Source: a virus
Reading direction: 5' to 3' (one strand)
DNA length: 64,000 nucleotides
Virus record (IMG/VR): IMGVR_UViG_3300029945_000001
Location: 144,375 to 208,374 of that record
Under the pieces are notes generated by a model. The model worked only from the letters and a program-made list of their open reading frames with translations. It had not been told where the DNA came from and made no database searches. The first letter of the stretch is position 1. Each line of letters opens with the position of its first letter. Made by a program: the position numbers and the translations under genes. Of the stretch, positions 1 to 64,000 are shown in pieces.

Positions 1-647
1 ATCCATTCGCTAAAGTTGTTTCTACGGCTTCTGGTGTTATGGGTGGATTATCTGGCGTGATTATTAGTTATGGTGTTAAAGCTTTAGGATTTAGTCCACA
101 GTTTGCTGCTATTTCGTCTGCTATATCTGTGGCTTCTATGGTTGTTAATGGTGTTAATATTGCTAGACAAGTTTCTAATTATGTTGGTATGGCACAAGAT
201 GCTGCTGCTACAGTAGATACCGATCCTGAAGCTGCTGAAGCTAAGATAGCTAAAATCGAAAATAATATGAATGGTGTAGATGAGGCAAATAAGGGCAAGA
301 AAGAGTTAAAGAACGGATCTGAAGTTAGTTCTTCTGTTCGTTCGGCTCAGGATGCTACCAAAGCTGCTAAATCTACAACAGACAAAATCAAGGATGTTGC
401 TTCTAATGTCGAATCGCAGTTAAAGAAAGTTGATGATGGCGATGGTAAAGATAAAGATAAGAAGAGAAGTTTATTTAAACGTATTTTAAATATCTTAGAG
501 AATGCATTTAAAAAGGTTAAAGGTGTTTTTGCTAGTGCTGGTAGATTTGTGTTAAAGATGTATAATTGGGTTAAGTCTAAAGTGACGAAGAGTAATCTTT
601 CTCCTGAAGATCAGACTGTTGAAGCTAAAATAGACAGTATTAAATAA
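1..647 (+). CDS. Unknown protein, 5' end outside the window
   Basis: The frame is open from base 3 with no stop before the first ATG at 39, so the gene most likely starts to the left of the window and this is its C-terminal part. The visible protein begins with a hydrophobic Gly/Ala/Ser/Val-rich stretch of about 60 residues. It continues through an Ala/Glu/Lys-rich, probably helical middle into a Lys/Asp-rich linker. It ends in an amphipathic basic region with Phe, Lys and Val. Codons strongly favour GCT, GTT and TCT. I do not recognise the family. A membrane-associated or internal virion protein is possible but not shown. A perfect inverted repeat follows 41 bases after the stop. Confidence 0.6.
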   Translation, partial: PFAKVVSTASGVMGGLSGVIISYGVKALGFSPQFAAISSAISVASMVVNGVNIARQVSNYVGMAQDAAATVDTDPEAAEAKIAKIENNMNGVDEANKGKKELKNGSEVSSSVRSAQDATKAAKSTTDKIKDVASNVESQLKKVDDGDGKDKDKKRSLFKRILNILENAFKKVKGVFASAGRFVLKMYNWVKSKVTKSNLSPEDQTVEAKIDSIK

Positions 648-688
648 GTTATAGATAATAGGTTATTATTCTCCGAAGCTAGCTGTGT

Positions 689-718
689 GCAGAGAGGAGC
701 CATATGGCTCCTCTCTGC
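689..718. terminator. Perfect 30-base palindrome between convergent genes
   Basis: Two 15-base arms are exactly complementary with no unpaired loop (centre CAT/ATG). It lies between the convergent ends of the first gene and the SbcC-like gene and could terminate transcription from both sides. There is no long T run. Confidence 0.7.
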
Positions 719-734
719 ATATCGCTTATATATT

Positions 735-3293
735 TTACAATCTATCAATTTTAACATGTTCATTATAAACTTCAGGTACTAAAATATTAGTATCATTTAA
801 AACAATAACATTAGAATTCGAAATACCATCACTAACAATAGCATGATGATTGATCATAAACAATTGACCAACAATGTGTTCATCTATGATAGTGTTTAAT
901 AATGTTAATAACTTTTGTTTATGATAAACATCTAAAGGCCTATCTATCTCATCGAGATATAAAGGAAATGTACTAAGCTCTAACTTAACAGCTAATCCTA
1001 ATATAAAACAAAGATCTAATATAGCTTTTTGTCCATCAGAACAATTACCAATCTCATTAGGTTCATCTTGATCACCAATATTAATATACAAAACATAATC
1101 TAACGGATCATTCATATCAATTACTTTAAACTCTAAGGGATATGCTGAAATATACTGAATAAAGAAATTAGCATTTTCCAAAACACCATTTATAAAATCA
1201 ACAGTATACTCGTGCGGTATACCCATATTAGGAGAAAGTATCTTTTCAAATTCAATATATAAAGCTTTTCTTTCTTCAATCTTACTGATTGAAACTAATA
1301 TCTCTTCTGAGTATCGTGCATTGATATTTTCTTGTTTACTAATAATACTACTAATTTCACCTAATCTTTGAACATTATTATTTTTTCTTTCTATTTCAAA
1401 CTCTAATAATTTTTTGTTTAACAATATTTCAAATTCGAGAGTAGTATTTCTTTCATAAGTTTTTATAAGATCTTTTGAAGTCTCTATAAAGTTCATAATT
1501 TCTTTATATTTCTGTATTAATAATAGTTCTTCTTTCTTATTTGATATTTCAGTATTGAGTTTAAAAAATATGTTTTTGTTCTCTTGTATCTTCATAGATT
1601 TCTCTATTGATAACTTTTCCATAAATTCAATACTAATAGATTTAGATTGTTCTATTTTTAGTTTTAAGTCAAGTGTCTCATTATATTCTTTTTCTATTTT
1701 CTTAAATTCATAATAATGTTTAGAATTTAAGAAATGGTTATATATTTTACTAGTAATGATTAGTGGATTTGTATTTAAAACTTCTTTAATATTGACATCT
1801 TGTATAGTAGTACGTAAGTATCTATATTCGTTCAGATAGTTCATGACAGACTTAATATTTTCAAATACTATTTCCATGTTTCTAATCTTAATGTTAAGAT
1901 GAACTAAGTAGTTTTTAAGTCTATTTAATCTATGATTAAATATATGCATATCTTTTATGTTTTTATCATCTTGAACTTTATATTCATCATAAGACGTCAT
2001 ATACATTTTAAAGAGTTGACAACCAGATAATTTACAGTCTTGTGGTATTCCTATTTCATATCTCTGCATTCTTTCTTTAAGATAATTTTCTTTTTCTAAA
2101 CATTGAATAAGCTTAGAACTATAAGAAGCAGATTTCAAAGACCATTTGTCTAGTTTTTGTTTATATCTAAGAATATCTACATTTGTAAACAACGGACCTT
2201 TGTATTCAATGAAATATTGAAGATGATTTTCTAGTATATCGATATGATCTTGTGTAAATTCTAATAAGTCTTCAGAAATAGGATTTTCTATAGTTTTATA
2301 ATTCTTTAATAAATCAAATCTGCCTTTTAAATAAACAAGTTTATCTTCAGTATCGATAATGAGTGTAGTGTCTTCATGTTCTTTTATATATGTCTGACAT
2401 TGTTCATAATCTTTAACAAGTTCCATTAAATCTTGTTCTAAAGTTTCTTTCTGTGTCGTTAGTTTATTAATATTCATATTTGTATCGGTTTCTAATATAT
2501 TGATATCTACATTAATAAATTGTTTAAATTCAGAAAACCATTTTCTATATGACAGTAGTCTTTTATTAAGAGAGTTCAAGTCTATAGTACCAATATTGAT
2601 ATTATTCTTTTCTTTAATGTACTCATCTATTTTAGATTCTAATCTAGCAATAGTTGTAATTTGATTTGGAATATCATTAACAAGTTGTTTATTCTCTTCT
2701 ATTAAACTATTATAAATCTCTTCAGATAACAATTGTTGTTCTAATGCATTTTTCCTAGAATATAAAGATGATAGATTATTCTGACAAGATCTTATTTGAC
2801 CGGTTACTTTTTTATAATAGTCAAAAATGAATTTTAGATTACATGGATTTATGATCATTAGAAATGTTTTTAAATTACCGGGAGCCATGCCGCTTACTTT
2901 ATAATTTAGATAACATAAATCATGTACATTTTTAGAATAACCAAAATATTGTTCTACTAACTCTTCTTGGATACTCGTATTCCCACTTTCATTTAATTCT
3001 TCATCTGTACTAATTTTATAGAAAGAATGAGGAGATGTCTTTTTCTTATAGTCTGATGTTAAAATGTAATCTTCTCCATGGTCATCGGTAGCATATATTT
3101 TTCTATATCCATCTTCATAATAATTTGTTTTTACAGACGGTCTTAAGTTACATTCTTTTAACAATGATGTTTTACCATGACCATTTGGACTAATAATAAT
3201 TTGAACTAATTCTTCAAATGTAATATCAAGTGTTTCAATTCCAGTAAATCTAAACATAATTAACTTATGTATTATAAGTCTTGTTATTTTCAT
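735..3293 (-). CDS. SbcC/Rad50/T4 gp46-like recombination ATPase
   Basis: This is probably the ATPase and coiled-coil subunit of the phage Mre11-Rad50-type nuclease, which acts in double-strand end processing and recombination-dependent replication. The Walker A motif SPNGHGKT is at residues 35-42. Long coiled-coil segments fill about residues 170-700 and are interrupted near residue 420 by a candidate zinc hook, CKLSGC. The ABC signature CSDGQKAI is near residue 750 and the Walker B motif LYLDEID near 779, followed by a conserved-type His (INHH). At 852 residues it is a normal to long SbcC size. The partner nuclease is encoded separately at 43.05-44.23 kb. The start is the ATG at 3293, preceded by AAAGG. 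The hook spacing CX4C differs from the usual CX2C. Confidence 0.9.
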   Translation of the reverse strand: MKITRLIIHKLIMFRFTGIETLDITFEELVQIIISPNGHGKTSLLKECNLRPSVKTNYYEDGYRKIYATDDHGEDYILTSDYKKKTSPHSFYKISTDEELNESGNTSIQEELVEQYFGYSKNVHDLCYLNYKVSGMAPGNLKTFLMIINPCNLKFIFDYYKKVTGQIRSCQNNLSSLYSRKNALEQQLLSEEIYNSLIEENKQLVNDIPNQITTIARLESKIDEYIKEKNNINIGTIDLNSLNKRLLSYRKWFSEFKQFINVDINILETDTNMNINKLTTQKETLEQDLMELVKDYEQCQTYIKEHEDTTLIIDTEDKLVYLKGRFDLLKNYKTIENPISEDLLEFTQDHIDILENHLQYFIEYKGPLFTNVDILRYKQKLDKWSLKSASYSSKLIQCLEKENYLKERMQRYEIGIPQDCKLSGCQLFKMYMTSYDEYKVQDDKNIKDMHIFNHRLNRLKNYLVHLNIKIRNMEIVFENIKSVMNYLNEYRYLRTTIQDVNIKEVLNTNPLIITSKIYNHFLNSKHYYEFKKIEKEYNETLDLKLKIEQSKSISIEFMEKLSIEKSMKIQENKNIFFKLNTEISNKKEELLLIQKYKEIMNFIETSKDLIKTYERNTTLEFEILLNKKLLEFEIERKNNNVQRLGEISSIISKQENINARYSEEILVSISKIEERKALYIEFEKILSPNMGIPHEYTVDFINGVLENANFFIQYISAYPLEFKVIDMNDPLDYVLYINIGDQDEPNEIGNCSDGQKAILDLCFILGLAVKLELSTFPLYLDEIDRPLDVYHKQKLLTLLNTIIDEHIVGQLFMINHHAIVSDGISNSNVIVLNDTNILVPEVYNEHVKIDRL

Positions 3294-3415
3294 AACAAAC
3301 CTTTCTTTGAAAGGAAGTTATAAAATGAACCTATTTATTAATATGTAACTTTTATTAAAATACTTAATTTCTTTATTTTATAAGAATGTTCCAAAAATGG
3401 GTGATGTTACAAATA

Positions 3416-3423
3416 TATATTAC
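3416..3423 (+). promoter_or_regulatory. TATATTAC early-type promoter element
   Basis: TATATTAC within an AAATATATATTAC context, 56 bases before the ATG of the GC-rich gene at 3480. The same octamer occurs before four other genes in this window. From memory, this octamer is the early-promoter motif of phiKZ; here it is inferred from position and recurrence. An AAGGA/TCCTT inverted repeat follows in the leader (about 3428-3453). Confidence 0.5.
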
Positions 3424-3479
3424 TCATAAGGAGCATTTCAACAGAAGTTCCTTTTTAGATATATCAATCGGAGTTAGAC

Positions 3480-3983
3480 ATGACTAAGACCGCTGAAGTT
3501 ACCACCAAGGAAGTCACCATCAAGGAAGTCACCACCAAACCCCGTTATGTGGAGCTGGCTGAAAAGCTGACTGAGCTCGCCAAGGCTGGTGACAAGAGCA
3601 CTGTCGTTGCCTGGGGTGCCGCCGCTCCCATCGTCGAAGCTGTGACCGGGACCGATGCCGGCATGTTCAAGCAGGTCAATGACACCATCGGCGACCTCTC
3701 GAATGCCGCTATCACCATGGCCGGCACCGGACTTATTCCCAAGATCGAAGAAGCCAAGAAGGACGGTATCGATCCGTCTGAATTGACCTATCGTGCACGC
3801 ATCGCCATTCCGGGCGGATCTGTTGCTGCGATCGTTCGTGCCGAATCGACCTCGCGCAATCCTCGCACTGGCGAAACGAAAGCTGTCTATGGCCGGGCAG
3901 CCGTCGAAGTCAACTTCGATGCCGCCATCGACAAGGACAATGTGGCTTCATTCTCGAATCGTATCGCCACGCTCCTGGGTTAA
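3480..3983 (+). CDS. GC-rich, probably highly expressed early protein, unknown
   Basis: A 167-residue soluble protein. The N-terminus has a short Thr/Lys/Glu/Val repeat (three copies around TKEVT), followed by an alpha/beta-looking region. It is a single-gene unit with a TATATTAC element upstream and a near-perfect palindrome downstream. The codons (GCC, ATC, AAG, GTC, CTC) are GC-rich, unlike the AT-rich genes around it and like the capsid gene. That pattern fits selection for abundant translation in a GC-rich host rather than recent transfer, though transfer is not excluded. No family is recognised. A small DNA- or RNA-binding or host-takeover protein is possible but unsupported. The ATG has an upstream CGGAG. 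Confidence 0.8.
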   Translation: MTKTAEVTTKEVTIKEVTTKPRYVELAEKLTELAKAGDKSTVVAWGAAAPIVEAVTGTDAGMFKQVNDTIGDLSNAAITMAGTGLIPKIEEAKKDGIDPSELTYRARIAIPGGSVAAIVRAESTSRNPRTGETKAVYGRAAVEVNFDAAIDKDNVASFSNRIATLLG

Positions 3984-4004
3984 GCCGACGTCATCGGCTT
4001 TGAA

Positions 4005-4033
4005 CATACGAGGAGCCACTGGCTCCTCGTATG
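4005..4033. terminator. 29-base inverted repeat (14-base arms, 1-base centre)
   Basis: Arms CATACGAGGAGCCA and its exact complement lie around a single C, 22 bases after the 3480 gene and just before the convergent end of the RuvC-like gene. It is probably a shared terminator. A TTTTTAG tract follows on the plus side. Confidence 0.75.
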
Positions 4034-4039
4034 TCATTT

Positions 4040-4645
4040 TTAGTTTTTAGCTCGTACAGATTCTGCTAAGATAAGATCGTCTAAATATATCTTAATAAAT
4101 GTATGGCCAATAGCAATAGCATCAGCTTCGTGTTCAGTTAGTAATTTGATAGGATTTGCTTTAGTATCTCTAATGATAATATCTTTATTATTAAGAACAC
4201 AATACTGAACAGTATCTTTATCAGATCCACCACTATTAGAAATACATTTCTTTACTTCTCTAGGAGCAATAGTTACAATATTCTTTTTAACGTGTTTGTG
4301 AGATAATCTACGAATAAGATGAATGATCAATACAAGGACACTAAATGCATCAATGAATTTATGAGCAAATGCACCTTCACAACAAACGTAGTCTGGCCCA
4401 TACATACTAAACATTTTATTTAAAGCAATTTCTAAACTAGAAAGAACAAAGTATCGTTCTCCGAATTCACTAATAACTAATTTATCTTCATCAGTTTTAG
4501 CTTTTAATAATGATTTTGCAGTTAATGTTCCATAAGCATATACTGTTTCAGTGCCTTTCTTAATATTGTAATCGATGACACTCCATCCAAGATTTCTTAA
4601 TCCAGGATCTATAGAGAAAATTCTATAATTTACTTTTTCTGTCAT
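4040..4645 (-). CDS. RuvC-like Holliday junction resolvase
   Basis: A predicted RNase H-fold endonuclease that cuts branched DNA made during replication and recombination, probably before packaging. The first motif, SIDPGLRNLGW, puts the catalytic Asp at about residue 13. The second, CCEGAF, supplies Glu near residue 90. The C-terminal motif HEADAIAIG supplies Asp near residue 175. The length of about 201 residues is close to bacterial RuvC (about 170). I chose the ATG at 4645, preceded by AGGGTGAT, over an in-frame GTG four codons upstream that lies inside this ribosome-binding site. It is convergent with the GC-rich early gene and divergent from the 4714 operon. Confidence 0.85.
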   Translation of the reverse strand: MTEKVNYRIFSIDPGLRNLGWSVIDYNIKKGTETVYAYGTLTAKSLLKAKTDEDKLVISEFGERYFVLSSLEIALNKMFSMYGPDYVCCEGAFAHKFIDAFSVLVLIIHLIRRLSHKHVKKNIVTIAPREVKKCISNSGGSDKDTVQYCVLNNKDIIIRDTKANPIKLLTEHEADAIAIGHTFIKIYLDDLILAESVRAKN

Positions 4646-4680
4646 CTTAATTATCACCCTAATAAATTTTAACCTAGCCC

Positions 4681-4688
4681 TATAAATA
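4681..4688 (+). promoter_or_regulatory. TATAAATA promoter-like element
   Basis: TATAAATA occurs 25 bases before the ATG of the 4714 gene. The same octamer is found at 13736-13743 before the helicase gene, and a near match (TATAAATT) at 22540 before the RecA-like gene. This resembles the T4 late -10 sequence, but in an AT-rich genome chance is a real alternative. Confidence 0.3.
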
Positions 4689-4713
4689 TGTTTATCAAAA
4701 GAAAGGACAAACT

Positions 4714-5271
4714 ATGGCTTTTTCAAAATGGTTAGTTTTTAAACATCGTACAAAAGAAATTACGGGAGATATTGATTTATCGAATTATATAATTGGTAAA
4801 CTCGATATCGATGAAAAAGAAGTTGAAACTATTAGTAGTTATATGAATGAACTTATTAAATATGGCGGTATTCCTTATGGTATTAATATGGAGTTTTTAA
4901 TTAAAACTATTAGAAATACTTTTAAATCTACACACATTCCGGCATATATTGTATCTTTATTTAGTGTTATGGTTGGTGAATTTGTTTTATTGAGTCTCAT
5001 TCTACTACAGAAAATAGGATACATTATTGGATTTACGAGATTAACATTTATTTCAGATAAAGTAGATAATTCATATAAGAAATTTAAATTTGGTGTATCT
5101 TTGAATTTATACATTTCTAGAACATATTCTCATACAACAAGTATTATTGGTTTAGTAGTTTTTATTATATTTATTCCAGTATTTGTTATTAAAGATATCA
5201 TAGACTTTATTCGTATGTTTATATATGTTGAGAAAATTAAATATACACGTTTTTCCATGGAGGATCTGTAA
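4714..5271 (+). CDS. Unknown membrane protein
   Basis: A 185-residue protein with a soluble N-terminal half (about 80 residues) and two hydrophobic stretches. The first runs from about residue 70 to 105 and could be one long or two short membrane helices. The second lies near residues 145-170. The C-terminus is basic and charged. It overlaps the start of the next gene by one base (TAATG), so the two are almost certainly cotranslated. No family is recognised. The AAAGAAAGGA upstream supports the ATG at 4714. Confidence 0.7.
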   Translation: MAFSKWLVFKHRTKEITGDIDLSNYIIGKLDIDEKEVETISSYMNELIKYGGIPYGINMEFLIKTIRNTFKSTHIPAYIVSLFSVMVGEFVLLSLILLQKIGYIIGFTRLTFISDKVDNSYKKFKFGVSLNLYISRTYSHTTSIIGLVVFIIFIPVFVIKDIIDFIRMFIYVEKIKYTRFSMEDL

Positions 5272-7688
5272 TGGAGTTTTCATCATCTAAAATTATTAAA
5301 ACAGAATATGTACGTATTATTAATGAGATTACTGATGTTTATACAAAACGTCACATCGTTGATTATAAAAAGAGTATTCTTATACAAGACCTTTATCCAA
5401 ATTTAGATAAATATATGAAAGAAACTTATACTATTGATAAATATCTAAACGATCTTGTTAGTAGATTGGAAGGTAATATTTTTGTTGACTATGTCACTAT
5501 TTATCATGAGTCAAAACGTATTCTTATTTCTATAAATCCTGATGCTATTAAATACGGTGCCGCAAAAGCAAAAACCCTACATATGCAATATGTTACTGAT
5601 TTGTATGGTAAAATTTCTAAAGCTATTATTGATGGCGATGGTAAGATATTTACTGTATATGAATATATGAAAAATAAAGTTTTCAAGGATGTTCGTGAAG
5701 CATTAACAGATTGTCCCCCAACTAAGTATATCACATTTAAATGTTTTGATAAAGAGTTTAAATTGAATGTTGTCGAATATAAACTTATTAAAACAATTAC
5801 TGAAGGTACTAGGGTAATATTCCAGTTTGAGAAATATAATGAAAAATCAACTGATGATGTAGCTAATTATGAACATACATTGAAACGCCTTTCGGATTTT
5901 ATTATTTCTGCATATAATAAAAGAAAGACTAAACTGACAATTAAATCAGGATTGATAGTAGAACTATTGTTAGAGAAAGAAAAATTTGGTATTACTAAAG
6001 ATATTATTAACTATATTAATGAAAAATATGGTTATAGTCTTTTTAATATAAACGAAGCTACATGTATTGTTGTATTCACTAATAATAAGTTTAATAACAC
6101 ACAAGACAACGAGGTCTGCATGACAACGATACAAGAATATACCGAAAATATTTGTAATGTGGCTCGTGAAAAAACTGAAGAATATATTCAAAACATTACT
6201 TCAGGTGATATTATTTCTGGTACTACTTTTATTATGGAAAAAGATAATAACATTGATTTAAATAAAGTTATTAAACTCTTAAAAACTCTTACTATTTATG
6301 CTGAAAAGAAATTCTATCTTAATGATATTGCATATCCTATTGCTAGATATAATGTAAATTTTGATAAATCTGAAGAATGTATTGCGGGTACAAGATTTTA
6401 CTTTAATTTTACTAAAGCAAATATTGATGAAATTAATATGAATCAAAGAATTAAATATGAAGAAAATTTGAAGATTAAAGAAGCTATACATACACTTAAA
6501 TCCGAAACAGATCATTTTAAACATATTAAAATTACTAGTAATAAATATGTCTGCGATGAACTTTATAAACATAAACAATATATTGAAGAAGTATATAACT
6601 TTGTGACATTGTGGGGTGTGACTATAGATGGTGAACAACTAAGTATTACTTTTCATCGCTTTTGTTTACTGGCAAAAAAGCCGTATCGTGTTAAAATAAT
6701 TTTACATAATGAGAAAGAAAAATTAAATAAAAAATCTGAATATAAAACTACTGGTCGTGAAGGTACAGAAGGTGTTATTGAACATATCGTTCCAGATAGC
6801 TATGTACATGTTGATGAGAATGACCACTATTCAAAGTTTAGAGACATTTGTAATCAGATTGTTCTTAAAGCTTGTAAAATTGGTGAAGATGTTGTTAATG
6901 ATAGTAAATTTAATATTATACATACAAATGATATCCATGTCCAAACTACTGAACTTAGTTTTCTTAAAATAGATGATATTATTAAATATATTAAGAATAA
7001 ATCTATTTATGTTGAGGAATATTTTACTATAAACGATATTAAATATCCTATTCGTAAGTATGGTTTGAAGTATAGAAGTTATAGTAATGATTGTTTTATA
7101 TTTAGTATTAGGGTAAAACCACCAGAACTTATTGAGTGGTCAGAACATCATACATACTCTAACAATATTGATTTGAAAACAATACTTGGAACCTTGGTAC
7201 TGAGAAAAGATATACCGAGCAAATGTAATACTAATGAAATCGTAATTAGTAATCCTTATATTGTTAAAGAACTAGTTAAACATCATAAGTATATTGAGAA
7301 GATTACTAATTGGAAGCTGATGAGCTATATAGAGGATTGTGTTACATTTAAATACTTTGATGATTATGATAAAGTTGAGAAAAACACCAGTCCTACCATT
7401 AAAGTAGATTATACAGATAATCTTATTAATTATAAAACTTATATTAAAGAATTCCGTAAAGATATGGATGCTGTTGCTTTTATTAATATACTTCTTCGTT
7501 CCAGTATATTTGTTTTAAATAATAAACATATTGGTCAAGATTTTCATCAGTCTTCATACATTATTGATATTATTGGAGATGATGTATATGATAAATTAAC
7601 TCCAGAAGTTAATGAAATCTTTAATAACAATGATTATTATACTGGTGATATGGATGAAAATGGTATTCGTATTAAATTGAAGAAATAG
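5271..7688 (+). CDS. Large repeat protein containing an RNAP-beta-like segment
   Basis: An 805-residue, Lys/Ile/Asn-rich protein of unknown function. It shows at least three diverged copies of one unit, recognisable by patterns such as FYLNDIAYPIARY (about residue 350) and FTINDIKYPIRKY (about 590), with a less clear copy near 165. Around residues 491-517 it carries a segment (KTTGREGTEGVIEHIVP) nearly the same as the conserved GR-G-KGVI region of the phage's own RNAP beta fragment. Outside that segment there is no RNAP similarity, so I do not call it a polymerase subunit. It forms an operon with the membrane protein upstream and ends at a 36-base palindrome. The segment looks like an insertion by recombination (inference). 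Confidence 0.75.
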   Translation: MEFSSSKIIKTEYVRIINEITDVYTKRHIVDYKKSILIQDLYPNLDKYMKETYTIDKYLNDLVSRLEGNIFVDYVTIYHESKRILISINPDAIKYGAAKAKTLHMQYVTDLYGKISKAIIDGDGKIFTVYEYMKNKVFKDVREALTDCPPTKYITFKCFDKEFKLNVVEYKLIKTITEGTRVIFQFEKYNEKSTDDVANYEHTLKRLSDFIISAYNKRKTKLTIKSGLIVELLLEKEKFGITKDIINYINEKYGYSLFNINEATCIVVFTNNKFNNTQDNEVCMTTIQEYTENICNVAREKTEEYIQNITSGDIISGTTFIMEKDNNIDLNKVIKLLKTLTIYAEKKFYLNDIAYPIARYNVNFDKSEECIAGTRFYFNFTKANIDEINMNQRIKYEENLKIKEAIHTLKSETDHFKHIKITSNKYVCDELYKHKQYIEEVYNFVTLWGVTIDGEQLSITFHRFCLLAKKPYRVKIILHNEKEKLNKKSEYKTTGREGTEGVIEHIVPDSYVHVDENDHYSKFRDICNQIVLKACKIGEDVVNDSKFNIIHTNDIHVQTTELSFLKIDDIIKYIKNKSIYVEEYFTINDIKYPIRKYGLKYRSYSNDCFIFSIRVKPPELIEWSEHHTYSNNIDLKTILGTLVLRKDIPSKCNTNEIVISNPYIVKELVKHHKYIEKITNWKLMSYIEDCVTFKYFDDYDKVEKNTSPTIKVDYTDNLINYKTYIKEFRKDMDAVAFINILLRSSIFVLNNKHIGQDFHQSSYIIDIIGDDVYDKLTPEVNEIFNNNDYYTGDMDENGIRIKLKK
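6741..6820 (+). repeat. Diverged copy of an RNAP beta gene segment (copy 1)
   Basis: About 80 bases align without gaps to 55127-55206 inside the RNAP beta gene. The first 24 bases are identical and by eye about 65 of 80 match overall. The reading frame is the same in both genes. Confidence 0.8.
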
Positions 7689-7694
7689 ACAATT

Positions 7695-7730
7695 ATAAGG
7701 GGGTACGGGCAATTGCCCGTACCCCCTTAT
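7695..7730. terminator. Perfect 36-base palindrome between convergent genes
   Basis: Two 18-base exactly complementary arms (ATAAGGGGGTACGGGCAA and complement), with no loop. It separates the ends of the 805-residue gene and the DNA polymerase gene and is probably a bidirectional terminator. Confidence 0.8.
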
Positions 7731-7731
7731 T

Positions 7732-9510
7732 TCAATATCGTGCTACATTCTTATGTTCTATGCATACAGGGTTATTTTTTAAACTTTCTAAGAATAATTT
7801 GTTCATATCACTATAATTCGGTAATCCAAAATAAGTATTCATTATCTGTACACTATTTTCATCAGTACTAATAAATAATGAGAAGAATCTCTGTGTTTTA
7901 TTTTTATCCATACCTTCAATTAAATAAGCACTATTTAATTTAGTTTCTTTACTGATATTCATAACACATTCTACTGTTGGATAAAATGCGCTAAAATCAA
8001 TATCATTCACGAAACTTCGCATTAGTGATTTAATACCAGTCATATCTCTAAAGATATTAATGCCTAGATCATAAGTCTTTTCTGGTCTTAGAACTGCACC
8101 ACCAGTTTTACCCAACATCCAATCAAATTCATTAAACATAGTTCGTCCTGTACTAACAAGGACTTTACCTTCTTGTAGAATATCAAAGTAGAGATCGTCA
8201 GCAGCTTTGCGAGTTTGTCTAGACCATTTACACAATCTACTTGGCCCAGCCAACATAACCATCTGTTCTTCATCACGATTTTTCCATTCCATGATTTGTA
8301 ATGAAATACAATCGAATTGGTTATAAAGAATGTATTTCAAAAATTCATTTCTTTGCATATACCGATGCCAGTTGGTATCAGTTAATTCTGCAATAATTGG
8401 ATCGGCATCTTTAAATGTTAATTTGCCAACACCGATATTCTTATGCAAGATATCATCTAGTTTATAAGAGGTTTCTTTACCAATAACTGTTCTTAATAAG
8501 CTATATAACGAAGTGGCATTCGTGAATTGACTTCCGCTAGTTGAATGAAACCAATCCCATTTCTTTGTAAAATGATCTACTTTGCTATGGTCGGTGTCAT
8601 ACTTAACTTTTTTATATTTTTTCGCTAATCCTGGATAACACATGATATCTTCTACATTACCATTTAATCTTTGAATGTTTCTAATAACTTGAGGAATATC
8701 ATAACCCATATTCCATATACCAATAAAATCAGTCATATTAACATGGATCTGTTCAAAGATCCATTTGATACATTCTAATAAGTCATCGTGTAAAAAATAC
8801 TGATATTCAAATTTAGGAATCCTAACTTTAGGAAGGGCTTTTCTAATAGATTCGATATGTGGCTCCAATACTTCGTCTTTTAATTTAATTAATTCATCTA
8901 GAGAAGCATCGACAAACCTATCTTTACCATCGATGATTATTCTTTTCTTAAAGAACTTTTTCCATATAGCAGTATAGACTTTATTTTCATGAGTCACAGT
9001 AATGAGATTAATATCTTTACCATTTGTTTCTAACATATCAGCTTCAGTATCGAAAAATCCAGTTGTAACAGCAGATGGTCTTAATCCACTTTTTTCAAAT
9101 GTTTTCTGTAAAGCTCCTTTAATTAATACTTCAATATGGATATCAGCACCATAGACATAAGGACTATCGCATAATTGATTTAATTGAGGATTTCTTCTAG
9201 GATAAAATCCATTTAGCCTATGAAATAACTCTCTTGGTAATTCATGATTATAAACATCATACTTATCAAGATTTTCCATATATTCATATTCTTTTTTATA
9301 CTTATGTGTTCTTAATCCAGGTTTTGTTAAATAAAAACTCCTTTTAGGTTTATCGATAACAATAACTTCTGGGGTTGATATTCCCATGTGGTGTCTATTA
9401 ACTTTAGCAACAACTGCATCACCGTCTTCATAATCAACATGACAACTATGAACAAATTCATAAACAGGTTTTTCATTATAGACATTGATAGGTTCTGGGT
9501 TACTTGACAT
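7732..9510 (-). CDS. Family B DNA polymerase, N-terminal/exonuclease part (split)
   Basis: This is the N-terminal and 3'-5' exonuclease portion of the phage replicative DNA polymerase, running into the palm. Exo I is FFDTEAD near residue 152, Exo II IWNMGYD near 266 and Exo III YNQFDC near 397. The palm entry TGGAVLRPEK is followed by motif A, DIDFSAFYP, near residue 502 and by VMNISKET, which resembles T4 gp43 after motif A. The protein stops at residue 592, about 85 residues past motif A. The fingers motif B (K...NS.YG) and motif C (DTD) are therefore absent, and a 36-base palindrome follows at once. The rest of the catalytic palm must lie on another gene outside this window, or the enzyme is inactive for synthesis. 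Confidence 0.85.
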   Translation of the reverse strand: MSSNPEPINVYNEKPVYEFVHSCHVDYEDGDAVVAKVNRHHMGISTPEVIVIDKPKRSFYLTKPGLRTHKYKKEYEYMENLDKYDVYNHELPRELFHRLNGFYPRRNPQLNQLCDSPYVYGADIHIEVLIKGALQKTFEKSGLRPSAVTTGFFDTEADMLETNGKDINLITVTHENKVYTAIWKKFFKKRIIIDGKDRFVDASLDELIKLKDEVLEPHIESIRKALPKVRIPKFEYQYFLHDDLLECIKWIFEQIHVNMTDFIGIWNMGYDIPQVIRNIQRLNGNVEDIMCYPGLAKKYKKVKYDTDHSKVDHFTKKWDWFHSTSGSQFTNATSLYSLLRTVIGKETSYKLDDILHKNIGVGKLTFKDADPIIAELTDTNWHRYMQRNEFLKYILYNQFDCISLQIMEWKNRDEEQMVMLAGPSRLCKWSRQTRKAADDLYFDILQEGKVLVSTGRTMFNEFDWMLGKTGGAVLRPEKTYDLGINIFRDMTGIKSLMRSFVNDIDFSAFYPTVECVMNISKETKLNSAYLIEGMDKNKTQRFFSLFISTDENSVQIMNTYFGLPNYSDMNKLFLESLKNNPVCIEHKNVARY

Positions 9511-9598
9511 AAGAGATCCTTGATGTCTTATGTTGAAAATACATATGATGTCGGTCTTTAAGTTAATTTAATTTTTGATTTATACAAAAAAATACACA

Positions 9599-9624
9599 GG
9601 ATGGTGAGCTTTCGCCCACCATCC
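9599..9624 (-). terminator. Inverted repeat after the capsid gene
   Basis: GGATGGTG/CACCATCC arms, one mismatch, then GC/GC around TTTC. It lies 41 bases beyond the capsid-gene stop. On the minus strand it is followed by a run of T residues (the AAAAAA tract at about 9585), giving a classical intrinsic terminator. Confidence 0.75.
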
Positions 9625-9665
9625 CATGCATCACGTGTTTTTCGACTTTGACTTATTCGCAGGTA

Positions 9666-11981
9666 TTAAGCCTGGGGATCAGTCTCATCGATTTCAGCAT
9701 CGGCATTAACTAAGGCCTGACCGACACCATCGACACCTGAAGTCAGAACGCCATCGTTGCCAACCAGAGGATTGTTGTTCACCTGGATGGATTCAGACAA
9801 CATCAGCTTCAGAATGGCATCGAGACCCTTAACGCTGATGATCATGCCGATCGGGTTCGTCGGGTAGACGACCTCACGGCTGTTGGCGACAGCGCGCTGA
9901 GTCACGGCCATGGCGTTGTTGAACGTGAACTTGCCGGCGAAGATGCCACGGTCCAGATTCTTGCCAAAGCTGATGACGCTTTCCGGGTCAGCATCGCGAA
10001 CCGGGACGATGAGCATCAGACCTTCAAAGTTCTTGTACGACGTGGCGACGCAGTCGATGCGTGAGCCGTTCGGAAGATAGAAGCTGTAGTCTGCCGACGG
10101 AGCTTCTTCGACGCGAGTGTCGTTCAGTTCGTTGAAGTAGGTTTTGATGGCCAGCAGGGTTGCAATGATCGTCGGGGTGGTGACCAGACGATACACAGCC
10201 TTTTCGCCAGGGTTCAGCTGGTTCAGGTACAGCGAGGTCAGCTGCGAGTCGGCGATGATCGCATTCAGACGATTCATAACCAGCGAATGCATGTCCGAGT
10301 TACGCTCGGTTTCACGCATAACGACGGCATTGGAAACGTCCAGAACACCACGCCAGACATTCGGGTTACACAGAGTGCCGGCCAGGAAGTCCTGAGCCAC
10401 CGAATTGTACCAGTCGATGAGGGGATCGGTTTCCTCGTGCTTCAGGCGATTGTAGACGTTGTTCAGGCACTCGCCGATCATGCGAACGGCCTTGGCATCA
10501 TTGCCCAGCGACATGATATCATTGAGGATCTTGATGATGTCTTCGGCCGACTTGCCTTCAGTGTCCTTGATGCTGTATTCGGCGGTGTACATGCGAGACA
10601 CGGGAATATAGAAGGACTGCTCCTTCTGTGTCACGCGAGCCGAAATATTCGCCTTGCGCATATTTTCTTCGCTGTACTGGGCGAAGGGTTCGAAAGCGAA
10701 CAGCGAGAAGGACAGCTTGTTGTAAGCAGTATTCACGGCATCCGCAACGGTCGTGCCGGCGGCAGGGAAAAGCTGGGCGTTCAAGCTACCATAGCCTGTC
10801 GAGGCGCCGGTCTTGAGGTTAAGCTTCATGGTGAAGTTGAGATCGATTTCGGCACCGGCGTCACCAAGAACAGACAACAACGATGACGCAGTGCCCGCAG
10901 CGGTAACAGCAGTCGAAGGAATGACACGCTGGATACGAGGAGCTGCTTCACGATCGGCCGAGTCGTTCGTGTTGGTGCGCTGCACCAGACGCGAGGCTGC
11001 CTGATATTCGGTACGAACAGGGATATATTCCGTGGTCGTGCCGTCGGTGACGGCGATCCAGACTTCGCGAACATAGGCGCCTTCGCCGATGATGTCAGTC
11101 CAGTTCAGATTGTCGTAGCCGACGGTGTTGGAGCTGACGCCGAGCTTGAACATGTTGAACGGCACGCCGACCTTAACCAAGTTCTGGTGAACCAGGACAG
11201 GGTTGGTCGAATCGTCGTTTTCCATGAACAGTTCGACACGTTTGGCGGTGGTGTCGACGAACGAAGGATCGCGCATCAGCCGGATCAGAGGAGTGCGAAT
11301 GGCGTTCGAATAGCGAATATCGGCGTTCGGGTTCTGCGAAGCAGCCAGATCGTAAACATCGCCATTGGCGATCTTGGTGACGACGACGGTTTCTTCGGTA
11401 GCGATGCGCGGCAGGATACGATCGATCAGCGACTTGAAGACGCGCAGCATGGTCAGCGAGATCGACAGACGAACATCGGTGACGACGCTATCGATGCCTT
11501 CACCGAACGACTCGCCGGCAGCGATATCGTTAGTGACAGCATTGACACCACCATTGCCGAACAGCGAGCCCAGAGCGATGCATTCGGTTCCGGCAACGCC
11601 GCCCTTGGCATCAGCAAAGTTGGCATTGGTCGAATGCAGATGCCCCATGACACCAAGCGTAGCAGCTTCGATGGCCGCCGCAATGCGAGGATTGGTACGA
11701 TCCAGACGATTGTTCTGGGTCGAGCCGCTCATCGATTCGATGGTACCGATGACGAAGTTTTCAACGGCGGCCAGGTCGATGCGCTCTTCAGCGCCACGAA
11801 TGACGGTCATCGGCTTGTCGAAATATTCCAGGCCGGCAGCATTGGTGACCGAAGCAACCAATGAATTCGAACTCAGAAATGATTCTGTCGCCGCAGCCAG
11901 AGTGAACGCAGCACCCAGAGACAGACCGCTGTTCTGGGCAACACCACGCAGCTGCTGCTTCCATGAATTAAGTTTGCTCAT
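9666..11981 (-). CDS. Probable major capsid protein
   Basis: A 771-residue protein with GC-rich codons throughout. It is rich in Ala, Asn and Thr with low Cys and contains long beta-rich stretches. The size is close to the phiKZ major head protein (about 750 residues). The start is the ATG at 11981, with CAGGAG upstream placed inside the last codons of the preceding gene. The upstream stop lies only two bases before this ATG, so translation is probably coupled. A terminator with a T run follows the stop. I base the capsid call on length, composition, strong codon adaptation and the acidic upstream partner; no motif proves it. Another abundant virion protein, such as a tail sheath, is the main alternative. 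Confidence 0.6.
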   Translation of the reverse strand: MSKLNSWKQQLRGVAQNSGLSLGAAFTLAAATESFLSSNSLVASVTNAAGLEYFDKPMTVIRGAEERIDLAAVENFVIGTIESMSGSTQNNRLDRTNPRIAAAIEAATLGVMGHLHSTNANFADAKGGVAGTECIALGSLFGNGGVNAVTNDIAAGESFGEGIDSVVTDVRLSISLTMLRVFKSLIDRILPRIATEETVVVTKIANGDVYDLAASQNPNADIRYSNAIRTPLIRLMRDPSFVDTTAKRVELFMENDDSTNPVLVHQNLVKVGVPFNMFKLGVSSNTVGYDNLNWTDIIGEGAYVREVWIAVTDGTTTEYIPVRTEYQAASRLVQRTNTNDSADREAAPRIQRVIPSTAVTAAGTASSLLSVLGDAGAEIDLNFTMKLNLKTGASTGYGSLNAQLFPAAGTTVADAVNTAYNKLSFSLFAFEPFAQYSEENMRKANISARVTQKEQSFYIPVSRMYTAEYSIKDTEGKSAEDIIKILNDIMSLGNDAKAVRMIGECLNNVYNRLKHEETDPLIDWYNSVAQDFLAGTLCNPNVWRGVLDVSNAVVMRETERNSDMHSLVMNRLNAIIADSQLTSLYLNQLNPGEKAVYRLVTTPTIIATLLAIKTYFNELNDTRVEEAPSADYSFYLPNGSRIDCVATSYKNFEGLMLIVPVRDADPESVISFGKNLDRGIFAGKFTFNNAMAVTQRAVANSREVVYPTNPIGMIISVKGLDAILKLMLSESIQVNNNPLVGNDGVLTSGVDGVGQALVNADAEIDETDPQA

Positions 11982-11983
11982 TG

Positions 11984-13678
11984 TCAAAGAACTCCTGAAA
12001 TACGCGTATTAAGACCAAGCTTGGTCAAGAGCGTTTTGGTTGCATCAATGGAAGATGTGAATAACCACAGCTTACACCATTCGTCAAGATAGGCTTTAGT
12101 TTCTGAAGAATACTGAGGATCATTCTTAATATCACCATTGAGTTTAGCAACAGCGAGTCTAACAAAATGATCATTTAGAGTCTCTTTGGAATCGATCAGC
12201 GGAATGAACAGCTGAGAATTCTCATCTTCGGAGATTTCATCAGAGACTTCAGATGATGCAGAACCATCGTCTTGATTGTCTATATTATCATCATCACCAT
12301 TATCTATAGTGTTTGTATCACCAAAGTTAGCGTCATCAGATGTTCCATCGCCAGATTCATCGGTTCCTTGTGAATTGGTGTCATCATCGCTGATAGTACT
12401 ATCAGGATTAGCATCACTATTACTATTATTATTGGTAGTATCTTCACCAGAAATATCAGAACTTGGGGAAGCATCAGACGAATCATCTTTGTTAGGAACT
12501 TTCGTTTCATCGTCTGATCCCTTTGTGTCTTTATTATCTACTGTATTTTCAGGATCATCTTCTTCTGATATGGGTTTATCTGCTTCGATATTATCATCTT
12601 GATTATTTTCAGTGGCATCTGTTTTATCTTCATTTTCCTCATCGTCTTCTTCATCATCTTTAACATCGCCTAGAGCTTCTAATCCATAAAAATATCCAGT
12701 ATCGTGTCCACTACCGGATACGAAACCATTTGGTGATTTTTTATAATAATAATCATCAACATAAATAAGAACTCTATCAATACTATCATAATTTTCAATT
12801 CCTTCTAAAGCATCACGTATTCTTTCCCAATAACGAGTGGCGTCTTTAACATCATAAATGTAATAACCAGTATTGTCGGCACCAACATTTTCAAAATTGC
12901 TAACATGTATGGCAAATGCTTTATTCTTAGTATATTTCAAACAAAGATTTGCACAGACAAAATTCTTATATGAAATAATACCATTATTAATAGCATTAAT
13001 AGGAAGAGCAGTCAATGCAATAACTTTAGCAATTTCTAAAAAGCTAGGTTTCATCGTAAGAAACTTAAGACTATTTATCATCTTCCAGTAATTATCCGAA
13101 TTCTTATTAAATTTGCTATTACAAATCAATTCATCTGTATCAATGACAACATGATGGATAGGATCTAATTGTAATGGGAATAGATCGCTTTTCAAATTGA
13201 CTCTAGGGACATAAAAAATAGTTTTTGTATTGGTAGTTTCAAAATTAATAGCTGAGAAGATAGCTAGAATACCATTTAATTTAGATAATCCGTGTTTCAG
13301 ATATAATCCTTTTAATAAAGGAATATCACTATCAATAATATTGTTTGTATGAATATACTTATTTACATATTGACCAATCTGGCTATCTTTAACTGATTGA
13401 GACATAGTAATGATATTATCTTTAACCAATGATAATAAAGCAAGAACATGAGAATGAGTATTAGATTCAACAAATATATTAAAATATTTATACATAATAA
13501 TTTGTTCTAAAAGAAGCTTATCATTATCAAGATCGACATTTCTAATGTCTATATTTATTTTAAGATCTAAATTAATAGCAGTATCATCAAAAATAACTTT
13601 ATCAAGTACTGAAATATTTCTGAAAATATCATTTAAAACAATAAGTGGCTGTCTGTCCATGGGAGCATTGTCCTTCAC
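11984..13678 (-). CDS. Probable head-assembly or scaffold-like protein with long acidic linker
   Basis: A 564-residue protein in three parts: an ordered N-terminal region of about 335 residues, an extremely acidic low-complexity region of about 150 residues made mostly of Asp, Glu, Ser, Asn and Thr, and a C-terminal ordered segment of about 75 residues. It is directly upstream of and translationally coupled to the probable capsid gene. An acidic disordered segment next to the capsid gene suggests scaffolding, an internal head protein or a decoration function, but no homologous domain is recognised. Its codons are AT-rich, unlike the capsid gene, so much less of it is probably made. Confidence 0.65.
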   Translation of the reverse strand: MKDNAPMDRQPLIVLNDIFRNISVLDKVIFDDTAINLDLKINIDIRNVDLDNDKLLLEQIIMYKYFNIFVESNTHSHVLALLSLVKDNIITMSQSVKDSQIGQYVNKYIHTNNIIDSDIPLLKGLYLKHGLSKLNGILAIFSAINFETTNTKTIFYVPRVNLKSDLFPLQLDPIHHVVIDTDELICNSKFNKNSDNYWKMINSLKFLTMKPSFLEIAKVIALTALPINAINNGIISYKNFVCANLCLKYTKNKAFAIHVSNFENVGADNTGYYIYDVKDATRYWERIRDALEGIENYDSIDRVLIYVDDYYYKKSPNGFVSGSGHDTGYFYGLEALGDVKDDEEDDEENEDKTDATENNQDDNIEADKPISEEDDPENTVDNKDTKGSDDETKVPNKDDSSDASPSSDISGEDTTNNNSNSDANPDSTISDDDTNSQGTDESGDGTSDDANFGDTNTIDNGDDDNIDNQDDGSASSEVSDEISEDENSQLFIPLIDSKETLNDHFVRLAVAKLNGDIKNDPQYSSETKAYLDEWCKLWLFTSSIDATKTLLTKLGLNTRISGVL

Positions 13679-13735
13679 TGGAGATTTAATAGATAAAAAA
13701 ATCTATTAAAGACTTATAATATGTTAATTTGACGC

Positions 13736-13743
13736 TATAAATA
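13736..13743 (+). promoter_or_regulatory. TATAAATA promoter-like element
   Basis: The same octamer as at 4681, here 26 bases before the helicase ATG at 13770. The 91-base divergent intergenic region also holds an AATAGAT/ATCTATT inverted repeat at about 13688-13708. Confidence 0.3.
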
Positions 13744-13769
13744 TTAGGAAACAGAAAGGGGATTTGTTG

Positions 13770-15338
13770 ATGCTTTTTTCTCCTGACTTTTTTATTGATT
13801 GTATGATTCTACTTATTTATGAAAATTCAGATAAGACTAAAGCAACTGTTAAGGATCTTATTAAAATATATGACGATGATAGTAAAACAAATACGCCATC
13901 AGAAAATGACAATAGTCGTTTTTATGTTAAACTTATTAAAGAGATCCTGAGGAACAATATAACTAAAAATGACGAAGCTGGTCTAAAATCATTATTGTTG
14001 AAAATCAATACAGATAAGAGTGCTTTTAATAAATCAGAAACTTTAAAATTACTTGAAAGTATTTTCTTAAGTAAAGTGGAAATCAGTTTTCAACAATTAG
14101 AAGAGACTGCTAAGAAAGTACAAATGGCACTCATGTGGCATTTGATCAGTAAACATCAAAGACGCGGTTATATTGCTCTTAGTAAATTTGCAGATAGTTT
14201 AAATAGTGAAGACCAAGAACAAGAATTAAGTGAAATTAATAAACAAGCAAATGCTATTCAACAAATATTTGAAGAAGCTATGTCTTCTATGATGAAAAAT
14301 ACATTGGCTAAAAAACCAGTAGAAAGTATAGATTTCTCTGAGAAAGATTCTCTCAAGAAAGGTATTACAAAATATAAAGATAGAGCTATTAATGGTATAT
14401 TCAAAACAGGCCTTCAAGGTTTGAATATCATGACTGGTCCTGGTCGTGGTGGAATCATGGAAGGTGAGTCTGTTGTTTTTTATGCTCTTCCGCATAACTA
14501 TAAATCTGGTCTATGTATGAGTGTTGCTACTCATGCTATCTTGTACAATAAACCAAATCTCAAAGATATTTCTAAAAAACCATTAGCATTGTTCATATCA
14601 TTAGAAAATGAAGCCTTCCAGAACATGATGTGGGTCTTCAAGCATTATTATGAAAATATTAATAATAAAGATTCTAGCGATATGGATGATGATGCTATTA
14701 TTGATTGGATGTACAAATTCTTTAATAAGATGGGATGGTCGTTTATTATTCTTCGTTATCTTCCTTCAGAATTTGGATTTAAAGATTTTGTTAATGTTGT
14801 TGAATATTATGAGAACTCTGGATATGAAATAAAATTAGCTGTTATCGACTATATGAATCTTATGTATAAAGGAAATGGATCTGAACGATCTTCATCAGTC
14901 GGAACCCATCTTCTTGTTAAGGAACTTTTTAGTAATGCTTGTAATTACACAAAATCAAAAGGTATTAGTCTTATTACGGCACATCCTCTAAATCGTAAAG
15001 CAACCGAACTTGTAAATACTGGTATTAAGAATATTGTTAAACGATTTGATACAGAGCATATTGCAGAAAGTATGGATGTCGCTAGAGAAGTTGATCTTGA
15101 AATATTTATTCATATTGAAAAGAACCAAGATGGTATTTATTATCTCACGTTTAAACGTGGTAAACATAGATATCAAGATAAAACAAAAGATGCACATAAA
15201 TTCTTTGCGTATAGATTTTCTGATTATGGTATTAAAGACGACATTGATGGTAAACCTACATTTACAAGAGATATTTATGCTATTCCTACAAATGATGATG
15301 ATAGACAAAAACAACATGTTGTTATGGACATTTTCTAA
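13770..15338 (+). CDS. DnaB-like replicative helicase
   Basis: A predicted hexameric RecA-fold helicase that unwinds DNA at the phage fork. The N-terminal 200 residues are helical. The ATPase core begins near residue 205 with a GIFKTGLQGLN-type entry. A degenerate P-loop, ALPHNYKSGLC, is near residue 240, followed by LFISLENE near 275 and the Walker B motif LAVIDYMNLM near 358. Further motifs are ITAHPLNR near 400 and a C-terminal IHIEKNQDG with FKRGKHR, typical of DnaB/gp41 family ends. The P-loop lacks the second Gly of GxGKT, having N-Y-K-S instead. I take the ATG at 13770 with AAAGGGGA seven bases upstream rather than a TTG two codons earlier. Confidence 0.85.
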   Translation: MLFSPDFFIDCMILLIYENSDKTKATVKDLIKIYDDDSKTNTPSENDNSRFYVKLIKEILRNNITKNDEAGLKSLLLKINTDKSAFNKSETLKLLESIFLSKVEISFQQLEETAKKVQMALMWHLISKHQRRGYIALSKFADSLNSEDQEQELSEINKQANAIQQIFEEAMSSMMKNTLAKKPVESIDFSEKDSLKKGITKYKDRAINGIFKTGLQGLNIMTGPGRGGIMEGESVVFYALPHNYKSGLCMSVATHAILYNKPNLKDISKKPLALFISLENEAFQNMMWVFKHYYENINNKDSSDMDDDAIIDWMYKFFNKMGWSFIILRYLPSEFGFKDFVNVVEYYENSGYEIKLAVIDYMNLMYKGNGSERSSSVGTHLLVKELFSNACNYTKSKGISLITAHPLNRKATELVNTGIKNIVKRFDTEHIAESMDVAREVDLEIFIHIEKNQDGIYYLTFKRGKHRYQDKTKDAHKFFAYRFSDYGIKDDIDGKPTFTRDIYAIPTNDDDRQKQHVVMDIF

Positions 15339-15346
15339 ATATTACA

Positions 15347-15376
15347 AGAGTGATGTGGGATATCCCACATCACTCT
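15347..15376 (+). terminator. Perfect 30-base palindrome after the helicase gene
   Basis: 15-base arms AGAGTGATGTGGGAT and exact complement, 8 bases after the helicase stop and 51 before the next gene. Confidence 0.7.
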
Positions 15377-15427
15377 GTTTAAATCCATCTTATGAATTCC
15401 TCTCTCCTGAAAAGGACTCGTATATAA

Positions 15428-17686
15428 ATGGTCGAATTTACGACAAAACCGCCAAAAATAACTTCAGATCCTACTGTCATATCTCCTAATGTAGTTCCTA
15501 ACACTATTGCTTTACATAAAGCTCTTGGTAACTTAAATAAAAATTGGATGGATGTTTTAGATAAGTTAAGTGCTAACTTTACAAATATATTTAGTGAATC
15601 GTTATTATCATCAACATTTACAAATTCATCTACTGATATCCAATATGGTTGGATCTATTCTGGTTGGGAGAGTTTAGATGGTTCATTAACGATAGATTAT
15701 GTTGAAGGTAGTATAAATAATTTTATTACAATACCTAATGTTTATGACAGTGCCGGGTATTATTTCTTATGTTTTGATATTAAAGAATTGACTGGATATT
15801 TAAATATAACTTTAAACGGCGAATCTTTAAGAACTATTACAACAACCGGTAGATGTGGTACAGTTTATCCTGTTAGTAGTTCACTTACTGATACATTAAC
15901 AATTCAACAAGTTGATCCTGATACAAATGGATCAACTACTATTCTAAATGGTTATCTTATCAAAGTTAGTCAAGAGCTTTATGATTATATTAATTCACAA
16001 ATAGCAAGTTATTTTAATTATTCTGATTTAAGTAATTATATTACAAAGAATGATATGGATCAGGCAGTTGGTACTATTCTAGCAACGACTATGCAAGCAC
16101 ACCTTGCTGCTAAAAATCCTCACAATATTACGCCAGAACTTATTAATGCTGCTCCTGTTAACCACACGCATAGTCAGTATGCTTTAAAAACAGATCTTTC
16201 TCTCATTGGAACATATAAACCAAATACGATCGTTTGTAATCTAAATGGTAATTATCCTAAAGAACTTTTTTCTGGATATATTGATGTTCCTGTTACCTTC
16301 ATAACACAATATTTAAACCATATTTCCAAAACTAATTTTTGTTTACAATCAGGAACAATATTGATTAATGATAAAGATATAGATTGTGTTTCTATGATAG
16401 ATGCAACAGTTCCTATCGATTCTAGATATGCAGTCATTCCTTCTTCAAAACTACCAACAGTTACATATACATTTACACAAACTCGACTATTAGAAACAAT
16501 TAATATTGTTAGTAATGCATCTTTAGATACTGGATGTCCTTTAAAACTTATTGTTAGTACAAATGGATATGTAAAAGAATTTACATCCGTCTTTAATGAG
16601 AATATTTCTGGGTATCAATTATATTCTATTCCTATGAATTCTATTTCAGCAGATTCTATTACAGTTTCAATTGAACAGACTGATACAACTCTTGAAAATT
16701 ATACATTCGGATTTGATATTATTTTTGCAGATACTAATTTAAATGATATTGCTATAAATACCAATATCGGTGTTGCTATGAGAACACCAGATAATTCAGC
16801 TACTTCTTTGATGTCTGTCATATCTCCTTTTTATTTTGATATAAATACCCTGGTACAAAATCATACATATATGGTTGCATATACATCTACAGATCAAGAA
16901 ACTATTTCTTTAGAATTATATCCACTTCCTTATCTCTACACAAATAAAAAGAATTCCAATGGAATAAATGTATTTTCTGAATGCACAATAACGGATGCGT
17001 ATTATAATATCCCTACTCTTACAAATATAGATATTACTGAAAATAATTACGATATTTATAAATACAATATGTCAACATCAACTTCTAATATTCTGTCAAT
17101 CAATCAAGTTTTAATAAATCCATTAGTTATAAATGAAATAACAGTTCATTTTAATAAAGAAACAACAAATACTATTCCTAACACATTTAGTATTATAGTT
17201 AATTATGAAGATAATACAATAGATACATTTACTGTATCTACTTCAAATGTAAGTATTATTGATGGTCCTATTGGATATGCTACGATACAATCAAAACCAG
17301 TATCTTCTTTTATTATTTCATTGCAGACAGATGAGAATACTATTTGCGATTTAAATTATATTAATGTAAAAGTAAATACATTAACATATAACAATAATAA
17401 ATGGTCTGATGGTAATATGAGAGGTCTCATTGGATACTTAACTGTTTTAGAAAATGGTTTTCAGTTAGATCCTATTTTTTATAACGACGTTTGTTCTTTA
17501 CCTATTGCTAATTTAAGTGATTTAGAATTTTATACATATACAACTATTAGTAATCCATATCCTAATTTTATTATAAACGAATCTTCTTCGGATGATATTA
17601 TTTATTATGAAAAATACAATCATACTACTAAACTAATATACACTTCTGCTGGTCCTAAAACAATGACTATTTTAGCAGATAGTTAA
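15428..17686 (+). CDS. Tail fibre-like virion protein
   Basis: A 752-residue, Ser/Thr/Asn/Ile-rich, beta-structured protein. Residues about 215-250 contain AAKNPHNITPELINAAPVNH, a linker pattern common in phage tail fibres (PHNIT..., NHTH). Before and after it lie beta-sandwich-like domains with many YN, TIT and DYT strands that could bind carbohydrate. There is no signal peptide and Cys is rare. Upstream AAAAGGA supports the ATG. It is the only gene between the helicase terminator and the next hairpin, so it is its own unit. An adhesin or fibre role is inferred from composition and the linker. Confidence 0.65.
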   Translation: MVEFTTKPPKITSDPTVISPNVVPNTIALHKALGNLNKNWMDVLDKLSANFTNIFSESLLSSTFTNSSTDIQYGWIYSGWESLDGSLTIDYVEGSINNFITIPNVYDSAGYYFLCFDIKELTGYLNITLNGESLRTITTTGRCGTVYPVSSSLTDTLTIQQVDPDTNGSTTILNGYLIKVSQELYDYINSQIASYFNYSDLSNYITKNDMDQAVGTILATTMQAHLAAKNPHNITPELINAAPVNHTHSQYALKTDLSLIGTYKPNTIVCNLNGNYPKELFSGYIDVPVTFITQYLNHISKTNFCLQSGTILINDKDIDCVSMIDATVPIDSRYAVIPSSKLPTVTYTFTQTRLLETINIVSNASLDTGCPLKLIVSTNGYVKEFTSVFNENISGYQLYSIPMNSISADSITVSIEQTDTTLENYTFGFDIIFADTNLNDIAINTNIGVAMRTPDNSATSLMSVISPFYFDINTLVQNHTYMVAYTSTDQETISLELYPLPYLYTNKKNSNGINVFSECTITDAYYNIPTLTNIDITENNYDIYKYNMSTSTSNILSINQVLINPLVINEITVHFNKETTNTIPNTFSIIVNYEDNTIDTFTVSTSNVSIIDGPIGYATIQSKPVSSFIISLQTDENTICDLNYINVKVNTLTYNNNKWSDGNMRGLIGYLTVLENGFQLDPIFYNDVCSLPIANLSDLEFYTYTTISNPYPNFIINESSSDDIIYYEKYNHTTKLIYTSAGPKTMTILADS

Positions 17687-17722
17687 ATTTGAAATAAAAA
17701 ATACATATATATTAATATGTAG

Positions 17723-17763
17723 AGAAGACTGGTTAAGAACGCGTCTTGATCAGTCTATTCTCT
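17723..17763 (+). terminator. Imperfect long hairpin after the fibre gene
   Basis: AGACTGGTTAAGA pairs with TCTTGATCAGTCT around a short loop, with G-T wobbles. It lies between the fibre stop and the GC-rich gene at 17793. It may be a terminator or a leader hairpin. Confidence 0.5.
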
Positions 17764-17792
17764 AAAATCCGTTAAAATTGGGAATTAAATAA

Positions 17793-19088
17793 ATGCACTT
17801 TGATATTTCCACGCTGACTGCTGACGCTTTGACTTCTGCTACCATGATTGGTACTCTTGTTTCGGAGTCCGCAGCCCCCCTCATCGACTGGGACAGCATG
17901 CGCAAGGAGATCGAATCCTGGCCGCTGGTCTCGGAGGTGCCGCAGGACAAGGACGTTCCGCAGCTGAACATGACTTCGATCACCGGCAAGACCTGCCGTG
18001 AGCTGGTCAAGGGCGGCATCAAGACCGAGAATTTCATCGCCATCATCAAGTCGATGCTGAATGTCCGCGCCCATGTCATGTCCTCGAACGCCGGCAAGGC
18101 CCAGACTCTTTATCCGACCGTGAACGAATATGGCGCCCGTGAAGTCGGCAATGTCATCGTCGTCGCCAACAAGCATGCCGGCAAGCCCCGGTCGATCAAC
18201 ATCAATCGCCAGGCTTATGACCATCCGAAGAATGCCAATGACGAGACCCGTGGTCGTCAGCGGCACGTCAGCTGCGTCGTCGAAGTCGGTGGCTATATCG
18301 GTTTCGCTTTCTACAACAAGTTCTCTCCGAACACCCTGATCCAGACTTTCTTCCAGGTCACGCATGTCATTCCGCTCGGCGGCGACAGCAAGCTGTTCGA
18401 AATCGGCATGACCCTGGTTCATGCGGCGTTCGCTTCGGCCGCCGACGGCAAGGTCCTGGCCACTCCTCTGGAAGATGATACTCCGCTGGCCAATCTGATC
18501 GATGCGATGCAGCGTCGTTTGGCCGTCGGTGCTCTTCAACTGGATTGGCCGCTGTACAGTCAGATCTTCGTTCCGCATTTCGGCCTGAAGAATGACACCG
18601 CCGCCGGCATCGCCAAGATCGATCATTGGAAGGATCTGCACTCCGACACCGTGACTGCCAATCTCGACAAGCCGGTCAGTGCCGACATCACCGACATTGA
18701 AATCGATCTGATGCACAATCTGGTCGAAGCGCGTGCCACCTCCACGCCGAAGACCGACGGCGATGGCAATGCCGTCTATGATGAAACTGCTCTGGTCATC
18801 AGCCATCACATGGACGACACCGGCAATACCATCCGTGCGATGATGACCCTGATCAACAACAACGAAACCATCTGGACCGGCGTCACCGACATCACGGCCA
18901 ACAACTTCGATCGTCCGGTCGGTGATGACATCACCTATCCGAGCGGCAAGTTGAAGGCGGCGGTTCTCGATCCGGCCCTGATTCTCGGCGCCACCACGTT
19001 CCAGCGTCTGAAGACCGACGTCATCAATCGTCAGGTCGAAGGAAAGCATCCTGTGGAGAACCCGACCATCCTGGGCATTCTGCGTTAA
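17793..19088 (+). CDS. GC-rich, probably abundant protein, unknown
   Basis: A 431-residue protein with strongly GC-rich codons and flanking hairpins on both sides, so a monocistronic unit. It has mixed alpha/beta composition, many Asp, His and Asn, and no transmembrane segment or signal peptide. The central region around residues 170-205 is hydrophobic and aromatic (GGYIGFAFYNKF, FFQVTHVIPLGG). It lies among virion genes, so a structural protein such as a tail tube or minor head protein is plausible, but I do not recognise the family. A long ORF on the opposite strand (17772-19100) is a codon-bias shadow. Confidence 0.75.
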   Translation: MHFDISTLTADALTSATMIGTLVSESAAPLIDWDSMRKEIESWPLVSEVPQDKDVPQLNMTSITGKTCRELVKGGIKTENFIAIIKSMLNVRAHVMSSNAGKAQTLYPTVNEYGAREVGNVIVVANKHAGKPRSININRQAYDHPKNANDETRGRQRHVSCVVEVGGYIGFAFYNKFSPNTLIQTFFQVTHVIPLGGDSKLFEIGMTLVHAAFASAADGKVLATPLEDDTPLANLIDAMQRRLAVGALQLDWPLYSQIFVPHFGLKNDTAAGIAKIDHWKDLHSDTVTANLDKPVSADITDIEIDLMHNLVEARATSTPKTDGDGNAVYDETALVISHHMDDTGNTIRAMMTLINNNETIWTGVTDITANNFDRPVGDDITYPSGKLKAAVLDPALILGATTFQRLKTDVINRQVEGKHPVENPTILGILR

Positions 19089-19107
19089 GCAGAAAACCAA
19101 CTAAAGT

Positions 19108-19139
19108 AGATACGGAGGAGCGCAAGCTCCTCCGTATCT
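19108..19139. terminator. Hairpin with 14-base arms and GCAA loop
   Basis: AGATACGGAGGAGC pairs exactly with its complement around a GCAA tetraloop, then TTTATTTTTTTATTTT. This is a strong intrinsic terminator for the GC-rich gene and also faces the convergent gene ending at 19155. Confidence 0.85.
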
Positions 19140-19154
19140 CTTTATTTTTTTATT

Positions 19155-19958
19155 TTAATCATAAACCAATTTACTCAAAGTCAATTTAAAATTATGTTCT
19201 ACCATTTGAAATGATTGAATAACTGTAGCATATGCATCTATTTGAATAGCAAATATTCTTAATATATTACTCAAGTCACGAATATCATCAGTTGTTAAGT
19301 TAAATGTTTTCTTGTTGTTTTCTAATTGTGAAATTATTTTATCTGTTTCTTTCTCTAAATCAAATATATGTTTTCCATGAGAAATAGAGTCTTTGAAAGT
19401 ATCATCTAGTTTCAGTAAATGATCTGTAATATAATTTAAATCTTCTACGGAAGAAACAACATTTTTCAAAATGGTATTAGAAATACTATTTTTTACAAAT
19501 ATAGTTTGTAGTTGTTTTTCAAGATATGAAATATCTACTTTATTGATCTTTTCTAGAATATGTCTAATTTTATGAAATTCTTTATTTATTATAAATTTAT
19601 GCATAACCTCTATAGTGTCATTGATATCTATTTTATCAAGAAGTTTAAATAATGTATCTGTAGCATATCTATACGTACATATCATTCCGGTTGGTATATA
19701 GATCATAGAAAACATATTTATTTCTTTATTTTTTAGATAAGAATTTACAGCAGTATGATTAGAATCAACAAATACTTTTAATTCTGATCTTTTAAAATCA
19801 CTAAATAAGCCTAATATACTTGTACTAAGATTCTTAAAATATTTAATAAAGAAATCAAATATTTTATTTTGGAATGAAATATTTTCTAATCCATAATAGT
19901 CAATATCTGTCAGATACTGATTTAAAGGAACATACGAAATGTCTGTTCTGTAAATCAT
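19155..19958 (-). CDS. Unknown helical protein of the virion gene block
   Basis: A 267-residue, mostly helical, Leu/Ile/Lys-rich protein with several heptad-like stretches from about residue 110 to the end, suggesting coiled coils. It is the last gene of a minus-strand run with the two fibre-like genes upstream. The AGGAGCATC ribosome-binding site lies inside the 3' end of the previous gene, three bases separate stop and start, and translation is probably coupled. No family is recognised. A fibre-attachment or chaperone role would fit the position but is a guess. Confidence 0.65.
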   Translation of the reverse strand: MIYRTDISYVPLNQYLTDIDYYGLENISFQNKIFDFFIKYFKNLSTSILGLFSDFKRSELKVFVDSNHTAVNSYLKNKEINMFSMIYIPTGMICTYRYATDTLFKLLDKIDINDTIEVMHKFIINKEFHKIRHILEKINKVDISYLEKQLQTIFVKNSISNTILKNVVSSVEDLNYITDHLLKLDDTFKDSISHGKHIFDLEKETDKIISQLENNKKTFNLTTDDIRDLSNILRIFAIQIDAYATVIQSFQMVEHNFKLTLSKLVYD

Positions 19959-19960
19959 GT

Positions 19961-21532
19961 CTACGATGCTCCTACTAAAAATGTTAATTGATTTCCATTG
20001 GTATCACTACTATTATAAGATGTAAATTCTCCAACATAACCATTTAATGGATATTGAGTATCTCCTATCGTCATTAATGTTGTATTGTCCATCGTAAATC
20101 CATATGCTTCTAATGATACTAATGTTTTATTCTTTGCTAGAATAGAAATACCATCTACAGAATATCCAAATGCTATCGCTGTTTCAATTCCAGTATTTAT
20201 TGATGTTGTAATCTGTAAGTTCGTATCTTCGTATGGACAGGTTATAGTTAAAATGCTATTCATAATAACAAACGTCAATCCATTATCAAACGATAATAAT
20301 ACTTTTTCAGTCGTATCATTAAATGCTACAAATCTTAATACGAACATACCTTCTTGAGAATTTAATGAAATAGGAATATTTAAAGTATTAACAGGAATTG
20401 TTTGTTGTGATCCGTTCGTAATAATAAGAGGATGTAAGCCAGGAATAATAGTTTGTTGTAATCCATAGATAATAAATAAAGGAGCATCTGTTCCTAAATA
20501 TATATCGCTGTCTAATGAAGGAACTGAAATTACACTAACCGAAGAAGTAATATCATTTGTTGATTTATAATCAAATCCTAATTTAATAGAACCATTCGGT
20601 AAAAAAGAATAATAGGTTGTAAAGTCGCTACATGTAGAGATGATAGTTTGTTCTTGAAGATCAATATAAAAATAATCAGATACTTTATCTGTTATAAATA
20701 CTTTTATATATCTATTTGAATTTAATGGATATATCATAAAATTTAAATTCAATATATTTGAAGAAGATAAAGAAAATGGATACGTAAATCCAAACATATT
20801 CGTAGAAGAATTATCATTCAATTGATAGTATTTAGATAATGAAGAAATAGAAGATGGTCTTATAGATGTATTTACTAATGATATATTTGATAGATCTTCA
20901 CTAGATGTATTAATATTTGATAAAGCTCCATAAATAGGATACATCGGATCATTGAATGTATAATCTCCAACTAATCCATTTATATTAGAAAGATTACCAT
21001 TAATATCAATAGTATTAATTTTCTGAATACTTAAAGAATATGATCCGAGAATAGAATTTATAAATCCATTAAAAGAAAAGACAGGATCTGATGTAGGAGG
21101 AATACCAGGCATAAAAGAGTTTATAAGATTAGAGTGTGCATTCTTATCCAGATTATGAAGGGATATCAAGTCTTCAACTTCTGTATTCGTAACAATAACA
21201 GAATCAAAAGAAGATTCTCCCATAACACCAAATATCTGTATTTCAAAATCTTTGTAAGTCCCAACATTTCCAGATAATAACCAGGCATTGTAAATAGCTT
21301 GCATAACATCAAGATTAATACTCATAGTATCGATATTGTGAGGATTTGAGTTATCCATTAAGTGATTATTGATAATATCTTTTAATGTTGAAATAGTATT
21401 CGGATCAAAGTCTTTTTCAATTGTTTTTATTCTATCTACAAGTGCCGACAATGAAAGAGTATCTTTATTTATTTTTACAGTATCATCTCCAGTTGTAATA
21501 GAGTCAAACCCTGTTATAGTTCCTTTGACCAT
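19961..21532 (-). CDS. Tail fibre or adhesin-like protein
   Basis: A 523-residue, Ser/Asn/Thr/Ile-rich beta protein. The first 60 residues contain VKGTITGFDSI and an NHLMDNSNPHNIDTM linker of the tail-fibre PHN type. The rest looks like one or two concanavalin/LamG-like beta-sandwich domains with repeated short motifs such as GSQQTI. The C-terminus ends in an NGYVGEFTSYNSSDT pattern, and a similar YNRCLSDD ending closes the next gene upstream. It is cotranscribed with its neighbours at 19155 and 21559. Confidence 0.6.
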   Translation of the reverse strand: MVKGTITGFDSITTGDDTVKINKDTLSLSALVDRIKTIEKDFDPNTISTLKDIINNHLMDNSNPHNIDTMSINLDVMQAIYNAWLLSGNVGTYKDFEIQIFGVMGESSFDSVIVTNTEVEDLISLHNLDKNAHSNLINSFMPGIPPTSDPVFSFNGFINSILGSYSLSIQKINTIDINGNLSNINGLVGDYTFNDPMYPIYGALSNINTSSEDLSNISLVNTSIRPSSISSLSKYYQLNDNSSTNMFGFTYPFSLSSSNILNLNFMIYPLNSNRYIKVFITDKVSDYFYIDLQEQTIISTCSDFTTYYSFLPNGSIKLGFDYKSTNDITSSVSVISVPSLDSDIYLGTDAPLFIIYGLQQTIIPGLHPLIITNGSQQTIPVNTLNIPISLNSQEGMFVLRFVAFNDTTEKVLLSFDNGLTFVIMNSILTITCPYEDTNLQITTSINTGIETAIAFGYSVDGISILAKNKTLVSLEAYGFTMDNTTLMTIGDTQYPLNGYVGEFTSYNSSDTNGNQLTFLVGAS

Positions 21533-21558
21533 TTTTTAAAGATCCTTTCCTCTGTTTC

Positions 21559-22449
21559 CTAGAAAAATAAATTTATTAAATCATCAGATAAACATCTATT
21601 ATAAACAAATAATTCAGAAATAGATGTATCTTGAAATTTTATAGCATTTATTATGATGTTTGTTTTTAATGATTTAGATATATACTGAAATGAATTCGAA
21701 GTATCTGTATAGTAAATGTTTACAGATGTAGTATTCATACTTAACATAAATTTATTAATACCCATAACAAGAGGTAAAGATTGTGTTTCGGTAAAATCAG
21801 GACCATTGACAGTCAATATAAGTACATCTTCTTTTTTCAAGAAAATGATATCCGAATATCCAGCATTTGATATAAAAGTTAATAGATTTTTAGTTGATGT
21901 TAATTCATCTATATTAAAAGAAATAGAAATTGTATTTCCTATATCAGAACTAATTTGATTAATAGTAACATTTTCAATAAAATCACTAGGGATATAAGAG
22001 TATGCATATGTTGGAATATATTGAGGTATATTTAGATTCTTAAATTGTGTAAAGAGATCTGGATGTGTATCTATATTACTATTATGATCTGATATGTCAT
22101 TCTTTGTTTCTTTTAAAGTAGCAAATAGATCTTTTGAACTTAAGAAAAACTTTATAAAACTTTGATAAGACATTGGGTATAAAACAGTTTTACAATATGC
22201 AGCATATACAACACTCAATATATTGTTTTGGATATAAATAAGTAGAGCAGTATAGTAACTATCAGTTTCACTTAAATTATAAAGATGACTGTAGAACATC
22301 GTTAATAGATTATCTATTTCAGTACAATCATAAATACTTTCTAATTGTGTTATCTTTTCATTTAATCTAGACCATGTTTTAAATGATAAAAGTTCTTGTT
22401 TTTTAGATCCTAAAATAGATGTAAAATTATGTATAGTATTGGTACTCAT
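21559..22449 (-). CDS. Fibre-associated protein with LamG-like C-terminal domain
   Basis: A 296-residue protein. The first 130 residues are helical and rich in Tyr, Leu and Ser; after a DISDHNSNIDTHPD linker comes a beta-rich domain of about 150 residues. That domain ends with KFQDTSISELFVYNRCLSDD, resembling the end of LamG/concanavalin-like jelly rolls (ELFVYNRxLS). It is the first gene of the minus-strand operon 22449 to 19155, divergent from the recombinase gene. An AAAGGGAAA site precedes the ATG. A sugar-binding tail component is the best guess. Confidence 0.6.
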   Translation of the reverse strand: MSTNTIHNFTSILGSKKQELLSFKTWSRLNEKITQLESIYDCTEIDNLLTMFYSHLYNLSETDSYYTALLIYIQNNILSVVYAAYCKTVLYPMSYQSFIKFFLSSKDLFATLKETKNDISDHNSNIDTHPDLFTQFKNLNIPQYIPTYAYSYIPSDFIENVTINQISSDIGNTISISFNIDELTSTKNLLTFISNAGYSDIIFLKKEDVLILTVNGPDFTETQSLPLVMGINKFMLSMNTTSVNIYYTDTSNSFQYISKSLKTNIIINAIKFQDTSISELFVYNRCLSDDLINLFF

Positions 22450-22576
22450 ACTGATTTCCCTTTCTTTTAAAAAGGATTAGTCATAAAATGACAAAGTAAA
22501 TAATAGTAAAAAATATATCTTTAAATAAAGTAAAAATACTATAAATTAACTTTAGTTCAGAAAAGGTATAAAAGAT

Positions 22577-23965
22577 ATGGTTAGTATCTTTTCATCTGTT
22601 TCTATCAAAGAAACTGCATTTACTCCACATTTTAATACTGGTACTCATTATGATAGTGCAACTGGTGTTTTTGTTCCTGGTCATCATGGTGGTATGATTA
22701 TGAATGGTGGATTAACGTCCACGAATGCTACAGTTGGTCGTGAACAAATGTTTAAATCGACTGAAGCTATTAGTAAAGTTTTATTTACATTGATATTCTA
22801 TCCAGATACTGATTGTATTATTTATGATACTGAATTTGCTCAGAAGATCCAGAGACTTCTCAAGTTTATTCCTGAAAGTCTTCGTAAAGGTATCGAAGAG
22901 CGCATTCGTATTATTAAAACAACTGACTATACTCCTGAAGAAGTCTTTAAACTTATTATTCAAATTGGTAAAATGAAATTAGAACATAAGAAAGATTTTA
23001 CTGAAGAGTCTCCATTTACTGATATTAAAGGCGAGAAAATTAAAATCTTAAGACCTACTATTGTCGTATTCGATAGTTGGACAAAAATGAATAGCACTAA
23101 AGTTGTTGAAAGTTTTGAAAAAGTTGATGTTGGATCTTCTGATCAGAACATGGTATTCATGACAGATGGTAAGATGAAAACATTGATGATGTCACAACTT
23201 CCTGTGTTTGCTGTTAAGTACGGATTTATCTTTGTGTTGACTGCGCACATTGGTGATAAAATGGATCTTAATCCATATGCTGCTACACCTAAAGACTTAC
23301 AGCATATGAAAGGATCTGATAAGATCAAAGGCGTTGGTGCTGATTTTACATTCTTGATTTCTAATCTAAGTGATACTCGTAAAGTTGAGTTATTGTTAGA
23401 TAGCAATAAAAAATGTTTATATCCGATTAAGAACGGATCTGATGTTGAGCTTAGTGAATTAACAACGATTATTGCTAGAAATAAGAATAACGTTTCTGGT
23501 TCTATTTGTCCCTTTGTTGTTTCGCAATATGAAGGCATTCGTACTTCCTTATCATTTTATCATTATCTTAGAAATCATGATTATTATGGTTTAAATGGTA
23601 ATAAGCAAGATCATGAGCTTTGTATTTATCCTGGTGAAAAACTATCAAGAACGACTATTCGTGTTAAGACTGATAGCGATCCTAAACTTCGTAGAGGATT
23701 AGAAATTGTAAGTCAATTTAAGTATATTAAAGATAATTGGAATCTATCTCTATTAGATGTTGATTTTACAATTGATATTAATAAATTTGCAGAAGGTATC
23801 TTGGGAAAAGATGGATTGGCTAATGATATATTAGAGTCTCGCGGATTTTGGACTTATGATAAAGAAAATACAACTCCATATTTATCTGTTTATGATATTG
23901 TTGCTATTGTTACTGGTAAATATGAGTCTAAGTATTTCAACCTCGGACAAAAGAAGGATAAATAA
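22577..23965 (+). CDS. RecA/UvsX-like recombinase (divergent P-loop)
   Basis: A 462-residue RecA-superfamily ATPase, probably the phage strand-exchange protein. NGGLTSTNATVGREQMFKST (residues about 43-62) occupies the P-loop position. GREQMFKST keeps Gly, Lys and Ser/Thr but has Phe where the second Gly is usual. LIFYPDTDCIIYDTEF follows, matching the FYDSEF strand of UvsX. The Walker B motif IVVFDSWTK is near residue 163, then LPVFAVKYGFIFVLTAHIGD near 215 equals the RecA strand ending in a polar sensor. It forms an operon with the 130-residue gene three bases downstream. A TATAAATT lies 30 bases upstream of the ATG. A RadA or DnaB relative is the alternative. Confidence 0.75.
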   Translation: MVSIFSSVSIKETAFTPHFNTGTHYDSATGVFVPGHHGGMIMNGGLTSTNATVGREQMFKSTEAISKVLFTLIFYPDTDCIIYDTEFAQKIQRLLKFIPESLRKGIEERIRIIKTTDYTPEEVFKLIIQIGKMKLEHKKDFTEESPFTDIKGEKIKILRPTIVVFDSWTKMNSTKVVESFEKVDVGSSDQNMVFMTDGKMKTLMMSQLPVFAVKYGFIFVLTAHIGDKMDLNPYAATPKDLQHMKGSDKIKGVGADFTFLISNLSDTRKVELLLDSNKKCLYPIKNGSDVELSELTTIIARNKNNVSGSICPFVVSQYEGIRTSLSFYHYLRNHDYYGLNGNKQDHELCIYPGEKLSRTTIRVKTDSDPKLRRGLEIVSQFKYIKDNWNLSLLDVDFTIDINKFAEGILGKDGLANDILESRGFWTYDKENTTPYLSVYDIVAIVTGKYESKYFNLGQKKDK

Positions 23966-23968
23966 AAT

Positions 23969-24361
23969 ATGGATGCTATGAGTTTGGGTAAGGATTATGT
24001 TAGTAGTGAAATTATTAAAACCATTGATCTTATTAAAAGTATTAAAAATAAAGATTTGATGTATCACAGAATTACAAGTTTTCAAGATGTTAATCGTAGA
24101 GAAACGAATGAAGTTTTAGGAAATAGTATTAAAAAGTATATGTTTAAAGAAGATGGTACTGTTATTAAGAAAAGACTTTATAATCCAAGCACGACTACTT
24201 TTATTCTCGTCGAATTGGTTAATAAGAATAATATTAAAAAGATTTATTATTTTGATACTACTTTGTTCTTTAAGAAAATGGGATTAACATTACAAGATGT
24301 TAGTGAAGAGATAGTTCATCTTGAAAGTTTATTAAGTATGATCTCACAAAGGATCATCTAG
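23969..24361 (+). CDS. Small protein cotranscribed with the recombinase
   Basis: A 130-residue, Lys/Ile-rich, soluble protein starting three bases after the recombinase stop. The predicted pattern is a helix, several beta strands (YMFKEDGTVIKKRLY, TTFILVELVNKNNIKKIYYFD) and a C-terminal helix. No family is recognised. Its position suggests a recombination accessory or mediator, which is inference only. Confidence 0.65.
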   Translation: MDAMSLGKDYVSSEIIKTIDLIKSIKNKDLMYHRITSFQDVNRRETNEVLGNSIKKYMFKEDGTVIKKRLYNPSTTTFILVELVNKNNIKKIYYFDTTLFFKKMGLTLQDVSEEIVHLESLLSMISQRII

Positions 24362-24372
24362 ACAATATAGAT

Positions 24373-24403
24373 AACAGAAGAGAGGCTAAGCCTCTCTTCT
24401 GTT
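24373..24403. terminator. 31-base inverted repeat between convergent genes
   Basis: 15-base arms AACAGAAGAGAGGCT and exact complement around one A. It separates the recombinase operon from the minus-strand small virion genes. Confidence 0.8.
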
Positions 24404-24407
24404 GTCA

Positions 24408-24782
24408 TTACACTGTAGACCAGCTTGTACCATCAAATACACAAATAGCACTATCGCCATTATGTCTTAACAAAACACTATCTTGTTCATCGATCTTATT
24501 TCCATTACCACAAATTGTTATATTAAAGTACTGTGCTATATTTTTAGTATCTTTAATAAAATATACCGTATTTGTATCTGGAGTAGCAGGAAGATTGATT
24601 GTTACATTTTCTGGATTGTCATATCGAATACTGACGATAACAACATTTGATTGATAAATACCTAAGGTATAAACAGATCCTGATGTAAGACACGTAGTAT
24701 AAACTGGATTTGTTTGTGAATTACCATATGCCAACATAAATGGTTTTATAGTTGCGATAATGTAGTCTTTTAAGTTGATCAT
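24408..24782 (-). CDS. Small beta-rich virion/fibre-associated protein
   Basis: A 124-residue beta-rich protein ending in SAICVFDGTSWSTV. The closing pattern (RHNGDSAICVFDGTSW) resembles the end of tail-fibre or tail-associated domains that finish with a Trp-containing strand, such as YDGTNW. It is the third gene of the minus-strand run 25940 to 24408, each gene separated by only 3-9 bases. A GGAGAAATAC site precedes the ATG. No enzymatic motif is seen. Confidence 0.6.
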   Translation of the reverse strand: MINLKDYIIATIKPFMLAYGNSQTNPVYTTCLTSGSVYTLGIYQSNVVIVSIRYDNPENVTINLPATPDTNTVYFIKDTKNIAQYFNITICGNGNKIDEQDSVLLRHNGDSAICVFDGTSWSTV

Positions 24783-24791
24783 GTATTTCTC

Positions 24792-25301
24792 CTATTTATA
24801 CCAGTAAGCATTGCTAGACGAACTATTACCAGAATCAAATGCATTTATATACCATACATCATTATACCCAAGAAGACTCATTTTATTGTTTTTTGCTAAT
24901 ACATATGTAGTATTATCATTGATAGAAAATGTATTGGTTGGTGCACAATTCAAGACAATAGCATCTGTAGTCATATTTAAAAATTCAATATTGAAGTAAT
25001 TTGTTAGTGAACTTATATCTGGTAGAACAATAAATTTAGTACCATTTAAAAGACATCTAGAATTATTGTTTGTATTGTCTACTTCTAATATCGGTATTGT
25101 TACTTCATCAACAACGAGCGATTGAGGAGCCCATAATGCAGTCTGAGCATCTCCAGATTGTATACATGTCCAAAATATACCACTATTTTTATCATAACAA
25201 ATATCTGGAGGAGATCCATTAAACGATACTTCTCCAGCTAAAATACCATTAGGGTTTTTAGGTACTAAAAAACAAGTTACAGCAGATAGATCGCTTGACA
25301 T
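24792..25301 (-). CDS. Small beta-rich virion/fibre-associated protein
   Basis: A 169-residue beta protein starting MSSDLSAVTCFLVPKNPNG. The first 60 residues include IFWTCIQSGDAQTALWAP; the latter half, with YFNIEFLNMTTDAIVLNC, resembles the upstream part of the neighbour at 24408 (YFNITICGNGNKID). The two proteins may therefore share a domain. An AGGGGAA site lies upstream inside the intergenic spacer. Function is unknown; a fibre tip or decoration component is the likely class. Confidence 0.6.
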   Translation of the reverse strand: MSSDLSAVTCFLVPKNPNGILAGEVSFNGSPPDICYDKNSGIFWTCIQSGDAQTALWAPQSLVVDEVTIPILEVDNTNNNSRCLLNGTKFIVLPDISSLTNYFNIEFLNMTTDAIVLNCAPTNTFSINDNTTYVLAKNNKMSLLGYNDVWYINAFDSGNSSSSNAYWYK

Positions 25302-25304
25302 GAA

Positions 25305-25940
25305 TTATGTATTCCCCTGATCTATAGTTGTATTAATAGCATCAAATGGCGCCATCAAATCTAACGTAACTAATTCATCAAAGTTGTTATTATTACATAA
25401 TGTTTCTATCTGATTTGAAAGATCAAATTGTGTTTTATAAATTGTTTGAATACACTGATTAATGAATGTGGTAATTGATGTTATATCTGAAACTTCTAGT
25501 GCTATACGACCACACCAATAGATGGGAGAAGCGATAGTACCATTTGTTAATTGAGATAATAGAGAATTCAAATCGTTATTTAGAATACTAATATTAACAC
25601 CGTTATAAATAACAGATTTACTAAGTGCAGTATCTCTGTTTGCTTTAGCGATATTTGATAATGTAGTTAATAGTTCAGTATAAGCTTTAGGTGTTGCCGT
25701 ATATGTGATATCTGGACCATTTCTGTTTTCAACAACATCGTAATACGTAATATCAGGAAGAGTATCATGATAGTTAATATCAACAAATCCATTTAATGTT
25801 CTAAAATCAGGATTGGATATCATAGATCCATGATACTGAAATCCATTTAACGTAAAGAATGCGCCATCACTAAAGTATTCATTTAAAACAGGGTGATAAT
25901 ATTTTTCGGTATCTAAGAAACCTGTTGTCTGACTTGTCAT
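25305..25940 (-). CDS. Virion/fibre-associated protein, unknown
   Basis: A 211-residue protein. The N-terminal half has repeated short motifs built on a shared theme (FFTLNGFQYHGS, FRTLNGFVDINYHDT, PDITYYD, PDITYTA), perhaps a small beta repeat. The C-terminal half is helical. It is the first of three closely spaced minus-strand genes and lies just downstream of the disturbed adhesin locus. CAAGGAAAA precedes the ATG. No family is recognised. Confidence 0.55.
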   Translation of the reverse strand: MTSQTTGFLDTEKYYHPVLNEYFSDGAFFTLNGFQYHGSMISNPDFRTLNGFVDINYHDTLPDITYYDVVENRNGPDITYTATPKAYTELLTTLSNIAKANRDTALSKSVIYNGVNISILNNDLNSLLSQLTNGTIASPIYWCGRIALEVSDITSITTFINQCIQTIYKTQFDLSNQIETLCNNNNFDELVTLDLMAPFDAINTTIDQGNT

Positions 25941-25976
25941 CTTTAGTTTTCCTTGTATGTGTTTGCTTTATTAAAA

Positions 25977-26140
25977 CTATTTAGTGAGACCTAAAATAAG
26001 CCCAGTTCCTGTTATGGTAGCATAACTTATGCCCACAATACAATTACCGGCAGCACCGCCACCAGATCCAGAATTTCCAAGACCGTCGTCAGTACCACGA
26101 GATCCAGCCTGACCGAAATCGCTCCATCCGCCAGCTAAGA
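25977..26140 (-). pseudogene. Orphan 3' end of a glycine-rich adhesin
   Basis: Without a start codon, this frame encodes GGWSDFGQAGSRGTDDGLGN, a Gly-rich tract and then CIVGISYATITGTGLILGLTK before TAG. Its last 20 residues match the end of the intact adhesin (ITGISNVTWIAKGTILGPTQ) at about half the positions. Its bases are less GC-rich than the DNA just upstream. It reads as the original C-terminus of the adhesin, left behind when a new tip was inserted (inference). The frame can be followed upstream into the small host-like ORF, so the exact junction, around 26140-26170, is uncertain. Confidence 0.65.
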
Positions 26141-26296
26141 CGCTTCCGCCTGCCGGCGTTGCTGAAGGCGAGCCGACATTTCCGACAAGACTTCGGGATG
26201 AGCCAGGATGTAGTGGTGCACGGCGGCATCGAAGCCGTATTTGCCCAGCACCAGGCCCATCGATGCCGCTGCAATAAGGTGAAAACGTGATTTCAT
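26135..26296 (-). CDS. 53-residue DsbA-like N-terminal fragment, GC-rich
   Basis: A small ORF with a good ribosome-binding site (AGGAGAAATTTGAAATG), starting 12 bases after the adhesin stop. The protein begins with a hydrophobic, signal-like stretch (FHLIAAASMGLVLG) and then has YILAHPEVLSEMSARLQQRR. That is the pattern found before the thioredoxin fold of many alphaproteobacterial DsbA-family proteins (YLLxHPEVLxEA...LQxRQ). It stops exactly where sequence like the old adhesin end resumes. I interpret it as the truncated 5' end of a bacterial or prophage gene carried in with the new adhesin tip. A real small gene is the alternative. Confidence 0.5.
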   Translation of the reverse strand: MKSRFHLIAAASMGLVLGKYGFDAAVHHYILAHPEVLSEMSARLQQRRQAEAS

Positions 26297-26308
26297 TTCA
26301 AATTTCTC

Positions 26309-27034
26309 CTACTGCGTCGGGCCAAGGATCGTGCCCTTAGCTATCCAAGTCACATTTGAAATGCCGGTGATCGCATAACCGGGCGGGCCACCGTTCCCGC
26401 CGCCGTTGTATGATCCGACAGACCCGTTTTGGCCGTACGCACCGGGGGCTCCCCCAGCACCACTGGAACCAGCACCAGAGGTGCCGCCGCCCTGAGCGCC
26501 GCCACCTACCGACAGGGTTCCTGAATTGCCGGCGCCGTTATATCCGTTTGACGGACTCCATCCGGGAACTGCCCCTGCGCCGCCGCCACCGTTGCCGCCC
26601 CAGCCATAAGTCGTGTATTCACATCCGCCACCGCCACCACCACCACCGCCACTCTGGATCGTGCCTAAATTTGTGATTGTGATTTTCTGCAAGGTGGAAA
26701 TGGCAGGGCCACCGCTGCCACCGCTACCGCCACCGCCATCACCACCACCGCCACCGCCGCCCTGGCCGCCGGCACCTACAATATAAGCACCAACCATTAC
26801 ATTAAGAGAAATATTAGAACTAGCAGGAAAACTATTGATAGTTAGTGCATACGTACTTGTTGATATCGATCCGATAATTGCAGATGAAGCAATATTTAAT
26901 TTGACATTAATAGGATTTTTACCATTCCAACCATAATTAGTAGTAAGATCAGTATTTAATACGTAATTATAAATAGTTCCAGATAAATTTATTACTACTG
27001 ATTGTACAGAGCTGGCAGGATTGAGTATAAACAT
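26309..27034 (-). CDS. Glycine-rich tail adhesin with swapped C-terminal tip
   Basis: A 241-residue protein. The first 80 residues are beta-rich, Ser/Asn/Thr/Ile-rich and encoded by AT-rich DNA. From about residue 88 (GAYIVGAGGQ) onward it becomes extremely Gly-rich, with runs such as GGQGGGGGGGDGG, and GC-rich. It finishes with the non-Gly tail ITGISNVTWIAKG. Gly-rich segments of this kind form the receptor-binding tips of T2/S16 gp38-type adhesins (polyglycine II sandwich). The abrupt composition change inside the gene, and a second, related C-terminus downstream, point to a module exchange. Receptor binding is inferred from this resemblance. Confidence 0.7.
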   Translation of the reverse strand: MFILNPASSVQSVVINLSGTIYNYVLNTDLTTNYGWNGKNPINVKLNIASSAIIGSISTSTYALTINSFPASSNISLNVMVGAYIVGAGGQGGGGGGGDGGGGSGGSGGPAISTLQKITITNLGTIQSGGGGGGGGGCEYTTYGWGGNGGGGAGAVPGWSPSNGYNGAGNSGTLSVGGGAQGGGTSGAGSSGAGGAPGAYGQNGSVGSYNGGGNGGPPGYAITGISNVTWIAKGTILGPTQ

Positions 27035-27131
27035 AGTTAATAAACTTTTTTGTTTGAATAGAATTCTAATCTATTTAAAATATACATAATGATTCCTCCT
27101 AATAGAAATACAGATCATATAATGGATTTAA

Positions 27132-27164
27132 AGATAGGAGAAGGCGCGATACCTTCTCCTATCT
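27132..27164 (-). terminator. Hairpin with 13-base arms
   Basis: AGATAGGAGAAGG pairs exactly with its complement around a short GC-containing loop. It lies 14 bases beyond the stop of the decayed radical-SAM gene on the minus strand, so it probably was that gene's terminator. Confidence 0.7.
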
Positions 27165-27177
27165 CATATCAGTTGTC

Positions 27178-27750
27178 TTAAGAACCCCAGATATTCCGTC
27201 TATTTTCAGGAAGATTATCTCTATCAATATAAACAGGAATATATCCAGTTTTCATTTCAAAAGCAAGAACAAAAGGAACAATATAAGAAGTATAATTCAT
27301 TTCACAATTTTGATCAAAGAGTTCACCGTATAACGACATACAAGAACCAGTACAAATACCAACAACAGGACATGATTTACAATTATCTCTTTGAGACCAG
27401 TGAGTAATTGCATCTAATTTAACATTAGTAATATCAGTAATAGATCCACGTTGTGTGATTTTCCATTTAAAGCAATATCAAGACTGCTAGCATTAGGGCA
27501 AGAAATAATATTACCTGACATATCAACAGCTAAATAAAAAGCACTATTCATATTACAGAAATTATAACTGGTTATCTGACTTTCATCAAATAGAACATAT
27601 GTTTTATCTCTGATGAAACTAATGATATTGCCAAGATTAAAATTAGCATAACTTTTATCGTTTGTCCAATCGAGTGTTTTTTTGAGTATCTTAGTTATTT
27701 AAATTAGCAGCAATATTTACCATAGTAATTGTTCCTGTATTTTCTGCCAC
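27178..27750 (-). pseudogene. Decayed radical SAM/SPASM-domain protein
   Basis: The final frame (27178 to about 27460) encodes a clear SPASM iron-sulfur cluster domain. CKSCPVVGICTGSC gives CX2CX5CX3C, with another Cys 12 residues later (FDQNCEMNY), then a C-terminus ending IWGS. A different frame just upstream (about 27460-27700) continues it, with FYLAVDMSGNIISCPNAS as the first SPASM Cys, so there is a one-frame shift near 27460. Further upstream a start-like segment (27691-27750: GTG, AGGAGA site) gives 19 residues ending MVNIAANLNN, then a stop. The CX3CX2C radical SAM core is absent, so the gene has lost its catalytic part by internal deletion. This is a remnant of a peptide- or protein-modifying enzyme. 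Confidence 0.75.
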
Positions 27751-27819
27751 AGTATATGTCTCCTGTGTCTCTATGGTTGATACTATATATAATTTATTCT
27801 ATACGATAAATTGTAAAAG

Positions 27820-27857
27820 TTAAGGATAGGATGAGCCTAGGCTCATCCTATCCTTAA
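27820..27857. terminator. Perfect 38-base palindrome
   Basis: 19-base exactly complementary arms (TTAAGGATAGGATGAGCCT and complement), no loop. It lies 14 bases beyond the stop of the S74 fibre gene on the minus strand. It is the longest perfect palindrome seen in the window. Confidence 0.8.
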
Positions 27858-27871
27858 CCACATAAAATAAA

Positions 27872-29062
27872 TCATTTATTTTCTATAATTGACAATCGTC
27901 TATCTATATCTTTTATTGCTTCTACAATAATACCCATCATATTTCCATAAGCAACACTTAATGTATCATTATTATTAATGACAACTTCTGGTAAAACCTT
28001 TTGAATATCCTGGGCAATAAGACCAGACTGGCGTTCTCCAGTATCTATACGAGTGTATGTATATCCAGTCAATTGTTTAATCTTACTGATAGAATCCTCA
28101 ATAACTTTTAAATCTTTCTTTAATTTAATATCAGAATATGCAGTAAGATTTGCCAGTGCCACTAAGTTACCAGAAGTATCAATAGTCATTAGTGCATTTC
28201 CAGCATCGGTATTGTCCATAATTCTGAAATAGCCATTACTAGCATCAATAAATTTATCAGCCGGTGTTGTTCCAGTACCAACAACCCGAATAGAATTAAA
28301 TGGAGTATTGGAATTTGCACTCACATTAGATGTATAATCTTCTAATGTAGTATTTAATACTGTCGTTGATACATATTCGGAAAGATCAATGTTTGCTAAA
28401 GCTGTAGCTAATGCAGTATTCGTTACATAGTTCTGTAAAGTTGCTGTTAGTATTTTATTTGTTACATAATCAGTTAAATATGTACTAATATTATCAGACA
28501 TGACATAATCGCCAGCAGGGCTATATTCAGCCAATATTTTATTTAATGCATCTAAAGTGACATAATCCAATAATGTAGTATCAAGATCGGTGATTTTTTC
28601 ATAACTATTTAAATCTTGTATAATCTGAGCAATACTGCTATCAACTGATTGTTCGAATGTAACAAGTTCGTTTGTTAAATCTGATTGTCCAGTACCAACT
28701 GTCTGTGTAATCTCTGATAGAGCTGTTGTGATAGCAGCATTCACAAACCTGGTATTGGCAGCGCCAGATGAATTATTATCAGTAGCAAGATCTGGAACAT
28801 TACAACTTTCTGTAAAGGTAGCATTGGTTGTATCGGCTTTCGAATTTAAAATATTGAAAAGATTAATATAATCATTTATATTACATAATGTTTTTAAATT
28901 GGCATAAAGTGTAACACCATCACCTATTTTAATGATACCCGTGCTACTATCTATAGTAATTAGACCATATGGAATAGGAACTGATGTATTATTCCAATCT
29001 GCTTGTGTGGCATTTAATCTTTGAAAAATACCTTGAATAACTATGGGTGTTGACATAGACAT
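27872..29062 (-). CDS. Tail fibre with C-terminal S74 intramolecular chaperone
   Basis: A 396-residue trimeric fibre. Residues 1-60 form a common fibre N-terminal domain (QGIFQRLNATQADW ... YGLITIDSSTGIIKIGDG). Residues about 120-245 are short repeats of the type YVTN.AL...L, including NYVTNTALATALANIDLSEY. From about residue 306, SDIKLKKDL, then GYTYTRIDTGERQSGLIAQDIQKVLPEV match the peptidase S74 chaperone domain, which helps trimer folding and then cuts itself off before the conserved Ser of SD. A GGAGAAG site precedes the first ATG. It is the second gene of a minus-strand pair with the fibre at 29079. Confidence 0.85.
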   Translation of the reverse strand: MSMSTPIVIQGIFQRLNATQADWNNTSVPIPYGLITIDSSTGIIKIGDGVTLYANLKTLCNINDYINLFNILNSKADTTNATFTESCNVPDLATDNNSSGAANTRFVNAAITTALSEITQTVGTGQSDLTNELVTFEQSVDSSIAQIIQDLNSYEKITDLDTTLLDYVTLDALNKILAEYSPAGDYVMSDNISTYLTDYVTNKILTATLQNYVTNTALATALANIDLSEYVSTTVLNTTLEDYTSNVSANSNTPFNSIRVVGTGTTPADKFIDASNGYFRIMDNTDAGNALMTIDTSGNLVALANLTAYSDIKLKKDLKVIEDSISKIKQLTGYTYTRIDTGERQSGLIAQDIQKVLPEVVINNNDTLSVAYGNMMGIIVEAIKDIDRRLSIIENK

Positions 29063-29078
29063 ATACTTCTCCTATCTC

Positions 29079-30122
29079 TTAAACGAGTTCATTGATTGAA
29101 ACACCAGTATTGACCAATAATTTATTAACAGAATCATAAGCAAATGACAAGACACATATTCCTGTTAATGTAGGAATAGATCCTTGAGGAAAGAATATGT
29201 TTGTAGACCAATTAGGACTATAACCATTTGAGTAAATCATTAACTGATATGTAGCATTTGGAACAGGATTACAAAATGCTATATTGCAGTTTCCTACTAA
29301 TGTAACATTAGCACTCTGCCACATACTTAAATCCCAAGTTATATTTGATGAAAACTGTATAGGACCTCCGGCTGGAGCCTGTACGGCTTTCCAAGTGTTA
29401 GGTTTATCCAGTTTCGCAGTTTTTTCTAACTGACCATATATCTGTATTGCTGTTAAGTAATTACTTAGAGTACTGGACAATGTATTTGTTGATACATAAT
29501 TCTGTAATGCAGATGAAATAGAGTCATTCATAAAATCTGTTGTAGAATACTCACTTATTATTGAATCGAAAGACGATATTGATAAATATTCTTGCAAAGT
29601 AGACGCCAATATAATGGATGTTACATAGTCAGTAAGAGTTTCGGCTAAGACTACATTTGTTACATAATTATTTAAAGTATCTGTAAGATCGGCTGTTTTT
29701 ACATAGTTTCCAATAGTACTAAGAAATATATTAGTTGTGACAAATGTATCTGCCGTACCACTAATGGCTCCAGATAATTCATCATAGAGTGTTTGTAATG
29801 CAGCCGTTACCCATTTTGTATTTGCAGCATATAAACTATTATCTCCACTAGGAGGGGTAGGGACTTCAACACTGTTTTGAAAAATAGGATCTTTAATAGG
29901 AGCATATGATGAGACATCTCCCAATGCAATAAGGTCAGCAACAGTAATTATAACAGGAAGATCTCCGTATAGGGAAGTACCATCGCCTAATTTTATATTT
30001 CCATCTGATGAAATAACAACAAGACCATAAGGAATAGCAACATTAACATTTGACCATGTTTGATCACTACTTGCTATTCTTTGTATTAATCCATTAATAG
30101 GAATAACATTTGGTTCTGTCAT
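29079..30122 (-). CDS. Tail fibre paralogue of the S74 fibre
   Basis: The N-terminal domain (NGLIQRIASSDQTW ... YGLVVISSDGNIKLGDG) is clearly related to the neighbouring S74 fibre, and the middle has the same YVTN..L repeats (NNYVTNVVLAETL, QNYVSTNTLSSTL). The C-terminus is different and carries no S74 domain: AGGPIQFSSNITWDLSMWQ and a beta-rich end with FAYDSVNKLLVNTGV, a pattern used in many fibre tips. I chose the ATG at 30122, preceded by AAGGAAGGAT, giving 347 residues; an in-frame ATG 13 codons upstream lacks a good site. It is cotranscribed with the S74 fibre, 16 bases apart. Confidence 0.8.
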   Translation of the reverse strand: MTEPNVIPINGLIQRIASSDQTWSNVNVAIPYGLVVISSDGNIKLGDGTSLYGDLPVIITVADLIALGDVSSYAPIKDPIFQNSVEVPTPPSGDNSLYAANTKWVTAALQTLYDELSGAISGTADTFVTTNIFLSTIGNYVKTADLTDTLNNYVTNVVLAETLTDYVTSIILASTLQEYLSISSFDSIISEYSTTDFMNDSISSALQNYVSTNTLSSTLSNYLTAIQIYGQLEKTAKLDKPNTWKAVQAPAGGPIQFSSNITWDLSMWQSANVTLVGNCNIAFCNPVPNATYQLMIYSNGYSPNWSTNIFFPQGSIPTLTGICVLSFAYDSVNKLLVNTGVSINELV

Positions 30123-30245
30123 AGAAAAATCCTTCCTTAATACAGGTAGAAAATTATTCATACTATGGCTTAAAATACGTCATATATTTTATTATATAAC
30201 TTTTAACATCCTATAGTAATTTTCTCAAATTATGGAGTTATTTAT

Positions 30246-32012
30246 ATGCCATTTAGAGATACCAAAATAGAAGAATCAGTCATTCAAATATTTGATCCTG
30301 TTATTGAACAAGTCGTTCGAGGTATGCTTATTCGCTTAGGTTTGTATGAAAAGGTAAGAGATTATATTTCTATTACTACAGATTATAGATCTGCTTCTAA
30401 GACATCGGATGATTATCATAATGCATTATTAACAAGTGATCGCTGCGATGTTTCAGTCGAGTATAACTTAAATCCTTCAGATACAAAGTGGGAGAATTTA
30501 AAGTTTAAGCATGTCAATCCTGCTTATTATGCTATAAAAAATACTCAACATGGTATCTTCTATGATAAGTTTGCTGATATAAAGATTGTTGAAATAGATC
30601 TTCCTGCATCGATTCAGCTCAATTTTGCTATTACATATAAGAATACTCAAGATGCATATAGTGTTTTAAATACACTATATCTTTTAAATCCAAAAGATAC
30701 AACTTTTAACTTTACAGATGTTGTTTATCATTATCCCATTAATAGTGATTTACTTTATATATTAAATACGATTTACAATATGCTCGAGTTAGATCAGACA
30801 AAACTACCATTTGAAGATTACATTAATAAATTTTCTGACAACGCATTGACTAAATTAGTTTCTAGAGATGGAACACAGGAACAATATGTCATCAAAAGAA
30901 AGTTATTAAATATTTTAGGAACATTTGATATTCAACAGTCAAAACCAGAACCTAATAATCTAGAAGAATCCCTTGATTCATTTACTATTAATTTCACATA
31001 TACTTTTCAGTTCAATAATCCTATCTTATTAAGAGCATGTTTTCCAAGTGTTATAAATAATAAACTTATCCCGACATATATGATCCCACCATATAAAGAA
31101 ACATACTTTCCAGCATTGGCAGGAATCTATCAAGAGAAATGTATTAATAGTTTTTTGAATAATAATAAATCTTTACCAAATCCTGTATTACGAATTCCAA
31201 TCTGGAATGATTTTGTTGTCCCAGATTCTCTTTCCAAATTCTATAAATTTCAGCCATTTTTTATATCTGTTGTATTGTTAGATGATGGTGATGTGACTAA
31301 TATCCCATTACAAGAATTACCGGACGACTTAAAGTTTCATGATATTGTTATAGGATTAATGAAAGAACACGGTCCTGAAATTTTTGATAATACTGGCTTG
31401 TTAAATATATCTGTATATTGTAATGGTGTTCTTGTTGATAAAAGTAAATTGTCTATAGATAATGAGCTTAATCTACTTATTAATGTTTCGAATAGAAGAG
31501 CACAATATCAGCTCGTTGTATCAGAATGCACATCTTTTAATTTTATTTCACAAAAATGGATACCTTATTTAATAAGATACAAAAGTTTCTTTCCATTATT
31601 GATTTGTAGGAATCTTAATAGTATTTTGAAATTAGGTCATTTTAGATTAGTTCACAATGAAAGATTATTATCTATCATGAAGAATTTATTGAATAGTGGA
31701 GGAATGGATAATATCTTAAATGAATTCATTGAGAATGGAAAGTGTACAGAATCTATCTATGGCTATACGACTTCTGCCGAACAATTATTGGATTATATGA
31801 CATCTGTGGGTAATGATAAAGGATCTACTATTTTTGATACGTTCTTGTTATACTGTATGAATAATTGTATTTTAACAACAAGAGATATTGAACCACTAGA
31901 TATCATGAGTTCGCCTAATAAAAACTATTTAATTCGTGGTGTAAATACAATGAACTCTGGTTCTATTAATCTTCCATTGCGAGCTTTTAATACTAATATT
32001 TATATAGATTAA
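30246..32012 (+). CDS. Probable baseplate/virion protein, unknown
   Basis: A 588-residue protein with mixed alpha/beta composition rich in Tyr, Asn and Asp. It starts MPFRDTKIEESVIQIFDPVIEQ. Several aromatic Pro-containing loops (PTYMIPPYKETYFPALAGIY) suggest a structural protein. It is the first gene of the plus-strand block 30.2-36.4 kb, whose other members include a gp27-like hub, so a baseplate or tail-end component is likely. No named family is recognised. TATGGAGTTATTTAT precedes the ATG, and a hairpin after the stop separates it from the next gene. Confidence 0.65.
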   Translation: MPFRDTKIEESVIQIFDPVIEQVVRGMLIRLGLYEKVRDYISITTDYRSASKTSDDYHNALLTSDRCDVSVEYNLNPSDTKWENLKFKHVNPAYYAIKNTQHGIFYDKFADIKIVEIDLPASIQLNFAITYKNTQDAYSVLNTLYLLNPKDTTFNFTDVVYHYPINSDLLYILNTIYNMLELDQTKLPFEDYINKFSDNALTKLVSRDGTQEQYVIKRKLLNILGTFDIQQSKPEPNNLEESLDSFTINFTYTFQFNNPILLRACFPSVINNKLIPTYMIPPYKETYFPALAGIYQEKCINSFLNNNKSLPNPVLRIPIWNDFVVPDSLSKFYKFQPFFISVVLLDDGDVTNIPLQELPDDLKFHDIVIGLMKEHGPEIFDNTGLLNISVYCNGVLVDKSKLSIDNELNLLINVSNRRAQYQLVVSECTSFNFISQKWIPYLIRYKSFFPLLICRNLNSILKLGHFRLVHNERLLSIMKNLLNSGGMDNILNEFIENGKCTESIYGYTTSAEQLLDYMTSVGNDKGSTIFDTFLLYCMNNCILTTRDIEPLDIMSSPNKNYLIRGVNTMNSGSINLPLRAFNTNIYID

Positions 32013-32026
32013 AAAATCAAACTTCT

Positions 32027-32051
32027 GTAAGAGAGGCAAAACCTCTCTTAC
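32027..32051 (+). terminator. Hairpin GTAAGAGAGG/CCTCTCTTAC
   Basis: 10-base exact arms around a short A-rich loop, 14 bases after the 588-residue gene. It has no T run and may be an attenuator within the baseplate block. Confidence 0.6.
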
Positions 32052-32077
32052 AAGAAAACAGATAGAAAGGTGAAAAT

Positions 32078-33406
32078 ATGCCACTTCCTACTGGAAAAGG
32101 TATCCCTCCGGTTATTACAGATGGATCACAATCTCCTGGACAAGATCCAGTTGTTGCATTAGATAAAGTAAAGTATGTAAAAGATACTTTTATTACAAGA
32201 ACTGCTATTGATCCAAAAACATATGCTGAAGAATATGGTAATTTATTAGGATATATTAAAGGATCGTATGTTATAGTTACATATTACAATAACGATACTG
32301 TATCAGATCTAAAATCTCAGACTATTGATCAGACAACAATTTCAAATACGATTCATGAATCATATACTAAAATTAATAAAATGGAATTGATCTTTTCAGA
32401 ACAACTTCAATTTAGTTATGATAAGGATAGAAATGTTTCTATTATCAGTGGTGTTGCTTTAGTATATCCTGGCATTGTCCCTATAAAAGGGGATTTATTT
32501 ATTATGACATTAAACGATGGTAAATCCGGTATTATGCATATTGGTTCGGTTGAACGTATTGGTTATAGACAAGGAGCGTTTCATAAAGTTACATTTACAC
32601 AGAGATATTACGCAGAAGATGATTCTTTTGCTAAAATAGAAGCAAGTGTTTCTAATACTGTAAATTTTGTAAAGTCTACATTTCTTGGAGATAGTACAAC
32701 ATTATTAAAAACAGATCAGTTTAATCAATTAAAAAGATTAGAAGCTATTAAAGATACAATTATTAAATATTATTATACTAGATATTTTAGATCTGATATT
32801 GGCAGTATCATGCATCCTTCACCAGAAAACTATTATGATCCTTATTTGGTTAATTTCTTAACAAGTAGAATAAGTATTAGACAGTCTATTAATAGAGCAA
32901 AACAATTATATCCATCATTACCGTATTATGAATTTTCTATATGGGATATGTTCAATGATAAATTTAATACCGATGTTACAATCCTTATGAATAATTTTTC
33001 TTTTTATCAGTTAACCCCAACATACTTTGATGCAAACATTACATCGCTTATTAATCAGAAATTTATTATTTTATCAAATCCGAATGATATCCAAACTCCA
33101 TTAACAGGATCTATTGATGGTGATGAACTGATCGGTTATTCGATGTATAAGAATTCAACTAAGATAAGTGAAGATTCTTATTATATCTTTAGTAAAGCTT
33201 TTTATGATGCAGAAATTGATAAGATGAACGATTTAGAGAAATTAGTTTATGATACAATTACTAATAAGTCTGTAACGGATATTACATCATTTTTAGATAT
33301 AGTTACAGTATATAACAAGCTATCGCTCAGTGATGGTTTTTATACCATTCCTATTTATATGTGGCTTATTGATATGGCTATTGCGACTCTAACTATAAAG
33401 GATTAA
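32078..33406 (+). CDS. Probable baseplate/virion protein, unknown
   Basis: A 442-residue protein. The N-terminus is Pro/Gly-rich (PLPTGKGIPPVI), followed by a beta-rich domain of about 170 residues containing NDGKSGIMHIGSVERIGYRQGAF. The C-terminal half is mostly helical. The beta domain resembles the general layout of tail or baseplate adaptor proteins, but I cannot assign a family. AGAAAGGTGAAAAT precedes the ATG. The next gene follows after five bases, which supports a common assembly role with the hub two genes downstream. Confidence 0.65.
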   Translation: MPLPTGKGIPPVITDGSQSPGQDPVVALDKVKYVKDTFITRTAIDPKTYAEEYGNLLGYIKGSYVIVTYYNNDTVSDLKSQTIDQTTISNTIHESYTKINKMELIFSEQLQFSYDKDRNVSIISGVALVYPGIVPIKGDLFIMTLNDGKSGIMHIGSVERIGYRQGAFHKVTFTQRYYAEDDSFAKIEASVSNTVNFVKSTFLGDSTTLLKTDQFNQLKRLEAIKDTIIKYYYTRYFRSDIGSIMHPSPENYYDPYLVNFLTSRISIRQSINRAKQLYPSLPYYEFSIWDMFNDKFNTDVTILMNNFSFYQLTPTYFDANITSLINQKFIILSNPNDIQTPLTGSIDGDELIGYSMYKNSTKISEDSYYIFSKAFYDAEIDKMNDLEKLVYDTITNKSVTDITSFLDIVTVYNKLSLSDGFYTIPIYMWLIDMAIATLTIKD

Positions 33407-33411
33407 TTATC

Positions 33412-34110
33412 ATGCAACGAAGCATGCCGCGTATTTATAATTCATTCACTGATCATATCAATATGGCATTATACGATTTAAGAGTTCCTAGTACAACAGC
33501 CAATGTACCACAAGCTGTTCTAGATGGTGATTTTTTAGCGATGCCATCTGTTCTAGATTCTTTCTTTTGTAACCACGATGAGATCGATGAAGCTGATGAA
33601 GAAACAGGATTATTGAGAACTGTATATGAAGATATTAGTGAGACTTTTTTTACAAGAAGAACAATTAACAATATGGTTCAATTTAATAAATCTAAAATAT
33701 TATTTACGATTGTGAACGATATGGATGTATTATACATTCTTCACAATATCGATGGTTATTTAAGAGAAATTAAAAATCTATTAAATGAAACAGAAGTCAG
33801 AGAGTATGTAAGAGATCTTATTTTTCTAAGAGAAAATATTGTTACATTGGCTAAGAGAGTTCTAAATATTCATAAAGACTGGAAAGAAAAATATATTAAA
33901 AATACTAATGCTGCTACTGCAATTGCTATGTTTTCTGGTGAAAATCCAGATGATATTATTTCTGCTATTTTTGCATGTCCTATTAATATTAAAGCACTGG
34001 AAGCTATGGATAAAAAGAAGAATATTATCCTAGAAAAAGATCCTACTATAAATGTCGACCCATTAGAAAATGACAAATCTTCATCAAGTAACTTTAGTTC
34101 ATATATTTAA
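33412..34110 (+). CDS. Unknown protein of the baseplate block
   Basis: A 232-residue, mainly helical, acidic protein with a Ser-rich C-terminal tail. The middle region (residues 85-160) looks like paired long helices (DVLYILHNIDGYLREIKNLL ... LIFLRENIVTLAKRVL). It lies 5 bases after the 442-residue gene and 15 bases before the hub gene. It may be a small baseplate or assembly-chaperone protein. No family is recognised. Confidence 0.6.
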   Translation: MQRSMPRIYNSFTDHINMALYDLRVPSTTANVPQAVLDGDFLAMPSVLDSFFCNHDEIDEADEETGLLRTVYEDISETFFTRRTINNMVQFNKSKILFTIVNDMDVLYILHNIDGYLREIKNLLNETEVREYVRDLIFLRENIVTLAKRVLNIHKDWKEKYIKNTNAATAIAMFSGENPDDIISAIFACPINIKALEAMDKKKNIILEKDPTINVDPLENDKSSSSNFSSYI

Positions 34111-34125
34111 AATGGAGTTGGATGT

Positions 34126-35478
34126 ATGTCTACAACATTAAGTCCGGCTATGCAGCTGGCTATGAATTCAGTTATTGCATCACAGAAAACAAATGAATTC
34201 ATTGTAGATTTTACAATTTTAAATGATGATGATGCTACTTATAAATACTCACCAGAAATTATTGATAAAATTGTTATTGGATGTAAATATATTGAAACTA
34301 TTACAGATGCTATCTATATTTACTTTAAAGTAGCTCCTACTGATTATATCAATCTTTATAAAAACCTATCTAATATTAGAATAAGTATGGTATTAACTTA
34401 TAAAGATCCCATTACTGGAGAAAAAGATTATACAAAAAATCCTATTAAGATATCTGGAATTGCTATGTTAAAGAACCCCAAAGACCTTTATAAAGAATAT
34501 AGCCCAGAACAATTACATCCTACAGATCAAGTTTCAAAAGTAGAATCTCATGTTAGTTTAAAAATACCTGTAGAACTACATGTTGTTAACTTTAATTTAT
34601 ATGCTATTAAGCAGATACAATTTCATACTACCTTTACAAAGACATATATAAATGATGCATTAGGTCATATTGCTAAAGCATTAAATATTTCAAATATGGA
34701 AATAAAACAGTCAGATAATACATACCAGTGGGAATATATTGTCATTCCTCCTGCTTATGATATTTCTAATATATTTACATTTCTTCAGAATAAATATGGT
34801 GTCTATAATAAAGGATGTTGTTGGTATTATACAAATGATGATGTTTTGTATGTATATCCATCATTTGAGACAAATCCTAATAATCAAAATATTGCAAAGA
34901 TTTATAATGTTCCAGATTCTGTTATTAAAGGTTCTAAAAATTATCACAAGATAACAAATGATGTTATTGAAATCGTTAGTAATAGTAAAGTTAGTCACGT
35001 CGATAAATCACAACATAGTGCCGAAAACGGCGCTACTAGTTACAGCTTTGTTAGACAATCTTCTATATTAGATAATTTTGTTAATAATGATAGTGGTCAA
35101 TCTTCTGCTAGTGTTAATAATACATTGACTGTAGCTACTGCTAAAAATAGAACTCTCTCATCCATCAATAATAATAATGATAAATTTATTCAAAACGCAT
35201 CAGACAACTTATGTATGTATAGTAGTAGAATAGCTGAAGGAGATTGTTCTATGATCTCCTGTGAATGGTTCCAATGTATTCCTCTTTATTTTAGACCAGG
35301 ACATCGAATAGAATATTACTTTGATAATAATGGAGCATTCTCAAAACAGACGGGTATATTAGATGGAGTTATTTACAAGATAGAACCTGTAAAAAGACAA
35401 TCGAGTGAACTTAGTTATTCTGCAAAAGCAAAGATGGTAATAAGAGCTTCGTCCGATATAACAGCATTGATATCGTAG
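34126..35478 (+). CDS. Baseplate hub protein, T4 gp27-like
   Basis: A 450-residue protein. The N-terminal beta domain (about residues 20-160) is followed by YINDALGHIAKALNIS. Then comes IPPAYDISNIFTFLQNKYG with YTNDDVLYVYP, the pattern I associate with gp27/gpD-type hub proteins (a Phe-Leu-Gln helix followed by a 'displays Tyr, Asp-Asp, strand' segment). A Ser/Asn-rich linker runs from about 300 to 350, and the C-terminal domain contains CEWFQCIPLYFRPGHRIEYYF. Such hubs form the trimeric ring that holds the central spike, a good spike candidate being the gene at 51785. It is part of the 32.1-36.4 kb block. Confidence 0.65.
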   Translation: MSTTLSPAMQLAMNSVIASQKTNEFIVDFTILNDDDATYKYSPEIIDKIVIGCKYIETITDAIYIYFKVAPTDYINLYKNLSNIRISMVLTYKDPITGEKDYTKNPIKISGIAMLKNPKDLYKEYSPEQLHPTDQVSKVESHVSLKIPVELHVVNFNLYAIKQIQFHTTFTKTYINDALGHIAKALNISNMEIKQSDNTYQWEYIVIPPAYDISNIFTFLQNKYGVYNKGCCWYYTNDDVLYVYPSFETNPNNQNIAKIYNVPDSVIKGSKNYHKITNDVIEIVSNSKVSHVDKSQHSAENGATSYSFVRQSSILDNFVNNDSGQSSASVNNTLTVATAKNRTLSSINNNNDKFIQNASDNLCMYSSRIAEGDCSMISCEWFQCIPLYFRPGHRIEYYFDNNGAFSKQTGILDGVIYKIEPVKRQSSELSYSAKAKMVIRASSDITALIS

Positions 35479-35499
35479 AAATCGAGAAAGGGGGGTCTT

Positions 35500-35952
35500 A
35501 TGATGGACGATTTTATAGAATATTTAATTAATTGTATGCGACTAAATACAGTAGACAAAGCTGGTTATATTGATGATATTAATGAGATACTTACAACTAT
35601 TAATAAAAAATCACCGATCTATCAAACTTGTTTATTGTCTAAGAAAGATAAAGGTAAGAACATTTCAATGTATATCCTTGTTATAAATTATTGCATAGAT
35701 CCAAATATAGCATCTGTTTACATTATGAATAATAACTCTAACAGTTATAATTATGCCGAGTTGTACACAACAGTTCTTAATAATATCAATGATTATAAGA
35801 ATGCTAATATAGATACAAGTATACATTATTTTGTTGTTGTTGATAAGTTTAAGAATATTGAAGAATTTGTCGATACTATTCATATTCAAAATATGAATAA
35901 TCTCTTAGTACATAATGCATTATATCACAGAAAACACTTTATGGTACATTAA
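35500..35952 (+). CDS. Small protein of the baseplate block, unknown
   Basis: A 150-residue alpha/beta protein: an N-terminal helix, two hydrophobic strands (SMYILVINYCI, ASVYIMNNN), a helix, and a strand YFVVVDKFK followed by a helix. The alternating pattern is a plausible small Rossmann-like or ferredoxin-like fold. GAAAGGGGGG precedes two consecutive ATG codons (35500 and 35503). Its stop overlaps the start of the next gene (TAATG), and the next protein has a similar layout, so the two may be paralogues or partners. Confidence 0.6.
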   Translation: MMDDFIEYLINCMRLNTVDKAGYIDDINEILTTINKKSPIYQTCLLSKKDKGKNISMYILVINYCIDPNIASVYIMNNNSNSYNYAELYTTVLNNINDYKNANIDTSIHYFVVVDKFKNIEEFVDTIHIQNMNNLLVHNALYHRKHFMVH

Positions 35953-36383
35953 TGGCTATCTTTGATACATTTGATATTCTTGGTGATGTTCTTTCTAAAG
36001 ATAAATTTAATTATTATACATTTAATTTTGGTAGAATTATTGATAAAAAATATAGTATTGAAAACTTAAAAGTTATCAGACCTATAGCATCGGACAAATA
36101 TGATATCATAGTTTTAACATTAGAAACTGTAGAAAAATTTATATTAGTCGTAACAGTAAATAGATCTATTAGTGATTTTAAATATGATGTATCAGAAGTA
36201 ACGAAATCTATTTATAGTTTTGTTAATGATTACAACACTGATAATGATTACGTATTTGTTTATAATGCTGAAACAAATAACTTTAATAAATCAATAGGCG
36301 ACCTTTATTTTTCATTAGAACAATATGACAATTGGTTAAAACAAATGATAGATACTGTGAAGAGATTTACTATCTCTATTTAG
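35952..36383 (+). CDS. Small protein of the baseplate block, unknown
   Basis: A 143-residue protein whose start overlaps the upstream stop by one base. The order of elements (YDIIVLTLETVEKFILVVTV, a helix, DYVFVYNAETN, a helix) mirrors the upstream 150-residue protein. It is the last gene of the plus-strand baseplate block; the 34-base palindrome begins two bases after its stop. No family is recognised. Confidence 0.6.
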   Translation: MAIFDTFDILGDVLSKDKFNYYTFNFGRIIDKKYSIENLKVIRPIASDKYDIIVLTLETVEKFILVVTVNRSISDFKYDVSEVTKSIYSFVNDYNTDNDYVFVYNAETNNFNKSIGDLYFSLEQYDNWLKQMIDTVKRFTISI

Positions 36384-36384
36384 C

Positions 36385-36418
36385 GTATGAAGGGATGGCC
36401 TAGGCCATCCCTTCATAC
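36385..36418. terminator. Perfect 34-base palindrome between convergent genes
   Basis: 17-base exact arms (GTATGAAGGGATGGCCT and complement). Its right arm contains the TGA stop codon of the minus-strand gene at 36413, so the palindrome is embedded in both gene ends. Confidence 0.8.
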
Positions 36419-37582
36419 ATCTTGATCTTTCATCAATGTAAATATATTGAATGTTAATTCATGTTCTATCAATTTTCGTGTATTCTCTATTTTACAATTT
36501 GACCAGAACTTATTACCTATGAGAATAGGGATATCTCTATTCATAGCCTTCATTAAATTCTGGCTATGTACAGTATCCCGTTGTAGAAAATATGTATACA
36601 TAATGATCTCTAAGTATCTATAGTCTCTTAAGAATTCCATCCAATTATATTGTCTTAAGTTTTTAATATAACAATATTTTAAAATATGTTTTATATAAGA
36701 TACAAAATCTCTATCTCCTAGTCTTAAACTATTAAGAAACATATCGCTTCTTAATGATTTCTCTTTTACTAATTTTATATTTGTAACCATTTCTTCTATA
36801 AATAAATTATATTCACTTCCTCTAAATCCAAAGAATTGATCTTTTGCAACTTCTTTTGTATAATCATAATTATCATTGAAATAAGCATCTCTTAGTAATG
36901 ACTGGTACTGATTTATCAACCAGTTATTCATGAGATCATCTAACATAAAACATAATACATATCTGTGAATATAATTAGAAACATTGTCATCTGTTTTCTG
37001 TAGATTAAAGGTCTTTAAATAATTAACAAACTGTAGACCTAAAGCAACAACATCAATACCAATAACAATATGAGAAGGACATTGTTCTTTGAATATTATC
37101 TTATCTAGATAAGTATTAAAAGTTAACTCATTACTCTTTATATCCATTATACGAACGGGACGAATATGTTTCCACATATCCCATCCTTGTTCAAATGGTA
37201 ATGTTTGTAAAGGATCTGTACTTTCGATTGGAATAATGTATTCATTACATCTACCTTTGTCAGAACTCACAAAACTATTTATTCTAATAGTATTTGTTTC
37301 ATTCATATCAAATATACTTTCTAATTGATCTTTGTCATTTAACATAACATCAAAGTATCTAGAAACATCAGTTTTTCTTTTAAGTACCATATTCTCTACA
37401 TCCATATCTAACAAGATTTTCTTTATAAGTTTAATAGCACCACTTTCAAAACTATTAGAATATAAAAACCTTTTATAAATAAGATTCTTTCTTACATTTA
37501 AACTATTTATATACATATTTGTTTTTGGAAATACTTTTCCATTTAAATGTGGTAAATATGTTTGCATAGATCGAAATAACAT
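36413..37582 (-). CDS. Unknown protein, 389 residues
   Basis: A mostly helical protein rich in Leu, Tyr, Asp and Lys with many aromatic residues. Internal landmarks include LPFEQGWDMWKHIRPVRIMD (about residue 127) and HIVIGIDVVALGLQFVNYL (about 170). A preceding GAGAGGA supports the ATG. It stands alone between convergent and divergent neighbours. I do not recognise it; the Trp/Tyr-rich helical composition could fit a virion protein or an enzyme. Confidence 0.6.
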   Translation of the reverse strand: MLFRSMQTYLPHLNGKVFPKTNMYINSLNVRKNLIYKRFLYSNSFESGAIKLIKKILLDMDVENMVLKRKTDVSRYFDVMLNDKDQLESIFDMNETNTIRINSFVSSDKGRCNEYIIPIESTDPLQTLPFEQGWDMWKHIRPVRIMDIKSNELTFNTYLDKIIFKEQCPSHIVIGIDVVALGLQFVNYLKTFNLQKTDDNVSNYIHRYVLCFMLDDLMNNWLINQYQSLLRDAYFNDNYDYTKEVAKDQFFGFRGSEYNLFIEEMVTNIKLVKEKSLRSDMFLNSLRLGDRDFVSYIKHILKYCYIKNLRQYNWMEFLRDYRYLEIIMYTYFLQRDTVHSQNLMKAMNRDIPILIGNKFWSNCKIENTRKLIEHELTFNIFTLMKDQDV

Positions 37583-37747
37583 AAACCATTTCCTCTCTAA
37601 AAGAGTTAATCATATAATAGATTTTTAAATGATACTTTTATTGTAAAAAAATAAATGTGAATATAATATTGTGTAGAGACTTCGCCGAGAAATCGGTGAT
37701 TTCTTAGAGGGATATATATGTCGCATTTTTCAAACGAAATGTGAACA

Positions 37748-37794
37748 TATATTATTTATTTGGTTATAACCATGTTCCTTGTCGACGAGGAACA
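37748..37794 (+). promoter_or_regulatory. Leader with near-consensus TATATTAT and a hairpin
   Basis: TATATTAT (one base off the TATATTAC element) lies 59 bases before the ATG of the GC-rich 528-residue gene. Between them a TGTTCCT/AGGAACA hairpin (37773-37794) sits just before the ribosome-binding site, and another (AGAAATC/GATTTCT) is at about 37688-37704. Structured leaders may stabilise this abundant mRNA (inference). Confidence 0.35.
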
Positions 37795-37814
37795 CAAGTA
37801 AAAGGGACTAAAAA

Positions 37815-39401
37815 ATGTCTAGTGTTTCCGGTTTTGGTACTCAGGAAAGCGATTCTCCCAAGGCTCCGCAGGGCGAAAAGCAGGCTCCTGGTTTCAGCAA
37901 TTCTCAGCAGGAAAAGAAGCGTTCTCTCCTGCACAGTTCATTGTCCGAATTTGACAGCTTCTCGACGCAGTCCCCGCAGCTATCGAAGTTCGTCGAGCGT
38001 ATGGAAAAGGAAATCCCCGGCGCCAAGGTCGTTCGCATCCCTGAGCCGTCCAACACTCTGGCGGTGATGGTCGACAACATGTTCTATGTTCTGCTGTTCC
38101 CCGACATGGGCGTTCAGTTCGGAACTCTTGAATTCAAGCGCAAGGCGTTCATCGCTTATTTCCCGAGCGTTCGCAAGCGCCTCGAAGCTGATTTCGCGAA
38201 TTGCACCATCATTCAGAATGCCATCGTCATTCCCGAAGACTACCAGAACGAAACTCGCGTCGGCGCCATCATCGCCCATCTGCGGTCTACGTTCTCGGCG
38301 AACAAGCCTGGCAATCTGGATGTCTACGGGTCGATCAGCTTCTTCAAGGGTTCGACCTTGACGATCTCGACGTCGTTGGCTGAAGTCCACAACTACTACG
38401 ATCGCCATTGGCCGTTCGTGACCAAGCCGCGTTTCGACTACGGCATCGTTGTCAGCTCTCCTGTTCGTGACGAACTGTCGGTCTCCAACAACGAACCGAC
38501 GGAACCGAAACAGCTGTTCGTCGTCGGCGGCTACACCAGCTTCGTTCGGACCAATCCTCCGAACAACTCATTGGCTCGCGAAAAGCTTCCGCATGTTCTG
38601 GCTCCGATCGTGCACATTTCTTCTGTGTTCTCGATCATGCCGATCAATGCCTTCGCTCCTCTCGCCATCGGCCTGGGTGGGTCGAAGTTCCTCTATGATG
38701 GTCTGTGGCTGTCGCCTTATACTTCATTCGAAAGCGGAAAGCCGAACCTCGGCCGCCTGATGCCGGATGTTCTGGACAACAGCCGCAATGAACTGATGTC
38801 GTGCGACAACATGGACGACGTTAAGCAGTTCGTCCAGATCGCCTGCTTGACTCCTGTTCTGGCTATCGATAACATCCCTGGCGTTCCGACGCTGTCCATG
38901 CTCAAGCTGTTCATGGACGATGGCAACAACAAGCGGGTCATCGATGCCTTCAGTGACTTTATGGGCAAGCCGTATGATGGCAATAGCGACATCTTTTCGG
39001 TCGCTTCGACGGTCATCACCGGCATCGTCAACTACCCTGACAGCCCGACCGATAGTCGCGTCGTCGACTATATGTCACTGGTCAGCGGTAAGGGATATCC
39101 TGCTGAGGAAATCTCGAACCTGCTGGACGTCTATGAGAACCAGCATTACCAGGCTTCGATTGTCGCCAAGCATTCGAAGTTCATTCCGCTGTCGTACAAC
39201 ATTGTCAGCATCCTGAAGCCGTCTTTTGTGCAGGCCCTGGTCAATGCTATCAACAACGGCGTGACCATCAAGCAGTCCAACAGCAATACCAGCAGCAGTA
39301 ACACCAACTGGCTGATCGATATGGCCAAGGGCTATAGCGAGGCTCGTCTGAGCATGGGTGCCAATACTGTCGAAGGTGGTCTCGGCGGCATGTACCTGTA
39401 A
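37815..39401 (+). CDS. GC-rich abundant protein; candidate phage-nucleus shell protein
   Basis: A 528-residue protein with GC-rich codons, a structured leader and its own terminator, so it is almost certainly made in quantity. The first 60 residues are disordered and polar (Ser, Gln, Lys). The core is mixed alpha/beta with strongly hydrophobic stretches (SSVFSIMPINAFAPLAIGLG near residue 275). The last 40 residues are Ser/Asn-rich, then end GGLGGMYL. It is immediately upstream of the RNAP beta' N-terminal gene. From memory, in phiKZ the nucleus-shell gene (gp54) also neighbours an RNAP-fragment gene (gp55). Size, tails and expression would fit chimallin, but I see no sequence motif that proves it. 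An abundant virion protein is the alternative. Confidence 0.75.
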   Translation: MSSVSGFGTQESDSPKAPQGEKQAPGFSNSQQEKKRSLLHSSLSEFDSFSTQSPQLSKFVERMEKEIPGAKVVRIPEPSNTLAVMVDNMFYVLLFPDMGVQFGTLEFKRKAFIAYFPSVRKRLEADFANCTIIQNAIVIPEDYQNETRVGAIIAHLRSTFSANKPGNLDVYGSISFFKGSTLTISTSLAEVHNYYDRHWPFVTKPRFDYGIVVSSPVRDELSVSNNEPTEPKQLFVVGGYTSFVRTNPPNNSLAREKLPHVLAPIVHISSVFSIMPINAFAPLAIGLGGSKFLYDGLWLSPYTSFESGKPNLGRLMPDVLDNSRNELMSCDNMDDVKQFVQIACLTPVLAIDNIPGVPTLSMLKLFMDDGNNKRVIDAFSDFMGKPYDGNSDIFSVASTVITGIVNYPDSPTDSRVVDYMSLVSGKGYPAEEISNLLDVYENQHYQASIVAKHSKFIPLSYNIVSILKPSFVQALVNAINNGVTIKQSNSNTSSSNTNWLIDMAKGYSEARLSMGANTVEGGLGGMYL

Positions 39402-39418
39402 GTTCGTTTCTGGAATGT

Positions 39419-39446
39419 ATGGTAGGGGTCGAAAGATCCCTACCAT
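39419..39446 (+). terminator. Hairpin with 12-base arms and GAAA loop
   Basis: ATGGTAGGGGTC pairs with GATCCCTACCAT (one G-T wobble) around GAAA, followed by T-rich sequence. It terminates the GC-rich 528-residue gene. Confidence 0.8.
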
Positions 39447-39514
39447 CATTTCTTTTATTTTTCTTAATTGAGGTTAATTATAAATTATGATATTATCTTT
39501 AGATAATATACATA

Positions 39515-39522
39515 TATATTAC
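39515..39522 (+). promoter_or_regulatory. TATATTAC early-type promoter element
   Basis: TATATTAC in a CATATATATTAC context, 28 bases before the chosen ATG of the RNAP beta' gene. Its position overlaps a spurious TTG start in the same frame, which supports the downstream ATG as the true start. Confidence 0.55.
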
Positions 39523-39550
39523 ATTTTTGCATACATACAGAGGGGATCAA

Positions 39551-41394
39551 ATGCATATTAACAAACTCAATCCTGATGCTATTTTAAATTTAGAATCTAC
39601 ATCTACGTCTACTAAAGAGATCGTTAGACATGTTGGTTTTTGTAACTTAGAAGAATTATATGCTGGATCAAAAGAAGCTATTTGTTTAAATGAAATTCCT
39701 TTAGGAAATAAAGATTATGCACAACAGCGTAATCGTATGTTATTCTCAAGAAGTGGTGATTTGAGTTTTATTGCATCTTGTGAATGTGGGCATTATTTTG
39801 GTAATTATTATAAAGGACAAATTTGTAATATTTGTCACAGTGAAGTTATTGACGATTTCGCTGCTTATAACAAAATTCAACATAAAACTTGGTTATCTAT
39901 TCCACATGGTATCAAAGTACTTCATCCTATGTTTTATAAGCTTCTTACAAATTCTTGGTTAAAGAGTGGGTACCTAGAAGCAATTTTAAACCCTAATGCA
40001 CAATTACCTCCTGAATTAGAAATGCATATTGATGGACAAGGTTATGTTTATTTCTATGAAAATTTTGATAAGATCATAGATTACTTTGCACGTATCAATA
40101 GTGTTACAAGTAAGAAACCAATTACGAAAGATATTTTAGAAGTTATTGCAAAGAATAGAGATTTGGTCTTTACAAATAAGCTTCCTATTTTGTCTAGTGT
40201 TGTTCATTCTGTTACAAACGATGGAACACATGGTGGTCGTCAATTTGTTGATTCTGGATCTAAACTTATCCTTAATGCTGCTACTGATTTACAATGTATT
40301 TCAGATAGAGAAACAGTTCGAGTAAAAACATTATTGAAAACTATTTATGATGTTTATTCATCTTATATCAGTTATATCGATGAAATCATTAGTGATCGTA
40401 TTGGTGCAAAAAGATCTATTTTCAGAGGTCAGATTTTAGGGACTAGAACACACTTTTCTTTTAGAGGTGTTATTTGTCCACATGAAGATAAATATGATCA
40501 TTTGTACTTGCCATGGTCTATGGGTGTTAATACTTATAAAGATCACATTATTGGTAGATTAATTGATGATTACAAAATGGCTCCTGGAGATGCTGTTCTT
40601 AGACAACGTATCGCCTTGGTTGAATTTGATAAAGATATCAATGATATATTTATTAAACTTATTAACGATAGTCCATTTGAAGGATTACCAACGACATTTT
40701 GTAGACACCCTTGTTTAAAACGTGGCGGTGTTCAATTCTTGTATATTACTAAATTTAAAACAAACATACATGATAATACTATTAATATTGGTGTTCCTGT
40801 TAGTCATGTTACGAAGGACCCGAATGCAAAGTTAATTGGCCTACTTGAAAGTAATTTCAAGATAGAATTCTCCTTAATTGCGGGAAAACCTCGTTAAGCA
40901 TCATATACCAAACATCCCTCAGAAATGAGATATACAGGATGTGGCCAATCTAATCAATTGGGTATGGTAAAAACTATGATGATAGAGAAAGTCCGCAGCG
41001 AAGCTTCTACGGAACATCGGATGATGTGCTATGAAGAACGTTCAACGATCATGGGTTTATCACCCAGTAGACTCCCAAGTGGGAAAGAAATAGGAGATAC
41101 CCTACTCCAATTGGACAGGGTAAAGATATGATCTGGTCCACATAAAGATATGTGGCGGGTAGAACATACCGGGATATGAGAGAGATAACTTCAACGACAT
41201 ATCTGGACACAACGGACTTTGACGGAGATGAGATGACTGGTAATCCTATCTTTGAAAATGAAGCTGCTCGTAAGTTCAGTGTTCTGCATCCAGCAAATCG
41301 TATTCATAATACAAAATCATTTGGTATTGCATCTGGCGTATCTTTGACATATCCTGTTCTGTCTACATTAAGTGCATTCTTGTCTTCTGATTAG
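39551..41394 (+). CDS. RNA polymerase beta' subunit, N-terminal fragment (intron-split)
   Basis: This is the N-terminal part of the large catalytic subunit of the phage multisubunit RNA polymerase. The first exon has a zinc-binding region (CECGHYF near residue 77 and CNIC near 94), then RGQILGTRTHFSFRGVI, equivalent to the bacterial RxPLxGKxGRFR(Q)NLLGKRVDYSGR region, and a KRGGVQFLY region. It continues to about VSHVTKDPN. After a group I intron, the second exon supplies the metal-binding DFDGDEM motif and ends ASGVSLTYPVLSTLSAFLSSD. The mature protein would be about 480 residues. Without splicing, exon 1 reads on to a stop at 40897 and lacks the catalytic Asp triad. I chose the ATG at 39551, with GAGGGGATC upstream. 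Confidence 0.9.
40826..41214 (+). ncRNA. Self-splicing group I intron in the RNAP beta' gene
   Basis: The interval between the two exons contains the conserved group I core in order. The P element AATTGCGGGAAA is at 40876-40887, the Q element GTCCGCAGCGAAGC from 40991, the R element GTTCAACGATCA from 41040 and the S element AAGATATGATCTGGTCC from 41123. R and S form a perfect six-base P7 (GATCAT/ATGATC). Other hairpins fit P2 (TTGAAAGTAATTTCAA, 40845-40860), P9 (CCACAT...ATGTGG) and a GATATG/CATATC stem near the end. AAAGTT (40828-40833) can pair with the first exon-2 bases GACTTT, as P10 would. About 380-390 bases, with no homing endonuclease. The 5' site after T40825 and the 3' site after G41214 (or G41205) are my best estimates. 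Confidence 0.85.
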
Positions 41395-41406
41395 GAGTAT
41401 AACCAT

Positions 41407-42018
41407 ATGTCATTTACTATGACACAGTTAGGTGCATTTCCTCTTGCTGGTAATCTTTTAGGTGGTGGCGGAAACGATGCCATTGTTAACAAGATCAATA
41501 ACTCATTTCAAAGTAATAACTTCTTTGGAAATATTCAAGACGATTTTACAAGTATTCGTAAATCCTTTGTTGATACAGTCATTCGTGATATTCGTATGTC
41601 TGAAGTTAAGTTCAATGAGGCCATGACTACTATCGATGTACAAGAAAATAATATCAAACCGTTAGAAACATTAGATGATCTTAGAGATACACCTTCTATT
41701 ATGTTCCATCCTATTATTACATATGCGCCAGTATTGAATCTATTAAAACAAGGAAGAATTAGTGGATTTGGATTTGATCCAGAACATATTGATGAAGAAG
41801 ATGTTTATGGAAGATTAATTAATAATGGTAGAGTTGATGATGTTATGGAAGCCATGGATGAAAATGGAATTGTTACATTTAAAAATGTTTGGTATAGTGA
41901 CGATCCTGTATTAACAAGAAGTGAATTAGATGCCATTGAACGAACTCGTGATTTTGTTGATACTGTTATTAGAGTAATGAAGTTAGATCCTACAAATCCA
42001 GATTGTGATTTAGGATAA
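41407..42018 (+). CDS. Unknown protein downstream of RNAP beta'
   Basis: A 203-residue acidic protein with a Gly-rich N-terminus (LAGNLLGGGGND), a helical middle and a C-terminal part with FGFDPEHIDEEDVYGRLINNGRVDDVMEAMDENG. It follows the beta' stop by 12 bases with a TAGGAGTATAACC site, so it is cotranscribed with the polymerase gene. No family is recognised. A polymerase-associated factor is possible by position only. Confidence 0.65.
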   Translation: MSFTMTQLGAFPLAGNLLGGGGNDAIVNKINNSFQSNNFFGNIQDDFTSIRKSFVDTVIRDIRMSEVKFNEAMTTIDVQENNIKPLETLDDLRDTPSIMFHPIITYAPVLNLLKQGRISGFGFDPEHIDEEDVYGRLINNGRVDDVMEAMDENGIVTFKNVWYSDDPVLTRSELDAIERTRDFVDTVIRVMKLDPTNPDCDLG

Positions 42019-42022
42019 AATT

Positions 42023-42060
42023 TTATGATGGGGATGGGTGAAAATCCATCCTCATTATAA
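42023..42060 (+). terminator. Hairpin with 15-base arms (two G-T wobbles)
   Basis: TTATGATGGGGATGG pairs with CCATCCTCATTATAA around an eight-base loop. It follows the 203-residue gene and ends the beta' transcription unit or attenuates it. Confidence 0.6.
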
Positions 42061-42078
42061 ACTACAAGGATGTAGAAA

Positions 42079-42471
42079 ATGGCAACAATTGTCATTCCAA
42101 CATTAGGACCAACTGGTTTATTAAAAACCGGTACCGATAAAGTAACATATATGTTGAATTATTTTTTTAGTATGAAGGCGGGTATTTCTGACTTATTTCC
42201 AGATCTATTAATTAGTAATCATGACTTATTAACTCGATATGAAAATACTCCTGATCAGTATGTAGCAAATACTAAAAAACAACTAATGAATGTTATGGCA
42301 AGATTATTTGGAGAAAATAACTATACAGTTGAAGTTACTTATAATGCATCAAGTAAAGTTGGATTTTATGATATTACTATTGAAATAATGTGGATCGAAG
42401 ATGGACAATGGAATAGTTTAACTTCTAATGTTAATATAACCAATAATCAAATAACCATGTCATTCACATAA
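42079..42471 (+). CDS. Small protein, unknown (possibly virion)
   Basis: A 130-residue protein. The N-terminal half is helical (YMLNYFFSMKAGISDLFPDLL) and the C-terminal half is made of beta strands (YTVEVTYNASSKVGFYDITIEIMW, then NVNITNNQITMSF). The layout resembles small tail or baseplate proteins but no family is recognised. CAAGGATGTAG precedes the ATG. The next gene starts 12 bases downstream. Confidence 0.6.
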   Translation: MATIVIPTLGPTGLLKTGTDKVTYMLNYFFSMKAGISDLFPDLLISNHDLLTRYENTPDQYVANTKKQLMNVMARLFGENNYTVEVTYNASSKVGFYDITIEIMWIEDGQWNSLTSNVNITNNQITMSFT

Positions 42472-42483
42472 GGGAGAACTAAA

Positions 42484-43095
42484 ATGTCATTTGATTTTAC
42501 AAGAGATTTATTAGCGAAACTCGGTGGACATAGTGCTGTAGATGAAATTAATAGTTTTTGTAAGACTGCTTTAAAAACCCTTGATGATATTTCAAAAAAG
42601 AATAATACTTTTACATTAATGCAGTTTAAAAAGTTTATGCCTATTTTTTATTCTAACAATAGTAATAGAGAAGATGAAAAATATAAAAAATTAGTGGAAG
42701 AATTTATGGATCGTAAAATAGATTTCTTTGAAATGATTTATGTTGTTGATAACAATGATCCCAATCTTGTTCTTTTCAGATTACCAAGATTATTTAGACG
42801 CCCTAAAGATACTGCCGAAAGAAGTAGAAATGATAGAATTGGTTTAAATGCATATGTTAATAAAACATCAAGTCAGATTCCTAGAGACTCAAGTGCCGCT
42901 TGGGGTGTTTTATATAGAGTTTTAGATAAAAAATTTAATGTAGATGGTATAGAGATTGAAGAAGCACAGAAAGAATTTATGGACTGTATTAAGTCTATTA
43001 GAGATTTTATTCAGAATGGTCCTCCTAAAGAGATAGAAGAAACAAAAATCAATGAACAAGATAGCACAGAATGGGAAGTCCCAGACGACAACTGA
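42484..43095 (+). CDS. Unknown protein upstream of the Mre11-like gene
   Basis: A 203-residue helical, charged protein. Notable features are LFRLPRLFRRPKDTAERSRN near residue 100, a basic segment that could bind nucleic acid, and an acidic tail that finishes EWEVPDD. Its last 44 bases overlap the start of the Mre11/SbcD-like nuclease gene in another frame, indicating tight translational coupling. No family is recognised. Confidence 0.6.
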   Translation: MSFDFTRDLLAKLGGHSAVDEINSFCKTALKTLDDISKKNNTFTLMQFKKFMPIFYSNNSNREDEKYKKLVEEFMDRKIDFFEMIYVVDNNDPNLVLFRLPRLFRRPKDTAERSRNDRIGLNAYVNKTSSQIPRDSSAAWGVLYRVLDKKFNVDGIEIEEAQKEFMDCIKSIRDFIQNGPPKEIEETKINEQDSTEWEVPDDN

Positions 43096-44233
43096 TTTTG
43101 GTATTATTAATTTAACTGATGTTCATTTAGGACATTATAAAACACCGAGTCAATATATCATTGATAATCTTTATATGTATTTATTTCCATTATTAAAACA
43201 AGAAACTACAAAACTTCTTTTGATCAATGGTGATTTTCTAGATACACTTTTGTATTTAAATCCTAGTGTAAATATCATTCTTGGTTTTATAGTTGATCTT
43301 CTTTATCGGTGTAATAAAGAAAGTATTGTTGTTCGTGTTGTGAGGGGTACATATTCTCACGATAGAAATCAAATGTCATTATTTAAATTACTGTATGATA
43401 AACACAAGTTTACAAACGATTTAAAATACATAGATAAATTAACATATGAAAACATCAATAGTTTAAATAGATCTTTTATCTATATACCTGACGATTTACC
43501 ATATGAGGATAGTTATGCTATTATAGAAGAAGTAAAGAATTTGCTATCTATTAATAACGTATCTCATGTTGACTATGTGACAGTTCATGGCAACTTTGCA
43601 CATGCTCTTCCAGAAAATATATCATTACCAAAGTGTACTTTTTCTGCTGAGCAGTTTAAGGATTTTGTTAAGAAAGCAGTGTTATGTGGACACATCCATC
43701 TTGTGTCTGTTTATGAAAATGTATACTTTAGTGGATCTTTTGATAGACTTGCTCATAATGAAGAAGAACGCAAAGGATTCTTTTATATATTAGATATGGA
43801 AAATGGATTTACTCCAAAGTTTATAGAAAATAAAAATGCTATGCCTTATATAACATTTAATATGATGAACATAACTGATCTTGATGATATCATTTCTGAC
43901 TTTGATAAAAGAATGGATAAGTTTTATAAGGATAGGTCTGTATATGGTTTTGTTAGAGTTATTCATAATTCAAAAGAAGTAAAAACTATATTAACAAGAT
44001 ATGTAAAACAAAACTACACAAATATTATCTTTACTTATAAAAAAGATAAAACAGAAAAAGATAATCAATTTAAGTTACATCAAATGAAAGAGATTAATAA
44101 AGATAGACCAATTCCAACTCCAGATACATTACCAAAGTTAATTCACGAAAGATTAAAACTAAAATCAAATATCGAATTATCCGAAGAAATGATACAGTCT
44201 ATTCTTGATAGTCTCGACGAACCATTAATTTAG
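43052..44233 (+). CDS. SbcD/Mre11/T4 gp47-like nuclease
   Basis: A 393-residue metallophosphoesterase-fold nuclease, partner of the SbcC-like ATPase at 735-3293 in end resection and recombination. All five motifs are visible in order: DVHLGH (Asp 23, His 25), NGDFLD (about 59-64), RGTYSHD (about 98-104, equivalent to GNHD), VHGNFAH (near 178) and CGHIHL (near 209). A helical capping/DNA-binding domain follows, then a basic C-terminus. The start overlaps the upstream gene by 44 bases; the conserved domain begins only about 15 residues in, so a slightly later start cannot be ruled out. It is unusual that the two subunits lie 40 kb apart rather than side by side. Confidence 0.9.
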   Translation: MNKIAQNGKSQTTTDFGIINLTDVHLGHYKTPSQYIIDNLYMYLFPLLKQETTKLLLINGDFLDTLLYLNPSVNIILGFIVDLLYRCNKESIVVRVVRGTYSHDRNQMSLFKLLYDKHKFTNDLKYIDKLTYENINSLNRSFIYIPDDLPYEDSYAIIEEVKNLLSINNVSHVDYVTVHGNFAHALPENISLPKCTFSAEQFKDFVKKAVLCGHIHLVSVYENVYFSGSFDRLAHNEEERKGFFYILDMENGFTPKFIENKNAMPYITFNMMNITDLDDIISDFDKRMDKFYKDRSVYGFVRVIHNSKEVKTILTRYVKQNYTNIIFTYKKDKTEKDNQFKLHQMKEINKDRPIPTPDTLPKLIHERLKLKSNIELSEEMIQSILDSLDEPLI

Positions 44234-44245
44234 GGGAGGTATTTC

Positions 44246-45118
44246 GTGTCTTATCAGTTTCCAGCTGTTAATAATACAGATGTATCCTCTAAATCTGGAG
44301 ATCTTATTCTTGGTGGTAGTATTGGAATTAATAAGATTCTTCTTTACTTTAGAGAAAATGCGCATAAAGCCAGAAGAAAAGAATGGGATTTATTCTTTGT
44401 AAACGTTTATACATTAGGAAGAAACTGTTTTAGATCAGGAATGAAGTTAGACGAATTTGTATTTGGAATTGATAATGAAATAGAGAAATTAACAACGTAC
44501 TATAGTGCTTATACACAAGCAAGAGAAACTAGAAAAGTAGGACTCATTTTTTACATACCAGATTATGAACATATTCCAAGATATTTACGATTAGAAAAAA
44601 CTGGACAGAAAAAAGAATTTGATGAACTTTATAGAGAATTGTTAAAAGCTCATAAGAAAACTAAATATGTAGATTTAACAGAAGATGAAAATATACAAAG
44701 ATTTTTAATAAATGTTCAAGATGCTGTATATCCACACAAAGCTCTTCCTCTTATAACCGGTAAAAAATTCGGTAATGTAGGAACATTATTACTATCACAC
44801 GTTGCTATGGATTATCATCTCTATAAGAGTTATAAGAACATCAATGTCATTGAGTCGCATCAAGGTAATATTTTAGAATATCAAGATTTTGGTAAAAAAC
44901 TTATCAAAGATGTAAGAGTACCGTTTAATACAATAACACATCGGGTATTTGGTGACAGTACTGTATTAAAACCTCTTCTAGAAAAAAAAGATAAGAAGAA
45001 ATTATTAGAAAATATCAAAACTAAAAATTGGTTTATTAGAACAGACTATGAATTGAAAAAGTTTATTTTAGAAACTACCTCTATTAAAGAGACCGATTTA
45101 GATTTTCTTAAATTATAA
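44246..45118 (+). CDS. Unknown protein downstream of the Mre11-like nuclease
   Basis: A 290-residue basic protein with a GTG start (GGGGAGG eight bases upstream). The N-terminal GGSIGINKILLYFRENAHK is followed by helices rich in Arg and Lys, then LPLITGKKFGNVGTLLLSHVAMDYHLY around residue 170, and a charged C-terminus. It is 12 bases after the nuclease stop and shares its operon. A recombination or DNA-processing role is suggested by context only; the family is not recognised. Confidence 0.65.
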   Translation: MSYQFPAVNNTDVSSKSGDLILGGSIGINKILLYFRENAHKARRKEWDLFFVNVYTLGRNCFRSGMKLDEFVFGIDNEIEKLTTYYSAYTQARETRKVGLIFYIPDYEHIPRYLRLEKTGQKKEFDELYRELLKAHKKTKYVDLTEDENIQRFLINVQDAVYPHKALPLITGKKFGNVGTLLLSHVAMDYHLYKSYKNINVIESHQGNILEYQDFGKKLIKDVRVPFNTITHRVFGDSTVLKPLLEKKDKKKLLENIKTKNWFIRTDYELKKFILETTSIKETDLDFLKL

Positions 45119-45190
45119 TTTATGCTTAGTATACATGATATGTAGTTTTTTAACAATCCAAAAGACCTTTGACAAGGAAAGCCATCGATT

Positions 45191-45820
45191 ATGTCTGACC
45201 AAAAAAGCTATGAGCAGAAGCCCTTCGAGCCGAAGCCTTACGATTTTTCTCGCCTGGTCAATCTGCGAGGATCGGATAACAAGGATGCTTCTCTGAATAT
45301 TGGCGTCTATAACGGCAACGCATCCTTGGCCGTCATGGTCAAGAATGTTCAGGGCGGTCCTGTGTTCAAGTGGAATCTGAGCCGCAATGCCATGGTGGTT
45401 CTGCGCAGCAAGTTTCGTAAGCTGCTGGTAGAGCAGCATCCCGAGACCCACGAGACGATCAATCTCACGATTTATGATGACAAAGAAAAGAAATTCATGC
45501 CCAACGGGTGTGTTGTCATCGGTCGGAATGACAAGAACGTCTGTTATATCGCTGTTAATGGCCAGAAGGCTGAGCGGTTGCGGTTCAACATTCGGGCCAG
45601 TCTGAACTTTGAACTTCAAACTCCTATGGATGAAGTCGGCCGTTCAAACATCGGTGTCGAAACCATCATCGAACAGCTTGGTGCCGACATTCCTTATGCT
45701 GTTCTTCTGACCAGCTATAAGCGCGAATTCGCCGGCCAGGGCGGTCGCCCCAATAATAATACTGGTGGTAGTGGTGGTTATCAGAAGAGTGTTCCTCAGG
45801 AAGATATCTTCGGCGGCTGA
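45191..45820 (+). CDS. Possible single-stranded DNA-binding protein (SSB-like)
   Basis: A 209-residue protein with GC-rich codons, so probably abundant. The N-terminus is polar; residues about 20-165 are beta-rich with basic and aromatic residues (SLNIGVYNGNASLAVMV, FKWNLSRNAMVVLRSKF, NLTIYDDKEKKFM). The C-terminus is a Gly/Asn-rich linker followed by the acidic tip VPQEDIFGG. An OB-like core, flexible Gly-rich tail and acidic-hydrophobic tip is the standard SSB arrangement (tip DDDIPF in bacteria). It follows recombination genes. The core was not matched to a family, so the call rests on architecture, composition and expression. Confidence 0.75.
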   Translation: MSDQKSYEQKPFEPKPYDFSRLVNLRGSDNKDASLNIGVYNGNASLAVMVKNVQGGPVFKWNLSRNAMVVLRSKFRKLLVEQHPETHETINLTIYDDKEKKFMPNGCVVIGRNDKNVCYIAVNGQKAERLRFNIRASLNFELQTPMDEVGRSNIGVETIIEQLGADIPYAVLLTSYKREFAGQGGRPNNNTGGSGGYQKSVPQEDIFGG

Positions 45821-45834
45821 TGATCTGATATATA

Positions 45835-45867
45835 CAAGATGACCAGACTCAAAGTCTGGTCATCTTG
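45835..45867 (+). terminator. Hairpin with 15-base arms and CAA loop, then T-run
   Basis: CAAGATGACCAGACT and exact complement around CAA, followed by TGATTTTTCC. A strong terminator for the SSB-like gene, directly before the next promoter element. Confidence 0.85.
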
Positions 45868-45893
45868 TGATTTTTCCTTCTTGTTTTAAAATA

Positions 45894-45901
45894 TATATTA
45901 C
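45894..45901 (+). promoter_or_regulatory. TATATTAC early-type promoter element
   Basis: TATATTAC in an AAATATATATTAC context, 30 bases before the ATG at 45932 and 26 bases after the terminator, so it probably drives the four-gene unit 45.9-51.7 kb. Confidence 0.55.
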
Positions 45902-45931
45902 TTTACAGAAGCATCGAAAGGGGATTTTCGT

Positions 45932-47551
45932 ATGTTAAAGATTATAAAGATTATTACCGAAACTGACCGCCCTCAATCAGGTATTGCTAAACTTGTTCAT
46001 GACTTTGATATCAATAATTCCGACGACGATGTGACGTTTCATATAGGCGGTTCTTATAAAAAATTAGTCTCTTATGATAAGCAGAAAGAAAATCATTGGG
46101 ATGAGTTAATGCTTCCGGCGAATGCTTTTCTCGAATCTTTACCAGAAGAATTTCAACGAGAAGTATTATTGTTCTTTATTAAAGCTAATCAGATTATTTC
46201 GACAAACATGTATGATCAAAAATCTATGAATGTTTCCCTGGAGGTTATTGGGGATCTATTAATAGAATTGTCAAATTCTAAGAATTCGAATATGAGTCTT
46301 CCTACAAGGCTTATTACATTTGTTAAAGAATCCGGTATCCCTGTTCCTAATCTCGATAAAGCTATGACTGAGCCACACCATACAAATTCATTAACATTTA
46401 AATATGTAGATTATGTTAATGTTATTGCTATTTCTGTTTTATGTAAAATGATTTGTCCTATTTGGGGAGAAATCATTCATAAGACAACATCTTTCATTTC
46501 TTCTGATATGAAAGAAATTTATTGTATTAAGATTTTAGACAAGTTATTAAGAACTAGTGAATTGGATACTATTGATTCTAAGTTTACAAACTATTTGGAT
46601 AATATTATTAATCGTCGAGATAACAATGATAGAAGTAAGTTTACAGCTTCTATCAGCGGATATTCTCCTGTTCGTGTTCGTAAGTTTATTTATGCTACTA
46701 TGCTTGTTAAGAAACTCATTAATATTGATCTATTAAAAGATGATTCTGATGTTATGAAATATATCGATACTTGTACAAAGAGTTCTTTCTCTGCTTTAAG
46801 TATGACAGTTAATCGTGGCAACAATGTCATGAGTAGAACAGAACTTACAGAATCTAGTGGTGGTGATGAAGAGTCTAATACAACACACCTCGAACATAGT
46901 TCGAAGGTATCGCAAATACCTGCTGATATTCCGATCATTATTGAGTATGGTGTTAATTGTCATATTGAAGCTGTTTGTAAGAACTACAATATTTCTTTTG
47001 ATATGTTTAGGGATGCTGTTAACTATTATCGGAATAACATTGTACAAGTTAATAGCTTTAATACCACTATTGCTGGTTTGATCATCGGTCCTATTATCGG
47101 TGGTGCAAAAGGGTTACAATATCTTAATGCAGATACGTTCTGTAAACTCATTGTTGTAACTCAAATTTATTTAGCATTGAGTGGAAAATCTGCCCTTGTT
47201 AATTTGTTAACATGTAATACACCGAATGATAAGAAAGATAGTGCATTATCAACGGTTGGCAATCGTATTAATATGAGTTATAATCAAACAATTGAGTATA
47301 GAAATTGTATTGCATCGTTTCCTAATTCTATTGGTGATAATTCTTTTGTCAATGTTATTAATAGTCTTAAAGATTTTATTATTCTCTATGATCACAAATA
47401 TAATACTGCTCCTATGTTATTCAAATTAATCAATCAGGATATTGAAAATGGAGAAGATGTTTATTATGACGATGAAGTTGTTCGTGATATTTGTAGAATA
47501 ATTTTACAGGTCAGGAACTCTCAAATGCCTGAAGAAAAGATCGAAGAGTGA
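45932..47551 (+). CDS. Unknown protein, first gene of an early-type operon
   Basis: A 539-residue protein with many helices. A polar, low-complexity segment of about 45 residues near residue 300 (TESSGGDEESNTTHLEHSS) separates two domains. The second domain contains a Gly/Ile-rich stretch, IAGLIIGPIIGGAKGLQYL, near residue 385 that could be membrane-interacting or a buried helix. The acidic C-terminus ends MPEEKIEE. It sits behind a TATATTAC element with a CGAAAGGGGATT site. Its stop overlaps the GTG start of the next gene. No family is recognised. Confidence 0.65.
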   Translation: MLKIIKIITETDRPQSGIAKLVHDFDINNSDDDVTFHIGGSYKKLVSYDKQKENHWDELMLPANAFLESLPEEFQREVLLFFIKANQIISTNMYDQKSMNVSLEVIGDLLIELSNSKNSNMSLPTRLITFVKESGIPVPNLDKAMTEPHHTNSLTFKYVDYVNVIAISVLCKMICPIWGEIIHKTTSFISSDMKEIYCIKILDKLLRTSELDTIDSKFTNYLDNIINRRDNNDRSKFTASISGYSPVRVRKFIYATMLVKKLINIDLLKDDSDVMKYIDTCTKSSFSALSMTVNRGNNVMSRTELTESSGGDEESNTTHLEHSSKVSQIPADIPIIIEYGVNCHIEAVCKNYNISFDMFRDAVNYYRNNIVQVNSFNTTIAGLIIGPIIGGAKGLQYLNADTFCKLIVVTQIYLALSGKSALVNLLTCNTPNDKKDSALSTVGNRINMSYNQTIEYRNCIASFPNSIGDNSFVNVINSLKDFIILYDHKYNTAPMLFKLINQDIENGEDVYYDDEVVRDICRIILQVRNSQMPEEKIEE

Positions 47552-48687
47552 GTAGTATTATAAATTATATTTCTTTAGATCGAGATAGAAGTGTCCTCAC
47601 GGGCACTTCTTTCGGTTATACGAGAATGATAAGTGGATTTTATCAACCTACTATTGTTGGAGACCCATTAGAAATTGAAGCTGATCAAAATATAACATAT
47701 CCTAGTTTTATAAAATTAATAGAGTATGAATATCAATGTGGTAAAGCTTTTATCATTGAAAGACTGTGTTTTAAAGATGATAAGATGTACTATCCGTATC
47801 ATGTTAGTTTTCATGATATTGAAGAAGGTTCACATTCAAATGACTATATCTTTGTTAACCATATTAATAATATTCATAAATCAATAACAAATACAAAGTT
47901 TAAACATAATACTCCACTTAGAGCATTTTGTAATAAACTTGATAGTAATTCATATCAGATAGAAAATCAATATATGAAATATTCAGATTTTTATAATACT
48001 GTAAGCCAGACGTTTTATGATACGACTGCATTAACGAACTTTTTATATACAGAAAAACGTAATAAGAGACCTATTATGGATGATTATAATTGGTATATAT
48101 TTCCTAAAGTTCCTATAAGTGATACATTAAGTAATATTGCATTAACAGAACCTTTAACATTAGATCATTTTAAACAGAATGCTAATTATGGATTGGATAT
48201 GTCAGAGCTTCATAAATTTGATTTATACGACATCAGTAACAAAATGAATATTATTGTTAATGATAAACAATTTGACGATATCTTTATGATGTTTATATCT
48301 TTGAAAAGGGCATATACTGATTTGCATTATAACTATATATTACTTAATGGTAACGTATTTGTAGATGATAATCACGATAGCATTTGTATCGATAGACTTA
48401 ATAGAAAGTATCCTTTTAGAAATGCATATGGTCCTAAAGATGTACTTTCAGTAATTGTAAAAAAATTACTTAAGTATGCACAACACAATATCGATATCGC
48501 TAATAACATTAGTTGTTCTTTTATGAATAATCCATTATGTAAAATAAAAATTTGTATTCATATGACGTTTAACGACGAAGCTGTAATTATAGTTTATAAT
48601 GAAGAGAATGTACGTGATTGGTTTTGTATTTATTTTGATTTAGCTTTATTGTTATTGACAAGCTCTAATTTCATTCGAACCGTCTAA
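47548..48687 (+). CDS. Unknown protein, second gene of the early-type operon
   Basis: A 379-residue Tyr/Asp/Asn-rich protein with a GTG start that overlaps the previous stop by four bases. It has mixed strands and helices without long hydrophobic segments, and Cys residues are scattered (for example NNISCSFMNNPLCKIKICIHM near the end). The C-terminus is hydrophobic (FCIYFDLALLLLTSSNF). No family is recognised. Confidence 0.6.
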   Translation: MSSIINYISLDRDRSVLTGTSFGYTRMISGFYQPTIVGDPLEIEADQNITYPSFIKLIEYEYQCGKAFIIERLCFKDDKMYYPYHVSFHDIEEGSHSNDYIFVNHINNIHKSITNTKFKHNTPLRAFCNKLDSNSYQIENQYMKYSDFYNTVSQTFYDTTALTNFLYTEKRNKRPIMDDYNWYIFPKVPISDTLSNIALTEPLTLDHFKQNANYGLDMSELHKFDLYDISNKMNIIVNDKQFDDIFMMFISLKRAYTDLHYNYILLNGNVFVDDNHDSICIDRLNRKYPFRNAYGPKDVLSVIVKKLLKYAQHNIDIANNISCSFMNNPLCKIKICIHMTFNDEAVIIVYNEENVRDWFCIYFDLALLLLTSSNFIRTV

Positions 48688-48706
48688 TCCTTGGAGGGAC
48701 GAACTC

Positions 48707-50347
48707 ATGGCTAACTTTATTGGTAATGATTATGAATTGAATAATAAAGGCATGTTTGAAAATAAATTTAATAATGACAAGAAAGTTGTTATTTATATAT
48801 TCTCCCCTCGTAATTTTACTGATCAATGTATACGTCCTATGACATATGAAATTAATCGTGGTGTTCTTGGACAAGTTCAAGAGTGCATGAGCGATGCCGT
48901 TCATCAATGTAATGAAAATCTTGTTTTGAAATTAGCTGATGATATTAATGTTCAGGGAGCCATCAAATCACAATGGTCTCCTGATCGTATTGTTAAAGCC
49001 AGTGAGTTCAGTCATGAAACTGGCTGGACTTTTCTTATGTATATTGATAATCTTCCTATTTATAATAGCAGTGGTATTCAGATGCAATGTGCAAATAGTC
49101 GAACTATCTATTTTGGACGATTTAGTGACGAACCTATGAATCTGCATGGTACCATCAATCCCGATACTGTCATGATTATTCTTCATAAAACTGGCGTTAC
49201 TGCACAACGATATGGTGATAAAGATCTTATTGGTCTCCAAAATGATACTGATATTATCCACGGAAATACTTTACAGTTCTTATCTGATCGCGATTCGTAT
49301 TTGATGCGTCCTGAAGAATTAAGCAATGTTACCGATTTGACGAATAATACTTCTGTTACAATGATTACTGAAATGAATAAGCTTGGTAATCAAGGTGAAG
49401 CTATTATTACAAATACTAGTTTAAAAACACCATCTCAAAATATGGGTCATATTCTTCGCGGTATTGCTAAAACTAAGATTGATGCTCGTAGTCCTAATAA
49501 TGGGATGATGCATTCTGATTTGTTACAAGAATCTTATTTTGATAGTCTTACAAACAATTTACGAGATGTTAGTTTTGGATCTTCCATTCTTGATCTCGAT
49601 AGTTGTATTTCATTAGGTGATTTTGTTAGTCGATTTGACCCTAAAATTATTGATTTCAATGTTGGTAATGGATTTAACCAAAGAGATCAAAGTGTTGCAT
49701 GTGCTTCGAATGCAGCTAGCTCTATGTTGGCACAGGTCATTCCTGTTGTTATGACACAGTATATGATTGCAAATGTTGGTTTTGTTTACAATAGCTTTTA
49801 TGATAAACAACAATTAAATGTTGGCGGACGAGCCCTTGAAGTTACCCAGGGTACTCTTGGATATCTTGTCCCCAACCTTGATGAAGATACTAAAGCTCGT
49901 AATTTTCAATATTTTATTCGTGATCTTACAAATGGTATTTTTAAAGTTCTTGAATTTCAACGTGGTGATTTTGAACTAAGTGCAAGTGTCTGTTTTGCTG
50001 GTTTAACGCATATTAACTTTCATTATCTTTGCGACAATGAACGATATCGTGAAAACTATGAAGTTCCAACTATTCTTGGTGGTATGATTTCTCCGCTTAT
50101 TGGATCTGGTGATGCGATTGGATATAACAGTAGAAATTTGAGTACCTTATTAGGTATTGGTATTGGTGATGATACTCGTCCTCTTCTTGGTATGGATGAT
50201 GGTCCTTCTGAGATGCAGAAGCTTTTTGGTGCTATCGACGAAGGACGTAAGAATAAGAATTTTGGATCTATTGGTAACGGAAATAGTTTTATAAATAATA
50301 ACAGCAACATCTTTAAAAGCAATAACGACGATGATCTTATTTTATAA
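48707..50347 (+). CDS. Unknown protein with Asn-rich FG-containing tail
   Basis: A 546-residue protein with an ordered N-terminal domain (about 1-180), a linker, and a second domain around residues 290-455 that contains ACASNAASSMLAQVIPVVMT and GGRALEVTQGTLGYLVPNL. The last 60 residues are polar and disordered with KLFGAIDEG, KNFGSIGNG and an Asn-run ending in DDDLIL. The tail is a short relative of the FG-rich tail of the next gene. A good CTTGGAGGGACG site precedes the ATG. The family is not recognised; the C-terminal Asp-rich end may mediate protein interaction. Confidence 0.65.
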   Translation: MANFIGNDYELNNKGMFENKFNNDKKVVIYIFSPRNFTDQCIRPMTYEINRGVLGQVQECMSDAVHQCNENLVLKLADDINVQGAIKSQWSPDRIVKASEFSHETGWTFLMYIDNLPIYNSSGIQMQCANSRTIYFGRFSDEPMNLHGTINPDTVMIILHKTGVTAQRYGDKDLIGLQNDTDIIHGNTLQFLSDRDSYLMRPEELSNVTDLTNNTSVTMITEMNKLGNQGEAIITNTSLKTPSQNMGHILRGIAKTKIDARSPNNGMMHSDLLQESYFDSLTNNLRDVSFGSSILDLDSCISLGDFVSRFDPKIIDFNVGNGFNQRDQSVACASNAASSMLAQVIPVVMTQYMIANVGFVYNSFYDKQQLNVGGRALEVTQGTLGYLVPNLDEDTKARNFQYFIRDLTNGIFKVLEFQRGDFELSASVCFAGLTHINFHYLCDNERYRENYEVPTILGGMISPLIGSGDAIGYNSRNLSTLLGIGIGDDTRPLLGMDDGPSEMQKLFGAIDEGRKNKNFGSIGNGNSFINNNSNIFKSNNDDDLIL

Positions 50348-50381
50348 AATATGATATCATATTCTAGAATTGAAACCGGAG

Positions 50382-50399
50382 TGGGTTGTTGACAACCCA
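50382..50399 (+). terminator. Short hairpin TGGGTTGT/ACAACCCA
   Basis: 8-base exact arms with a two-base centre between the third and fourth genes of the early-type operon. With no T run it may attenuate or process rather than stop transcription. Confidence 0.5.
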
Positions 50400-50432
50400 T
50401 TTCTATTCTTCAGAAAATCCAAGGGGACTTAA

Positions 50433-51725
50433 ATGACAGCTGACATTGTTATGGTTAAAACCCATGATGTTACGAATTGTCTTAGATATTTAATTAACTT
50501 ATCTGCGCCTGTTTATTCTACTGATGATGATGGTTATGTTATCGATTCTAATGATAATCGTATAAAGATTACTTCTGGTAAGGATGAGAAACGCCATGTA
50601 TTATTATTCCAAGAAGTCTTTAATGATCAAGAAGCACTCATGCTTAACCCGTTTGCTGAGCTCACCACTGATCATCCTGCTAATCGTTTCTTCTATAGAA
50701 CTGTTCGTGGCGGCGCTGTTGGTTGGATTCAATTTGCTTATCGCGAGCTTATCAAAGTAGCTGTTAAAGCTAAAGATAAATCTGAAAAGACTATTCCTAC
50801 AAAATTAATTAATCTTGTTAGTGGTATTGTTGACAAGGTCGATGAAAAGACTCTTGTTGAATTTGATAAAATTCTTAAGAATGAAACTGATATGTTTGTT
50901 GATGTTATGTATCGCGATAAAACTATGATGTGTACTTTGAATGTTCGTCTTTTAAATAGTAAGCAAGAACTCATTGATGCTTATAAAGAAAAGTTCAATG
51001 TCCGTAAGGGTACTTGGGCAGTTCTTATGTATCTTACTGAAAAGATCTTTGATATTAAGACTATTGATGAACTTGAAGAAAAGTATTATGTAAAGCCTGA
51101 ATTCGATGGTCCAGTTGCTCCGTGTCCTCGAATGATTTCTACTGTTCATTTATTGTACAAAATCTATGATAAGATCAATCCTATTATTGATATGGTTGAT
51201 GGTATTTATACTAAGAATATGTCACAGTTTGCCATTCATGTTAATAATCTTCCCAAGTATATTAAAATTGCTAGTAGTGTTGCACAAGATGCAAATAAGA
51301 TCAATTCTTCTGTTGCTAGAATTGTCCAGAAGCCTGCTCAACAGCAACAGAGTACTGGAAATTCAATGTTTGGTAATTTAACAAAATCAAATAGTCTCTT
51401 TGGTGATAATTTAAGTACACCTAAGAATGCATATACTGAACATCTGTTTGGTTCTGGATTTGGTAGCACTGGTTCATTTGCTAATTTGAATAATCAATCT
51501 AATCAGAATGGTGGTGGTATGTTTGGAGCCATGTTTGGTGGTGGTAGTTCATTTGGGAATAATAATAATAATAATAATAACTTTGGTTCTAATCAGAGTA
51601 GTAATTTTGGTAGTTTCAATATCGAAAAACCGATGCCATTAAATCGCGCCCCTATGGCTGGAGAAGGATCGAATTTTGGGAGTAATTCGTTTGGCGGAAC
51701 TCCCGGAATGCCAAATATCCTATAA
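50433..51725 (+). CDS. Protein with nucleoporin-like FG-repeat tail
   Basis: A 430-residue protein. Residues 1-300 form a mostly helical, Lys-rich ordered domain (for example GAVGWIQFAYRELIKVAVK near 90). From about residue 305 the chain is Asn/Gly/Ser/Gln-rich and low-complexity. It contains 11 Phe-Gly dipeptides spaced by polar linkers (MFGNL, SLFGDN, LFGSGFG, MFGAMFGGGSSFG, NNFGSN, SNFGSF, NSFGG) and a run of eight Asn encoded by AAT repeats. Such spacing is typical of FG-nucleoporins and other phase-separating proteins in eukaryotes; here function is unknown. It is the last gene of the unit, followed by a strong terminator. AAGGGGACT precedes the ATG. Confidence 0.75.
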   Translation: MTADIVMVKTHDVTNCLRYLINLSAPVYSTDDDGYVIDSNDNRIKITSGKDEKRHVLLFQEVFNDQEALMLNPFAELTTDHPANRFFYRTVRGGAVGWIQFAYRELIKVAVKAKDKSEKTIPTKLINLVSGIVDKVDEKTLVEFDKILKNETDMFVDVMYRDKTMMCTLNVRLLNSKQELIDAYKEKFNVRKGTWAVLMYLTEKIFDIKTIDELEEKYYVKPEFDGPVAPCPRMISTVHLLYKIYDKINPIIDMVDGIYTKNMSQFAIHVNNLPKYIKIASSVAQDANKINSSVARIVQKPAQQQQSTGNSMFGNLTKSNSLFGDNLSTPKNAYTEHLFGSGFGSTGSFANLNNQSNQNGGGMFGAMFGGGSSFGNNNNNNNNFGSNQSSNFGSFNIEKPMPLNRAPMAGEGSNFGSNSFGGTPGMPNIL

Positions 51726-51735
51726 GGCCAATGAG

Positions 51736-51764
51736 ATATAAGGAGGGTGTTGCCCTCCTTATAT
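51736..51764 (+). terminator. Hairpin with 12-base arms and T-run
   Basis: ATATAAGGAGGG pairs exactly with its complement around TGTTG, followed by TTTTTTA: a classical intrinsic terminator. Confidence 0.9.
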
Positions 51765-51784
51765 TTTTTAAAGGATAAGTCATA

Positions 51785-52933
51785 ATGACAGAACCAAAAG
51801 ATAGAGTTAGTTCTGTAGAAACATTTCATGGTTATGTTGCAGAAGATAAAGATAAAGATAGTGTAATTATAAAAGTATATATTCCAGAATTACAACCAAT
51901 GCAAACTGGTGCTATCGATGCTAAGAATTCTAGCGCAAATATTGCGGTTATGGATGCTTCTGGTAAATCTATAACTTTTAATACAACAACATCAAATAAT
52001 ATTTCTGCTACGTATGAAGGTGATGGTAATCATAAATATCCTCCTGATGTTATGAAAGGCGAACAGGTTACTGTTAGAAGAGTAAGTTCTGATAAATTTA
52101 CTTGGTCTTGTGATGGTCGAGATAAATACCTACGGAAAAATGAAACACTAAGAATAGAAATAGCAAATAGGCAGGGCGAAGATGATCTCGATGATACAAA
52201 TACTTATTTGATTGAATTAGATACAAAAAGAGGAAAACATTTTAGAATATCATTGGCTAATAGTGATGGTGAATTTACATCTTATAAATTAGAAGTAGAT
52301 ATGGATAATGCTACTGCTTATTTTGGAGATATATTGGGAAATACAGTGTGTATTGATAGTAATAAACCACAAGTTGTTTTAACAAACTCCGATGACTGTA
52401 TGATAAACTTACAAGGAAAAAATGGGCAAATCATTATACCAGAAACATTGCTCATTTCAGCTGGTAAAAATATGATTTTAAATTCCCCACTACTAAGTAT
52501 TGCAAATACTTCTGGAGATGGTATATTTGAAATCGCCTCTAATTTTGTTAACTTTACTGTTACAAATTCAACTGTTTTTAATAGTCCTTGTTTTGGCGTA
52601 ACTGGTTCATCTAAATTCATCGGACAGATGGTTGCTTCTGCTATTAGAGCTGCAAGTTATAATTCTGGAGATCCAGGATCTCAATATAAAGCTTCATCCA
52701 TCTCATCTGGGTTAGATGGTAGTTGGAGTGGGACTGCGAATGGTAACTCTCCAGATAATGGAACTGGTGATGGTGAACGACATACTGCTGCTTATGAAGA
52801 TATGGTGAAAACTATAAATACAGTTATTGAATGTTTTAATCAGGTTCAGGGCGTTATTGGCGTTCCTTCTTCGCAAGGACAGCTAGCTGGAGAAGTTGCA
52901 GCATCTATTATGCCATTGAATATGGGAGAATAA
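51785..52933 (+). CDS. Central baseplate spike protein, gp5/gpV-like
   Basis: A 382-residue protein. Residues about 10-100 look like the OB-fold of gp5/gpV/VgrG spikes (VETFHGYVAE ... VIIKVYIPELQ ... KYPPDVMKGEQVTVRRVSSDKFTW). Residues about 130-290 are short regular beta strands, many ending in Asn or Asp (IRIEIANRQ, CMINLQGKNGQIIIPE, MILNSPLLSIANTSG), as in the beta-helix of membrane-piercing spikes. The C-terminus is Ser/Gly-rich then helical. No lysozyme domain is seen. It probably sits on the gp27-like hub encoded at 34126. It is the first gene after the FG operon terminator. Confidence 0.65.
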   Translation: MTEPKDRVSSVETFHGYVAEDKDKDSVIIKVYIPELQPMQTGAIDAKNSSANIAVMDASGKSITFNTTTSNNISATYEGDGNHKYPPDVMKGEQVTVRRVSSDKFTWSCDGRDKYLRKNETLRIEIANRQGEDDLDDTNTYLIELDTKRGKHFRISLANSDGEFTSYKLEVDMDNATAYFGDILGNTVCIDSNKPQVVLTNSDDCMINLQGKNGQIIIPETLLISAGKNMILNSPLLSIANTSGDGIFEIASNFVNFTVTNSTVFNSPCFGVTGSSKFIGQMVASAIRAASYNSGDPGSQYKASSISSGLDGSWSGTANGNSPDNGTGDGERHTAAYEDMVKTINTVIECFNQVQGVIGVPSSQGQLAGEVAASIMPLNMGE

Positions 52934-52938
52934 ACATT

Positions 52939-53433
52939 ATGTTTTTTATAAAGGAGAAAACTGAAAAGATAGATATGTATACTGAATTAAATTTATTTTA
53001 TGATGTCATTATATCTTGGTGTGTAGATCAAGACTTTTTAATAGATGAAAATGGAATATATAGATTAAACACGGATAAAGAAGATGATCATAAATATATC
53101 ATTATGACTATTGCCAAATGGGATCTAAAATCTGTTATCGTAAAGACGCATCTTAGTAAGTTTATAGAAGAAGTTTTAAATCAATTTGATACTATGTCAA
53201 AGATTATAGATTTAAATATTTTTATAGAAAACAATATATCAAGATCATTTCTATTAAACTTAAAAGAAAAACATAAATTAACATTAACTGAGAATTTAGA
53301 TGTTTTTTATAATAAGTATAAAAGTTATGAAGTTATTACAGTAAAAGAGATATTTAAAAGATACCCCTGGATATGGCTATTCTGGTATATTCAATATATT
53401 TTCAGAGGAACTGTAAATTATAACAGAAAATAG
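52939..53433 (+). CDS. Small protein downstream of the spike, unknown
   Basis: A 164-residue helical protein, Ile/Lys/Asp-rich, with a Trp-rich C-terminus (RYPWIWLFWYIQYIF), which could be a membrane or protein contact. It starts five bases after the spike stop, so the two are cotranscribed. A tail or spike assembly factor is possible. No family is recognised. Confidence 0.6.
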   Translation: MFFIKEKTEKIDMYTELNLFYDVIISWCVDQDFLIDENGIYRLNTDKEDDHKYIIMTIAKWDLKSVIVKTHLSKFIEEVLNQFDTMSKIIDLNIFIENNISRSFLLNLKEKHKLTLTENLDVFYNKYKSYEVITVKEIFKRYPWIWLFWYIQYIFRGTVNYNRK

Positions 53434-53436
53434 GTA

Positions 53437-53472
53437 TATGAAGAGAGAGCCCGATCGGGCTCTCTCTTCATA
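53437..53472. terminator. Perfect 36-base palindrome between convergent genes
   Basis: 18-base exact arms (TATGAAGAGAGAGCCCGA and complement), starting three bases after the stop of the 164-residue gene and ending just before the convergent gene. Confidence 0.8.
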
Positions 53473-53477
53473 CATAT

Positions 53478-53828
53478 TTACAATGTTGTTTTAACCAAAG
53501 ATGTTTTATATAAATTAAATACAGTCCTTAAGTATTCAATAGTTGGAACATACATAAATTTAATATCTTTAAATTGTTCATCTCCATGAAGATCATTTAT
53601 CTCTCTAATGACGTATTCTAAATCTAAACTAATACCAACATATTTCATATAGTCTTTCAATCTATATTGATATGTTGCCATAATGTCATATGTCAATGTA
53701 TATATTTTAGAATTTTTAATAAATAGATTTTTATAATCTTTTACAAATTGTATCCAACCTGCATCAGTATTGCTATATTTTGAAATAACTGAACTTCTTA
53801 ATATACTGGATAATGTGGTTGAAGCCAT
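53478..53828 (-). CDS. Small Tyr-rich protein, possibly a virion component
   Basis: A 116-residue, alpha/beta protein rich in Tyr and Leu with ASTTLSSILRSSVISKY at the N-terminus and GWIQFVKDYKNLF near residue 24. The composition and size would fit a tail-terminator or baseplate wedge protein, but no family is recognised. A GGAGGGTTTG site precedes the ATG. It stands alone on the minus strand between two plus-strand units. Confidence 0.6.
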   Translation of the reverse strand: MASTTLSSILRSSVISKYSNTDAGWIQFVKDYKNLFIKNSKIYTLTYDIMATYQYRLKDYMKYVGISLDLEYVIREINDLHGDEQFKDIKFMYVPTIEYLRTVFNLYKTSLVKTTL

Positions 53829-53918
53829 AGTTTTACAAACCCTCCTCTTGTTTAAAAAATCAATTTATATATATAATATTTATACTATTGTATCTATATT
53901 TGACTTTTCAAATAAATA

Positions 53919-53926
53919 TATATTAC
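53919..53926 (+). promoter_or_regulatory. TATATTAC early-type promoter element
   Basis: TATATTAC in an AAATATATATTAC context, 45 bases before the GTG start of the RNAP beta C-terminal gene. Confidence 0.55.
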
Positions 53927-53971
53927 TACTTTGACGACACAGAAAAAAGCTTAACATAGGGGTAGCTAAAC

Positions 53972-56062
53972 GTGTCAAAGTTACAAATCGCCGAAGAGTT
54001 TCCGAGTTTAGATAATGTTAGTGTTGATAGTCGTATTCTTGGATTACAGCCTGGTTTATATCCTCATTTAAAGAATAGTTCTGGTCAGCGCACTGATATG
54101 CACGGTTCGCATGTCAATCAAACTATTTTAGTTGATGGTAGTCAATTTGCATTTCAATTTACTGGTAAAGAATATGACTTTGGACAATTTGATATTAATG
54201 ATACTCATAGAGAACAAGATATGATTATTCTTGCTGTTGTTCAAAAGTATCCTAACATCAATTATATTCAGCAGGCACATACAGTTATCTGTAAGGGTCT
54301 CGATGATTGTAAAATCCATCACTTTATTGTTAGTCCATATACTAAAGTTGCTGATGGTTTTGGTTATGAAAATGTTTTAAGCAATAGACATTCTCTTCGA
54401 GCTGGTGAAGTCCTTTTAAAAGAAACTGTTCTCTCAAGATCTCCTATTAATAAAGATGGTGCTTACTGTATGGGTCGTAATGTTAATGTTGCATATATGA
54501 CATCTCCCCATATCATTGAAGATTCCATGTGGATCTCCGATGAATTAGCAGATAACTTAAGTTCTAGTGCTATCTATAAACAGATTTTTGTAATCGGAAG
54601 TAATAACATCCCGATTAATCTTTATGGTGATGATGTTAACTATAAATTCCTTCCTGATCTTGGTGAAACTATTTCTGATTATGGTATTATTTCTGCATTT
54701 AGAAAAACAACACCAGAAACATTTATTGCAGATACAATGCCTAATGAATTAACAAAACCTCAGGCTATGCATGATATGTGTTATGTTGCACATAAAGGCG
54801 CTAAAGTTATCGATATCGATGTTCAGATTTCTCGCGGTGCTAAAATCTCTGGCAAGTGGTATGACCAGGCTAAGAAGTATTCTGATAGTCATATTAAATA
54901 CTGTGAAGAAATTGTTAAGGTTTATGAGACGAATCGTAACTTAGAATGCTCAAGTGCTTTTAATAGATTAGTTTCTGATTGTATGAAACGATTAATTGCT
55001 GAAGGTAGACGAGTTAAAAATATCTATACAAAATGCAAGCTTGGTATTATTGGTAGGAATAATCGTCCTATCGAATTTATGAGAATTGTCGTTACATATA
55101 TTGAAAAACGCCATATGTCCTTTGGATATAAAACTACTGGTCGTGAAGGTGCGAAAGGTGTTATTGGACATATTGTTCCAAAGAGCTGTATGCCTGTTGA
55201 TGAAGATGGATTTGTTGCTGATCTTGTTTTAGATCCTGCATCTTGTATTGCACGCATGAATACAGGACAATGGATAGAACAAGGTATTAATCGTATTTCT
55301 GAATTTGTTAGACGAAGAGCTGTTGAGCTATATAAGACAGATAAACAATCAGCAATCGATATGTTATTTGAGTATTATAATGATCTTAATCCTAATTATC
55401 TAAAACAAGTTATTGCAACGAATCCAGATTTTAAAAGTCAGTGTGTGCATTTTGGAAGAAGTACTAGTGATGAAGGTGGTATTTATATTTGGTTGCCTCC
55501 GTTCTTAAAACACATTACTATGAAACATTTTGATTTCTTAAGAAAGAAGTATAAAGTTGGTATTTCTAAAGCATCTTATAAACGCGTTGATAGCGATGGC
55601 AATATCATTGCTGAGTTCGTATCGGATAAACCTGTTTGTATTGGTTCTAAGTATGTTATCGCGCTTTGTAAAGTTCCTTATCAGACAGCACCTGGTGTTG
55701 GTCATGTTAATCAATTTGGCGTTCCTATGAAGTCATCTAATCCTAATATTAAAAATCAATATACGGTTCGTATTAGTGCATTGAAATATGGCGAAGATGA
55801 ATGGCGAACTGTTGGTATGGATATGGGCGAAGATGCAAATGAAATGATTCGTTATACGAGCCTACATGCAAACAGTCCTACTGGTGTTAATGTTCTAGTT
55901 ACTGATATTTTAAAGAATAAGAATCCTACAAATATTGAACGTATCAATATTACTAATGAAGAACTTGTTAAGAAGAATAGTGTCTTAAATTTGTTCAGTC
56001 ACATGATTACAACTTTAGGTATTAAGATTGAATCTGAACTTAAAGAGGTTATTAGCCCATGA
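53972..56062 (+). CDS. RNA polymerase beta subunit, C-terminal fragment
   Basis: A 696-residue protein covering the catalytic C-terminal half of the RNAP beta subunit. GRNVNVAYMTSPHIIEDSMW near residues 168-187 corresponds to bacterial LGRN(V/L)xVAYMxWxGxNFEDSI. The GYKTTGREGAKGVIGHIVP segment near 385-404 corresponds to KLAGRHGNKGVIS, followed by MPVDEDG and ARMNTGQWIEQ (MPxxxDGxxxDxxLNPLGVPSRMNxGQxxE). It starts with GTG (AGGGGTAG upstream) and overlaps the beta' C-terminal gene by four bases, so the two subunits are cotranslated. The beta N-terminal fragment is not in this window. It is likely part of the non-virion enzyme given the early-type promoter, but that is inference. Confidence 0.92.
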   Translation: MSKLQIAEEFPSLDNVSVDSRILGLQPGLYPHLKNSSGQRTDMHGSHVNQTILVDGSQFAFQFTGKEYDFGQFDINDTHREQDMIILAVVQKYPNINYIQQAHTVICKGLDDCKIHHFIVSPYTKVADGFGYENVLSNRHSLRAGEVLLKETVLSRSPINKDGAYCMGRNVNVAYMTSPHIIEDSMWISDELADNLSSSAIYKQIFVIGSNNIPINLYGDDVNYKFLPDLGETISDYGIISAFRKTTPETFIADTMPNELTKPQAMHDMCYVAHKGAKVIDIDVQISRGAKISGKWYDQAKKYSDSHIKYCEEIVKVYETNRNLECSSAFNRLVSDCMKRLIAEGRRVKNIYTKCKLGIIGRNNRPIEFMRIVVTYIEKRHMSFGYKTTGREGAKGVIGHIVPKSCMPVDEDGFVADLVLDPASCIARMNTGQWIEQGINRISEFVRRRAVELYKTDKQSAIDMLFEYYNDLNPNYLKQVIATNPDFKSQCVHFGRSTSDEGGIYIWLPPFLKHITMKHFDFLRKKYKVGISKASYKRVDSDGNIIAEFVSDKPVCIGSKYVIALCKVPYQTAPGVGHVNQFGVPMKSSNPNIKNQYTVRISALKYGEDEWRTVGMDMGEDANEMIRYTSLHANSPTGVNVLVTDILKNKNPTNIERINITNEELVKKNSVLNLFSHMITTLGIKIESELKEVISP
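55127..55206 (+). repeat. RNAP beta segment duplicated in the 805-residue gene (copy 2)
   Basis: The source copy of the 80-base segment also found at 6741-6820, in the conserved GREGAKGVIGH region. The first 24 bases are identical between the copies. Confidence 0.8.
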
Positions 56063-58017
56063 TCAAGTTTGATGTTTTTAATACAAAGATAGATTTTGAT
56101 TTAACGAAACAGTTATTAGCTAATAAGAATGAAATTTTCCTTGTGGATCTTGAAGATGGTCCATTGGAAATATCTGGAAAGTTCTTAATGTTAAATGTTT
56201 GGTTTTGGAAAATTCTTGTTGATAGAAATGTCCGTCCTTCTAGAAAACATTGTTTATTAGAAAAAATAATCACTAAAGAAAATCAGACTGCTGTATTAAC
56301 ACATATTGAGAATACTATTCGTGAAAGAAATCCTAATTATATTAACGAGTATGTAAAAGATAAATTAGGAAATGATCTTAAGTATTTAACACTAAATGAT
56401 GATATTTGTATGTGTGATAATAATATTCATCGTATGGTGTCATGGCAACTTGGTTCTTACGAAATGTCTTGCTCTGCATTTGAAATATGTGATATGTTAT
56501 TCGATCAAGAATATGATCAGCATAGAAAGTATGATATTAAGAAAGAAGAACGTCTTGGTATTAAACATGTAGAGAAAAGAATAGCCAATCAAATAGATAC
56601 TTTTATTAAAGAGATTAGTGATAACGACACTATTCTTTCTATTCCTCTTAAAGTTGGTTCTATGAGTAAGAAACAGATTGGTCAGGTTTTTGTTGGTATT
56701 GGATATCGTACCGATGCTGACGATACTATTGTTATGCGTCCTATTACTGAAAATTACTTAGATGGTTTAAACAGCACACACTCTTATTTAACAGAAAGTC
56801 TTGCTGGCAAGAAGACAATCTATTACAATAAGGATGCTATGCCGGATAGCCAATATAGTAATCGCAGACAACAGATTCAGAGTTCTATTATCCAAAAGTT
56901 ATATGCTGGTGATTGTGGAACAGATCGTTTTATCCAAGTATATATCCATGCTGGTATTGCTAGTAAAGGACAAATGGATGGTAAATTGATTTATGAAAAT
57001 GGTGTTCTCACTATGATCAATAGAGAAAACGTCTCTAATTTTTATGGTAAATATGTTAACATGCGTTCTCCATTTACATGTAATCACACCAATGGTACAT
57101 GTGCGGTATGTCTTGGTGCATTGGCAGCACAATTCTTACCCTCTACAAATATTGGTTTAGAAGCTGCACAAAACTATATGAGTGATGCATCACAACTTGT
57201 GTTGAGTGCAAAACACTTTACGAATACCGATGCTGTTCTCTATGGTATTCCTCCGCAAATGAAAGAATATCTATTTATTAGACAAAATGATATTTATCTT
57301 AGAGAAGAATTTAATATCAAACCAGTTAAGGTTGGTATACCTTTTATTAATATGAAGAATATAAATGATCTTAATAGTATTAAGAATGATAAGTTTATTC
57401 ACGAACAACATTTTAGTAGTATTACAGAAATGCTCTTTATACGCGGAGATACTGGTGAACTTGTATCACAATATGCAACAATGCCAATGAACAATATTAT
57501 CCCGTTCTTCTCATTAGAATTCTTGAAATACATTAAAGCTAATATCCATCGTTGTACTATTGACAATATGATTTGGATTCCTCTTGATGAGTTTAATGCA
57601 GCTGAATATCCGATTATGAGATATACCATTGAGAGTAGTAGTATGGTTAAATTTAATAACAGTTTGAGCAATTTTATGCTCAGTGGTGTTGCTTCATATA
57701 CCTCTATTTCTGATGTCTTACGAGATTTTAGTGAACTTGTTTATAAACAAATTACAACCAATTTTGCTCATATCGAAATCGTCCTCAAATCTTATCTTAA
57801 AACATCTAAAGATAATTATAGAATTCCAATTATTCGAGATCCGAATAATGTCATGTTCGATAGTCTTGGTCGTAATATTCCAAGACGATCTATTGGTGCA
57901 CAATTTGCATATGAAAAACAAATGGCATATCTTACAAATCCTAAGACTTATCTTGAAGACAAACCTCCTGGATTTTTCGATACATTCATGGGTCTTACAG
58001 TTGGTCTTAGTCTCTGA
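56059..58017 (+). CDS. RNA polymerase beta' subunit, C-terminal fragment
   Basis: A 652-residue protein. TCNHTNGTCAVCLGALAA near residues 340-357 matches the beta' zinc-binding cysteine cluster (CxxxxGVCxxCYG). It is followed by IGLEAAQNYMSDASQLVLSAKHF, equivalent to bacterial IGEAVGxIAAQSIGEPGTQLTMRTFH of the trigger-loop region. The N-terminus corresponds to the region after the DFDGD fragment encoded at 39.5-41.4 kb, 15 kb away. The gene overlaps beta by four bases (ATGA) and ends at a hairpin with a T run. There are no obvious sigma-like or clamp additions. Confidence 0.92.
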   Translation: MIKFDVFNTKIDFDLTKQLLANKNEIFLVDLEDGPLEISGKFLMLNVWFWKILVDRNVRPSRKHCLLEKIITKENQTAVLTHIENTIRERNPNYINEYVKDKLGNDLKYLTLNDDICMCDNNIHRMVSWQLGSYEMSCSAFEICDMLFDQEYDQHRKYDIKKEERLGIKHVEKRIANQIDTFIKEISDNDTILSIPLKVGSMSKKQIGQVFVGIGYRTDADDTIVMRPITENYLDGLNSTHSYLTESLAGKKTIYYNKDAMPDSQYSNRRQQIQSSIIQKLYAGDCGTDRFIQVYIHAGIASKGQMDGKLIYENGVLTMINRENVSNFYGKYVNMRSPFTCNHTNGTCAVCLGALAAQFLPSTNIGLEAAQNYMSDASQLVLSAKHFTNTDAVLYGIPPQMKEYLFIRQNDIYLREEFNIKPVKVGIPFINMKNINDLNSIKNDKFIHEQHFSSITEMLFIRGDTGELVSQYATMPMNNIIPFFSLEFLKYIKANIHRCTIDNMIWIPLDEFNAAEYPIMRYTIESSSMVKFNNSLSNFMLSGVASYTSISDVLRDFSELVYKQITTNFAHIEIVLKSYLKTSKDNYRIPIIRDPNNVMFDSLGRNIPRRSIGAQFAYEKQMAYLTNPKTYLEDKPPGFFDTFMGLTVGLSL

Positions 58018-58023
58018 TTATTG

Positions 58024-58045
58024 ACAAGGGATGGTCCAGACGGAC
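58024..58045 (+). terminator. Hairpin then T-run after RNAP genes
   Basis: An inverted repeat (ACAAGGGATGGTCC with the complement GGACCATCCCTTGT) is interrupted by a four-base AGAC loop and followed by TTTATTTTT. The whole stem spans about 58024-58045. Confidence 0.8.
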
Positions 58046-58164
58046 CATCCCTTGTTTTATTTTTATAGACTAAATTCTTCTCTTATTATATGACATAATA
58101 CATTACCATTAAGTGTCTTATGTTTTTTCATACACTTCAAAATATCTGCACCTTTGTGCAGATA

Positions 58165-58172
58165 TATATTAC
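58165..58172 (+). promoter_or_regulatory. TATATTAC early-type promoter element
   Basis: TATATTAC in a GATATATATTAC context, 24 bases before the ATG at 58197. A longer in-frame start (58113) would put the promoter inside the gene, so the downstream ATG is preferred. Confidence 0.5.
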
Positions 58173-58196
58173 CATTATGCTGTCGAGGAATTGTCT

Positions 58197-59678
58197 ATGA
58201 AAGTCATAGTACACACATCTCCATATTCTTTTAAAGTTAAGTTAAATCAAAATGGTATGATTAAAGATACATTAGTTCCTATAGGACCGTTCTTAGGTCA
58301 GCTCATTGATAAATCGTGGGATCATATGTCGAGAAGATATGTTACAACACAGAAGTATTTCTACTACAATAAAAGAGATGAATATTTATACATTCCTAAG
58401 TTTTTATATACTAAGTTTTATGAATATGTAAAAACATATGGTGGTGTTATTCATGAAATACAAAGAGTTATTCAAAAAGGTAAAAGTATAGATCTCTCTA
58501 TGAAACCAGGTTATCAAGATAAAAGTGAAAAACAAACAGAAGCAATTAATACAATTATTAATATATTTAAAGATAATGCAATTAGGGGATTGAGTTTACA
58601 GACTGGTGGTGGTAAAACTGTTAGTTTTATTCGTATTTGTACATTACTTAAAAAGAGAGCTATTTTGTGTACAAATGGTCTTGTTGATCAGTGGATAGAA
58701 GAAGTTTTACTTTGGACTGGATGTGACAAAGAAGACATTTATGTTATTAAAGGATATGCTTCTATTGTAAAACTTTTAAAAGAGATTGATAAAACTATCT
58801 TTCCTAAAATCATTATTGCTTCAACACCGACATTACAAGAATATGCAACAGATAATAGTGAAGCATATAAGGAATTACCACCATTTGAAGATTTCTTTGA
58901 TATTTGTAAAATAGGTGTTCGTGGTATCGATGAAGCACATGAAAGATTTAAAGCAAATCTTATAATCGATATGATGTCTAATACAGAAATTCTTATTCCT
59001 ATTAGTGCTACATTAGGTAGATCAAAAGAGTTTGAAAAGAAAATCTTTAATTTACATTATCCACAAAAACAAAGATATGGTGAAGGTGATTTCGATAGGT
59101 ATATCAATGTTTATAGCTACAGTTATGATATTGGTTATTTACCATCAAGAGCATATCAGTCTCCGAAAGGATATTCTGGTGCTAAGTATGAGGCATATCT
59201 ATTAAAGAATAAACTAAAGATAGAATCTGTTTATGATACAGTACTTAAACCTATTATCAGAATTCACTATCTTAATAAAAGAGATGACGGACATAAACTA
59301 TTAATGTTATGTACTACAATTAATATGTGCGAATATCTTGTTACTAAATTAAGAAGAGATACAAATTGTGTTGTCAATCTTTATATTAGTGGAACTCCTA
59401 ATGAAGTTTTGAAAGAATCTGATATTATCGTTAGTACACCAGGATCAGCTGGTACAGGAACTGATATTAAAAATCTATTAGCAACTATTCAGACTGTTAG
59501 TACAAAAGCCGAAATTATTAATGTTCAGACTTTAGGCAGAACTAGAAAATTACCAGATAGAGATCCAGAATATATTACAGTTCATAATAGAGGCATTCGT
59601 AGTCATGTTGAACATAATAAAACACGAGAAATTTTATATAGAGAAAGAGGTAAATCCTATGAATCTATTAAGTTATGA
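58197..59678 (+). CDS. SF2 DNA helicase, UvsW-like
   Basis: A superfamily 2 helicase likely acting on branched DNA and R-loops during replication and recombination. Motif Ia/I: SEKQTEAINTI and LQTGGGKT (near residue 137). Motif II DEAH, within IDEAHERF, is near 245. Motif III SAT, within ISATLGRS, is near 269. Motif V-like STPGSAGTGTDI is near 420, and motif VI QTLGRTRKL near 445. The N-terminal 100 residues are an added domain, as in T4 UvsW. I chose the ATG at 58197 (CGAGG upstream). The last codons overlap the ligase-like gene (ATGA), so the two are coupled. Confidence 0.85.
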   Translation: MKVIVHTSPYSFKVKLNQNGMIKDTLVPIGPFLGQLIDKSWDHMSRRYVTTQKYFYYNKRDEYLYIPKFLYTKFYEYVKTYGGVIHEIQRVIQKGKSIDLSMKPGYQDKSEKQTEAINTIINIFKDNAIRGLSLQTGGGKTVSFIRICTLLKKRAILCTNGLVDQWIEEVLLWTGCDKEDIYVIKGYASIVKLLKEIDKTIFPKIIIASTPTLQEYATDNSEAYKELPPFEDFFDICKIGVRGIDEAHERFKANLIIDMMSNTEILIPISATLGRSKEFEKKIFNLHYPQKQRYGEGDFDRYINVYSYSYDIGYLPSRAYQSPKGYSGAKYEAYLLKNKLKIESVYDTVLKPIIRIHYLNKRDDGHKLLMLCTTINMCEYLVTKLRRDTNCVVNLYISGTPNEVLKESDIIVSTPGSAGTGTDIKNLLATIQTVSTKAEIINVQTLGRTRKLPDRDPEYITVHNRGIRSHVEHNKTREILYRERGKSYESIKL

Positions 59679-60526
59679 AAACTAAAACGATCACAGATGT
59701 TTGTCAATTAGTGGATTTTAATTATGATTTAGATCATTTTGGAAATCTTATTGGTGAGGCTCAGTTTATGAGCCTCATTAATAATAAAAATTATATCATA
59801 GATATTTCAAAAGATAAATTTAAGTCAATGGGGTATCGATATGTTTATACACTCGGTGTTACTCCTGGAAAACCAAGAATAACACATATTAAGAAAATAG
59901 ATACTAATATTCCAGACATATATATTCACAAGTATGATCTTTATAAATTCGGTCCGCCATTTGAACCTCCTTATATTAATAAAGAAATAGAGTGTTGTAT
60001 GTATTGTAGTACAAGAATACATAAAGCATTATTGAGATGTACGAATCAAAAATGTAACGGTATTCTTATTAAAAGGTTAAAGAGAGCTATTTTAGATTTT
60101 GGATTAGAAAAGTATATCGACATAAATGGAACTACAATCGATAATCTTATACTTGATCAAGATATTAAACACCTTGGTCATATACTATCAATAGACGATA
60201 TTTGTATAGAGTTATTAGGAATAGAAAAAAATAAAATAGATGATTTTTGTGCTACCATACTAGTTATACAGATGGATCAATATTACATCTATAATGTTCT
60301 TGTTTCTCTTTACATAGAAGGTCTTACACCAAAGATTATTAAGAAAATAATAGATACTTATGAATCTTCTTCAGATGAGTTTTCTCAATATCTTCCGACT
60401 ATCTTAACACAACCTGAGAATCTTGCTGAATGTGTAGATAGTGTTTATACAATTAACAAAATAGTAAATAGTAGTCAATATCGAATAGAAGAACTTGATA
60501 CATTATTTAATTCGAAGAATAACTAG
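59675..60526 (+). CDS. C-terminal half of a NAD-type DNA ligase (split)
   Basis: A 283-residue protein. A four-Cys zinc finger, CMYCST ... RCTNQKCNG (residues about 108-128), matches the LigA zinc finger CxxCGx(n)CxNxxCPAQ. It is followed by ILIKRLKRAILDFGLEKYIDINGTTI, equivalent to LKERLxHFASRxAMDIxGLG, and then helix-hairpin-helix-like segments. The N-terminal 90 residues could be the ligase OB-fold. The adenylation domain with the KxDG active-site Lys is absent, so this half cannot ligate alone; it must pair with a separate gene or have another function. It is translationally coupled to the UvsW-like helicase. Confidence 0.75.
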   Translation: MKTKTITDVCQLVDFNYDLDHFGNLIGEAQFMSLINNKNYIIDISKDKFKSMGYRYVYTLGVTPGKPRITHIKKIDTNIPDIYIHKYDLYKFGPPFEPPYINKEIECCMYCSTRIHKALLRCTNQKCNGILIKRLKRAILDFGLEKYIDINGTTIDNLILDQDIKHLGHILSIDDICIELLGIEKNKIDDFCATILVIQMDQYYIYNVLVSLYIEGLTPKIIKKIIDTYESSSDEFSQYLPTILTQPENLAECVDSVYTINKIVNSSQYRIEELDTLFNSKNN

Positions 60527-60556
60527 CAGTAGGAGGCTTTTAGCCTCCTACTGCTA
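60524..60556 (+). terminator. Hairpin with 15-base arms, TTT loop
   Basis: TAGCAGTAGGAGGCT pairs exactly with its complement around TTT. The stem starts in the stop codon of the ligase-like gene. Confidence 0.8.
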
Positions 60557-60677
60557 TATTTCATAGTATTCTTTTTTAGTTAAATATTATATTTTATCTA
60601 TTATATGATTAACTCTCGTCCTTAGGACACTAGGTCATGATCGAAAAATATAACCATCCTATGAGGAGGCTTATGCG

Positions 60678-61100
60678 ATGGTAGAATCCACCTCAATTGG
60701 TATACCGCGCATCATCTCCGAATTATCTAAGGTGTTGCAAAGTACATCCAATCCTATTTTACAAGATGCGATTGTTATTGAATCAGATACGGGTATTTTA
60801 ACATTAGGTAATGGACAACTTTATAAAGATATTCCAAGTTCAAGAAAATATGTTCCTCTTTCATACTTAGAATCATTTCTAAATTCTAATACTCGTTATG
60901 ATATTGATATACCTTCAGATACTTGGATCATTACACATAATAAAGGGACTATTTCATTCTCTATTCAGATTTATACATATGACGATGATGAAAATGCTAT
61001 TCTAACATTGGCATCTCCGACTCCGGTTGATCTTGATACTTTTGAAATAAAATTCAATAGTCAATTGACTGGTTATGTCATTGTCCAATTCGTAGTTTAA
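60678..61100 (+). CDS. Small tail-fibre-type protein
   Basis: A 140-residue protein. Residues 1-55 resemble the fibre N-terminal domain seen at 27872 and 29079 (DAIVIESDTGILTLGNGQLYKDIP). Residues about 75-140 form a beta-sandwich-like domain (DTWIITHNKGTISFSIQIY ... VDLDTFEIKFNSQLTGYVIVQF) that recurs in the next two fibre genes. AGGAGG lies 11 bases upstream; an ATG at 60672 is followed by a stop and is not used. It opens the right-end fibre cluster. Confidence 0.7.
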   Translation: MVESTSIGIPRIISELSKVLQSTSNPILQDAIVIESDTGILTLGNGQLYKDIPSSRKYVPLSYLESFLNSNTRYDIDIPSDTWIITHNKGTISFSIQIYTYDDDENAILTLASPTPVDLDTFEIKFNSQLTGYVIVQFVV

Positions 61101-61178
61101 TTTTTTTTCTTAATTTTTTTGTATTTTTTAAAAAGTTACACCATGTAACTAAGAAAACCACAGAAAGGGTTTTTTAAA

Positions 61179-62702
61179 ATGACTTATGCTCAGCGTATTG
61201 GCCAAGATCTGGCCTTTGTTGGTTCGGGTGTTTTCCAGAATTTCGGCATCGAGCAGCTGGCTGTCGATCCCTCACCGATCACCAAGGTGAGTGTGTGGTA
61301 TAATACCACATCGAACACCCTGAACTTCTCTTCGATCAATACTTCCGGCGCCTTCGTCATCAATCAGGTCAGCGACGTCGCCTCGGCGGTTTCGGCTCTG
61401 TCGGCCGAGACTGCGGCCCGTGAAGCCGATGTCGCCACCCTGACGGCCAAGCTTAATCAGGCCATCAACGGTCTGTCCTGGAAGTATGCCGTCGAGGTTA
61501 TGCTGGATGGTACTGACACCGCCGTGGCACTGACTGGTCTTTATACCATTCAGGGCTATGCCATCCAGGAAGGCGATCGCATCGCCGTCAATGTCGATAC
61601 TCCGGCCGGTTGGCAGGGTAACGGTATCTATATCGCTACAGCGGCCGGCGCCTGGTCACGCTCTACTGACATGAACGAAACCACTCCGCTGGACGAGTTC
61701 ACCGACGCGACATTCTACGTCGAAAATGGCACATACGGCGGCAAGCCGTACACACAGGTCAACCAGGTCAATGTCGTCGGTACCGACGCTGTCGCGTTCA
61801 CGCAGTCGAATGGTGCCAATAGCCTGGACCAGGGCTATGGTATCGTGATCGTCGGCAACACCATCGCCGTGGTTGGTGACAACTCCACCATCATCGTCGA
61901 TTCGACTGGCGTTCATGTTGCCCAGGCTTATACCGATGGCATCAACTCCACCATCTCTAGTGCTGTCTCGAACGAGCAGACACAGCGCACTCTGGCTATC
62001 CAGGGATTGCAGACCCAGATCAACACGGCCGACGGCAACATCTCCGCATTGCTGACCAGTGTCGGCGACAGTTCAACTTTGCAGACAACTGCGAAGAATC
62101 TGTCGGGCGCCATCAATGAAGTGTTGGGCAACATCAATTCGTTGTCGAGCACTGTTACCGGCAATATCCAGACTGCGATCAACGGCATCGAAACTCAGAT
62201 CGGCACCGTCGCCAGTCTGACAACGACGGCGAATAACTTGGTCGGCGCCATCAACGAAGTCAAGGCCAGTGTTGCGACACTGTCGACTTCTGTTTCTGGA
62301 GATCTTCAGACGGCTATCGATAACGTGCAGTCTGGTCTGACTCAGGAAATCCAGGACCGGGGAACAGCGATCACCAACCTGTCCAACACTCTGGCTCAGG
62401 ATATCGCTGCTGAAGCGGCCGCTCGTGATGCCGACATCAACGGCCTGGTCAGCGCCATCAACTCACAGCGTTATAACTACGCTTCGACGGTTGCGGCCTC
62501 GTCCTACACCGTCAACCACAATTTGAACACTGGCAATATCCAGGTGACCATCCGTGGCGACATGGGCAATGGCGTGTTCGACAACATCCTGCTTCCCTGG
62601 CATGTTGTTGATGCCAACAACATCTACATCGGCGACATCGGCTCTGCGATGAATGTCATCGTGTCGATCACTGCCAATGATCCGATCACGGTCACTCCGT
62701 AA
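61179..62702 (+). CDS. GC-rich tail fibre-like protein
   Basis: A 507-residue protein with GC-rich codons, presumably an abundant virion fibre. N-terminus MTYAQRIGQDLAFVGSGVFQ is like the next fibre's MSNIQRIGSDVTVMGGVNIG. A helical segment with Ala heptads (SDVASAVSALSAETAAREAD) is followed by a beta domain around residues 110-250. A long Ala/Thr/Ser coiled-coil-like region runs from 250 to 425 with two similar copies (TTAKNLSGAINEVLGNINSL and TTANNLVGAINEVKASVATL). The C-terminus (SSYTVNHNLNTGNIQVTIRG ... VVDANNIYIGDI) is the shared HN beta domain. Confidence 0.7.
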   Translation: MTYAQRIGQDLAFVGSGVFQNFGIEQLAVDPSPITKVSVWYNTTSNTLNFSSINTSGAFVINQVSDVASAVSALSAETAAREADVATLTAKLNQAINGLSWKYAVEVMLDGTDTAVALTGLYTIQGYAIQEGDRIAVNVDTPAGWQGNGIYIATAAGAWSRSTDMNETTPLDEFTDATFYVENGTYGGKPYTQVNQVNVVGTDAVAFTQSNGANSLDQGYGIVIVGNTIAVVGDNSTIIVDSTGVHVAQAYTDGINSTISSAVSNEQTQRTLAIQGLQTQINTADGNISALLTSVGDSSTLQTTAKNLSGAINEVLGNINSLSSTVTGNIQTAINGIETQIGTVASLTTTANNLVGAINEVKASVATLSTSVSGDLQTAIDNVQSGLTQEIQDRGTAITNLSNTLAQDIAAEAAARDADINGLVSAINSQRYNYASTVAASSYTVNHNLNTGNIQVTIRGDMGNGVFDNILLPWHVVDANNIYIGDIGSAMNVIVSITANDPITVTP

Positions 62703-62716
62703 TCTGGGCGTATGAG

Positions 62717-62759
62717 ATATGCCCTTCCCCTTATAGAGGAAGGGCATATTCTTTTTACG
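62717..62759 (+). terminator. Hairpin with 12-base arms and T-run
   Basis: ATATGCCCTTCC pairs exactly with GGAAGGGCATAT around a CCTTATAGA-type loop, followed by TCTTTTT. Confidence 0.85.
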
Positions 62760-62769
62760 GAAAAATAAA

Positions 62770-62967
62770 ATGATTAATTTAACAGATAAAAAGAATAATA
62801 AAATAAATAGAATTCTTGATAATTTGGATAAAGAAATGACAAATATAATGAATGAATTTTCTAGCAAAACTACATTTATGCCAAACAATAAAGAATCGAT
62901 AGAATTAAGAAGTAAAATAGAAGATATTAAGAAAAAATATGAAAGTTTAAGAGATATGCTAACATGA
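62770..62967 (+). CDS. Small helical protein, unknown
   Basis: 65 residues, Lys/Asn/Ile-rich, predicted as one or two helices with a possible coiled coil (SIELRSKIEDIKKKYESLRDM). It overlaps the next gene by four bases (ATGA). The weak ribosome-binding site and short length lower confidence. Confidence 0.5.
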   Translation: MINLTDKKNNKINRILDNLDKEMTNIMNEFSSKTTFMPNNKESIELRSKIEDIKKKYESLRDMLT

Positions 62968-63167
62968 TCAATAACATGCATGTATGTGGATGGATAGATT
63001 ATATTCTTAAGTTACAAAGAACATTTAGAAAAAAGGGTATTTGTGATAATCACGATTTAAATAGATTTATAGATAATCAAATAAAATTATTAAATTATAT
63101 TCCAGATGCATTAGATCATAAAGTATCTTTTACAGGTTTTCCAAGAAAGGACAATTCCGATGAGTAA
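62964..63167 (+). CDS. Small protein, unknown
   Basis: 67 residues, mixed basic and hydrophobic (CGWIDYILKLQRTFRKKG). Its last codons overlap the start of the right-edge fibre gene by eight bases, in a different frame. It is cotranslated with its neighbours on both sides. Family not recognised. Confidence 0.5.
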   Translation: MINNMHVCGWIDYILKLQRTFRKKGICDNHDLNRFIDNQIKLLNYIPDALDHKVSFTGFPRKDNSDE

Positions 63168-64000
63168 TATTCAGCGCATCGGTAGTGATGTAACGGTTAT
63201 GGGTGGTGTGAATATCGGATCTCAGTTGACCGATTTTCCTTCGAATCCTATACCGAATACATATTACACAATTAATGACGTTGTGTATTTATATACATAC
63301 GTTAAAGGTGTCGCTACCTATTTCCCTGTTACTAATTTAAGTAACTCTATGGTTATAACCCAGGCCATTGCAAGCAATACCTGGACACTTACACATAATC
63401 TCAGTTATATGTATCCATTTATTCAAGTTGTTACTACCGATGGACAAATGTTCAGCCCTGGCTATACACCTGTTGATGCTAATAGTCTTATTATTAACTT
63501 CAATGAAGCTATTGCTGGATATGCATTAATTATTTCTCCAGAACAACTTCAGATCAATAGTGATGCTGCTCCTGAGTTTGTTACTGAACCTAGTTTAACT
63601 TCTGTATTGTCTGGTTATGTTACAAATAATTCGTTAGTAGCTTCCTTGGCTGCATATAGTCCAAGTGGCGATTATGTTACTGGTACGCAGCTTCAGGATG
63701 CTATACAGACTATCACTGGTGTCACGCCAGCAACACTATCTACTCTTGAACAAATTGATGCTTTGCTGACGAGTGATACAAGTTCTATTGCTGCGTTAAC
63801 AACCTCATTAAATGGCATTCTTATCGATTATATCACAAATGAGTATTTATCTTCATCTCTATCTGATTATGTTACTAATAGTGCATTAACAATTGCATTA
63901 GAGAACATTAATCTTTCTAACTATGTCACAACAACAGCATTAAATACAGCTTTATCGAATATCAATCTTTCTAATTATGTTTCTAATTCTGCATTATCAT
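63160..64000 (+). CDS. Tail fibre, cut by the right edge
   Basis: Starts at ATG 63160 (AAGAAAGGACAA upstream) and is open to the end of the window (over 280 residues). N-terminus MSNIQRIGSDVTVMGG is related to the 61179 fibre. Next is the shared HN beta domain (NTWTLTHNLSYMYPFIQVVT ... PVDANSLIINF). Then come fibre repeats YVTNNSLVASLAAYSPSGDY, DYVTNSALTIALENINLSNY and so on, closely like the S74 fibre at 27872, for example AAYSPSGDYV versus AEYSPAGDYV. The C-terminus is outside the window and may carry a chaperone or receptor-binding tip. Confidence 0.8.
   Translation, partial: MSNIQRIGSDVTVMGGVNIGSQLTDFPSNPIPNTYYTINDVVYLYTYVKGVATYFPVTNLSNSMVITQAIASNTWTLTHNLSYMYPFIQVVTTDGQMFSPGYTPVDANSLIINFNEAIAGYALIISPEQLQINSDAAPEFVTEPSLTSVLSGYVTNNSLVASLAAYSPSGDYVTGTQLQDAIQTITGVTPATLSTLEQIDALLTSDTSSIAALTTSLNGILIDYITNEYLSSSLSDYVTNSALTIALENINLSNYVTTTALNTALSNINLSNYVSNSALS

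Follow-up and report, generated by a model that had tools for sequence, protein, structure and literature searches.

Does a phage protein with a Phe-Gly (FG) rich tail serve at the shell of a phage nucleus as FG-nucleoporins do at the nuclear barrier? The question is raised by an open reading frame (ORF) at 50433-51725 (+) of the window, a 64,000-nucleotide stretch of virus record IMGVR_UViG_3300029945_000001, which codes for a protein of 430 aa. In the initial annotation of the window, eleven FG dipeptides in about 120 residues were described in a tail that follows an ordered domain, and it was suggested that, if this phage builds a nucleus-like compartment, such tails could act in selective import or phase separation at the shell. 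Here we find that the FG tail is a real and unusual feature and that this earlier reading of it is partly correct: the protein is a variant of a known family of shell proteins, and no member of the nucleoporin family.

The FG-rich tail

The protein is made up of an N-terminal gp70-family domain, predicted to be folded on the basis of homology and a helical model (aa 1-300; 50433..51332, +), and a low-complexity tail rich in Asn, Gly, Ser and Phe (aa 303-430; 51339..51722, +). The eleven FG dipeptides, borne out by our count, start at residues 313, 323, 339, 343, 364, 368, 374, 384, 392, 415, and 420 (aa 313-421; 51369..51695, +), at a spacing of 4-23 residues. Within residues 304-430, 11 of 13 Phe have Gly next, and few residues are charged (D/E/K/R at 8 of 127). 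When this segment was subjected to 200,000 composition-preserving shuffles, the number of FG averaged 2.35 (sd 1.32) with a maximum of 9; pairing of Phe with Gly is non-random and far above the expectation from tail composition. The next FG-densest ORF of at least 100 aa in the 208-kb record has 4 FG per 120 residues. A tandem array was not found in the DNA of the FG-coding region; the one exception is a short run of poly-Asn codons, (AAT)7.7, between 51558 and 51580. The gene is base-for-base identical on three other metagenome contigs, and is therefore no assembly error.

That a disordered tail follows an ordered domain is supported by an AlphaFold2 model, in which the N-terminal part is helical with low to moderate confidence (pLDDT mostly 50-75) and no secondary structure is present past residue 298 (pLDDT about 25-32); many FG motifs are present within the disordered polar stretch. 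The shorter FG/Asn tail ascribed to the product of the upstream gene is also there, but is modest, consisting of an Asn-rich C-terminus that carries two FG (residues 507 and 519). Right after the FG gene lies a terminator-like hairpin (51733..51767, +; -23 kcal/mol, z -5.15) followed by U-rich sequence, which would close a gp68-gp70 unit. Rfam returned no match anywhere in the window.

Proteins of biased composition occur elsewhere in this phage. A 241-aa protein encoded at 26312-27034 (-) of the window has a very Gly-rich stretch, whose entropy is lower than that of any other 80-residue window in the record. A second FG/Asn/Gly-rich protein, encoded at record positions 56404-58038 (17404-19038 of locus L189), carries MVSFGNGGGFGQ followed by nine Asn, and NSFGGGGNSFGN...SSNFG; its flavour resembles that of the gp70 tail, and no relative of it was found.

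A divergent gp70 homologue in a putative nucleus-forming phage

The phage very likely builds a nucleus, because it encodes a protein of chimallin fold, PhuZ, and PicA. The first of these, encoded at 37815..39401 (+) upstream of gp55, is a putative divergent chimallin (ChmA, the nuclear shell protein). No window ORF, 37815 included, matches the ChmA HMM; by hhalign, 37815 is the top match to ChmA among window ORFs (421 columns, E 0.0013; the best among 100 shuffles reached E 0.022). When the ChmA alignment was enlarged and made more diverse, its score fell to E 0.02, while the match still spanned the full length. Its model (pTM 0.62) matches nine PDB structures of chimallin (E 6e-15 to 6e-13, TM about 0.55) and no non-chimallin PDB structure better than E 0.05; given that ChmA homologues were in the alignment of the model, these matches are support and no independent proof of chimallin. 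PhuZ is encoded at record positions 106637-107686 (phrog_4733, 1.3e-29). The gene directly upstream of the FG gene (48707..50347, +) codes for a homologue of the nuclear import factor PicA/Imp1 (phiKZ gp69), which is recognised through phrog_3141, to which phiKZ gp69 belongs (E 3e-5), and by hhalign (Prob 96, E 4e-9). PicA is essential for nuclear import, forms a punctum on the shell, and is kept in every phage known to encode ChmA (PMC11087766). The window phage also has a multisubunit nvRNAP and a homologue of ChmC (phiKZ gp67; 45191..45820, +; phrog_3284, 2.7e-5). The premise that this phage is a nucleus builder is therefore borne out by the ChmA fold, PhuZ, PicA, and the ChmC family, and the 37815 product, which had been named for a pull-down with the FG protein, has the predicted fold of chimallin.

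The window region is collinear with phiKZ genes 54-75. It runs from the nvRNAP subunit gp55 (39527..40897, +; phrog_2987, 1.4e-60) through gp59 (41407), gp64 (42484), SbcD gp65 (43052), gp66 (44246), gp67/ChmC (45191), the nvRNAP subunit or sigma-like factor gp68 (45932..47551, +; phrog_3209, 2e-25; hhalign 98.7), gp69/PicA (48707), the FG gene (50433), a small reverse gene (53478..53828, -; phrog_3455, 6.9e-5) that lies between gp70 and RNAP beta in most isolates, and the nvRNAP beta subunit gp71-73 (53972..56062, +; phrog_3295, 1.3e-114) to gp74 (56059) and the helicase gp75 (58113). The order gp68-gp69-gp70-(reverse gene)-RNAP beta is conserved, and gp70 directly follows picA in phiKZ, 16 other isolates, and 25 IMG/VR loci. 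In the window, two additional genes follow the FG gene before this order resumes with the reverse gene and RNAP beta.

The family of the FG protein was reached solely via gene order and profile-profile comparison, the latter taking in every window ORF of at least 140 aa. Nothing was found by tblastn, blastn, or pattern searches, there was no direct PHROG match, including to phrog_3520 (the gp70 family), and the gp70-type model, itself of low confidence, had no structural relative in a viral library searched with Foldseek. When compared by hhalign with 17 gp70 homologues, the ORF aligned over residues 40-308 (255 columns) with Prob 91.6 and E 8.1e-7, while every other window ORF of this size scored Prob < 1. 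With alignments of gp68, gp69, and gp70, the ORFs at 45932, 48707, and 50433 scored Prob 98.7, 96.0, and 91.6, respectively, and any other window ORF at most 5.8. With gene order and domain plan in accord with the profile-profile result, we assign the product of 50433..51725 (+) to the phiKZ gp70 / PhiPA3 gp64 family as a very divergent member. It shares with this family (PhiPA3 gp64, phiKZ gp70, 201phi2-1 gp126; phrog_3520) the place right after PicA, a similar length (433 aa in the family against 430 aa), the profile match of the N-domain, a disordered low-complexity C-terminal tail, and a hydrophobic C-terminus that matches that of PicA. It differs in being ~17% identical to its nearest relatives and in having an FG/Asn-rich tail, not one of the Q/M/P, W-G, Y-P, or R-D type.

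PhiPA3 gp64, which is listed as the homologue of phiKZ NP_803636.1 (gp70), is an early-expressed protein that was picked up by proximity labelling, was seen at the nuclear shell, and came down with ChmB; mass spectrometry of virions did not report it (PMC10643120). A table of strong phiKZ ASO hits does not list gp70, and the reviews consulted do not name it as an import factor. The initial placement of the FG gene in an early operon stands by homology, the relative being early, and by gene order; it has no promoter basis.

Several peculiarities of the locus were also observed. The gp55 homologue looks split, in that a small ORF (41152-41394) found 254 bases further on matches the last 58 positions of the gp55 family; an intron family was not found by Rfam. 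A 379-aa gene with no recognisable relative (47548-48687) lies between gp68 and picA, unlike in the other phages examined, where these two genes are adjacent. A baseplate gene of the phiKZ gp164 family (51785-52933) lies between gp70 and RNAP beta, while in phiKZ, RAY, and others examined it is found elsewhere, adjoining SbcC; its synteny, tried as a route to the FG gene, was misleading, as in other phages it leads to places without gp70. The ChmC homologues of loci L011 and L017-L032 have a common acidic-aromatic C-terminus (for example FDNDIPW, FDDIDF, and FDEDMPSF) that the ChmC-like protein of the window, ending in EDIFGG, does not have.

Tails and C-termini across the gp70 family

Among 58 non-redundant gp70 proteins, compositional entropy is 4.0-4.2 bits in the domain and 3.1-3.9 bits in the tail (4.1 and 3.6, respectively, in the window protein), and a low-complexity tail is found in all but L186, which ends soon after the domain. 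Tail flavours include Q/M/P in phiKZ relatives, Y-P-Q, W-G, L-G in SPFM17, and, in three or four distant groups, R/D-rich tails; regular aromatic motifs (WG, YPQQ, GYP) recur in several lineages. At the level of sequence, a disordered low-complexity tail of changing composition is an established, conserved trait of gp70. The FG/Asn tail itself is confined to the window protein, whose 11 FG compare with 4, 2, and at most 1 in the 57 others. Conservation of FG spacing across homologues, set beforehand as a test of the FG proposal, thus fails, as no other gp70 exceeds 4 FG, and the FG type is specific to the window lineage among the gp70 proteins sampled.

A motif, [GS]-hydrophobic-x-D-F-x-x-[LVM]...P, was observed 70-115 residues from the C-terminus in many gp70 tails (for example FLC9, L055, L068, L161, and PhiPA3), with a score of 746 against a shuffled maximum of 533; it is weak or absent in the window protein. 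We also considered homotypic tail-tail co-evolution of gp70 and ChmA. The partial correlation (r 0.40 overall; 0.30 among clade representatives, P 0.013) disappears without the R/D-rich phages, and homotypic contact is therefore not generally supported. R/D-rich gp70 tails do go with R/D-rich ChmA termini (r about 0.85 for R and D), a pairing confined to FLC8, ParM25, KpLz2, and L178-L181.

The extreme C-terminus of gp70 follows that of PicA. Endings were surveyed in 57 phages across loci L011, L017-L032, L052-L076, and L157-L186, and the last three residues of the two proteins co-vary across phages (n=40, z 7.1). PicA and gp70 end, respectively, in DLF and DLF in JM2012, GLL and GLL in PhiPA3, FGF and FGF in L071, and, in the window, Leu-Ile-Leu (50336..50344, +) and Asn-Ile-Leu (51714..51722, +). 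Co-variation was spotted by eye in a first set (n 23; statistic 3.83 against -1.44, 0 of 5,000 shuffles), and an added set, whose loci had not been inspected for it earlier, is significant when taken alone (P 0.006). The signal is limited to positions -1, -2, and -3, and a register shift of one residue abolishes it. The C-termini of gp68 and ChmA, used as controls, gave no co-variation match, and the ChmC C-terminus, likewise examined, does not match that of PicA or that of gp70. Co-variation persists when pairwise identity of gp70 domains is below 30% (n about 11, P at most 0.005); at a limit of 27% (n about 8), significance is lost in a minority of draws. Since endings are mismatched in some phages (for example SPFM17, pEtSU, and the R/D-tailed group), co-variation is a strong tendency and no rule. 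Its simplest reading is that a single pocket may read both C-termini, with a specificity that shifts over time. PicA and the FG protein have in common neighbouring genes, a co-varying C-terminal tripeptide, and, in this phage, an Asn/FG-bearing tail, while their folded domains differ and PicA is the one known as an essential importer.

Possible roles of the tail

We consider it moderately probable that the FG protein is the gp70 homologue of a nucleus-forming jumbo phage that acts early and at the shell by means of a folded domain, a tether tail, and a PicA-like hook. Shell location and early timing are drawn from what is published for its relative PhiPA3 gp64, and the protein is probably found at the shell, within the PicA import site or next to it. 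It would be made early, alongside chimallin and PicA, and its folded N-terminal domain would bind the shell or its partners. The disordered tail of 130 residues would form a flexible, weakly sticky tether or brush, with FG as the sticker used by this lineage, and the C-terminal hook NIL would share its specificity with LIL of PicA, such that the same or an equivalent pocket holds both. By inference, the tail of gp70 would work at the import site as a brush or tether, and gp70 itself would be kept next to PicA through its hook. Several observations weigh against this reading: no direct sequence search reached the family, the gp70-type model is of low confidence, and gp70 is missing from the tabulated strong ASO hits in phiKZ and from the import factors named in the reviews.

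A doubtful alternative is a near-neutral flexible linker, in which length, disorder, and hook are selected while composition drifts with the genome. FG would then have no specific role and would be a product of drift and of local expansion, the genome being A+T-rich and rich in Asn/Gly/Phe. The change of gp70 tail composition from phage to phage, the GC content of 32%, the AAT-codon poly-Asn run, which suggests slippage, and the presence of another Asn/FG/Gly-rich protein in the same genome are all consistent with it. However, FG pairing exceeds by far what the tail's own composition would give, and WG, YPQQ, and GYP motifs appear in several lineages, as in sticker-and-spacer designs.

Returning to the shell-bound tether with a PicA-like hook, its extension to a general role of gp70 tails as the permeability medium of the import site, a disordered, aromatic-sticker brush with a PicA-type hook that would have evolved separately from the eukaryotic FG barrier and converged on FG here, appears unlikely. 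We regard as improbable the proposal that the protein is a functional analogue of FG-nucleoporins, forming a cohesive selective barrier whose FG would be bound by pockets of PicA or cargo. The resemblance is considerable: as in FG-nucleoporins (e.g. yeast GLFG), FG is repeated at a spacing of 4-23 residues with polar, low-charge linkers, disorder is predicted, and the protein is presumed to sit at a nuclear barrier. Its number and spacing of FG, its low charge, and its N/Q/S/G content recall cohesive FG domains, and the gene adjoins PicA, which itself has an Asn/FG tail, in a family located at the shell. Unlike FG-nucleoporins, the window protein has neither homology to them nor a nuclear pore scaffold domain, its FG are absent in orthologues, and it offers a single short domain with 11 FG. 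Attractive as it is, the proposal draws on a single lineage, no karyopherin-like receptor came to light in an analysis directed at other genes, and Pfam PF13634 (Nucleoporin_FG) matches the tail only at E 0.63 (11.4 bits; cut-off 32.2); judged by its sequence, the FG protein is no nucleoporin homologue.

We find it similarly hard to favour an accessory role in nvRNAP function or mRNA handling, with the tail as the scaffold of a transcription or mRNA condensate. Genes for gp68 and RNAP beta are invariant neighbours, and prion-like Q/N/Y tails and R/D tails are found in RNA condensate proteins. Against this, PhiPA3 gp64 is at the shell, unlike RNAP, which is inside the nucleus, and the gp70 C-terminus co-varies with that of PicA and not with that of gp68. 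A structural linker of the virion, a role to which the baseplate gene next downstream might point, is very improbable, because PhiPA3 gp64 is shell-localised and early and none of the family was detected in virions (PMC10643120), and also because the baseplate gene is a newcomer here, lying beside SbcC in phiKZ, RAY, and others, and is separated from the FG gene by the terminator.

No paper tying FG repeats to the phage nucleus was found in a search outside which most subscription papers lay, and novelty is unproven. Our data show that in almost all of the phages sampled the conserved neighbour of PicA has a low-complexity tail, that in one lineage this tail is of the FG type, and that its C-terminal three-residue signature co-varies with that of PicA. 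These findings give testable predictions on partners at the import site and may exemplify convergence of phage nuclei with eukaryotic ones. While PicA is already known, the tail of gp70 may bear on what forms the passage of folded proteins across the chimallin shell.
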